From a virus: a DNA stretch of 33,554 bases. Positions 1 to 33,554 of this stretch are shown here, one piece after another. The stretch's first letter is position 1, and the number at the start of each line of letters is the position of its first letter. Position numbers and translations under genes: made by a program. The stretch covers positions 1 to 33,554 of IMG/VR virus record IMGVR_UViG_3300045970_000743; one strand, given 5' to 3'. The notes beneath the pieces are model-generated. The model was not told the origin of the DNA. It saw nothing but the letters and a program-made list of their open reading frames with translations, and did no database searches.

Positions 1-1655
1 ATCTCGCGTGTGGCTGCTTGTACAAGCACCTCATCGATGTACTTGAACTCAGCCGTCAACAGTTCACTCGTGGACGGGTCATCAACGACGATGGTCCGTC
101 CGAGGTGTACCTTCACCCGCTGTAGTGAGCTGCCGGTACTGAACGTGGTGATGCAGAGTTTGTTCCTCAGCACGCGCGAGGACTTGACGTCCTCCTTGAG
201 CGACGTCCAGAGGTCAAACGCCTCGACCTCGTTGATGCTTAACCTGTCCATCATCAACGCCAGCGTCTCATCCTCAAGCACCTCGACGGCGTCCCACTGG
301 TGGTTCTGCTTGGCGGTGACGGGCTTGAACCCGAACCGGCTGAACATCAGCCCTCCGAGAGACCACACGCGCTGTGGATCATAGAGTTGAAAGTCCTCCA
401 TCTTGGCGTCCGCCTGGGCATTGCTCGAACAGCAGAACAAGACGTCCTTACCCGCCCGCAGCAGGTCACCGACGATGATCGTGCTCTTGCCGTAACCTTC
501 GGGCGTGCGCACAACTACAAGCCGCTTGTTCGTTACCTGCGCCATCGTTCGTCGCCGGTCATCGGACGAGCTGAGTTCGTCCCAGCTGCGCACCTCCGGT
601 CTCGTCTCGGCGAACTTCACATCCTCCGTCGGCAGTTCAGCCTCGGCGGCCTTAATAGTCAGTTCAAGTTTCTGTCCCTCGATACGTGTCTCACAGTACG
701 GGCGTAGCTTGTCCTCACCCAACTCCTTGAGTAGAAACTGCCTGACCCAGTTGCTGCCGCCGCAGTGACTATGGTGGCACTTGAACTGCCAAGTACCCGA
801 CATGTCCATCAACTTCGTCGCATCGCTGATGCTGCTGTGCATACCGCTGTTCGGACAGTCCACGATGATGGCGTCACCGGTGTGCCTCTTCACCCAACCT
901 TGGTCGTCGAACAGGCGCTTAAGGTCCATCGTGTGCAGGAGGATCTTGCCTGAACCACCGAACTCGACCGGTGTCTGCACGTACGTTCGCTTCACCAAGG
1001 CCGGCGTTAGTTCAAGCAACGACCAGTCAAACGGCTCACCTTCCTGATGGTGCACCTTGAAGGCTTGGTCGTCGCTCGACAGGGACGGCAGGTAGTGAGC
1101 ACGCGCCGGTTCAAAGCACGTAACGTCCGCCGTCGGCCATATCTCCTTCAGCGCCGGTACGATCGACCCATGCTCAGTCGACGCCGGGAGCAGGAGGTCC
1201 CAAGGGATGGGCTTGCTGAGCTCGACGACCACCCGAAAGCAGTCCGCACCGTGCTTGCGTGCGGAGAGGTGACTGTACGTCGTGTGTAGCACATAGCTCA
1301 GATAGGTGTGGTCACGAATGAACTCGTCCAGCGTCATACCGCCGTCAAAGTCAAGCACCAGAGCCGTCATACCGTCAAACGCCGCTTTGTTGTTCCGCAT
1401 CACCAGCCCGTTCTTGGGCGTGACCGGCGGATCTGGCTTGACCGACGTGAAGTTCCAGAGCTTGCTGAGCTCTTTCTTCGCGTACACGTGAGGTGTCTGC
1501 TGGGCTACAAGTTCCGCGAACTCCTTGAACTCGCACTCAAAGCTCTCGCGTATGTACCAGTCGTACGCCCAGCGCCCCGGTATGCCTTTCGCATCACCGG
1601 TCTCCGGGACACCTTCAATCCAGTACCCGGGATTGAACAGGTTTACGCTGATCAC
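1..1655 (-). CDS. primase-helicase, C-terminus beyond the window
   Basis: Replication protein read on the minus strand; no stop occurs before the left edge, so only the first 551 codons are visible. The GTG start overlaps the TGA of the upstream small gene (GTGA), suggesting translational coupling. Residues about 98-150 look like an archaeo-eukaryotic primase (AEP/prim-pol) core: LDFDGG at 101-106 (acidic pair D102/D104), SH at 128-129, and FRVV at 140-143. A zinc-ribbon-like segment follows, with C267 and C293/C298 plus nearby His residues. Residues 384-392 (TPEGYGKST) are a helicase motif I/Walker A, and IVVDDPS near 522-528 may be motif II. Its role would be to prime and unwind phage DNA. 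The primase and helicase assignments come from motifs only; the exact helicase superfamily needs the missing C-terminus. Confidence 0.8.
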   Translation of the reverse strand, partial: MISVNLFNPGYWIEGVPETGDAKGIPGRWAYDWYIRESFECEFKEFAELVAQQTPHVYAKKELSKLWNFTSVKPDPPVTPKNGLVMRNNKAAFDGMTALVLDFDGGMTLDEFIRDHTYLSYVLHTTYSHLSARKHGADCFRVVVELSKPIPWDLLLPASTEHGSIVPALKEIWPTADVTCFEPARAHYLPSLSSDDQAFKVHHQEGEPFDWSLLELTPALVKRTYVQTPVEFGGSGKILLHTMDLKRLFDDQGWVKRHTGDAIIVDCPNSGMHSSISDATKLMDMSGTWQFKCHHSHCGGSNWVRQFLLKELGEDKLRPYCETRIEGQKLELTIKAAEAELPTEDVKFAETRPEVRSWDELSSSDDRRRTMAQVTNKRLVVVRTPEGYGKSTIIVGDLLRAGKDVLFCCSSNAQADAKMEDFQLYDPQRVWSLGGLMFSRFGFKPVTAKQNHQWDAVEVLEDETLALMMDRLSINEVEAFDLWTSLKEDVKSSRVLRNKLCITTFSTGSSLQRVKVHLGRTIVVDDPSTSELLTAEFKYIDEVLVQAATRE

Positions 1656-1834
1656 TTGCAGATCTCGTTGATGGCGGCGATCTGCGCCTCAAGCGCCCTT
1701 TCCTGCGCATCGATGCGCTTTTGTACCCGGCGCGCGATGGTGGTCACCCACATCTGGTCGCTCTTGCTCAAGAAGACGAGGGCCGGGTTGCGAGCCGCCT
1801 CTTGCAGTGACTTGTTCAAACTGTGCACGTTCAT
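1652..1834 (-). CDS. small charged protein ahead of primase-helicase
   Basis: A 60-residue protein starting at ATG 1834 with an AAGGA ribosome site. In-frame starts further upstream (to 1867) would lie inside the promoter, so the ATG is preferred. The C-terminal half (RRVQKRIDAQERALEAQIAAI) is predicted helical and coiled-coil-like. It is the first gene of the leftward operon and its stop overlaps the start of the primase-helicase. No family is recognised; a small replication accessory or regulator is only a guess from position. Confidence 0.6.
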   Translation of the reverse strand: MNVHSLNKSLQEAARNPALVFLSKSDQMWVTTIARRVQKRIDAQERALEAQIAAINEICK

Positions 1835-1865
1835 GGTAGTCCTTGGTTGATTGATAAGCATTATC

Positions 1866-1895
1866 ATTGTAATCTATCCAGAGAGCTTTGTACAC
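1866..1895 (-). promoter_or_regulatory. leftward promoter of the primase operon
   Basis: On the minus strand GTGTAC (1895-1890) and TACAAT (1871-1866) are separated by 18 bp. The TGTACA core at -35 is shared with the five rightward early promoters. A short inverted repeat (GATAA-tgc-TTATC, 1853-1865) lies directly downstream. Confidence 0.55.
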
Positions 1896-1898
1896 CAA

Positions 1899-1940
1899 GT
1901 TTACATTTGTTTACATTCGTTTACAGAACTTTACATTCGT
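1899..1940 (+). repeat. four 10-bp-phased TTACA boxes
   Basis: TTACA starts at 1901, 1911, 1921 and 1931, exactly one helical turn apart; three copies continue as TTACATT. The array lies between the divergent promoters. It is followed by an inverted repeat GAACG-ca-CGTTC at 1941-1952 just upstream of the rightward -35. It may be a regulator-binding array or iteron-like origin; the sequence alone does not decide. Confidence 0.7.
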
Positions 1941-1954
1941 GAACGCACGTTCTG

Positions 1955-1984
1955 TTGTACATTTGTCTCCCGATGTGATACTAT
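1955..1984 (+). promoter_or_regulatory. rightward early promoter 1
   Basis: TTGTAC (1955-1960), 18 bp spacer, TACTAT (1979-1984), with an extended -10 TG two bases upstream of it. The TGTACAT block is common to all five rightward early promoters. TTACA boxes lie 24, 34, 44 and 54 bp upstream of the -35. Confidence 0.65.
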
Positions 1985-1990
1985 ATCATT

Positions 1991-2010
1991 GTTAGTTCAA
2001 TCGAGCTGAC
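1991..2010 (+). other. 5' leader hairpin of early transcript 1
   Basis: A 7-bp stem (GTTAGTT / AGCTGAC, including two G-U pairs) with a 6-nt loop. It begins about 7 bases after the -10 box, so it would form the extreme 5' end of the mRNA. Confidence 0.45.
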
Positions 2011-2030
2011 GTAACCCACAAGGAACCAAC

Positions 2031-2801
2031 ATGACTAAGCGTAACATCAACCCACCACCCCGTCGCATCCCCATCATGGACAGCTTGCGCTCACGCGTGG
2101 ACCTCCATCTCGCTCAAGAGCAGGTCCGGACCCCGGACGGACACATCTCCGGCTCCATCGTCGACGCCCTCGTCTCCATGAAGGCGAACAAGAACTTGAA
2201 CGGACTACAAGCCGTTTATGACGAGGCGAACGCGATCTGCTCGTACGCCAAGACCCTGCTGGTAGCAAACCGCGCCATCGATCAGTTTCTGAACACCGGG
2301 TCACCCAATGCCCGACGGACCCCTAAGATGGAGCTGGTCCGCCGCCACGGCAAGCCGGACCCGGTCCAGACCGAGCAGATCAAGTTAGCCGACATCAAGG
2401 TAGCCGAAGCCAAGCCGCACGCGTTCAACGAGGAGGCATTCCCCGGCTGGTTTCTGGAGTACCTCGAGACCGGTGAGATCGAGCATCTTCGGCACCTGAC
2501 GCCCGACGAAGCCAAGTCCCGGGTGACGATCGTCGCCGGCAAGGTGATCTCGAAGACCACCGCGGGCAAGATCTCCTGGGAGTTCTACTCGAACCGAACC
2601 AAGCGCGGCTACGGGTACGTTCCCAAGGACGTGGCGCCGAACGTGCCCATCGGGTCGAGCTGGTTGTTTCAGCACAACGGCAAGAACGGGCTCGACAGTG
2701 TTCTGCTCGGCGGCATCCCATACGACGAGGAGGAGCTCGGCTCGCATGCACAAGTCCTGGCGGACATCTACCACATGTACAACCTGAAGGTGCAGGCATG
2801 A
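2031..2801 (+). CDS. hypothetical early protein, 256 aa
   Basis: First gene of the rightward early operon, with AAGGAACC ahead of the ATG. No family is recognised. The N-terminus is basic and proline-rich (NPPPRRIP). Residues about 15-80 are probably helical, and the C-terminal half (from VTIVAGKV) looks like a mixed alpha/beta domain rich in Gly and Tyr. No signal peptide or membrane segment is seen. It ends in an ATGA overlap with the next gene. As the first-transcribed early gene it could act in host takeover, but this is inferred from position only. Confidence 0.75.
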   Translation: MTKRNINPPPRRIPIMDSLRSRVDLHLAQEQVRTPDGHISGSIVDALVSMKANKNLNGLQAVYDEANAICSYAKTLLVANRAIDQFLNTGSPNARRTPKMELVRRHGKPDPVQTEQIKLADIKVAEAKPHAFNEEAFPGWFLEYLETGEIEHLRHLTPDEAKSRVTIVAGKVISKTTAGKISWEFYSNRTKRGYGYVPKDVAPNVPIGSSWLFQHNGKNGLDSVLLGGIPYDEEELGSHAQVLADIYHMYNLKVQA

Positions 2802-2998
2802 GCTCGCAGGTACACCCGATGATCAAGGTCGACGGAACAGCTCTGCAGGACAGGCTGGACCTGCTCGAGCAGCTCATCAATCAAGGTGAAGAGACCGATG
2901 TTCGGGTCCGGCGCGCGGACAAGCTGCTCGGCGAGTACTCGCAGGCTAAGCGCTTGTTTGAACAACAAGCATTGGCGATCCTGAGGACCTTGATATGA
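2798..2998 (+). CDS. small helical early protein, 66 aa
   Basis: ATGA overlaps link it to both neighbours, supporting translation as part of one operon. The 66 residues are dominated by charged heptad-like stretches (LQDRLDLLEQLINQ and KLLGEYSQAKRLFEQQ), suggesting a coiled coil or helical hairpin. No family is recognised and no cysteines are present. Confidence 0.7.
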   Translation: MSSQVHPMIKVDGTALQDRLDLLEQLINQGEETDVRVRRADKLLGEYSQAKRLFEQQALAILRTLI

Positions 2999-3126
2999 GC
3001 GCCTGCACGAACCTACCTATTCCTCCTCGCCCGATGACCGAGGAGGAATATCGAGCGCACATGGCCGTCATCGACGAGACGCGCCGGATCGGTACGGCGG
3101 TTGTGCCGGATAGGACCACGAAATGA
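2995..3126 (+). CDS. 43-residue early protein
   Basis: A very short gene held in place by ATGA overlaps at both ends (2995-2998 and 3123-3126) and preceded by GAGGA. The protein starts MSACTNLPIPPRPMTEEEYR and ends DRTTK. It has a proline-rich head and an acidic helix. No function can be assigned. The double overlap is the main reason to accept it. Confidence 0.6.
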   Translation: MSACTNLPIPPRPMTEEEYRAHMAVIDETRRIGTAVVPDRTTK

Positions 3127-4139
3127 ACATCCTCTTTACAGGATCTACCGGTCGTCAGACCAAGGAGACGATTTCATCTCGCGCCCTGGACCGCATCAAC
3201 GACCCGTCGATCATACGTGGGTCTCTTCGCAAGCTCGGTCACGTCGTGACCTGTAGGTCGGTCACGCACGGTGAGGATCTGACCGAGTTTGATCTCGTTA
3301 TCGTCGGGCTCGGCCAGTTCGGGTCCATGAACTATTCCGGTGAGATCATGAACGCGTTGTACGCGATCGGCGCGGCGCCGAAGGTGCTCGTGCTACATGA
3401 GGACTGGAAGATCGAAAGCACGATGGGTGGTTTACTAAAGGCCCGCGGGCAGATCGCTCAGATGGCTCAGAAGGTCTGGTCTAACGGGTCAAGGTTCTAC
3501 GGAGGTACCGATCACGCTAAGTTTGACCCGGAGGTTATTGAACACGTGGTGGGCGAGGTACTTGCCGGCGCCTACCCATGCATGGTCCCGGCGTTTGATT
3601 GGGGCGACAAGTCGATCCTACATCGAGTGCTGGGGACGAACAACGTGTTCAACATGGATCTGACGCCGTACGTGCTGGATGGGTACGGGATCACCGCCCA
3701 AAACACGAGCACCAAGTCCCGCACGCACATGCTCGCCTCGCTCGGCGACTTTCGGTCCTGGGTAAAGCGGAACAAACTGACTTGGCCGGTGAGTTATTTC
3801 GGCTGTACCGCGATACCCGGCTCGGTTAAGTTAGACAGCGAACTGGATGTGTTTAACGAATGCGGCAAGCACTGGTCGATCCTCTGTCCTGAATACGGCA
3901 CGGCCGGGTCAGGTTGGTTTCGTATTCGATACATCTATTCCGCACTTCAAGGATGCACGATCCACGGATCCGATAAGGACCTCCTCGCCCTTGGGATCGA
4001 ACCACGCTTCGCCGAGGAGTTGTCGGATCTTGAACTTCAGAACTACGCCGATGAGCAACGAACCGCGATCTTAAACCACGCCTGGACCAAGAGCATCTTT
4101 GATGAACGCTTGGACGCCATAGTTCGTGAACAAGTCTGA
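3123..4139 (+). CDS. putative GT-B-like glycosyltransferase, 338 aa
   Basis: The largest protein of the early arm. The N-terminal half looks like a Rossmann domain: MNILFTGSTG, then LRKLGHVV, FDLVIVGLGQFG and KVLVLHED as successive strand-turn elements. Near the C-terminus, the block from CPEYGTAGSGWFRIRYIYSA to QGCTIHGS resembles the acidic-residue plus Arg/Ala/Gly sugar-nucleotide-binding region of GT-B enzymes. Such phage enzymes can glycosylate DNA bases or host surface sugars; nothing here identifies the substrate. It sits between small early genes, with ATGA overlap upstream and a 14-nt overlap downstream. The fold assignment is inference from pattern; another Rossmann enzyme is possible. 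Confidence 0.5.
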   Translation: MNILFTGSTGRQTKETISSRALDRINDPSIIRGSLRKLGHVVTCRSVTHGEDLTEFDLVIVGLGQFGSMNYSGEIMNALYAIGAAPKVLVLHEDWKIESTMGGLLKARGQIAQMAQKVWSNGSRFYGGTDHAKFDPEVIEHVVGEVLAGAYPCMVPAFDWGDKSILHRVLGTNNVFNMDLTPYVLDGYGITAQNTSTKSRTHMLASLGDFRSWVKRNKLTWPVSYFGCTAIPGSVKLDSELDVFNECGKHWSILCPEYGTAGSGWFRIRYIYSALQGCTIHGSDKDLLALGIEPRFAEELSDLELQNYADEQRTAILNHAWTKSIFDERLDAIVREQV

Positions 4140-4341
4140 CCTACCGCACGGGCCCCACATCAACGAACGACCTTGGTGCTCGCGTTGCGAGTGCCTCGGC
4201 CACACCTGGTGCTTGGCGATAGATAGATATGCATCGTACGGGCACCGGATCTTCGGGGACTTCCCCAGGATCCACCCGGATAACGGACCACACCTCGACG
4301 AGGCTGTATTGTTGAAGCTACATCAAAGGAACATATCATGA
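4126..4341 (+). CDS. small Cys/His-containing early protein, 71 aa
   Basis: Begins at GTG 4126 inside the end of the preceding gene and ends in an ATGA overlap with the next. The segment WCSRCECLGHTWC (residues about 17-29) has a CxxC pair followed by a further Cys/His/Cys, so a small metal-binding site is possible. The remainder is not recognised. Confidence 0.6.
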   Translation: MNKSDLPHGPHINERPWCSRCECLGHTWCLAIDRYASYGHRIFGDFPRIHPDNGPHLDEAVLLKLHQRNIS

Positions 4342-4562
4342 CACGCGAACAACATATGACCATCGAAGAACGCGATGGTCATAAACGTGAAAATCGATGC
4401 AGACAGTCCTACTACCACTACCTGAACACGATTTCATGGTGGTGGTTCGGCTACAAGACAATGCCATACGACGAGTTCCGCACCTCGTATTTGGAGTGGG
4501 AAGCTAACCCATCTGCATGGCCAACAAAGGCTGCCAACCGTGGTGAGACGCCAACAGAATAG
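4338..4562 (+). CDS. hypothetical early protein, 74 aa
   Basis: Starts at ATG 4338 with AAAGGA upstream and a 4-nt overlap with the previous gene. It is rich in aromatics (NTISWWWFGYKTMPYDEF) flanked by charged stretches. No membrane segment is convincing. It is the last gene before the next early promoter, so it probably ends the first early transcription unit. Function unknown. Confidence 0.6.
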   Translation: MTREQHMTIEERDGHKRENRCRQSYYHYLNTISWWWFGYKTMPYDEFRTSYLEWEANPSAWPTKAANRGETPTE

Positions 4563-4607
4563 GCTAACGGCTTGCCGACATGTTTACATTTCTTTACAAT
4601 CGAAGGT

Positions 4608-4636
4608 ATGTACATTCCCGAAGGATGTGATATAAT
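4608..4636 (+). promoter_or_regulatory. early promoter 2
   Basis: ATGTAC (4608-4613), 17 bp, TATAAT (4631-4636), with an extended -10 (TGATATAAT). TTACA boxes at 4584 and 4594 are 10 bp apart and sit 24 and 14 bp upstream of the -35. Confidence 0.75.
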
Positions 4637-4640
4637 GGCT

Positions 4641-4665
4641 TTAGCTGCTGAACCTCAGCCGCCTA
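4641..4665 (+). other. 5' leader hairpin of early transcript 2
   Basis: Outer TTAG/CTAA pairing and inner GCTGA-acc-TCAGC stem immediately after the expected start of transcription. Confidence 0.45.
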
Positions 4666-4680
4666 ACCTAAAGGAAGATC

Positions 4681-5112
4681 ATGCACATCCCCTCCCAGTA
4701 CATTCACATAGGCCTCACCTCCGCGCTTTTCAAGCCGACGCCGGGTCAAGACATCGTCTGGATCGAGCAAGACGACTTCAAGGACCTGGTCGTACACGCC
4801 GGGATCTACGACCAGACCCCCAAGCGGGCCAAGCTCATGCAGCACCGTACGTTCAGGTTGTTTGGTAAACCAAGGATAAGCTCGCAAGCAGTCAATATGT
4901 TCGACATCTATGTCGAGTACAGGTGGGAAGACCAGAACGACCTGTCGTTCGACCTTAAGAAGCTACACCCGTGGGGCCGGACCGGCCAGGTCTGCACCGA
5001 CCCGATCGGGTTCGTCTGCGAGCTCTCTAAGGCCGTCATGGAGGCCGAGCAAGCTCGGCATACCGCCTTGATGAAGGTTGCGCTCAACGAAGCGCTCGAG
5101 CTGTTCGAGTAG
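4681..5112 (+). CDS. hypothetical early protein, 143 aa
   Basis: Has its own promoter and an AAAGGAAG ribosome site 5 nt or so before the ATG. The protein starts MHIPSQYIHIGLTSALF and has a mixed alpha/beta look up to about residue 110. A C-terminal helix (LSKAVMEAEQARHTALMKVA) follows. No known domain, signal peptide or membrane segment is seen. It is a single-gene transcription unit, since another promoter follows within 35 bp of its stop. Confidence 0.65.
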   Translation: MHIPSQYIHIGLTSALFKPTPGQDIVWIEQDDFKDLVVHAGIYDQTPKRAKLMQHRTFRLFGKPRISSQAVNMFDIYVEYRWEDQNDLSFDLKKLHPWGRTGQVCTDPIGFVCELSKAVMEAEQARHTALMKVALNEALELFE

Positions 5113-5143
5113 TTACAACTCCGAAGGATGTTACAACTTTGTG

Positions 5144-5172
5144 TTGTACATCCTTTCAAGGGTTGTTATAAT
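5144..5172 (+). promoter_or_regulatory. early promoter 3
   Basis: TTGTAC (5144-5149), 17 bp, TATAAT (5167-5172), extended by TGT. TTACA boxes at 5113 and 5131. Confidence 0.75.
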
Positions 5173-5178
5173 GAACCA

Positions 5179-5199
5179 TCAGCTGAATACCTCAGTTGA
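5179..5199 (+). other. 5' leader hairpin of early transcript 3
   Basis: 8-bp stem TCAGCTGA / TCAGTTGA (one G-U pair) around loop ATACC, starting 7 bases after the -10 box, i.e. at the expected first base of the mRNA. Confidence 0.55.
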
Positions 5200-5219
5200 C
5201 TAACCAAACGGAACCAATC

Positions 5220-5414
5220 ATGTTGAAGACCGATAGCGGATACGTACTCTCCAAAGGCCAGCTGATCTACCAAGTGGGTCTGCGGCTCATGAAGGACAAC
5301 GAGGAGTTGTTCGACGAGTTCGTGGACCAGATCAAGGCGGAGTACAAGCCCCGCATCACCACGAAGTACATCTGCCTGTACGGCGAGTGCGAGGACGACC
5401 CGGCCGACGCATAA
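5220..5414 (+). CDS. small acidic early protein, 64 aa
   Basis: ATG 5220 is chosen because GGAACC precedes it; an in-frame TTG at 5196 lies inside the leader hairpin and is unlikely. The protein is acidic and probably helical in the middle (LMKDNEELFDEFVDQIKAEY), with a C-terminal CLYGECEDD containing two cysteines. It is a single-gene unit between two early promoters. Small acidic early phage proteins are often host-protein inhibitors, but there is no direct evidence for that here. Confidence 0.6.
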   Translation: MLKTDSGYVLSKGQLIYQVGLRLMKDNEELFDEFVDQIKAEYKPRITTKYICLYGECEDDPADA

Positions 5415-5439
5415 GTTACAGATCTTTACACACACGAGT

Positions 5440-5468
5440 ATGTACATCTCGTACGACCGTGATATAAT
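5440..5468 (+). promoter_or_regulatory. early promoter 4
   Basis: ATGTAC (5440-5445), 17 bp, TATAAT (5463-5468), extended -10 TGA. TTACA boxes at 5416 and 5426, again 24 and 14 bp upstream of the -35, as at promoter 2. No clear leader hairpin follows. Confidence 0.75.
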
Positions 5469-5495
5469 GAACCATCAACTCCTAAAGGAACCAAC

Positions 5496-5864
5496 GTGAA
5501 CATCGATATTCAAGACGACACCTTCCACCCCGGCATGTCCTGCTGCGCCTTCCTCGAGGTTGAACATCACGATCAGCTGATCGAAGTGGTACTGAACAGC
5601 ACCGAGTTGTTCATCTACACCGAGAGGTACCAGATCGACGGCAAGGGGTTCAAGCCGGTAAAGACCGACGTCCTTCCTTCGTTTATGATCAAGTTCCTCG
5701 AGGACATGACCGAGCTGCAGGAAGAACTCGACGCGATCCCGTTCGAGCTGGAGGACGAGGACGACCAAGAACACGCCGCCGAGTTCTGTTATCAGATGCG
5801 ACAACTTGTCGAGGAGCTCGCACAAGCTCCTGAGTTCGGCGCCCTGCTTGAAACCTTGATCTGA
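5496..5864 (+). CDS. acidic early protein, 122 aa
   Basis: GTG start supported by AAAGGAACC 5 nt upstream and by its position just after promoter 4. The second half is strongly acidic (FELEDEDDQEH near residues 85-95), and residues 60-122 are likely helical. No family is recognised. It heads a unit that continues into the next three small genes. Confidence 0.65.
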   Translation: MNIDIQDDTFHPGMSCCAFLEVEHHDQLIEVVLNSTELFIYTERYQIDGKGFKPVKTDVLPSFMIKFLEDMTELQEELDAIPFELEDEDDQEHAAEFCYQMRQLVEELAQAPEFGALLETLI

Positions 5865-5871
5865 GACCGCC

Positions 5872-6114
5872 ATGACGAATAAACAGATCCTGAACCTCCT
5901 GCAGGTCGCGCTGGCACTGCCCGACTGCCGCGACACGATCCTGACCCGCCTGCACTCGGTGTTCGACGAACAGGTCGAGCGCGAGAGGCACGCGACGTTT
6001 AGGTCCAGCCAGGTCAGCGCCGAGGAAAAACAATCCCTCCTGGTAGGTGAACAGCAGCACCTCGGGGTCGTAAATAGACCACCAGTTACCTTTGCTGGCA
6101 ATACGGGGCGCTAA
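5872..6114 (+). CDS. hypothetical early protein, 80 aa
   Basis: Starts 7 nt after the previous stop, with only a weak GAG ribosome site. The first 45 residues (NKQILNLLQVALALPDCRDT onward) look helical; the tail is basic and less ordered. Function unknown. The short spacing supports co-transcription from promoter 4. Confidence 0.55.
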   Translation: MTNKQILNLLQVALALPDCRDTILTRLHSVFDEQVERERHATFRSSQVSAEEKQSLLVGEQQHLGVVNRPPVTFAGNTGR

Positions 6115-6132
6115 GACCCCAAGGGAGTTTCT

Positions 6133-6408
6133 ATGCATCTTTCAATGAGGCAGTTCAGCCTACTTCCGCGCTCCTCTCAGGTGGCCTACCTCGAGAGCAA
6201 AGGCATCCTTCCCGGATCTCCAGTTCAACCTGAAGACATAGTCATCACCTTAACTGGGCTCGATGGTGACTGGTCTATGGCTGATCTGGATGCCGTCCAT
6301 GATCATATCTCGTACATCAACGAAAAGATCGCCGAGCTCCACCTCGCGTGGGCCGATGCACACCTCGAGGACTACCATCACCTGATGCGGCTCTATGAGG
6401 CGGCGTGA
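6133..6408 (+). CDS. hypothetical early protein, 91 aa
   Basis: Preceded by AAGGGAG. The C-terminal half (MADLDAVHDHISYINEKIAE onward) is predicted to form two helices with several His residues. The stop overlaps the next start. No family is recognised. Confidence 0.6.
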   Translation: MHLSMRQFSLLPRSSQVAYLESKGILPGSPVQPEDIVITLTGLDGDWSMADLDAVHDHISYINEKIAELHLAWADAHLEDYHHLMRLYEAA

Positions 6409-6716
6409 TGTGGTACCTCGGCAAGTTGGGCGTTTACGCCACTAATCTATTCGAGGGCTTCGACGTCGAGGAGCTGCACCGTGTGAGGCACCAGAAAGGC
6501 GTGGCGACGAACTACGTCGACCAGTCCTTGGTGTACTTCGAGGTCAGCCCCGGCTGGCAGCAGCACGTGACGATCCTCAGCCGAGACAAGATCCGGAGCA
6601 ACCGACGACGACGGATCCTCAGTCGAGAGCTTGCGCGTGCATGCATCATCACCGAGCTCGAGCTTGCTGAACCGAACCTGCAGATCGAGCTTGGTTACAA
6701 CTCCGTCGAGGACTAA
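6408..6716 (+). CDS. hypothetical early protein, 102 aa
   Basis: ATG 6408 shares one base with the preceding stop (TGATG); a GTG one codon earlier is possible but less likely. There is a basic patch KIRSNRRRRILSRELAR around residues 63-80, which could contact nucleic acid. This is only suggestive. It ends the promoter-4 transcription unit. Confidence 0.6.
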   Translation: MWYLGKLGVYATNLFEGFDVEELHRVRHQKGVATNYVDQSLVYFEVSPGWQQHVTILSRDKIRSNRRRRILSRELARACIITELELAEPNLQIELGYNSVED

Positions 6717-6734
6717 ACAAGTTACAAACAAACG

Positions 6735-6763
6735 GTGTACATCCCGCTTCGAGGTGATATAAT
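6735..6763 (+). promoter_or_regulatory. early promoter 5
   Basis: GTGTAC (6735-6740), 17 bp, TATAAT (6758-6763), extended -10 TGA. A TTACA box lies at 6722, 13 bp before the -35. Confidence 0.75.
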
Positions 6764-6770
6764 GATCCTA

Positions 6771-6791
6771 TCAGCTAAACACCTTAGCTGA
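6771..6791 (+). other. 5' leader hairpin of early transcript 5
   Basis: Perfect 8-bp stem TCAGCTAA / TTAGCTGA around loop ACACC, starting about 8 bases after the -10 box. Compared with the promoter-3 hairpin, paired bases differ on both arms while pairing is kept. Confidence 0.6.
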
Positions 6792-6809
6792 ACTAAAGGA
6801 CTAAATCAA

Positions 6810-7427
6810 ATGACTACCCTCTCCGAAGCTCTCAGCACCTTCCGCAAGACGATCATCAAGCACCGCGATCATGTTCAAGCGGTTACGAAGCGGCAGCCGA
6901 ACACCCCAGAAGAGTACGCCGCCTGCAACGAGGTAGCCACGGCGTATAACGCCTGCTTCCACATCATCTCCGGCGGCAAGAGCCGCGCTTTGAAGAGCGA
7001 AATCGATCCCTTGAATACAGCACGTACGCAGTACCTCAAGGAGGCTCGCAAGTTGAACACCGCCCTGAACAACCTGCTGCCCAAGGAGGATCGCCCGGTC
7101 ACCGGCGCCATGAAGGCCGCGGTTTCTCGTCGCGCCAAGGTCGCACGTGAGCAACTGCTTGCACAGCAGGTCATCACGATGGGTACCAACCTCTGCAGTC
7201 AAATCCAGAAAGCAACGTGGATCTCCGGCTCCGACCAAGACTACGATGGGTTCGCGATATTCAACCCGTGCACGGTCACCATCAACGGCGTGACGACGGA
7301 CGGCTACCGCGGCGGTCGTGAGTTCTTCGTGGCGAAGGACGTTGAACGAGACGGCCCAGTGAACCTCCACCGCGGGTACAGCATGCGTCGTCTGCGTGAG
7401 ATGTCCGCCGACCGCACGCCGTTCTAA
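6810..7427 (+). CDS. hypothetical early protein, 205 aa
   Basis: Last gene of the rightward arm, driven by promoter 5, with AAAGGA upstream. Residues 1-130 are lysine/arginine-rich and probably helical (e.g. SRRAKVAREQLLAQQVI). The last 60 residues contain strand-like segments and a Gly/Arg-rich DGYRGGREFF. No family is recognised; a nucleic-acid-binding role is possible from the basic character. Its TAA overlaps the TAG of the convergent o-spanin gene. Confidence 0.7.
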   Translation: MTTLSEALSTFRKTIIKHRDHVQAVTKRQPNTPEEYAACNEVATAYNACFHIISGGKSRALKSEIDPLNTARTQYLKEARKLNTALNNLLPKEDRPVTGAMKAAVSRRAKVAREQLLAQQVITMGTNLCSQIQKATWISGSDQDYDGFAIFNPCTVTINGVTTDGYRGGREFFVAKDVERDGPVNLHRGYSMRRLREMSADRTPF

Positions 7428-7663
7428 CGGTACACGTCCAGCGCGCTGAGCGCTTGTTCAAGCCTGGCCCGTAGAACGAGCACGTAGTCCACCAAGCTGC
7501 GCAGCTTCTGGTCCGTCGCCGCGTCCTTCGGGAAGGTTGGCTTCTCGGGTAGCTCGATGACCGGTGGGACCGGTGGCTTGATGATCCGGACCTCGGCAGG
7601 CGGAGCAGTGGCACAAGATGCCAAACCTACGGCGAAGGCGATGCAGTACAGGAAATGTCTCAT
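7424..7663 (-). CDS. outer-membrane spanin lipoprotein (Rz1-like)
   Basis: A 79-residue protein with an N-terminal signal sequence and lipobox L14-A15-S16-C17. The mature part has the proline-rich stretch (KPPVPPVIELPEKP) usual for o-spanins, followed by a short helix. Its start forms an ATGA overlap with the end of the inner spanin gene. Together they would bridge the inner and outer membranes at the last step of lysis. Rz1 is often embedded within Rz; here the two are in tandem. Assignment rests on lipobox, proline content and neighbour. Confidence 0.8.
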   Translation of the reverse strand: MRHFLYCIAFAVGLASCATAPPAEVRIIKPPVPPVIELPEKPTFPKDAATDQKLRSLVDYVLVLRARLEQALSALDVYR

Positions 7664-7980
7664 TTGCCGATCTCATCAAACAGCCAGTCCAGCTTAGCCG
7701 GGCACTCACTCGGGATGGTCACGTACTGGACACGAGCGCGCGCCTTGCTGAGCTCCGCCTTGACCTGAGCCGTTGCGGTCTCAGCTTGTGCCTGCTTCTT
7801 CGCAACCTCGTCACGGGCTGAGGTGATCTCCTTGACCTGAGCCAGGGCGGTGTCACGCTCCACGGTAATGGCTGCCACCTTCGTGGTCAGATCCTCAGCC
7901 TCCGCCTTCAGGTGGTGCACGTACCACATAGCAGCGGCTACAAGTGCGGCGAGGATGAGGGCGGCGTAGAGCTTAACCAT
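7660..7980 (-). CDS. inner-membrane spanin (Rz-like)
   Basis: ATG at 7980 gives a 106-residue protein; an in-frame GTG at 8007 would add 9 residues inside the previous gene. Residues about 3-20 form a transmembrane anchor (LYAALILAALVAAAMWYV). They are followed by a long Ala/Glu/Lys/Gln-rich coiled coil (about 25-85) and a short C-terminal segment with one Cys. This is the standard i-spanin layout. It partners the downstream lipoprotein and overlaps the upstream holin-like gene by 8 bp. Confidence 0.8.
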   Translation of the reverse strand: MVKLYAALILAALVAAAMWYVHHLKAEAEDLTTKVAAITVERDTALAQVKEITSARDEVAKKQAQAETATAQVKAELSKARARVQYVTIPSECPAKLDWLFDEIGK

Positions 7981-8395
7981 GGAATGTCTTGTAGATGGAT
8001 ACTGCACCCATTAGGAGCGAGCCCAACAGAGCGACCATAGCCCAGCCGCCCTTGAGGAAGGACTTGTCGCCCTCGATGGTGGTGAGCCGAGCTTCAAGGG
8101 ACTTGAAGTCCTTGTGTAGACCGACGAGGTCAGCTTGTTCTAACATACGTGTTACTTTCTCGATGTCCTTCTGCATCTGCAGAAGGTCGACCATTCGAAT
8201 GTGGTCGATGATGTGTTTAGATGGGTCGAGCCCGGTGAAGTACACCTTGATGCCACTCACCGTGTCAACTACCGTGTGGAGGTCCTCCTGCAGGTGGGAC
8301 ATGTTTACATCGGCACGTTGGTCACGCTCCTTGCGGGCAACATTTGCCGCCTCGAGCAACACGATAATCTTGTCGTACTGTTCATTGTCCTGCAT
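7973..8395 (-). CDS. holin-like C-tail-anchored membrane protein
   Basis: 140 residues. A long helical/coiled-coil cytoplasmic part (about 1-112) ends in a single hydrophobic segment near 117-135 (WAMVALLGSLLMGAVSIY). This is the XhlA-like arrangement (coiled coil then one membrane span) seen in some phage holin or lysis-accessory proteins. It is preceded by AGGAGGAAG. Directly upstream of the spanins, a role in lysis is likely. Holin activity itself is inferred from topology and position. Confidence 0.5.
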   Translation of the reverse strand: MQDNEQYDKIIVLLEAANVARKERDQRADVNMSHLQEDLHTVVDTVSGIKVYFTGLDPSKHIIDHIRMVDLLQMQKDIEKVTRMLEQADLVGLHKDFKSLEARLTTIEGDKSFLKGGWAMVALLGSLLMGAVSIYKTFHG

Positions 8396-8407
8396 GTCTT
8401 CCTCCTG

Positions 8408-8671
8408 TTAGCAGTCTTGGGCGGTGGCGAATTCGGGCAACGACTTGAGATAGGTGTAGATGCCAGTCAAGAGGGGCTCGGTGAGACTGACGGTAGCCTG
8501 GTACATCTTCGCGTTGATGGGCGGCTTGCCCTCCTCACGAAGAGCCATCGTAGGGTATGTATTTACCCGGAAGGCCACTTGCGCCTTGTTGCCCTCAAAC
8601 TGGCCTACGTTGATGTAGGCGTTCTCGATAACGAGACCGCTTGGTAGGGTTACGCTGTGCTGTAGTGCCAT
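8408..8671 (-). CDS. small conserved-looking protein, 87 aa
   Basis: Preceded by AAAGGAGC. The protein begins MALQHSVTLPSGLVIENAYI and has alternating beta-type segments, with one C-terminal Cys. It lies between the last fibre gene and the lysis genes. It could be a small virion or fibre-associated protein; I do not recognise a named family. Confidence 0.6.
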   Translation of the reverse strand: MALQHSVTLPSGLVIENAYINVGQFEGNKAQVAFRVNTYPTMALREEGKPPINAKMYQATVSLTEPLLTGIYTYLKSLPEFATAQDC

Positions 8672-8683
8672 GTTCGTGCTCCT

Positions 8684-9397
8684 TTAGGCGACGGCCGCAT
8701 TGCTACGCGGATCGATCCAGTTTGTGCCGTTCCAGACCGTAGGGACCGGGCCGGCGGTTGCATCGGTTACCACGCAGATCTGACCAACCACTGTGCCCGT
8801 AGGCAGGGTTGTGAGTGTTGCAGGTGGCAGGACGAGTGCATCAAGATCGGACTTGCGAACCAAGTCGGTGGCTGCAGATGCAGATGAGGCCCGGTTGATG
8901 GTGGCGTACACCGTGCTGCCAAAGACGTTATCTTGAATGCGTAGCACCCCCGCGATGCCGATGACTGGTTGGTTCGTGTCATCGCCGAACAGTTGAAATA
9001 CGTCGTTCTGGCTGCTGTCCTTCAGTGTCAGCAATCCTCGAACACCAGTAGGTCCGCCGATCTGCACGTTCGTGGTCGAGCCGCCAAAGTTTACACGAAA
9101 TGCTCCTTGACCACCAAATGTACCCCCGTTGTTTACCTGAATGACCCCGTCAGATCCACCGGGCGACACGGCCACGGTGTTCCATAACGCGCTGGTGCCG
9201 TCGGTAGTCAGGTATTTACCGCCTTGCCCGGCCTGACTTGGTAGTCCGGACCCGGTTGAAAGTGCAGAGACCGTTCCCGTGCTGTCCAGGATGTTTAGGG
9301 TGTTGTCGCTCTTGGCGAAGACGGTCAAGTGACCCGACGTCGGTGTAGCGGGGGTGTCGGTGCCTTCGTTGAAGACAAGTGATGCTGGTGTAGTCAT
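8684..9397 (-). CDS. fibre-type repeat protein, 237 aa
   Basis: Low-complexity Gly/Ser/Thr-rich beta-structured protein typical of phage fibres. It contains one copy of the QxNNGGxFGG module (near residue 88) also present in the neighbouring fibre proteins. Its C-terminus (ATLTTLPTGTVVGQICVVTD and onward) closely parallels the end of the 979-residue protein upstream, including a W-x-D motif and a final AxVA. Probably a minor fibre or an alternative tip. AAGGAAACC precedes the ATG. Confidence 0.7.
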   Translation of the reverse strand: MTTPASLVFNEGTDTPATPTSGHLTVFAKSDNTLNILDSTGTVSALSTGSGLPSQAGQGGKYLTTDGTSALWNTVAVSPGGSDGVIQVNNGGTFGGQGAFRVNFGGSTTNVQIGGPTGVRGLLTLKDSSQNDVFQLFGDDTNQPVIGIAGVLRIQDNVFGSTVYATINRASSASAATDLVRKSDLDALVLPPATLTTLPTGTVVGQICVVTDATAGPVPTVWNGTNWIDPRSNAAVA

Positions 9398-9406
9398 TTG
9401 GTTTCC

Positions 9407-12346
9407 TTAGGCTACGGTTGCGTGGGTACCGGCGTCTTTCCAGGTAGAGCCGTCGGAGTAGCAGAGAGCTCCAGCACCTGAGTTGGCGTTAGAGACGGTG
9501 ATCATCAAGCCAGCTACCGGTGTGGGCAGCGTGGTGAGGGTGTAGACTGGGGCTGGGTAGGCCCAGGTAGGCGCAGTGCTTGAGCCGCTTGACGTGAGCG
9601 TTTGGCCAGATGAACCGGCTGCCCAACCCGACCCTAACTGGAACTCACCGTTTGGTCCAATACGTAGCCTATCGGTCCCGGCGGTGGATATCCGAACTGA
9701 ACCGGCACCAGAAGAGCTTGCTCCTTGCGCAAAGAAGCGGCCACCGTAGGTAGTCGTGCCTCCGGAGTAGTAGTCGCCGGAGTTAAAGTAGGTATTGCCA
9801 CCGCCGTAAATTGTTCCACCTTCAGCGTGGAATATTGAACCATATGCGGTGTCTGTTCCGACGTAGTTACCGGCTATTCCCTCTATGTTCCCCGCCAAGG
9901 TCGCGCCGCCGGTCGCGGCGGCCGTTAACAGTCTCAACACGCGTCCTACGGCGGCAACATATGTACCGTAGGTCCCAAGTTGTAGTGATCCATCGGTGCC
10001 GCTGTTGCCTACTCGCAAGTTATTGCTTGCGTACGTTAGACTGCTTGATCCGCCAAACGCACCGCTTGAGTTGAACTGTACTTGTGTGTTCGATCCCGCC
10101 GGCGTACCAGCCGATACCGTGCCCCAAGAGGTAGTCGTGCCATTCGTGGTCAGGTACTTGCCGGAGTTGCCGGTCTGTGCCGGTGCAAGCCCATCAAATG
10201 CGGCCGTAGCAGTGGTCTGTCCCGTGCCGCCGTTGGCGACGGGTAGTGCCGTGCCCGACAGGGTAATGGCTAACGTTCCACTCGTGGTGATGGGTGAGCC
10301 GGTGACCGAGAGGAACGCAGGAACTGAAGCGGCGACTGAGGTGACTGCACCCGGTGTAAAGCCAAGCGCAGTCGTCACGTCACCTGACGTCAACGTAACC
10401 GCACCAACACGGGTGTTGAAGCTCTCGACGAGCTGTGCCCCGTTGTACTTCAAACCGTCTGGACCTACGGTTAGTCTGTTCGGCGTGACTGACGTGCTTG
10501 CGCCATCGAGTACTACCCGACCACCGGTCATGACCGATGAGGTGTTCGTCAGCGCCTCAGCCGTGATGGTCGCACCCGATACGTACCCACCGGCGATACC
10601 CGTCGGCAAGACCCCGGTGCTGATCGACACGTTTCCTGTGGACTGGTACGCGGTCGTGACGTCGGAGCCGGCGATATCGATGCTGCCACCAGGCACGGTC
10701 TCTCCGGTCGGGGTGTAAACCGTGTCACCGGATGAGGCGTAGAACTGTCCACCCGCCCGGGTGTCCATCACCCCGGTGCCGCCCAAGAAGTCCAGCGCTC
10801 GGCTGGACTGGAGGCGAATGCTGCCGCTTGGGTAGGCGGTCAGCACCGTGGCGGCGTTGAACGTCAAGGTCGAGGTGTAGCCGCCGGAGCCCAAGGTCAG
10901 GTCAGCGGTGCTTGATCCGGGCGTGTCGACGAAGGTGAGCGCGGCAGAAGCCGCGCTCACGCCGGCCAGGTTGTACTGGATCTGAGTGGTACTGCCGGCA
11001 ACCGAGGTAGGTGTAAACCCAAGCGCGGTGGTGATATCGGTGCTCGACAGGGTAACTGCACCGGTCCGGGTGTTGAACGACGTTACGCCCGACGGATCGG
11101 TCCAGAGCGGGGTCAGTGTACTACCACGAGAGGTCAAGACCTGCCCCGAGGTGCCGGTTGAATAGGTGATCGTTAGCGGGTCAAACAGGTTGTAACTGCC
11201 GTACTGTGTAAAGATGGTGTATTCAAAGCCAGCCCCGGTCTTGATCTTGACTTCATTACCATAAAGCTCTACAGTTCCACGCACCCCATAGTCATTCCGA
11301 CCGCTCTGTAGGTAAAGTGTGCCGGGTGTCCCGGATCCTTGAGCATCACCACCGCTAATAGTGCAAGCAGCACCATTAGTTCCATAAAGCCCTTTACCAG
11401 CCACAAGAAATGCTGCGCCTACACCTGGCGAACTGTCACCACCCAGTGTAAGCCTACCACCTTGACGGTTGTTGTCAGTGTAGGTAGCGCCTTCCAGGAT
11501 TAGGTCAAACCGATTGGCAGTTGTCGTATTACCAAGTGACCAGATGACCGATGGATTGTACGTGATGCTGTCGGTAGCTTGCTTGATTGTGCTGCCGAAG
11601 ACGCCCAACGAAGGTGTACTGTTGTTCCAGGTAAGACCGTTAGTCCCACCAAATGCTGTGCCATTGTTGTACTGTAGCTGCGTGTCTGTTCCACCTGCGA
11701 AGGCTGGTGTCGATGCCACATTGATGAGGTCCCCGTCAAGCACGAGGCTGCCATCAACCGCGATGTTCTCCACGTACAGTACCTGACTGTTTGGCTGCAC
11801 CGTAAAGGTCTCACCCGCTGGGATGTAGGTAGGCGTCTGCTTGCCATCGGGAGCAGCAGCCCACACCAAGCCAGTCGATGCGGTGCTGTCCGCCTTCAGG
11901 ACCTGGCCGTTCGTGCCAACCGGCAGTCGTGCATCAGCCGAGGAGTAGGTGTAGAGGTCGCCCTTCGTGGTCAGTGGAGATACAGATCCGCCACCTCCTC
12001 CTGAGCCAAGGACCGAGCCATCGGCCTTGAAGACCTGCCAACCCACCGTGTCGAGGTAGGACAGGCGGTAGCCGTCCTGCAGGGTCACCGTCGAGGTCAG
12101 GACAACTGTGCCTTTCTTGACTTGGGCCGTAATGGTGCCGCCGGTACTGACCACCGAGATCACCTTGACCTGGCGCTGTGTAGCGGCAGCAGGAGATGCC
12201 ACGATGGTGAAGGTGCCGCTCGAACTGCCTTGGTCGGAACCAGCAAGTGCACCCGCATCGGTCATGTCGACCCAGGTCACGGCCCAGTCGACGGTCCCGG
12301 TGGTGACGAGTGAGAGTGTCTCAGATGTTGTTGTTAGGAATAGCAT
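9407..12346 (-). CDS. long tail fibre protein, 979 aa
   Basis: The longest gene in the window. It is built from fibre modules: SPLTTKGDLYTY...RLPVGTNGQVL around 125-160, three or more QxNxxGxxGG units, and two SFNTRxGAVTL / TTALGFTP units, plus a Gly/Ser linker near residue 118. Such repeats form trimeric beta-rich shafts. The C-terminus (TLTTLPTPVAGLMITVSNA) resembles that of the next gene. The start overlaps the previous stop by one base (TAATG). Receptor binding is the expected role; the ligand is unknown. Confidence 0.75.
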   Translation of the reverse strand: MLFLTTTSETLSLVTTGTVDWAVTWVDMTDAGALAGSDQGSSSGTFTIVASPAAATQRQVKVISVVSTGGTITAQVKKGTVVLTSTVTLQDGYRLSYLDTVGWQVFKADGSVLGSGGGGGSVSPLTTKGDLYTYSSADARLPVGTNGQVLKADSTASTGLVWAAAPDGKQTPTYIPAGETFTVQPNSQVLYVENIAVDGSLVLDGDLINVASTPAFAGGTDTQLQYNNGTAFGGTNGLTWNNSTPSLGVFGSTIKQATDSITYNPSVIWSLGNTTTANRFDLILEGATYTDNNRQGGRLTLGGDSSPGVGAAFLVAGKGLYGTNGAACTISGGDAQGSGTPGTLYLQSGRNDYGVRGTVELYGNEVKIKTGAGFEYTIFTQYGSYNLFDPLTITYSTGTSGQVLTSRGSTLTPLWTDPSGVTSFNTRTGAVTLSSTDITTALGFTPTSVAGSTTQIQYNLAGVSAASAALTFVDTPGSSTADLTLGSGGYTSTLTFNAATVLTAYPSGSIRLQSSRALDFLGGTGVMDTRAGGQFYASSGDTVYTPTGETVPGGSIDIAGSDVTTAYQSTGNVSISTGVLPTGIAGGYVSGATITAEALTNTSSVMTGGRVVLDGASTSVTPNRLTVGPDGLKYNGAQLVESFNTRVGAVTLTSGDVTTALGFTPGAVTSVAASVPAFLSVTGSPITTSGTLAITLSGTALPVANGGTGQTTATAAFDGLAPAQTGNSGKYLTTNGTTTSWGTVSAGTPAGSNTQVQFNSSGAFGGSSSLTYASNNLRVGNSGTDGSLQLGTYGTYVAAVGRVLRLLTAAATGGATLAGNIEGIAGNYVGTDTAYGSIFHAEGGTIYGGGNTYFNSGDYYSGGTTTYGGRFFAQGASSSGAGSVRISTAGTDRLRIGPNGEFQLGSGWAAGSSGQTLTSSGSSTAPTWAYPAPVYTLTTLPTPVAGLMITVSNANSGAGALCYSDGSTWKDAGTHATVA

Positions 12347-13218
12347 TAGAACGCCCTCAGTGCTGAGTATTTAGAGACCTGGCGGGGCGTAAGTCCACCT
12401 CCAGCCGAACTCCATATCGGCGACGCGCTGGGTCCCTGCGAGGTCAGCACCTGGCCGGCGGTGCCCGTGTCGACAGCCGGACCCACGCCGAATGAGCCAT
12501 TCGGGTTCAGTTGAAGTTGTGTGGATCCACCGGGGGCGAACGCAATCGTCGCATCACCGGTCGAGACGGATGGTCCAGTGATGAACCCAATGCTGCCGGT
12601 ACTACCCCCAGTCGATGCACCGGCTACGTCAAAGTAAATGTTACCCGTTACCTGGCCACTTGGCACAAGAAACGCCATCGATCCACTGATGTCTCCACCA
12701 CCGGTCGAAGCGTTGAACCCACCACCATACGCGGTAGTGCCATCGTCGTTCGCGCTGCCAACCTGAAAGTAAGCACCCTGAGCGACGTGTCCAGTAGACG
12801 TGTTCGTCGTACCGCCGCCTTTGATCGTGAGGTCTTGACCATTGCTCGGGGTCGTGCTGTCACCGGTCCCGCCGTAACCACTAAGCTCCCAGGAGCTAGG
12901 TCCACCGAGTGAAGTTATCGCGCCAAGCACCTGGAGCTTCTGTGCGCTAACGTCCCACGTAAAGCCTGCATCTCCGGCAAGCACCCCGCTGTTGTTGAAC
13001 TGGACCGCCTTGTCCGGTGCCGCGGCGCCAACCGAGCCAGGTGCGGCCCACGACAAGTTGCCCGAACCGTCGGTGATGAGCGAGTACCCCGCGGTGCCCG
13101 CGTTTACGGGCAGCTTCAGGGAGTACGGTGCAGCCGCAGCGGTGGCATCGAGATTGATCGTACCGATGCTGAACTGGGCGCTCTTGGTGCCCCGCTGTAC
13201 AGGAATAAAGTTCTTCAA
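12346..13218 (-). CDS. fibre-type protein, 290 aa
   Basis: Starts at TTG 13218 with AAAGGGG upstream; no better in-frame start is seen before the inverted repeat at 13224-13287. Gly/Ser/Thr-rich, with a PDKAVQFNNSGVLAGDAGFT module near residue 70 and a GTAGQVLTSQGPSASPIW unit near the C-terminus, both shared in form with the other fibre genes. Probably part of the same fibre assembly. Confidence 0.7.
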   Translation of the reverse strand: MKNFIPVQRGTKSAQFSIGTINLDATAAAAPYSLKLPVNAGTAGYSLITDGSGNLSWAAPGSVGAAAPDKAVQFNNSGVLAGDAGFTWDVSAQKLQVLGAITSLGGPSSWELSGYGGTGDSTTPSNGQDLTIKGGGTTNTSTGHVAQGAYFQVGSANDDGTTAYGGGFNASTGGGDISGSMAFLVPSGQVTGNIYFDVAGASTGGSTGSIGFITGPSVSTGDATIAFAPGGSTQLQLNPNGSFGVGPAVDTGTAGQVLTSQGPSASPIWSSAGGGLTPRQVSKYSALRAF

Positions 13219-13223
13219 CGCAG

Positions 13224-13287
13224 CCCCTTTAGTTAGGACAGGAGGACCATTGCGGTCCTCCAGCGATGTCCTATTTATGCAAAGGGG
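13224..13287. repeat. nested inverted repeat between fibre genes
   Basis: Three nested arms: CCCCTTT/AAAGGGG (13224-13230 and 13281-13287), AGGACA/TGTCCT (13235-13240 and 13267-13272), and a perfect GGAGGACC/GGTCCTCC stem (13241-13248 and 13254-13261). No U-tract follows on either strand, so a simple Rho-independent terminator is not obvious. The ribosome site of the downstream gene lies in one outer arm. Confidence 0.65.
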
Positions 13288-13290
13288 ATG

Positions 13291-13977
13291 TTAGCTTGGG
13301 ATGCTGTAGTTGACGAGCAGGCGTGCTGAGCCGACCGTTGCGCCACCCGCGGAGTACGTGGCGATGAGTGCCTCAGGTGAGCCGTCGGGCAGGAGACCCG
13401 GGTTTGTCTGCCACACCGCGAGTTCCTGCAGGGAGTTGTCACCGGCGCCCATGTACTTGGCCGTGTCACCCGTGATGCCGACGGTGACCGTGGCGGTCCC
13501 GTCAAACACCGTGTCGACGATGCAGTTTACGTTCAAGATCACCGCGTTAGCCGGCAGCGTGAACATCGTGACTGGAGACGAGGCGCCGAAGGCGATGGTA
13601 GTCGTATCCGTGATATCCGTGGCACCTGAGGCGGTGTCGATCCAGGAGGTGTTGCCTGAGCCGTCGGTCTTGAGGACCTGGTTCGGTGAGCCACCTGAGG
13701 TCGGCAGGGTCAGCGTCCAGTCCGCCGTCATGCCCGTAGCTGGACGGGCGATGTTCAGCTTCCAGTCCGCACCCGCTTCTGTCGCGTCGCTGTTGATGAC
13801 GAGACCTGTGTCACTCGAGGCCTTGAACTGGTCGGCGGTGACCGCTACGTCGGCGGTGTCTCCGGAGTTCCGGACCTCGAGGGCACCGGAGTTATCCTTG
13901 AGACGAGGACCCGTCTTGCCGATACGGAAGTACGAGAGCGTGGTACCGATGAGATCGGCGAACAAGTGCTTGATCAT
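13291..13977 (-). CDS. fibre-type protein, 228 aa
   Basis: Preceded by AAGGAG. The N-terminus (MIKHLFADLIGTTLSYFRIG) differs from the other fibre genes. The middle has the SPNQVLKTDGSGNTSWID unit typical of fibre repeats. The C-terminal 110 residues look like a compact beta domain (FGASSPVTMFTLPANAVI...). Homing endonuclease gene 14022-14549, on the opposite strand, separates it from the next fibre gene upstream. Confidence 0.7.
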   Translation of the reverse strand: MIKHLFADLIGTTLSYFRIGKTGPRLKDNSGALEVRNSGDTADVAVTADQFKASSDTGLVINSDATEAGADWKLNIARPATGMTADWTLTLPTSGGSPNQVLKTDGSGNTSWIDTASGATDITDTTTIAFGASSPVTMFTLPANAVILNVNCIVDTVFDGTATVTVGITGDTAKYMGAGDNSLQELAVWQTNPGLLPDGSPEALIATYSAGGATVGSARLLVNYSIPS

Positions 13978-14003
13978 GAAATAAACTCCTTGGGGGTGTG
14001 GAA

Positions 14004-14015
14004 CTGTGATACAAT
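14004..14015 (+). promoter_or_regulatory. extended -10 promoter of the GIY-YIG gene
   Basis: TGATACAAT with the -10 hexamer TACAAT at 14010-14015 and no good -35. The expected transcription start, 7 bases on, falls on the ATG at 14022, so the mRNA may be leaderless. Confidence 0.5.
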
Positions 14016-14021
14016 CATGTT

Positions 14022-14549
14022 ATGACAAGTGGAACATACATCTGGTACAGAAACGAAGTCCCTATTTACGTCGGTAAAGGTTCATCAAAGCGAGCGCGAT
14101 CGCACACTTTAGGACGACGTAAACTGACTAAATTAGCGCAAGAACTTCTTAAAGATCCAAATGCCTTTAGACTGGAGTGGTTTCCGATGTCATCTGAAGA
14201 ACAAGCCTTCAACGCGGAGGAGTGGTTGGTGGAGTTCTTTGGTCGGGAAGATCTTGGCACTGGTTCTTTGTACAATCTGACGACAGGTGGTACGGGTGGT
14301 TCATCTCTCGGACCGAGAGCGAAGCAGCTCATTGGCGACAAGTCGAAGGCATATTGGGCAGATCCTGAATGGAGATCTAAGGTTCTTGCTAAGCGAACTG
14401 CAAGAAATGCTGACCCTGAGGTAAGAGCTCGCAAGAAAGCCGCCCAGAACAGACCAGAAGTCAAAGCCAAGAAGGCGGCAAGCCAGAGACGAGCCATCGC
14501 AAGTCTCTCCGCTGAGGAACGTGCAGTGTTTGGTAGGCCGAAGAAATAA
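14022..14549 (+). CDS. GIY-YIG homing endonuclease
   Basis: 175 residues. The N-terminal catalytic domain shows TYIWY (5-9) and IYVGKG (15-20) as the GIY and YIG elements, Arg/His residues at 24-28, and a catalytic-type Glu at 66-67 in FNAEEWLVEFFG, then NLTTGG at 85-90. The C-terminal 80 residues are basic with DPEVRARKKA and NRPEVKAKKA units, a NUMOD3-like DNA-binding tail. The gene faces against the surrounding fibre genes and ends one base before the next convergent stop. It has no ribosome site. It likely cuts a fibre gene of related phages lacking it and spreads by repair. Confidence 0.85.
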   Translation: MTSGTYIWYRNEVPIYVGKGSSKRARSHTLGRRKLTKLAQELLKDPNAFRLEWFPMSSEEQAFNAEEWLVEFFGREDLGTGSLYNLTTGGTGGSSLGPRAKQLIGDKSKAYWADPEWRSKVLAKRTARNADPEVRARKKAAQNRPEVKAKKAASQRRAIASLSAEERAVFGRPKK

Positions 14550-14550
14550 G

Positions 14551-15555
14551 TCATCGTTGTTGCAACTCAATGCTTATTAGACCTGAGCCCTGTGTAGACG
14601 AGCCGGGGTTGATGTAGAGCGACACCTGCGTGTCTACCACATATTTAAGTCCGCTGGTGCTTTGATAGCCACACGCCTCATACGGATCTATGTTAGTTTG
14701 AAGCGAGGAGTTATCAGCTGTGTCGCCGATGGTCATCGTAGCTCCGGTCCCATTCAAGGCGACATCCACGTAGGTGGTGATGACCTTTACGAATACGCCT
14801 GCGGGCACGATGAGTAAAGGGAAGATCGTGGTTACGTTGTACTGCCATGGGATGTCGACTACGCGGTTGCTGGCCCAGACAAGACCTGTAGTAGCCGTGC
14901 TGTCTGCAGTCAAGACCTGGTTGGCTGTGCCGACGGGCAGTCTCGTGCTTGCCGTCCCAGACCGGACAAAGATGTCACCTTTCGTCGTCAAGGGGCTGAG
15001 TGCCTCTCTCGTCGGTGCAGGTGAGGTGAAGGTCAGTCCACCACCGATGGGGTCGAAGTAGATCGACGCACCACCGGTAACTCCGGAGTTGTTGAACTGC
15101 AAGGCACCGATACCACCGCTGGGCAGGACCGTTGCCGTTACCGGCTCCAAGGTCAGGTTCGTTACTCGACCTTGGGCGTCGATGGTCAAGACAGGGGTCT
15201 GACTGGTGGTGCCATACGTCCCGGGCAACGGGAACACCGACGCCAAGGAGGTTACTGAGGAGTTCGCCGTTTTAGTGACGTCGCCCGTGAGTTCGGGGCT
15301 GAGGTTCAACCAACCGGACGATGTCCCGATGTAGACCTCGCCGCTGTCCGTGCTGAGGTAGATAGATCCAACGGACAGCGCAGGGCGGTTCGCCAAGAGC
15401 CCGACGTTGAGGTCCACGGTGCCCTCGGTCGTGACGAACCCTGAGCCGTTCAAGATCGATGCGTTCTTGTTCCACTGCGCCATCAAGGCGAGCCACTCCC
15501 GTGGGACCAGCCCGCGCTTGTCGGCGATGGGGATATTGACCGGTAAGGTGCTCAT
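14551..15555 (-). CDS. fibre-type protein, 334 aa
   Basis: Starts at ATG 15555, one base overlapping the previous stop. Residues 1-30 (PIADKRGLVPREWLALMAQW) resemble N-terminal segments of podovirus fibre-associated proteins. The middle holds IGALQFNNSGVTGGASIYFD and SPLTTKGDIFV...RLPVGTANQVL modules, near-copies of those in the 979-residue fibre. The C-terminal part (from about 245) is a distinct beta domain. Probable tail fibre component. Confidence 0.7.
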   Translation of the reverse strand: MSTLPVNIPIADKRGLVPREWLALMAQWNKNASILNGSGFVTTEGTVDLNVGLLANRPALSVGSIYLSTDSGEVYIGTSSGWLNLSPELTGDVTKTANSSVTSLASVFPLPGTYGTTSQTPVLTIDAQGRVTNLTLEPVTATVLPSGGIGALQFNNSGVTGGASIYFDPIGGGLTFTSPAPTREALSPLTTKGDIFVRSGTASTRLPVGTANQVLTADSTATTGLVWASNRVVDIPWQYNVTTIFPLLIVPAGVFVKVITTYVDVALNGTGATMTIGDTADNSSLQTNIDPYEACGYQSTSGLKYVVDTQVSLYINPGSSTQGSGLISIELQQR

Positions 15556-17072
15556 CAGTACTCCACGACGCAGAGACCGGCACCGCCGCTGCTACCCGCC
15601 GGTCCGGTCCCACCTGAGCCACCTGCACCACCAGCCCCGTAGGCGCCCATCATCGAGCGAGTTGTGCCGACGAGGACAAGCCCGGTGCCTGAGCTGCCCG
15701 GCGTGCCGGCTGTACCTGCACTGAACGACGCACCCGTGCCCGGCTGACCACCGGTAGCCGACGACAAGGTAATGCCGAACGAGGTCGTGCCACCCGCGGT
15801 TCCCGTACCACCCGAGGACGTTCCACCACCACCCATCGAGCCGATGGAGACCGGGTAGGAGGTGCCTGGTACAACTGTGACGTACGTCCACGTGGTAGTG
15901 CCTGCGCCACCTGCGCCACCCGGCTGGTCGTGGTTGTACCCATCGCCGTCGGTCCAGGTGTAGCCACCACCTCCACCACCACCTCCACCAACTGAGGTTA
16001 CCTTGACCGTAGTCACGTTCGATGGGCAGGTCCATGAGGAGTTTGAGGTGAACACCGCGGTTCCTCGAGGTGGCAGGGAGGTCGCCGACGGAGGTGGGCT
16101 GCACACGATGAGATCCGTCCCGTCGTAGAGCACAGGTGTAGTCAGTCCGGCTGGGATACTGATGCTGTACTTTGCACCGGCTGAGCTGTATGCCTTCAGG
16201 GCGAGTGCTCCCAGACCGGAGATGTTCAACGTGCAGGGTGCGGTCCCGGCACCGACGAACTTCACCGACCAGACCCCGTCGGTTCCATAGGCGGAGATGG
16301 CGGGTGTAGGCGTCAGCACATAGGTGCCCGTTCCTGTAGCGGTCTGGACCAAGGCGGCTCTGGCTCGCTTAGCCTCGGTGGTGGCGATGGACGACGTCAA
16401 GGTGGTGTTGATCGACGTTACCTTGGCGCCCAACGTGTTCGCCGTGGAGTAGGTCAGTCCATCGAACCAAGAGACCGCACCCGCATCTACGGTCACTCCA
16501 TTGGCGACCAAGGCGCTGCCTTCGACCAAGGACAACCCCGAGGTCAAGACCCCGGCGTCGAGGAGGACCGTAACGGTGCTGTTCGGCGAGGAGTACGAGA
16601 TAGCAGACACCGTGCCGTACAGCTTGGCACCGGACTGGGTCAGTCGAACTCGGTTGCCGACCGCCAAGGCGGTGGTCTGGTTCCCCGGTACCAGGAAGGA
16701 CGTCGTCGTCAGGAACGTGCCCGTCCCGATGGATGCCCACACCGCGGAGGTCGTCGTGGAACCACCTGAGGTAGATGCGCCTACACCCGTCACCCCGTCG
16801 AAGGACTTCAGGACCGTGCCGTCTGAACTCGTCAGCACCAGGTTGTACGTGTCGCCGCTGATGAGCCAGATACTGGTGCTGAGCTGACCGGCGGAGTTCA
16901 GGACCAGGGGGTTGGTGTTCTGGACCGTACCTGAGGCGGAGGTGTAGGTTTCAAGCAGGGTGCCGCTCGACCCACCGACGTAGGTGTAGATCAAGCCACC
17001 GGACAGGGGCTTGCCCGCCGTGTCCAGGAAGGTAGGGATGTTGAAGATCGGCGAAAGGAGTACGGTAGCCAT
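15555..17072 (-). CDS. tail fibre with glycine-rich tip, 505 aa
   Basis: Residues 1-100 (SPIFNIPTFLDTAGKPLSGG...) are paralogous to the N-terminus of the next fibre upstream (17082-18083), suggesting a shared virion-attachment domain. The last about 165 residues start with VFTSNSSWTCPSNVTTVKV and become a Gly-rich array with long GG runs ending GLCVVEY. This resembles glycine-rich phage adhesin tips that bind receptors. AAAGGAACAAC precedes the ATG. Confidence 0.75.
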   Translation of the reverse strand: MATVLLSPIFNIPTFLDTAGKPLSGGLIYTYVGGSSGTLLETYTSASGTVQNTNPLVLNSAGQLSTSIWLISGDTYNLVLTSSDGTVLKSFDGVTGVGASTSGGSTTTSAVWASIGTGTFLTTTSFLVPGNQTTALAVGNRVRLTQSGAKLYGTVSAISYSSPNSTVTVLLDAGVLTSGLSLVEGSALVANGVTVDAGAVSWFDGLTYSTANTLGAKVTSINTTLTSSIATTEAKRARAALVQTATGTGTYVLTPTPAISAYGTDGVWSVKFVGAGTAPCTLNISGLGALALKAYSSAGAKYSISIPAGLTTPVLYDGTDLIVCSPPPSATSLPPRGTAVFTSNSSWTCPSNVTTVKVTSVGGGGGGGGGYTWTDGDGYNHDQPGGAGGAGTTTWTYVTVVPGTSYPVSIGSMGGGGTSSGGTGTAGGTTSFGITLSSATGGQPGTGASFSAGTAGTPGSSGTGLVLVGTTRSMMGAYGAGGAGGSGGTGPAGSSGGAGLCVVEY

Positions 17073-17081
17073 GTTGTTCCT

Positions 17082-18083
17082 TTACGTCTTGATGACAAAA
17101 TTGATTGCTACGTTGACAGGTCGCGTCTCGGTGCCGCCGGTGAAGCTCGTCGGCGGGGTGTAGACCATGGAGCGGTCCGTGCCGGACACTGTAATGGTAC
17201 CCGCATTGAACCCGCCGTTGTCGGCGTTGATGGTGTGGTTGTGCGACTTGAAGGCGTCTGTCTGCGCTGAGCCAAGCGTGCGACCTGGGTCAAGACCCCG
17301 CCCGTTGTCAAGACCCCGTAGGAACTGACCACGTAGGTCGGGTAGGTTGAACGAGCCGGATGCACCGCCATAGGTGTAGCCGATCGCGGTGAACAGCGCA
17401 GCATAGGTCGTCGTCGAGACCGAGGCGCCGTCACAGAGCAGCCAGCCGGTAGGTGCGGTGGCGCCGGCGTACATATCCACGAAGCCGGCGGGGCGACTGC
17501 CCGTTGCGATGGTGGTGTCTACGTAGCCCTTGGTGGCGGCGTCGGTTGAAACCGTAGGTGTCGCGACGGCTTGGATGCGAGCTGAAGCCGCGTTCAACGT
17601 GGCGGTCACCGAGGTGGCGGTCACGGCGTGCAGGGTTGATGCGCCGGTGACGGACAAGGTCGACGACAGGGTAGTCGCCCCGGCGGACAACGTGCCACTG
17701 ATGGAGATGGAGCCGGTTACCGCACCACCCGTCAGGGGCAGGTACGCACCGCTGCCTGCGGCGATCATCGCGGTGACTTGACTGGCGGTGACCAGACCCT
17801 CGACGTAGGAGTAGGTCTCGATGACGGCACCGGTCGAGGAGGTCAAGACCAGGTCGTAGGTCTGACCGGCGAGCAGCCACACGCTGGTGCCAAGCTTGCC
17901 GGCGGAGTTCAACACGATCGGGTTGGTGTTCTGGACCGCCACACCGGAGTTGTTCGTGTACGTCGCCTTCAGGAGGGAAGATGAGCCACCTTCGTAGGCG
18001 TACAGCTTTCCTCCAGCCAAGGGCTTGCCGAGCACGTCGAACTGGGTGCCACTTGCGAAGACTGGACTGATGCTGATCGTCAT
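17082..18083 (-). CDS. tail fibre with phage collar domain, 333 aa
   Basis: N-terminal 100 residues match the following fibre gene in form (LGKPLAGGKLYAYEGGSS, NTNPIVLNSAG). A repeat shaft follows. From about residue 200 there is a phage tail-collar domain: AGFVDMYAGATAPTGWLLCD, then GSFNLPDLRGQFLRGLD and a final ETRPVNVAINFVI. These domains occur at the distal part of fibres. First fibre gene transcribed in the late arm; AAGGAT lies ahead of the start. Confidence 0.85.
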   Translation of the reverse strand: MTISISPVFASGTQFDVLGKPLAGGKLYAYEGGSSSLLKATYTNNSGVAVQNTNPIVLNSAGKLGTSVWLLAGQTYDLVLTSSTGAVIETYSYVEGLVTASQVTAMIAAGSGAYLPLTGGAVTGSISISGTLSAGATTLSSTLSVTGASTLHAVTATSVTATLNAASARIQAVATPTVSTDAATKGYVDTTIATGSRPAGFVDMYAGATAPTGWLLCDGASVSTTTYAALFTAIGYTYGGASGSFNLPDLRGQFLRGLDNGRGLDPGRTLGSAQTDAFKSHNHTINADNGGFNAGTITVSGTDRSMVYTPPTSFTGGTETRPVNVAINFVIKT

Positions 18084-18111
18084 TTACATATCCTTCTTGG
18101 TTACAACTTAG

Positions 18112-18142
18112 TTGACACTTGGTCGGCTAAGTATGATACAAT
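18112..18142 (+). promoter_or_regulatory. promoter of the antisense membrane-protein gene
   Basis: TTGACA (18112-18117) and TACAAT (18137-18142) with a long 19-bp spacer, helped by an extended -10 (TGATACAAT). A TTACA box lies at 18101. The same extended -10 form is used by the other opposite-strand gene at 14022. Confidence 0.55.
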
Positions 18143-18163
18143 AGCCTAACAACGGAGCAACCT

Positions 18164-18538
18164 ATGAACAAACTGACCACACCTGAGTTCTTGGCGACCT
18201 GCACAGCTATGGGGATGCTGATCGGTTCCGTCCGGAAAGACATCGAAACCAAGCAACCAATCGGCAAGACCTGGGGCGAGCAGTGGTTCGCCTTGTTGGT
18301 GCTGTCGTTCTTCGTTCCCATCGTGTGGCCGATATTCTTCGCCAGCCTGTTCAGCAGGATCTGCAGCATCACCAAAGCCGAATGGAAGTCCATGTTCAGC
18401 GGACACGGTACTGCTCCAGTTCGTCTGAAGAAGGTTTCTCGTCCTTCACGCGGTACTGCTCCAGCTCGTCGGAAGCCGGTGCCTTGTATTGGTCAAGCTC
18501 AGACGAAGCAGGCGCGCCGGATTGAGCCGCATCTCTGA
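18164..18538 (+). CDS. small membrane protein, moron-like
   Basis: 124 residues on the strand opposite to all surrounding virion genes, with its own promoter and a GGAG ribosome site. Residues about 41-63 (WFALLVLSFFVPIVWPIFFA) are a strong membrane segment, and 10-23 a weaker one. The last 48 residues are basic, contain two GTAP-R repeats, and are encoded antisense to the 3' end of the ejection-protein gene. In P22 the superinfection-exclusion gene sieA lies in a similar place, between gene 16 and the tailspike, in reverse orientation. A superinfection-exclusion or host-fitness role is therefore plausible, by position and topology only. Confidence 0.6.
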   Translation: MNKLTTPEFLATCTAMGMLIGSVRKDIETKQPIGKTWGEQWFALLVLSFFVPIVWPIFFASLFSRICSITKAEWKSMFSGHGTAPVRLKKVSRPSRGTAPARRKPVPCIGQAQTKQARRIEPHL

Positions 18539-19475
18539 CCGGCACCGCCGCCGCGAGAGCACCACGACCCGCATTGCCCAGATTGCGCACACCTGCTTTC
18601 GGCAGGATCGTAGCCGCGGACTGCGCGGCTTGGATAGCCAAGTTAGCTTTACCCTTAGTAAACTCATGTCCGCCCATAATCAGCGCGCCACCCAAACCGG
18701 TCGCATTCGGATCCATACCGGTAACTAAACCAGCTCCATACCCAGCTCCATACCCACCACCGACCCGAACGGCTTGCCCGGCAAGCGCCTTGGCCGCATC
18801 AACCACACCGGGCAAGGCCGCTCTTGAGGCCGGCTGCCACTCCTGATTGGCGATCTTGCTCTCGATGGTGGTTGCTGCTTGTTGTTGTCCACGAAGGGAC
18901 TGAACCAGCTTGGCGTCCTTGCCGGTCAGACCTAATGGAAGCTTCAGCTCGACGGCGCGCCGTGCATCCTCAGGTGAAAGCCCCGTCTTATCGGCTAACT
19001 TCACCAAGGTGCGGTGTTCCTTGGCGGCCATGGAGTACCGCATGGCATCTTGTACCATTGGGTTCTTACCAAGGGCTGTGCGTGCAAGCTGCGCGCCTTT
19101 GTTCAAGGCCGCAGCAGAACCGCCACCAAAGGCACCCAGTCCAGCGCCGAGTGCAGCATCTTGTAGTGGGTTCTCGCCGCCCTCGGTTAGTCCTGAGATA
19201 CCGCCTTGGGCGGCACCTTGCGCCGCGAGACGGGCGAACCCTGAACCTCCTGTGGCGATACCGGTAGTTACCGCACCACCTAACGTGCCCGCGAGGGTGC
19301 TGTTAGGTGAGTTCCGCCCGTCTTGTGCCTCCAGGTCGCGAACGTCCTGCAGCGACTTGGAGTAGGGCTGATCCATCGCAATGGAGTGCACGAGCGCGGC
19401 TGGGTAGCGCGCGGTCCCCGCTGAGGCGGAGTTCCCAAAGGCTTTTAGTCCGGCGAGGAAGTCAGCGAGAGCCAT
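18396..19475 (-). CDS. DNA ejection protein with C-terminal repeats, 359 aa
   Basis: Ala/Gly-rich protein with hydrophobic Gly-rich stretches (about 60-125 and 240-275), as in P22-type internal ejection proteins that enter the cell with the DNA. Its last about 40 residues carry three copies of an S-x-ELxQY-K/R motif. It follows the gp20-like gene and precedes the fibres, the place of P22 gene 16. The exact match to gp16 is not certain; the role in ejection is inferred. Confidence 0.55.
   Translation of the reverse strand: MALADFLAGLKAFGNSASAGTARYPAALVHSIAMDQPYSKSLQDVRDLEAQDGRNSPNSTLAGTLGGAVTTGIATGGSGFARLAAQGAAQGGISGLTEGGENPLQDAALGAGLGAFGGGSAAALNKGAQLARTALGKNPMVQDAMRYSMAAKEHRTLVKLADKTGLSPEDARRAVELKLPLGLTGKDAKLVQSLRGQQQAATTIESKIANQEWQPASRAALPGVVDAAKALAGQAVRVGGGYGAGYGAGLVTGMDPNATGLGGALIMGGHEFTKGKANLAIQAAQSAATILPKAGVRNLGNAGRGALAAAVPVRDAAQSGAPASSELDQYKAPASDELEQYRVKDEKPSSDELEQYRVR
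18402..18510 (-). repeat. three in-frame ELxQY repeats
   Basis: Three imperfect direct repeats encode SSELDQYK, SDELEQYR and SDELEQYR. The two distal copies share CGGTACTGCTCCAG on the plus strand, where they encode GTAP in the overlapping membrane-protein gene. Confidence 0.7.
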
Positions 19476-19476
19476 G

Positions 19477-20871
19477 TTACTCCTTCGTCAAGTTGTGCTT
19501 CTTGACAAGTTCAGCCACCTCGGCTGGGGTCTTGACACCATTCTTGTTCAAGTCAAGTCTGCGTCCATTAGCGTCCTTGTAGTAGAGTGGTGACGGTGAC
19601 GTGACATCCTTCGCCGTCTTCGAGAGGTTACCTGAGCCTGCGATACCCACCTGCGTCGTTGCTTTCTTGCCGAGACGTCCGCTTTCAACATCAAGCTGAC
19701 GCTTCACGGCATCCAGTCCGTCGAGGATGTCCAGCTTGGAGTTCGGGTTGTTCGCGTTGTGCTTGTCGATGGCGGACTGAATGGCGGCGTACTTCGGGTC
19801 CTGCGCGATCAGTCGGTTCCAGACGGCACGGGTTACCGAGCCGGGCTTGCCGTACTTGGTGCCCATCCCTTCGTCAATGGCGCTGACGCCTTGGTCGATG
19901 ACGCCCTTCTGCGAGGCAAGGTCACCGGCGGCACCAACGGCCTGGGCTCGCTCACCAGCTGACGGCGTGATGGACCCCATGATCTGCTGGATGGTCGGGT
20001 TGTTCCGTAGGAAGGCGGCCGACAAGGTCCGAACCCGCGCTTGCTGCTCAGGTGTCAGGTCAGGGTTGGCGCGAATGTAGCCGTCTTGCAGCTCACGAGA
20101 TTGAGGAGAGGTGTTGTTGCGCTCATTAGGGCCGACGCCGCCGCTGGCTCCACCTTGGTCCAGACCTTCCTGCGCCTGCTTGTTCGCGATCTCCTGCTGA
20201 GGTGAGATGCTGCGGGCCTTGGCATATCCCTCACTGGTGTCGACGAAGTGCTTGGCTACTTGTGCCTGTACGCTCGGGTTGTTCGGGTCGACGCCCTGCA
20301 GGTTATCGCCGCCGTACCGGTTCGACAGGAACTGCTTGGTGCCCGCTTCACCCAAGACCGGCAGTAACAGATCATGCGTCGAGCGCATGATGCCCAAGGC
20401 CTGCTGAGGGCTCTTGGCGACACGCATCATGTTGTCGTGGGTGGTCGTGATGCTGTCCGTGAGGTTCTTCACCACGGTGGCGTTGTCAAACTTACCCCGT
20501 TGGTTCTCGATGGCTTTCTGCTGGTACCCGAAGATGATCCCTGGGTCTTGACCTTCCTCCGACAGCTGGTTCGCGACACCGGAGTGGTCGATTACACGGT
20601 TCCCATCGGCGTCCTTGGTCGTGTACAGCTTCGCGATCTCGGCAGCGCGTACGCGCGTGGCGTTCTCACGCTTCTGCTGCTCAAGCTCCTGCTGTGCTCG
20701 GGCGGTGGCGACTTGTGAGGCGGCGTTCTCATTCGCCAGCTTCGTCGGCAGGTTCGCGTTCTCAAGGATGGTGCGCTGCAGGTTCATCCCTTTCTGGGCC
20801 GCACCCATTGGGTCGAACTGGGGGATGCCTTGACCGGCCTGTAGTGCGATAGACGCGTCGATGTTGTTCAT
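19477..20871 (-). CDS. internal virion/DNA ejection protein, gp20-like, 464 aa
   Basis: ATG 20871 is chosen because GGAGAAGC precedes it and it overlaps the upstream endonuclease stop (ATGA); an in-frame start at 20898 would lie inside that gene. Mostly helical and Gln/Ala-rich (residues 45-90, ATARAQQELEQQKRENATRV). It has further helices and no signal peptide. Length and place between a gp7-like gene and another ejection protein match P22 gp20. Expected role: part of the complex that moves DNA across the envelope. Confidence 0.6.
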   Translation of the reverse strand: MNNIDASIALQAGQGIPQFDPMGAAQKGMNLQRTILENANLPTKLANENAASQVATARAQQELEQQKRENATRVRAAEIAKLYTTKDADGNRVIDHSGVANQLSEEGQDPGIIFGYQQKAIENQRGKFDNATVVKNLTDSITTTHDNMMRVAKSPQQALGIMRSTHDLLLPVLGEAGTKQFLSNRYGGDNLQGVDPNNPSVQAQVAKHFVDTSEGYAKARSISPQQEIANKQAQEGLDQGGASGGVGPNERNNTSPQSRELQDGYIRANPDLTPEQQARVRTLSAAFLRNNPTIQQIMGSITPSAGERAQAVGAAGDLASQKGVIDQGVSAIDEGMGTKYGKPGSVTRAVWNRLIAQDPKYAAIQSAIDKHNANNPNSKLDILDGLDAVKRQLDVESGRLGKKATTQVGIAGSGNLSKTAKDVTSPSPLYYKDANGRRLDLNKNGVKTPAEVAELVKKHNLTKE

Positions 20872-21533
20872 TTTGCTTCTCCACATTGTCGATGCCATCT
20901 TGGCATCGTAAAGGCACCACCTGTTTTCTTGCAGAACAGGCAGGTCATTAGGGGCTGCTTACCATGAACCCTAAGCTTGGCTTTAGCGTGACGTTCAGCC
21001 GTCCACCCTGGTCGTTCAACCTCGCGCAGCTTCTGCACATACTCGGGGCTCAACTTTAGTCCCTTGTTCCAAGCTTCATGCGAGGGTAGTTTACGACCGA
21101 GATTGATTTGGCGCATATGTTTACGATAGTCTTCGTACTCAGGTGATGCTTTTCTGACAGCCATTGCCTCTTTATGTGCGGCGGAGTTCTTCAGTGAGTT
21201 GGAAAGCTTTGAACTTGCCTCAGGTGTTGGGTCGCGAAAGCCGTCACCACCTGCTGTAACATTCAGAAGAGAGCCAGTTTCAAGATGGCGGCGACCATAC
21301 TTTGCAATGGCCTCCATCTCAACAAGTCCCGCAAACTCGGCGTCCACCCCTTCGCAGATAAAGTCAATGGTAGGCTTAACTCCTTCGGCTTGCATCTTGT
21401 TTAGACGGTGTGTAAAGTGATGGTTATCCTTTCGCTTTAAATGAGACCAAGCCCGTCGTTTCTTGCCCATACCAACGTAGATGACTTCGTTACGAGAAGG
21501 ATCGCTGTAACGGTAGACATAGTGTTCTGCCAT
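20868..21533 (-). CDS. GIY-YIG homing endonuclease with zinc-finger tail
   Basis: 221 residues. YVYRY (5-9) and IYVGMG (18-23) mark the GIY and YIG elements, followed by KKRRAWSH and a catalytic-type Glu at 72-74 (LVEMEAI), then NVTAGG at 91-96. Residues about 100-165 are basic with NUMOD3-like segments (e.g. HMRQINLGRKLPS). The end has CLFCKK...HRQC, a probable small zinc finger. It is inserted between two ejection-protein genes on the same strand, with AAGGAGC upstream and an ATGA overlap to the next gene, and supplies that gene's ribosome site. Confidence 0.85.
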   Translation of the reverse strand: MAEHYVYRYSDPSRNEVIYVGMGKKRRAWSHLKRKDNHHFTHRLNKMQAEGVKPTIDFICEGVDAEFAGLVEMEAIAKYGRRHLETGSLLNVTAGGDGFRDPTPEASSKLSNSLKNSAAHKEAMAVRKASPEYEDYRKHMRQINLGRKLPSHEAWNKGLKLSPEYVQKLREVERPGWTAERHAKAKLRVHGKQPLMTCLFCKKTGGAFTMPRWHRQCGEAK

Positions 21534-21542
21534 GTCTGCTCC

Positions 21543-22463
21543 TTAGGGCTTCTTGTTCAGCCACTGCTGCGTGTAGTAGTTGTTCAGGCCGGTATTGATG
21601 CCGCCGACGATGGCGTTGGTCGAGCCGATCTGACCCGCGGCGCCTGCATTGGCGCCCGACGTCAAGAACCCGTTAGATGCGCCCACACCACTCATGGTGT
21701 TCGAGGCGATGTTCTGACCGGCTCCTGCACCTGCGGACTGGTTACTTGCGCCGACCGTGGAACCACCACTCGCCAACCCGCTGAGCCGGCTGAAGATGTT
21801 GTTCTGGTTCGTGGTGTAGCGGTTGTACGCGTTGCCGTACTCCTGTGAGGCGGCGTCTTGGTTGTAGTTCGAGATGTCCTTCAACGCCTGCCCACCAAAC
21901 CGGTTACCTGTGGCGGCACGTCGTGCAAGCAGCGCTTGGTTGCCTTGGTCCATGCGGAACTGGTAGCCTGGGTCGATGCCGTTCTTGAGGTCCGTTGCGT
22001 CAAACTGATGTGTGAAGTAACCGGCTGGGACGGCACCAGCCGCACCTGCAAGTTCGCTGTCGGTCGCGCCGTAGTTGGCACCGGCAAGACCGTACGGGTC
22101 GGAGTTGTTCGTGACGACGTTGCCTTGGGCGTCCGTCGGCTGACCTTGCGCGTTGGTGTAGGTGCCACCCGGTGCTCCGCCCGGCTGCATCGTTGGGTTC
22201 AGGCTTGGGTTTCGAGCGGCACCAAGTCCCAAGCCGCCGGATAGAGCCGACAAGGCGAGCTGACCCGTCCGTTGGTAGGGCGCGTTCTGCTGAAGCCCAT
22301 TCTTGTACAGGTCCGCCTGCAGCTGGTTCGTCTGCTGCGTCGCCTTCAGTGTGTTGTCCGACGCCTGCCCAGCGGCGGCTTGCTGCATCCCAGCTGCCTT
22401 TCGGCTGCTGTCCGCGGCGAGCAGTCCTCCGACTACGCTAATCCCCGTTGCAAACCATGCCAT
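21543..22463 (-). CDS. internal virion/DNA ejection protein, gp7-like, 306 aa
   Basis: ATG 22463 is chosen for the strong AAGGAGCC; a longer reading from 22568 has no support. It starts MAWFATGISVVGGLLAADSS, a Gly/Ala hydrophobic head. The rest is rich in Gly, Ala, Asn and Gln, with NRFGGQALKDI in the middle. This style is usual for phage ejection proteins. It overlaps the cupin gene by 26 bp. Assignment to the gp7 position is from order and composition. Confidence 0.6.
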   Translation of the reverse strand: MAWFATGISVVGGLLAADSSRKAAGMQQAAAGQASDNTLKATQQTNQLQADLYKNGLQQNAPYQRTGQLALSALSGGLGLGAARNPSLNPTMQPGGAPGGTYTNAQGQPTDAQGNVVTNNSDPYGLAGANYGATDSELAGAAGAVPAGYFTHQFDATDLKNGIDPGYQFRMDQGNQALLARRAATGNRFGGQALKDISNYNQDAASQEYGNAYNRYTTNQNNIFSRLSGLASGGSTVGASNQSAGAGAGQNIASNTMSGVGASNGFLTSGANAGAAGQIGSTNAIVGGINTGLNNYYTQQWLNKKP

Positions 22464-22998
22464 GTTCGGCTCCTTCAAGTAGTGGTGCGTCGGACATGAT
22501 GACGTCGAGCTCAATGTCCTCCAGCGTTGTCTTTGTGGTGGCGTGGCAGGTAACCATGGTGCAGCCAAGCTCGGTCAAGATCACCCGTTTCTCACCCGCC
22601 GGAGAGATGAAGGTGAACGGCGCGACGAAGTGCTCGACACCACGCTCCGTCATGATGGTAGCTTCACCGAAGAGCAGCATGAACACGTGCTCAATCGCGT
22701 GTCTCTTGCCGACGATGAGCGTACCTGGTGGTAGGTGCAGGGTGCGGTTGTAGACCTTGCCGGTAATGTCGTGCCAAGTTTCAAACGGGTCGTCCTCCGG
22801 AGACAGGTGGTCGGGCAGCTCGTTCAAGGCGGCCTCAAGGCGTTCAATCTTCAGTCGGCTATTTAGCGCTTCGGGTGAGACTGGAAGGGCGTCGAACTCC
22901 TCGCGGCTCAGCCGCTTCGGGATGTCCAAGAGGTGCAAGGTCTTATGCTCGACCAGAGGTAGGGCCGCCAGGTCCTGAAGGATCGCAAGTGCGCTCAT
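22438..22998 (-). CDS. cupin-like protein of the tail module, 186 aa
   Basis: Start overlaps the gp10-like stop (ATGA). Residues about 85-160 look like a cupin barrel: LHLPPGTLIVGKRHAIEHVF, LLFGEATI, HFVAPFTFISPAG and a late CHAT, with several His residues that could bind a metal. The N-terminal 80 residues are helical and acidic. In P22 the tail-needle gene lies here; this protein does not look like a needle. It may be structural, an assembly factor or an enzyme. Confidence 0.55.
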   Translation of the reverse strand: MSALAILQDLAALPLVEHKTLHLLDIPKRLSREEFDALPVSPEALNSRLKIERLEAALNELPDHLSPEDDPFETWHDITGKVYNRTLHLPPGTLIVGKRHAIEHVFMLLFGEATIMTERGVEHFVAPFTFISPAGEKRVILTELGCTMVTCHATTKTTLEDIELDVIMSDAPLLEGAEHGMVCNGD

Positions 22999-24449
22999 GA
23001 GGACCCTTCCTCATAGTCGAGGTAGGCGCCCAAGAAGACAGGCTGGAACCCGTCACACCCGATGGCGAATACCGCGTCACGTGCATAGCCTAACCGGTTC
23101 CATCGAGCTCTCCAGCGGTACTCACCGACCTTGCCCATCGAGGCGTAAACTGGGTTGCCGTAGGTGGCACCGCCATCACGAGAGATCCGCAAGGTCAGTC
23201 TTGGGTCCTCGGTGAGTGACCCGATGCCCGCTTGGATGTCTACCTGCAGCGTCTTGTAGAAGCAGACACTGACGCCCTTCGAGATGTGTGGTGTCCGACG
23301 CTCACGGTAGCAGGTGCTGTCGCCGTCTTTGTCGTAGGTCTGGTCGAGCTGGTACAAGTTACCACTTGAACGATCCCCGATGAGGTGCACGCCGTTCAGG
23401 AAGCAGTGCGTCTGTCCAGCCCACCGGTCAAACACTCCGCTGTAACGGGTCTGCTTGTCGAACCAAGTCTTCGTCGTCAGGTCGTACGTCAAGGTGGTGT
23501 TCAACGTTGGGACCTGCAGAGCGTAGAAGTAGTGCCCGTCCTCCTGCCAAGCCACGGCGGTGGCTGAGGTCAAGTCACCCGCCTGCTGGAGCACGTGCTC
23601 GATGGCGTGGGTAGATACCCGGTTCGGCACGTCGCTGTCCAGCGCGTAGACCACGCCCGCACCTTGGTCGTTCTGACCAAGGAAGATGAACGTATTGGCG
23701 ACCCGCTGCACCGTGCCAGGTGCCTGACAGCCGATGTTGATGGACCGACCGGAGTTAGGGGTGAAGGCATCGGAGAGCGCCGTTGCCTGTGAGTTCGTAG
23801 CCCAGACCTCCAGCGTCTTCGAGCCGAGGACGTACAGTTGCTGGTTTGCGGAGATCAAGGCGCGAATGACGTCGGGTGAGGTGTCGGCACTGAACTCATT
23901 CAAGGCCGGCCAGGTCGTGCTGTCGGGGGTGCCGATGAAGAACGACGTCGAGTTCGGACCTTCGTCGCAGATGAAGTACCCACTGAGGTAGGTGCAGGTA
24001 ACAGCCCCGTTGTAGAAGTGCGGGTCGTTGATGGTCGTCAAGGCGTTGGTGCTGAGGTCAACGAAGTACCCGTTGGCACCGTCCACGATGAGCAGGTCGG
24101 TCCCGTTGTCCACCATGCTGACGAACCCGACGGAGGTGTTCAGGTTGCCGGTGATGCGCACCAGGGTTCCGAGAGGTGAGGTCAGGAAGTACACCTCATT
24201 GCCGCTGACGAAGAATGCGCGCGAGGCGTTGCTGAGCAGGTACGACCCACGGTGTGGACCACTGCCCAAGGACTGGACCTGGCGCAGGCCGGCACAAGCC
24301 GTCAGGTAGCCAGGTGCGGCGTTCTTGCCACCACCGACGTCGGAGGCCTCGACGTACATATTCAGGGTGCGTTGGTTGTCGAACGCCCGTGACTTGGCGG
24401 GATAGCTGCCAGAGATAAATGGAAACTCAGCTTGCGGTAGACGTTCCAT
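22995..24449 (-). CDS. P22 gp10-like tail hub/DNA stabilisation protein, 484 aa
   Basis: Length is close to P22 gp10 (472 aa). The start NxRTLNMYVEAS, repeated beta-propeller-like strands (e.g. YFLTSPLGTLVRITG, FIFLGQNDQGAGVVYALDSD), and the end WNRLGYARDAVFAIGCDGF fit the packaged-DNA stabilisation family. It would cap the connector and hold the DNA in the head. The ATG overlaps the preceding gp4-like stop by one base (TGATG). Confidence 0.75.
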   Translation of the reverse strand: MERLPQAEFPFISGSYPAKSRAFDNQRTLNMYVEASDVGGGKNAAPGYLTACAGLRQVQSLGSGPHRGSYLLSNASRAFFVSGNEVYFLTSPLGTLVRITGNLNTSVGFVSMVDNGTDLLIVDGANGYFVDLSTNALTTINDPHFYNGAVTCTYLSGYFICDEGPNSTSFFIGTPDSTTWPALNEFSADTSPDVIRALISANQQLYVLGSKTLEVWATNSQATALSDAFTPNSGRSINIGCQAPGTVQRVANTFIFLGQNDQGAGVVYALDSDVPNRVSTHAIEHVLQQAGDLTSATAVAWQEDGHYFYALQVPTLNTTLTYDLTTKTWFDKQTRYSGVFDRWAGQTHCFLNGVHLIGDRSSGNLYQLDQTYDKDGDSTCYRERRTPHISKGVSVCFYKTLQVDIQAGIGSLTEDPRLTLRISRDGGATYGNPVYASMGKVGEYRWRARWNRLGYARDAVFAIGCDGFQPVFLGAYLDYEEGSS

Positions 24450-25201
24450 CAGTAGCCCCTTGGGTAGAGTGCCGGACGACGCTGTGCTCGTCCGGTTAAG
24501 CTAAGCCCGGCATCGGACGGCGTCACGACCTGGGTCTGTTTGTTCAACGTCTTGATAGCCGTCTCCGCCTGCTCGAGGTTGGCGCGTGTGGTGTCTGAGA
24601 CCTGCTTGCCGAACTCAGGTGCGACCTCAACGGCGAGCTTCAACGTGAGGTACCGCTCATAGCCCTTCGGGAGGTTCAGGTCCGCCGTGAGGTCGGTGTA
24701 GGTGCTCAGCGGTGCCCACATCCAGAGCTCGATGGCGAACGCGTTCTGGGGGACCGGCCAGAGCCGAACGGTGCGAAGCGGGTAGGCACAGTCGTCGTAC
24801 AGCATCGTGGGCCAGGTGCTGCCGACGAACCGAAGGGGCTGCTGGGCGAACTGGGAGTAGTTAGCCAGCTTCAACCCGAAGAACTGCGTGCTGGAGGTTT
24901 GTCCGATGGAGCCGTCACCACCGATGGCCGGATAGAGCATCACGTTCGCAGTCTCGATGCGCATCGGGCGTGGAGTGTCCCAGTCGCCGCCTGGACCCAA
25001 GGTGTAGGCCTCTTTGTTCGCCGTGAGTAGGAACCGTAGGGGCGTGATGGTGAAGATGTTGCTCAGGGAGTTCGACAGGCTGTCCATCAAGGCGTTTAAG
25101 GCCTCGAGGCAGATCGCGGTGTCCTGCGCCTGTGGTGGCTCAGACGCGCCGATGACGTTCAGCTGACGTAGGGCGCCGGTGATGATGGACTGGATGGTCA
25201 T
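24449..25201 (-). CDS. head-tail connector, P22 gp4-like, 250 aa
   Basis: Full-length copy of the connector. ITGALRQLNVIGASEPPQA and CLEALNALMDSLSN at the N-terminus are the helical gp4/gp11-type signature. GPGGDWDTPRPMRIETA follows, then VRLWPVPQNAFAIELWMWAP and NLPKGYERYLTLKLAVEVAP. It would bind below the portal and receive the gp10-like hub. AAAGGACC precedes the start. Parts of this protein are duplicated in the next two genes upstream. Confidence 0.75.
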   Translation of the reverse strand: MTIQSIITGALRQLNVIGASEPPQAQDTAICLEALNALMDSLSNSLSNIFTITPLRFLLTANKEAYTLGPGGDWDTPRPMRIETANVMLYPAIGGDGSIGQTSSTQFFGLKLANYSQFAQQPLRFVGSTWPTMLYDDCAYPLRTVRLWPVPQNAFAIELWMWAPLSTYTDLTADLNLPKGYERYLTLKLAVEVAPEFGKQVSDTTRANLEQAETAIKTLNKQTQVVTPSDAGLSLTGRAQRRPALYPRGY

Positions 25202-25210
25202 ATTGGTCCT

Positions 25211-25984
25211 TTATCGTGTCTTGGCGCGAGGACTGAGCATCCACGCCCCAGAAAGGAAGTCGATCTTGTTGTACACCGTGCCTGTGCTGTTCAGGGACAG
25301 GGCGAGGTCGGAGGCGGGTGTCGTCAGCGCAACTCGGTTGATGGACTGCAAGGCCTCTTCAGCCTCCGCCTGGCTGGCAATGATGTCCGCCGAAGGTGGC
25401 TTGCCGAACAGGTCGCTGAGCTCAAGGGCGAGGGTGTAGGTCAACCAGCGCTCATAGCCACGTGGTAGGTTCAGCTCCTCGGTGGGTGAGGTGTAGATCC
25501 CAAGGGGCTCCCAGCACCAGAGCTCGACACCTACCGTGCGGTCCGTTGGGATAGGCCAGAACAACAGCTGTCGGTTCGGGTAACCGCCGTTGTCGAGCAT
25601 CACCTGAGGGATGGCGTTGGTGACACCTCGCTGTGGGATGCCGGCGTACTGCTCGTCGTTGACGGTCTCGATGTTGATGCTCACCGTACCTTCGCCGATG
25701 GAACCGGCCCTGGTGTTCGTGTTTGGTCTGATCGTGACTTGATGGAGGGCGTCGGTGGTCCCGATAGGTCCTGCTGCGCGCAGCATGATCGTGAGCACTC
25801 CGGGCGTCGTCGCGACCTTGACGGGTTCAGTTGCAGTCGAGGTCGTTCCATCGCTAAACGTCCAGACATACGTGGCGGTGTAGTTCTCGTTCACGGTGGT
25901 GGTGTTCAGGAGCTGGACTACATCACCAACTCGACAGGTAGCTGGTGTGAGGAACGCGGCGGTTGGTACACCTGGTGTGCTCAT
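25211..25984 (-). CDS. C-terminal half of a second gp4-like connector with Ig-like domain, 257 aa
   Basis: Residues about 1-95 form an Ig/PKD-like domain (PTAAFLTPATCRVGDVVQLL, YVWTFSDGTTSTATEPVKV). From about 105 it matches the second half of the intact connector: LLFWPIPTDRTVGVELWCWE and NLPRGYERWLTYTLALELSD. The N-terminal connector half is missing and is found in the gene just upstream. It has its own strong AAGGAG, so it is a separate protein rather than a frameshift product. It probably assembles with its partner half. Confidence 0.75.
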   Translation of the reverse strand: MSTPGVPTAAFLTPATCRVGDVVQLLNTTTVNENYTATYVWTFSDGTTSTATEPVKVATTPGVLTIMLRAAGPIGTTDALHQVTIRPNTNTRAGSIGEGTVSINIETVNDEQYAGIPQRGVTNAIPQVMLDNGGYPNRQLLFWPIPTDRTVGVELWCWEPLGIYTSPTEELNLPRGYERWLTYTLALELSDLFGKPPSADIIASQAEAEEALQSINRVALTTPASDLALSLNSTGTVYNKIDFLSGAWMLSPRAKTR

Positions 25985-25993
25985 CGTGTCTCC

Positions 25994-27082
25994 TTAGTAG
26001 GCGTAGGTGCCGACGCCACACATCGGCACGAACCCGATGTTGTTCGAGGTGTTCGAGTTGCTCACATAGACCCCGTTTACGTAGAACTGCACGGAGTAGC
26101 TGGAGTTTACGACCCCGACGACGTCACCGGCGACCAGCGGAGGTAGGGTAGACTGCACACCGCCGTAGCCGTAAACCGCGGCGGAGTACTGGTCGGTCGC
26201 GAGGTAGGACGACAGGGGTCCGCCAGCCATGGTGTTCGGGTCGTAGGGTGGACCGTAGGACTGGATGAAGATACCCGCTTGACACCAAGCCGTCGGGGTC
26301 TGCAGGAGCTTCATCTCGAACGCCCGACTGGTGCCGTCGTCGTCCCAAGTGGTGGTGGTCTTGAAGGTCGCGCCGTTCTGAACCCAACCGCTGTGTGGGA
26401 AGTCAGCTTGGTTGATGTACGCCAGGTTCGGTGCATAGAGCACACCACCGGTGGGCAGCGCAGTGCTGTCGAACTCACCGGCAACGTCGGTAAATGCCCC
26501 ATAGGCGGAGGCGTACTGCATCGTGGCGGCGGTCCCGTTGTACTGCCAGAGCCCGACGACCGGTGGGTCGGCTGGCTGCACATACCAGAGCTTGGTGTCC
26601 GTACCTGCGGAGTTTGCGACCGTCAGCGAGACGAGGTAGTTACCTGCAGTGGCGTAGGTGTGCGTTGGGTCTTGAGTGGTGGAGGTCGAGCCGTCGCCGA
26701 AGTCCCAGAGCCAACTTGTTGGGTTGAAGGTGCTTGCATCAACGAATGCAATAGTCAGGTCGGTGCGGGTCGAGGTGAAGTTAGCGGTTGGTGACGTCAC
26801 GATGTCCGGTGAGAGCAAGACCCGGCTGAGTTCAAGCCGCATTGGGCGCTCAGTTACCCAGTCACCCGTCGGACCGAGATCGTAGCTGTACTGGTTGTTC
26901 TCAAACAGGAACACCAGTGGAACCCGCTTGAAGATATTCGTCAACTCGTTAGACCGGCTGTCTAACAAGGCGTTCAGTCGCTCCTGCGCCTGCTCGACGT
27001 CGACGGCGGTCGGGACCTCATTGACCCCGATGACGTTCAACTTGCGTAGGGCGGCGGCTGTGATGGACTGAATGGTAGCCAT
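25994..27082 (-). CDS. N-terminal half of a second gp4-like connector with PKD and SPRY-like domains, 362 aa
   Basis: ATG 27082 (GGAGAG upstream) preferred over 27103. Residues 1-95 match the first half of the intact connector (LRKLNVIGVNEVPTAVDVEQ, GPTGDWVTERPMRLELSR). A PKD/Ig-like domain follows at about 110-165 (SWLWDFGDGST, HTYATAGNYLVSLTV). The rest ends in a SPRY/lectin-like fold (LVAGDVVGVV, VQFYVNGVYV). The Ig and SPRY-like parts probably face outward and bind surfaces. The second connector half is in the next gene. Confidence 0.75.
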   Translation of the reverse strand: MATIQSITAAALRKLNVIGVNEVPTAVDVEQAQERLNALLDSRSNELTNIFKRVPLVFLFENNQYSYDLGPTGDWVTERPMRLELSRVLLSPDIVTSPTANFTSTRTDLTIAFVDASTFNPTSWLWDFGDGSTSTTQDPTHTYATAGNYLVSLTVANSAGTDTKLWYVQPADPPVVGLWQYNGTAATMQYASAYGAFTDVAGEFDSTALPTGGVLYAPNLAYINQADFPHSGWVQNGATFKTTTTWDDDGTSRAFEMKLLQTPTAWCQAGIFIQSYGPPYDPNTMAGGPLSSYLATDQYSAAVYGYGGVQSTLPPLVAGDVVGVVNSSYSVQFYVNGVYVSNSNTSNNIGFVPMCGVGTYAY

Positions 27083-27104
27083 AACTCTCCATAGAAACGG
27101 CAAA

Positions 27105-27128
27105 GGGTCAAGCGGTTAGGCTTGACCC
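27105..27128 (-). terminator. hairpin terminator or attenuator after head genes
   Basis: Perfect 9-bp stem GGGTCAAGC / GCTTGACCC with a 6-nt loop, followed on the minus strand by TTTGCCGTTT. The T content is moderate, so partial termination is more likely than complete. Confidence 0.55.
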
Positions 27129-27165
27129 CATCGAGGTAGAGGACCCAACGATGTGGCCCGTTGGC

Positions 27166-27378
27166 TTAAGCCGAGATCAGACCGAGGGCGGTCAGGGCGG
27201 TCAGGAGAGTGGCGAGGTCGGTAACGCCGGTTGGCTTCAGGACCGGGGTGGTGCCGAAGAACCCGATGTTGCCGGTAGACGAGGCGACCATGACGTCCGG
27301 ACCAACGAACTGGAAGTTCGCGGTCGTAACGGTGGATGGCGTGCTTGTCTGTGAGGACTGCGTGGTGAATGTGCTCAT
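27166..27378 (-). CDS. small head decoration/head-fibre protein, 70 aa
   Basis: AAGGAAAC precedes the ATG. The segment GNIGFFGTTPVLKPTGVTDL and the following LTALTALGLI match the C-terminal trimerisation-type motif of phage head-fibre and decoration proteins. It lies directly after the coat gene between two hairpin terminators. Likely binds the capsid surface. Confidence 0.6.
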   Translation of the reverse strand: MSTFTTQSSQTSTPSTVTTANFQFVGPDVMVASSTGNIGFFGTTPVLKPTGVTDLATLLTALTALGLISA

Positions 27379-27408
27379 GATGTTTCCTTATGTTTGTTCA
27401 GGTCAGGC

Positions 27409-27430
27409 AAAGGAGGCCGAAGCCTCCTTT
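27409..27430 (-). terminator. UUCG-loop terminator after the coat gene
   Basis: Minus-strand stem AAAGGAGGC / GCCTCCTTT, 9 bp, closed by a C(UUCG)G tetraloop. It starts 3 nt after the coat stop and its last arm ends in UUU. It may stabilise the coat mRNA as well as partly end transcription. Confidence 0.7.
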
Positions 27431-27433
27431 CGC

Positions 27434-28708
27434 TCAACCGTAGTAGACCTTGGTGGACAACTGGGGATACAGGGGTGCCCAACCGCCGAGCACGTCGTAA
27501 CGCAGCTTGTACGCACGGGTGTCGATGTCGAACTGCAGGGCGCAGTAAACGGAGAGGCCGAGTTCCGGCAGCGAGGCGACGAAGAAGTCAGCACCACCGT
27601 TGGAAGCACCACCGCCAACTTGACCAGCACCCGATGGGGAGATGTCAGCCGTTGCGAAGATGATGGCGTCCTTGGCGAAGGCCAGACCGGTCTTGCCGGT
27701 CGTACCCGTGGCGCCGAGCACCGTGATGAGGGCGTTGTCCGGGATGGCGATGGAGATGTTCGAACGTGGGTCACCAGGAGCGATGACCTCAGGAGAGATC
27801 GCGACCGTGGAGTTACCGGCGCCGTCGGTAACGGTAGCGGCGGTCACGCTGAACTGCTTGGCGTAGCCGAGGTCCTGCTTGGTCTCAGGGTTGACGGCGT
27901 TGACACCGGCGATGGTGAACACCGTGCCGACTGCGAGGGTCGTGGTCGTTGCGGTCCAGCCGTCGGTGATCAGCGAGGAGCCCGACTGCGATGCGCCGTT
28001 GACGCGCGGGGTGCCACCGTAGGTCGATGCGGCGGTAACCAAGGGCTGCGTCGTCACGAACCAATCCATGCCGCTGAAGCCGGAGATGTGTCCGGACTTC
28101 TGGATGTCGGAGATCAACACCTGCGGGTTGAACTGGTTGGTCGTGTAGGTGTAGCCGAGGTTCTCGAACGAAGGCGGCGTAGCCATCGCCCACTGCTCAC
28201 CCATCGGTGCCAGGTTTTCCGTGAGGACCTGACGGGCGGAGCCGATCAGACCTTGGAAGCCGGCGTTGCTGGTGATCGCGGTGCCTGGGGTGCCAACGGC
28301 GTTCGGGGTGTACTGCATCAGCTTCGTGAAGCCGCGCTGCGTGATCTCAGCGGACATCCGACGCATTGCCGGCTGACCGTAGCGAACCATGAAGTCGTCG
28401 ACCGACAGGTTCAAGTCGACCATGTCGAGGAACATGTGCTGCTTGTAGTTGTCCGTCAGGGCGACCGGCACGGTCTTGTCCGTCAGGGCTTGACCTTCGA
28501 ACTGTGAGCTTGAGAGGTTCGTGGTGCCGTTGAACTGACCAGGCAGGCGGGCGTTGGTGATTTCACCGATCTTGGCGCCGGTCTTGCCGAAGCGCCTGTC
28601 ATAGTCGCGGTTGACGCGGGGCAGAAGACCGTTGATGTTGTACAGGTATTCGGCGCTGGAGAACGTAACGTCTCCGAGGACCTTCAGAATGCTTGATGGG
28701 GCTGCCAT
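27434..28708 (-). CDS. major capsid protein, P22 coat-like, 424 aa
   Basis: Close in length to P22 gp5 (430 aa). It lies after portal and scaffold, with AAGGAGCC ahead of the ATG. The N-terminal part (NRDYDRRFGKTGAKIGEITN, ALTDNYKQHMFLDMVDL) and the C-terminal KLRYDVLGGWAPLYPQLS resemble the P22 coat family. A telokin/Ig-like insertion domain is probably in the middle (about 220-310). Forms the icosahedral shell. Confidence 0.8.
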   Translation of the reverse strand: MAAPSSILKVLGDVTFSSAEYLYNINGLLPRVNRDYDRRFGKTGAKIGEITNARLPGQFNGTTNLSSSQFEGQALTDKTVPVALTDNYKQHMFLDMVDLNLSVDDFMVRYGQPAMRRMSAEITQRGFTKLMQYTPNAVGTPGTAITSNAGFQGLIGSARQVLTENLAPMGEQWAMATPPSFENLGYTYTTNQFNPQVLISDIQKSGHISGFSGMDWFVTTQPLVTAASTYGGTPRVNGASQSGSSLITDGWTATTTTLAVGTVFTIAGVNAVNPETKQDLGYAKQFSVTAATVTDGAGNSTVAISPEVIAPGDPRSNISIAIPDNALITVLGATGTTGKTGLAFAKDAIIFATADISPSGAGQVGGGASNGGADFFVASLPELGLSVYCALQFDIDTRAYKLRYDVLGGWAPLYPQLSTKVYYG

Positions 28709-28741
28709 GATGGCTCCTTAGATGTAGATTGACTTGCCTAT

Positions 28742-29518
28742 TTAGGCGCTCTTGGTCTTTGCAGTGGACTTCTGTGCTTCCTTGGCGGCCTTCCAGGCGG
28801 CATAACCACCTGCTCGAGCTGCGGCATCAGGGTCCGACATAATGACCGGTGTTCCTTTGACATCCGTCAGCTTCGTCGGCGCCTTGGTGACCTTGTTGGT
28901 CGGCGCTTTCTTGGCTTCCAGCTTGTCTTCTAACTTTCCGAGTTCAGCCAGACGACGGGTCTGGGACAGCTTGTTCAGACGTTCAAGTTCCTCGACGTTC
29001 AGCCCGAGGTACTGCGTAAGCTGCGGTCCGAGTTCGCTTTCCTTGATGAAGTGAACCGTGTCGGGTGAGATCTTCACACCTTGTAGGTTCTCCATTGCCT
29101 CGTCCCAATCTTGAAGATTAGGCTTAGCTGCTTGCAGTCGACGTTCATATGCCGCCTGCAGGTTCTCATCATAGGTAGTGGACTTCAGCTTCGCAACCAG
29201 CTGGGCTTCCTTCCACTCATCTCGGGCTTCCATCCACTCCTCAAGGGTGTCGAAGTTCTCCTTTAGCGGCTTCTCGGTCGACTTCTCGGTCGAGGTGTCA
29301 ATCATCGCCTTCAGGCGGTTGATCTCCTCTTCCTGCCGACGGAGCGTCTCGCCGAAGCGTCGTTCCATCCTCTCGGTGCGGCTCAACCGCTTCCGTTCCT
29401 CTTCACCCTTGTCCTCGGCGGGTGCCTCGACTTCGGGTTCGGGGTTCAAACCTTGCTCGTCTTGTGTCTTGATGGCCTCATCCAACTCAGTTGGGTTGCC
29501 TTCTGTCTGCGTCGTCAT
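28742..29518 (-). CDS. scaffolding protein, 258 aa
   Basis: Highly charged and helical: Glu-rich N-terminus, coiled coil near 45-75 (RTERMERRFGETLRRQEEEI), and a basic Lys/Ala-rich C-terminus (AWKAAKEAQKSTAKTKSA), the usual coat-binding end of scaffolds. It lies between portal and coat as in P22. ACGGAG is upstream. Expected to direct procapsid assembly and then leave. Confidence 0.75.
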   Translation of the reverse strand: MTTQTEGNPTELDEAIKTQDEQGLNPEPEVEAPAEDKGEEERKRLSRTERMERRFGETLRRQEEEINRLKAMIDTSTEKSTEKPLKENFDTLEEWMEARDEWKEAQLVAKLKSTTYDENLQAAYERRLQAAKPNLQDWDEAMENLQGVKISPDTVHFIKESELGPQLTQYLGLNVEELERLNKLSQTRRLAELGKLEDKLEAKKAPTNKVTKAPTKLTDVKGTPVIMSDPDAAARAGGYAAWKAAKEAQKSTAKTKSA

Positions 29519-29585
29519 GCAATCTACTCCGTTGCGTGGGAAGGTGCTTCAGCACCAGGTGGTTTATTTATGTGGCGGGGGTGGT

Positions 29586-31739
29586 TCAATCCAGCTTTCC
29601 ACCGATATCGGAGGTGTTTGGCATGTCGATACCACTCAGCGAAATATCGACGTCCTCCGAGGTTAGTTCCTTCTCGGGCTTGCCGGCTTCATTGACCTCA
29701 TGTGCGGCCAGCAGGGACTTCATCTCCAGCTCCTGTCGAGCAAGAGCTAACTTCTCGTGTTCGAGCTGCAGCTTCATCACCGTCAAGTGTGCCTCGACCT
29801 CGGCGACTTGGTCATCCAGCTTCAGCTGCGCCATCTTCTCGGTGTGCGTCATGTCCGCCTTCGTCAGCTCAAGCGCGGACTGGTCCTTTAGGGTTTTGTT
29901 CTCCAGCTCAAGCTCCTGCAGCTTCATGCCTTGCTGCTCGCCGGCTTGCATCGCCTGGGCCAGTTGTCCCTTCAGAGCCTGCACCTGGGCACGCGGTGCC
30001 AGGTCGGTGTCGCCGGTCTCAGTGGCGGCGAGTACAGCAGGTGGCAGCATCGCCTTGAAGCGGGCGGCAACGTCCTTCGAGATTGGGCTCTCGACCTGAG
30101 ATGCCACGAGGTCGGCGACGTTCGGGCGCATGTTCTCGGGCAGGGCGGACAGGATCTGCATGATCGCGTTGAAGCCCTCCTCCCGCTTCGAGGCAAACGC
30201 CGGACCGGTGCTGATGCTGACGGTGTAGTCGCCTTTCGAGAGGTCGTACCGGTAGTCATTGCTCGGGGAGTTCAACTGGACGATCTGCTCCTCTTCGTTG
30301 GACTTCACGATGCGCTGCACCCGGTCGGTGTCGTAGAACGTCGGGATGAGGTGGTTGATCTCTCGACCAAGGGCGCGTAGGGTGGTAAAGAAGTGGTCGA
30401 TGTAGATGAAGGTGCTGCGGGAACCTTGCTCGACCTGACCTTGTTGGGCGACGCCGCTGAGGTCTTGTGGGTTCTGACCGAAGCTGGATGGGTTTAAGCC
30501 GGTCACGAGCTGTAGGGCGCTGTAGGACTGGTCTCGGGCGTTGGCAAGGGCGGTGAAGCTCTCCATGTTCAACCCTGGCGACCGGAACGGAGGTGGTGCT
30601 GAGCTGTCGGCGGTGTAGGTCAGCACCGAGATGTTCAGCACGTTGCTGTTCGCCCAGTTCGTGGCGTCGTCACCGTCGCCGAGCTGCTTCTTCGTCATCA
30701 CCCAGGAGTTCTTCGGTGCCTGGTCCAGCATCTCCATCTGCTTAGAGACGGCGAAGTTGTACTGGCGCTGGGCGTCAATCATCGAGCGAATGGCACCGCG
30801 GATCTGGCGCTGACCACCCACGTAGAACGTCTCGCCGCTGACCTTGAAGATCGGGAGACGGGTGCCTGGCCACTCCATCGTGTCCAGGACCTCGAAGGCG
30901 GTCAGGGTGTGTGCCTTGATGGTCGTCTTGAACGAGTTCCGGACTTTCTTGACGACGTGCTGCAGAGGGTCGGGCTTCGTGTCCAGGGTGACGTCGGGCT
31001 TCATCGGGTCCAGGAGGTCTTGACAGAGGTACAGCTTCGTCGGGGTCAAGACCTTGCGCCAGTACTCGGCGACCCGAATGGTGTGCTCATTCACCCAGGC
31101 ATTGGGAAGACTGAGGCGGTTGAAGCCGCGTCCTTGAAGCATGTCCTCCAGCTTCGACTTCGGGTACTGCCGACGGAACACCGAGGTCGGGACGTCCTTG
31201 ATGATGAACCCAAACTCGGCATCTTCACCCGTCAGGTCCTCGTGGGCTGGGTCGAGGAAGATCATCTCGGGGTTGGAGACGCCCTTGATGCGCATGTCCT
31301 GGTCGAACCCGTCCTCCTTGACGTACTCCCCGGTGAGCAGGAGGTAGCCTTCGCCCGCCGCGGTCGCGTAGAAGATCGACGTGTTGTACGCTGTTTTGGC
31401 ATCGGACTTGTCCTCGATGTCACGCACGATGCCACCACGAACCTCGGCGATCTCCTCGTCGGCTCCATCGCCGTTGCAGACCACCTTGATGGCGGCGTTT
31501 TTCTGCTGCGCCTCAGCGATGACCTGCTGGACGAACGGCGTCAGGAGGTTTACCTTCAGGGCGTAGGGGTCCTGGTTGTTCCCAGGGAGCTGGTTACCGG
31601 CGAGGAAGTCCAGGTCCTGACGGGCCAGCTGCCGGTGCTCGCGACAGGCGGAACTTGCGTGGTCGAACTGCTCCAAGGCGACCTTGATGAGGTCCTCGTC
31701 GGACAGGTTCGCATCGGAGGAGGAGAGGGTAACGTCCAT
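29586..31739 (-). CDS. portal protein, P22-like, 717 aa
   Basis: Nearly the length of P22 gp1 (725 aa). It has the family's N-terminal REHRQLARQDLDFLAGNQLP, NLLTPFVQQVIAEAQQ and the DP-rich GVSNPEMIFLDPAHEDLTGE block. The C-terminal 120 residues are a long helical stretch (e.g. QLKLDDQVAEVEAHLTVMKL), like the P22 barrel. It forms the dodecameric DNA channel and the docking site of terminase. AAAGGACA precedes the ATG, and it follows terL by 9 nt. Confidence 0.85.
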   Translation of the reverse strand: MDVTLSSSDANLSDEDLIKVALEQFDHASSACREHRQLARQDLDFLAGNQLPGNNQDPYALKVNLLTPFVQQVIAEAQQKNAAIKVVCNGDGADEEIAEVRGGIVRDIEDKSDAKTAYNTSIFYATAAGEGYLLLTGEYVKEDGFDQDMRIKGVSNPEMIFLDPAHEDLTGEDAEFGFIIKDVPTSVFRRQYPKSKLEDMLQGRGFNRLSLPNAWVNEHTIRVAEYWRKVLTPTKLYLCQDLLDPMKPDVTLDTKPDPLQHVVKKVRNSFKTTIKAHTLTAFEVLDTMEWPGTRLPIFKVSGETFYVGGQRQIRGAIRSMIDAQRQYNFAVSKQMEMLDQAPKNSWVMTKKQLGDGDDATNWANSNVLNISVLTYTADSSAPPPFRSPGLNMESFTALANARDQSYSALQLVTGLNPSSFGQNPQDLSGVAQQGQVEQGSRSTFIYIDHFFTTLRALGREINHLIPTFYDTDRVQRIVKSNEEEQIVQLNSPSNDYRYDLSKGDYTVSISTGPAFASKREEGFNAIMQILSALPENMRPNVADLVASQVESPISKDVAARFKAMLPPAVLAATETGDTDLAPRAQVQALKGQLAQAMQAGEQQGMKLQELELENKTLKDQSALELTKADMTHTEKMAQLKLDDQVAEVEAHLTVMKLQLEHEKLALARQELEMKSLLAAHEVNEAGKPEKELTSEDVDISLSGIDMPNTSDIGGKLD

Positions 31740-31748
31740 GGGTGTCCT

Positions 31749-33029
31749 TTAAAATACCGGTCTCGCGGTTGGGCGCCCGGTGAATGCTTTATTTAGCGCG
31801 TGTTGTGTGATCGCGATATCTCTCGTCATCACGGCGTAGCGCCAGGCGTCGGCACGGTGGTCGTTCTCTTTCTTGACCTTGCCTTTCTCATCCCGCTGGT
31901 AGCCCTTGATGTCCTTCAAGAGACCGGTGCAGGAGCTGAACACCTTCAGGCGACCGGTTGAGAGCATCTCCCAGATGGTGTAGAGCCCAGCTTCAACCGC
32001 GTTGACGGCATTTACAAGGTCCAGCCCGAGCTCGACGTAGAGCTCCTTCAGTTTCTCGCCGTCTTTCTGTGAGCCGGCGTTAGATGCGGGGTCGACGGCC
32101 CCTGGGATCCACTCGCCCTTGGCTTTGATGCCGGCGGCGTGGATGGAGGGCTCAGCGCCTTCTCGGTAGTACTCAGCGTAGGTCCAGATCTGGCCACCGT
32201 CTGGGTCGATGGCGAGCCAGACCGCAGCTGTTTTGTTCCCGACGTCCATCCCGTAGCAGCGCGTCCAGTGCTTGGGAATGGGCTGTGGCTCGATGACGAA
32301 GTCACTCTCAGGGACTGGGTAGATCGCACCGGCACCAAGGGATGGGATACCGTAGATACGTGCATCACGCAGGAAGGGCGGTGTCGTTGCGGCCAGCTTG
32401 TCAATCATCTCCGTGGAGAGGTGAGGCACGTCATACATGGAGCAGCGCACCACGTAGCGACCACTGCCAACGTCGCCCTCAACGAACGTCCCATCGACGC
32501 TGAACGACTGGATGACCTCAGTCGTGCCCTTCAAGGGTGTGAAGCTGTACATCATGATGCCGTTGCGAACCAGCAACCGGACCTGGCACTCGTTGAACAC
32601 GTCGAACGGGATCTCCTCGTCCACCCAGACGATGTCTAGTGTAGCCGCCTGAAATGCCTCTCGACCTTGCTCACCTGACTTCAGGGAGACCGTGCTGTAG
32701 CCGCCGTTCCTGCTGAGGACCCGGAAGGCGTTGATGGGTGTCGAGGCGCGCTTGGCGTCGGTGAGGGTGCCGAGGTCCAGCTTGTCCATCGGGATGAGCC
32801 CAGTCCCAAAGGCGTTGACCTGCCCAAGCAGCAGGGGTTGAATGGTCTGACGGACCAGCTCAGCGGTCCTGCCAACGATCCAGACGTTGACTGGGCCATC
32901 AAAGCGGCGACCTCTCCAGTCCGGGTGGTAGTCACCAGTGAGGTGCATGACCAGCTCGCAGGCAGATGCAAGGGATTTATCTATTACCCCCAAGAGCGCA
33001 GTTGGCGCAGGCTCTTGGGGGTCAAGCAC
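31749..33029 (-). CDS. terL: terminase large subunit, main part (interrupted gene)
   Basis: Carries most of the packaging motor. DIVWVDEE (about 132-139 of this reading) is Walker B with the catalytic Glu, and SFTPLKG the coupling motif. CYGMDVGNKTAAVWLAIDPD and ENDHRADAWRYAVM are the RNase-H-like nuclease motifs. The frame opens at GTG 33029, but its first 17 codons are the inserted hairpin; terminase sequence begins at the P-loop Lys (33...KSLASACELVMHLTG, codon at 32976-32978). The P-loop glycines are in the upstream reading frame (33022-33207). Joined at Gly60-Lys, the two give about 469 residues, a normal TerL size. Confidence 0.85.
   Translation of the reverse strand: MLDPQEPAPTALLGVIDKSLASACELVMHLTGDYHPDWRGRRFDGPVNVWIVGRTAELVRQTIQPLLLGQVNAFGTGLIPMDKLDLGTLTDAKRASTPINAFRVLSRNGGYSTVSLKSGEQGREAFQAATLDIVWVDEEIPFDVFNECQVRLLVRNGIMMYSFTPLKGTTEVIQSFSVDGTFVEGDVGSGRYVVRCSMYDVPHLSTEMIDKLAATTPPFLRDARIYGIPSLGAGAIYPVPESDFVIEPQPIPKHWTRCYGMDVGNKTAAVWLAIDPDGGQIWTYAEYYREGAEPSIHAAGIKAKGEWIPGAVDPASNAGSQKDGEKLKELYVELGLDLVNAVNAVEAGLYTIWEMLSTGRLKVFSSCTGLLKDIKGYQRDEKGKVKKENDHRADAWRYAVMTRDIAITQHALNKAFTGRPTARPVF
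32979..33027 (-). other. 49-nt hairpin insert in terL, candidate translational bypass element
   Basis: Lies between codons GGT (Gly60) and AAA (Lys) of the Walker A motif. It contains TGA two codons after GGT and is not a multiple of three. A perfect 12-bp inverted repeat (ACCCCCAAGAGC at 32986-32997 on the plus strand, complement at 33011-33022) encloses a 13-nt loop. On the mRNA, GGGGG stands 5 nt before the last codon of the insert (GAU). The borders are similar: TAGGT before the insert, TAGAT at its end. Confidence 0.7.
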
Positions 33030-33207
33030 CTACCTGATTGCCGGCCGTAAAGAGACGGGTGCCATGAGTTGCTCCCGCATCGAAGTACTCCCAGTGCTTG
33101 CTGTACTCACGGCGGGTATGGGGCGTGTTGAAGAACCGGTACATCCAGCCGCCTTCCGTCTTACGTCGTTCAAGTTCTTGTACGATCTCATGCAGACTTA
33201 GTTCCAC
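33022..33207 (-). CDS. terL: terminase large subunit, N-terminal part (interrupted gene)
   Basis: A 61-codon reading frame from GTG 33207 with AGGAG 8 nt upstream. It ends at a TGA inside the hairpin insert. HTRREYSKHWEYFDAGATHG followed by RLFTAGNQVG is the usual terminase adenine-binding region and start of the Walker A loop (compare the common form NRVGKT). The Lys-Ser of the loop resumes 49 nt later in another frame. The start overlaps the end of the endonuclease gene by 20 nt. On its own this fragment could not be active. Confidence 0.8.
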   Translation of the reverse strand: MELSLHEIVQELERRKTEGGWMYRFFNTPHTRREYSKHWEYFDAGATHGTRLFTAGNQVGA

Positions 33208-33554
33208 GTTCAGTTCTCCTCTTGGCCCAGTAGGCCTTCATCTTTAATGACTTGCTTGCCTTGACCTCAGGGCGATTATGCACCTCGGTGATCATGGCGA
33301 TGTTCTTGGCCTTGACTTCCGGCCTGTTCTGCGCTTCAGTCTGCGCTTTGATTATTCGCTGTCGAACCTCAAGTTCCTGCCAAAAACTTTTAGACGCGGC
33401 CCCAAAGTTTGCTTTCCACTCCGGTGTAAAGGTCTTAGCGCGGCCAGCCATGTAGTTTGCTCTTGAAACAGGATCAGCATGCATGCGCTTGCTGTTTTCG
33501 CTTAGCTTTTGTCGGGTGTTCTTTGTGATAATATCAGGACGGCCACCACCAGGA
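33188..33554 (-). CDS. GIY-YIG-type homing endonuclease, C-terminal part
   Basis: Open to the right edge, so the catalytic N-terminus is outside the window. The visible 122 codons begin PGGGRPDIITKNTRQKLSEN, matching the region after the NLTxGG motif of the other two GIY-YIG genes. Basic NUMOD3-like units follow, including AQNRPEVKAKN and HNRPEVKASKS. The AQNRPEVKAK unit is shared with the gene at 14022-14549. It overlaps the terL start by 20 nt and provides its ribosome site. Confidence 0.75.
   Translation of the reverse strand, partial: PGGGRPDIITKNTRQKLSENSKRMHADPVSRANYMAGRAKTFTPEWKANFGAASKSFWQELEVRQRIIKAQTEAQNRPEVKAKNIAMITEVHNRPEVKASKSLKMKAYWAKRRTERGTKSA

What the first reader, a model, noticed from the sequence alone, without database searches (positions are those of the whole stretch)
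18112..18538. Antisense membrane-protein gene in the sieA position
A promoter, ribosome site and membrane protein gene face opposite to the late operon, between the last ejection protein and the fibres. P22 places its superinfection-exclusion gene sieA in the same spot and orientation. The protein is not recognisably SieA, so this could be a new exclusion or host-defence moron.
Basis: inference. Interest (0 to 1): 0.6.

Follow-up and report, generated by a model that had tools for sequence, protein, structure and literature searches.

The report
Swappable antisense membrane gene beside ejection genes
A short-tailed phage carries, pointing backwards in its late gene block, a small membrane-protein gene with its own early-type promoter; in a sister phage that gene is swapped, exactly from its start codon, together with the neighbouring DNA-injection protein genes, which suggests it stops further related phages from injecting their DNA.

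Summary
Promoter, ribosome site and a 124-aa membrane-protein ORF (18164-18538, +) face the late operon at the position P22 gives sieA. The ORF overlaps the last ejection-like gene by 143 bp. It is the only antisense start in the 24.7-kb late region with a Shine-Dalgarno, a strong membrane helix and 30 or more codons. Its promoter shares elements with the phage's early promoters. In the closest relative (IMGVR_UViG_3300045974_000426; flanking late genes about 97% identical) homology stops exactly at the ORF's ATG and resumes 2.0 kb away inside an ejection gene. The swapped block is the C-terminal half of ejection protein A, all of B and the whole membrane ORF. Its replacement is an unrelated membrane ORF under the same promoter. 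A third phage has another antisense membrane ORF in the slot. A separate, unannotated 53-aa membrane family sits in the same antisense slot in 16 records including lytic Rhodoferax phage P26218, under purifying selection. P22 SieA escape mutations lie in the C-termini of two ejection proteins, the same kind of region that is swapped here. Best reading: a SieA-like, but not SieA-homologous, superinfection-exclusion gene exchanged with ejection genes. No functional or expression evidence; the cognate-pair idea is unproven.

The parts
18083..18105 (+). TTTACA (18083-18088) and GTTACA (18100-18105) elements; GTTACA lies 37 nt before the -10, as at the early promoters (37-38 nt). GGTTACAAnnTAGTTGACAC is shared with an early-gene promoter of the sister phage
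18112..18142 (+). promoter: TTGACA -35 (18112-18117), 19-nt spacer, extended -10 TGATACAAT (18134-18142)
   Evidence: one substitution and a 2-nt indel in the whole leader region of the sister phage
18154..18157 (+). ribosome-binding site GGAG, 6 nt before the ATG
18164..18538 (+). antisense membrane-protein gene, 124 aa; codons 1-77 outside, the rest antisense to the ejection gene; proposed superinfection-exclusion gene
18287..18343 (+). coding stretch of the strongest membrane helix (aa 42-60; AF2 helix 37-78)
18167..20160 (.). block exchanged relative to the sister phage G001: membrane ORF from its ATG on, all of ejection protein B, C-terminal half of ejection protein A
18396..19475 (-). 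last ejection-like protein B (359 aa), in the position of P22 gp16; ends in repeated SDELEQYR-type motifs
   Evidence: only the N-terminal ~100 aa resemble the sister phage's B (35%); no detectable similarity to gp16
19477..20898 (-). ejection-like protein A (473 aa), in the position of P22 gp20; N-terminal part (20161-20898) constant, C-terminal part (19477-20160) exchanged
   Evidence: no detectable similarity to gp20
21543..22568 (-). DNA-ejection protein (PHROG 598, P22 gp7-like); anchors the ejection-gene block
17082..18083 (-). tail-collar fibre gene on the other side; its start codon lies just upstream of the antisense promoter

Best explanation
A superinfection-exclusion gene that works like P22 sieA without being related to it. 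It is transcribed against the late operon from an early-type promoter and makes a small inner-membrane protein. That protein would interfere with the trans-envelope conduit built by incoming phages' ejection proteins, so that related phages cannot inject DNA into a cell already occupied. The gene is exchanged in one block with the C-terminal half of ejection protein A and all of B. Shown: the gene structure, the promoter similarity, the membrane prediction, the block exchange and the recurrence of antisense membrane genes in the slot. Inferred: early expression, inner-membrane location, contact with ejection proteins, exclusion.
For: Same slot and orientation as sieA, with its own promoter. 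Exchange boundary exactly at the ATG on one side and inside ejection A on the other, in late flanks about 97% identical. Unrelated membrane ORF from the same promoter in the sister phage and a third antisense membrane ORF in L040. Only such ORF on the antisense strand. Early-type promoter elements. [quoted passage not shown] An independent 53-aa antisense membrane family in the same slot has dN/dS mostly well below 1.
Against: No expression or functional data. No homologue of this exact protein, so no selection test on it. Membrane ORFs of sister phage L003 and L040 are not detectably related although their B proteins are 54% identical, which argues against strict one-to-one pairing; in P22 two very different SieA types show the same target specificity (PMC10883804). 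No integrase or HTH_3 repressor found, so a prophage-expressed role as in P22 is not evident. A and B are ejection proteins by gene order only. The swap rests on one pair of genomes.
Confidence: 0.5

Rival explanations
1. A membrane moron with another job (defence against unrelated phages, or modifying the host membrane during infection) that merely sits in a tolerated insertion slot. It travels with the ejection genes because its 3' part overlaps gene B and the conserved promoter offers homology for recombination.
For: The 143-bp overlap links the genes physically. L003 and L040 share the B type but not a recognisable membrane protein. Membrane ORFs in the slot are very diverse, and L043 has three in a row.
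Against: Linkage by overlap does not need the swap to reach the ATG, 77 codons beyond the overlap. The slot is specifically next to ejection genes in every case seen.
Confidence: 0.25
2. The transcript, not the protein, matters: an antisense RNA against the 3' end of ejection gene B or against the fibre leader damps late expression, and the open frame is incidental.
For: Transcript would be antisense to gene B's 3' end; P22 uses an antisense RNA (sar) in the nearby immI region.
Against: SD and ATG at correct spacing; an open frame with such a helix is rare by chance; the replacement in the sister phage also starts at the same ATG with a membrane helix; protein-level constraint in the 53-aa family.
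Confidence: 0.08
3. A lysis gene (holin or antiholin).
For: Small membrane protein with a basic tail.
Against: Spanin-like pair (7424-8007) and a holin-like ORF (7973-8395, C-terminal hydrophobic segment) lie in the late operon; this gene faces away from late transcription and has an early-type promoter.
Confidence: 0.05
4. Spurious ORF.
For: No homologue of this exact protein in phages, IMG/VR or bacterial genomes.
Against:: promoter, SD, unique membrane ORF, replacement from the ATG.
Confidence: 0.07

Closest known systems
P22 SieA (superinfection exclusion, NP_059639)
   Same: Slot between last ejection gene and tailspike or fibre, antisense orientation, own promoter, membrane protein; neighbours the ejection proteins that SieA acts on (PMC10883804).
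   Different: No significant sequence similarity; 124 aa with one strong helix against 162-164 aa with three; lacks the FxRYPxEAxxFNK motif; overlaps the ejection gene; no integrase or HTH_3 repressor found.
Unannotated 53-aa antisense membrane family of Rhodoferax phage P26218, MW202557 and 14 IMG/VR records
   Same: Antisense between the last ejection-block gene and a fibre or tailspike with a PLxGGK N-terminal domain; N-terminal membrane helix, basic tail, short 3' overlap with the gene before.
   Different: No sequence similarity to the window protein; no recognisable promoter noted; strongly conserved, whereas the window protein has no known relative.
HK97 gp15, Tuc2009 Sie2009, TP-J34 Ltp (named in PMC10883804 as blocking DNA injection)
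   Same: Phage-encoded proteins that block DNA injection.
   Different: Described for other phages; not compared by sequence here.

Membership tests
SieA family | gene between the last ejection gene and the tailspike or fibre, antisense to the late operon | tested here: met
   window; P22 control; the window gene additionally overlaps the ejection gene
SieA family | own promoter | tested here: met
   by sequence only; no transcript data
SieA family | sequence similarity to SieA | tested here: not met
   phmmer E 0.52-4, blastp E 6-8 against P22 SieA; no Pfam, PHROG or NCBIfam match
SieA family | three membrane helices, about 160 aa | tested here: not met
   one strong hydropathy peak, two predicted helices, 124 aa
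SieA family | FxRYPxEAxxFNK motif | tested here: not met
   absent from the translation; motif from PMC10883804
SieA family | expressed alone, blocks DNA injection of related phages | not testable with these tools
   needs the host
SieA family | carried by a temperate P22-like prophage | tested here: inconclusive
   no PF00589 or PF01381 in the window or two relatives; the window record may be incomplete and other lysogeny modules were not tested
P26218-type 53-aa antisense membrane family | sequence similarity to members | tested here: not met
   phmmer E above 0.9
P26218-type 53-aa antisense membrane family | same antisense slot | tested here: met
Known anti-phage defence systems (PADLOC) | profile match | tested here: not met

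The most novel reading that the evidence does not exclude
Exchangeable lock-and-key cassettes: each phage type carries a membrane protein tuned to its own ejection proteins, and the pair is inherited and swapped as a unit, so that DNA entry has its own immunity-group specificity, also in phages without signs of lysogeny.
Probability: 0.25. Interest if true: 0.78.

Novelty: new variant of a known kind. Interest (0 to 1): 0.6.

Why it matters
[quoted passage not shown] A natural exchange in which the membrane gene and the ejection protein C-termini change together offers a direct test. The slot also appears to be a wider, largely unannotated reservoir of candidate exclusion genes, including in lytic phage P26218 (PMC4657236), which has an isolated, non-pathogenic host in culture.

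Tried and rejected
Direct homology searches for the 124-aa protein: Pfam, PHROG, PADLOC, NCBIfam, phages, IMG/VR, bacterial genomes: nothing. Blastn of the region against phages: nothing. Exact promoter pattern in IMG/VR: only the sister phage. Profile comparison of A and B with P22 gp20 and gp16: no similarity, so their identity rests on gene order. Downstream terminator: no more than chance. A survey of other phages with P22-like portals found no gap or annotated antisense gene at the slot in several (MW202483, MW202573, MW202674, MW202691, MW202520, DSL-LC05, Vibrio 1.183.O, BA3; judged from annotation, not by ORF search, except that MW202483 was checked in part), so the gene is sporadic. 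Lysis-gene reading rejected. The AF2 model is too weak (pLDDT 63.6, pTM 0.30) for a fold search, so none was run. A first chance simulation timed out and was rerun smaller.

Full report
What is there. The 33.6-kb window is an IMG/VR virus record with P22-like portal, coat and head-closure genes on the minus strand. On the plus strand, between the tail-collar fibre gene (17082-18083, -) and the last ejection-like gene B (18396-19475, -), lie TTGACA (18112-18117), an extended -10 TGATACAAT (18134-18142), GGAG (18154-18157) and an ATG at 18164 that opens a 124-aa frame to 18538. The spacer is 19 nt, so the standard scan did not list the promoter. The last 143 bp of the gene overlap gene B antisense. 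The protein has a strong membrane helix at aa 42-60. A single-sequence AF2 model gives helices 6-30 and 37-78 and then disorder, the disorder beginning where the overlap with B begins.

Is it more than chance? Many long antisense ORFs exist in this G+C-rich window, so length proves nothing. But among all antisense starts in the 24.7-kb late region, this is the only one with a Shine-Dalgarno of 4 or more, a 19-residue hydropathy of 2.0 or more and at least 30 codons; in the sister phage the replacement gene (and its own internal start) is again the only one, while L040 has a few weaker ones. Simulated 76-codon stretches were open with such a helix in 1 of 6000 (own composition) and 0 of 6000 (late-region composition). 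The thresholds were chosen after seeing the gene, so these numbers are descriptive.

The promoter looks early. Four early promoters of the window share TGTACA-16-TATAAT, three of them with TGATATAAT, and have a TTTACA or GTTACA element 37-38 nt before the -10; the antisense promoter has GTTACA 37 nt before its -10. In the sister phage an early gene has GGTTACAAnnTAGTTGACAC, matching the antisense promoter at 18 of 20 positions. In the third phage, L040, GTTACG sits 37 nt before TATGAT (my count on the sequence). Early transcription is inferred, not measured.

The exchange. The relative G001 (IMGVR_UViG_3300045974_000426, 35.5 kb) is 97.4% identical over 14588-18166 and 96.6% over 21556-32979. 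Homology on the left stops at 18166, the last base of the antisense ATG, and resumes at 20161 inside ejection gene A (19477-20898); 20161-20868 is 92.7% identical. Ejection A is near-identical up to about residue 246 and then diverges. Ejection B keeps only about 100 N-terminal residues at 35%. The membrane ORF is replaced by an unrelated 102-aa ORF with an N-terminal helix, from the same promoter and ribosome site. The other large gaps in the late half are inserts at 13975-14587 and 20869-21555 that hold GIY-YIG-like genes absent from G001. A third phage, L040 (IMGVR_UViG_3300021437_000057; head-closure protein 60% identical), has a 118-aa antisense membrane ORF at the same place, and its A C-terminus and B resemble those of G001 (B 54%). 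So G001 looks like a window-type backbone with an L040-type ejection block. However, the membrane ORFs of G001 and L040 are not detectably related.

Wider occurrence. Unannotated antisense membrane ORFs at this slot also occur in Xanthomonas phage PBR31, Rhodoferax phage P26218, and IMG/VR contigs L043 (three in a row) and L045 (31 aa). The P26218 ORF (53 aa) recurs in MW202557 and 14 IMG/VR loci. It starts in the gap before the fibre or tailspike gene; in all members long enough to show it, the gene on the other side ends 36 nt inside it. Over the 42 codons outside that overlap, variable columns by codon position are 25/14/38, and pairwise dN/dS has a median of 0.22 (range 0.06-0.70), counting pairs where dS could be estimated. 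For P26218 against MW202557 substitutions are 12/9/33 by codon position. This family is unrelated to the window protein by sequence; it shows that the slot holds real genes. Several other phages with P22-like portals show no such gene in their annotation, so it is sporadic, as sieA is: 22 of 66 P22-like phages (PMC10883804).

Mechanism. P22 sieA lies in the same slot and orientation with its own promoter. [quoted passage not shown] In the window phage the exchanged block consists of the C-terminal half of the gp20-position protein, the whole gp16-position protein and the membrane gene. The simplest reading is a SieA-like exclusion protein acting at the ejection conduit. Identity of A and B as ejection proteins rests on gene order after a PHROG 598 DNA-ejection protein, because profile comparison with gp20 and gp16 found nothing. 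Alternatives are a moron with another function, linked by overlap; an antisense RNA; a lysis gene; or a spurious ORF. Strict pairing of membrane protein and ejection type is weakened by G001 against L040 and by the finding that two unlike SieA types have the same specificity.

Membership. By sequence, helix number, size and motif it is not a SieA; by slot, orientation and membrane character it resembles one. No integrase or HTH_3 repressor was found in the window or its two relatives, so if it acts, it may act during lytic infection, as known for exclusion genes of virulent phages (T4 imm and sp, from my own knowledge). P26218 is described as lytic (PMC4657236), PBR31 as temperate (PMC10975493).

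Verdict. A real gene slot with a promising, untested function; a new variant of a known kind.

Noticed in passing
window 1889-1961, 4583-4636, 5112-5172, 5415-5468, 6694-6763: Arrays of TTTACA/GTTACA/TGTACA elements in front of early genes, often 10-18 nt apart, with TGTACA-16-TATAAT promoters at four of them; perhaps binding sites of a phage regulator. The third phage (G002) has similar TTACR-N9-TGTACA sites.
   Followed up: partly
window 14022-14549 (+), 20868-21533 (-): GIY-YIG-like genes in inserts absent from sister phage G001 at those sites. The first has TGATACAAT ending only 6 nt before its ATG, so its transcript might be leaderless. A third, similar ORF may lie at 33188-33484 (-).
   Followed up: no
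window 18396-18520 (-) and L003 8380-8474, L040 15450-15552: Short repeated motifs at the C-terminus of ejection protein B: SSELDQYK/SDELEQYR in the window, SEPHPWED twice in the sister phage, SEPHPWQD and EPPPWQD in L040.
   Followed up: no
window 16873-16927 and 17884-17938: Two neighbouring fibre genes share a similar N-terminal coding stretch (85% over 55 bp), as if the head-binding part was duplicated.
   Followed up: no
window 7424-8395 (-): Probable lysis genes: Rz1-like lipoprotein (weak LysC match), Rz-like coiled-coil membrane protein and a holin-like ORF.
   Followed up: partly
L043 6019-6677 (-): Three consecutive small membrane ORFs in the antisense slot of a more distant phage, the last cut by the contig end.
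   Followed up: partly
L056 4985-5119 (-), MW202557: Annotated hypothetical protein on the strand opposite to the conserved 53-aa antisense ORF, probably a mis-call.
   Followed up: partly
L037 1-205 and L038 17374-17536: Sister phage record G001 has a repeat at its two ends (133 bp at 98%), built of tandem LLTVLEQIAEQERR-coding units, so it is probably a complete genome.
   Followed up: no
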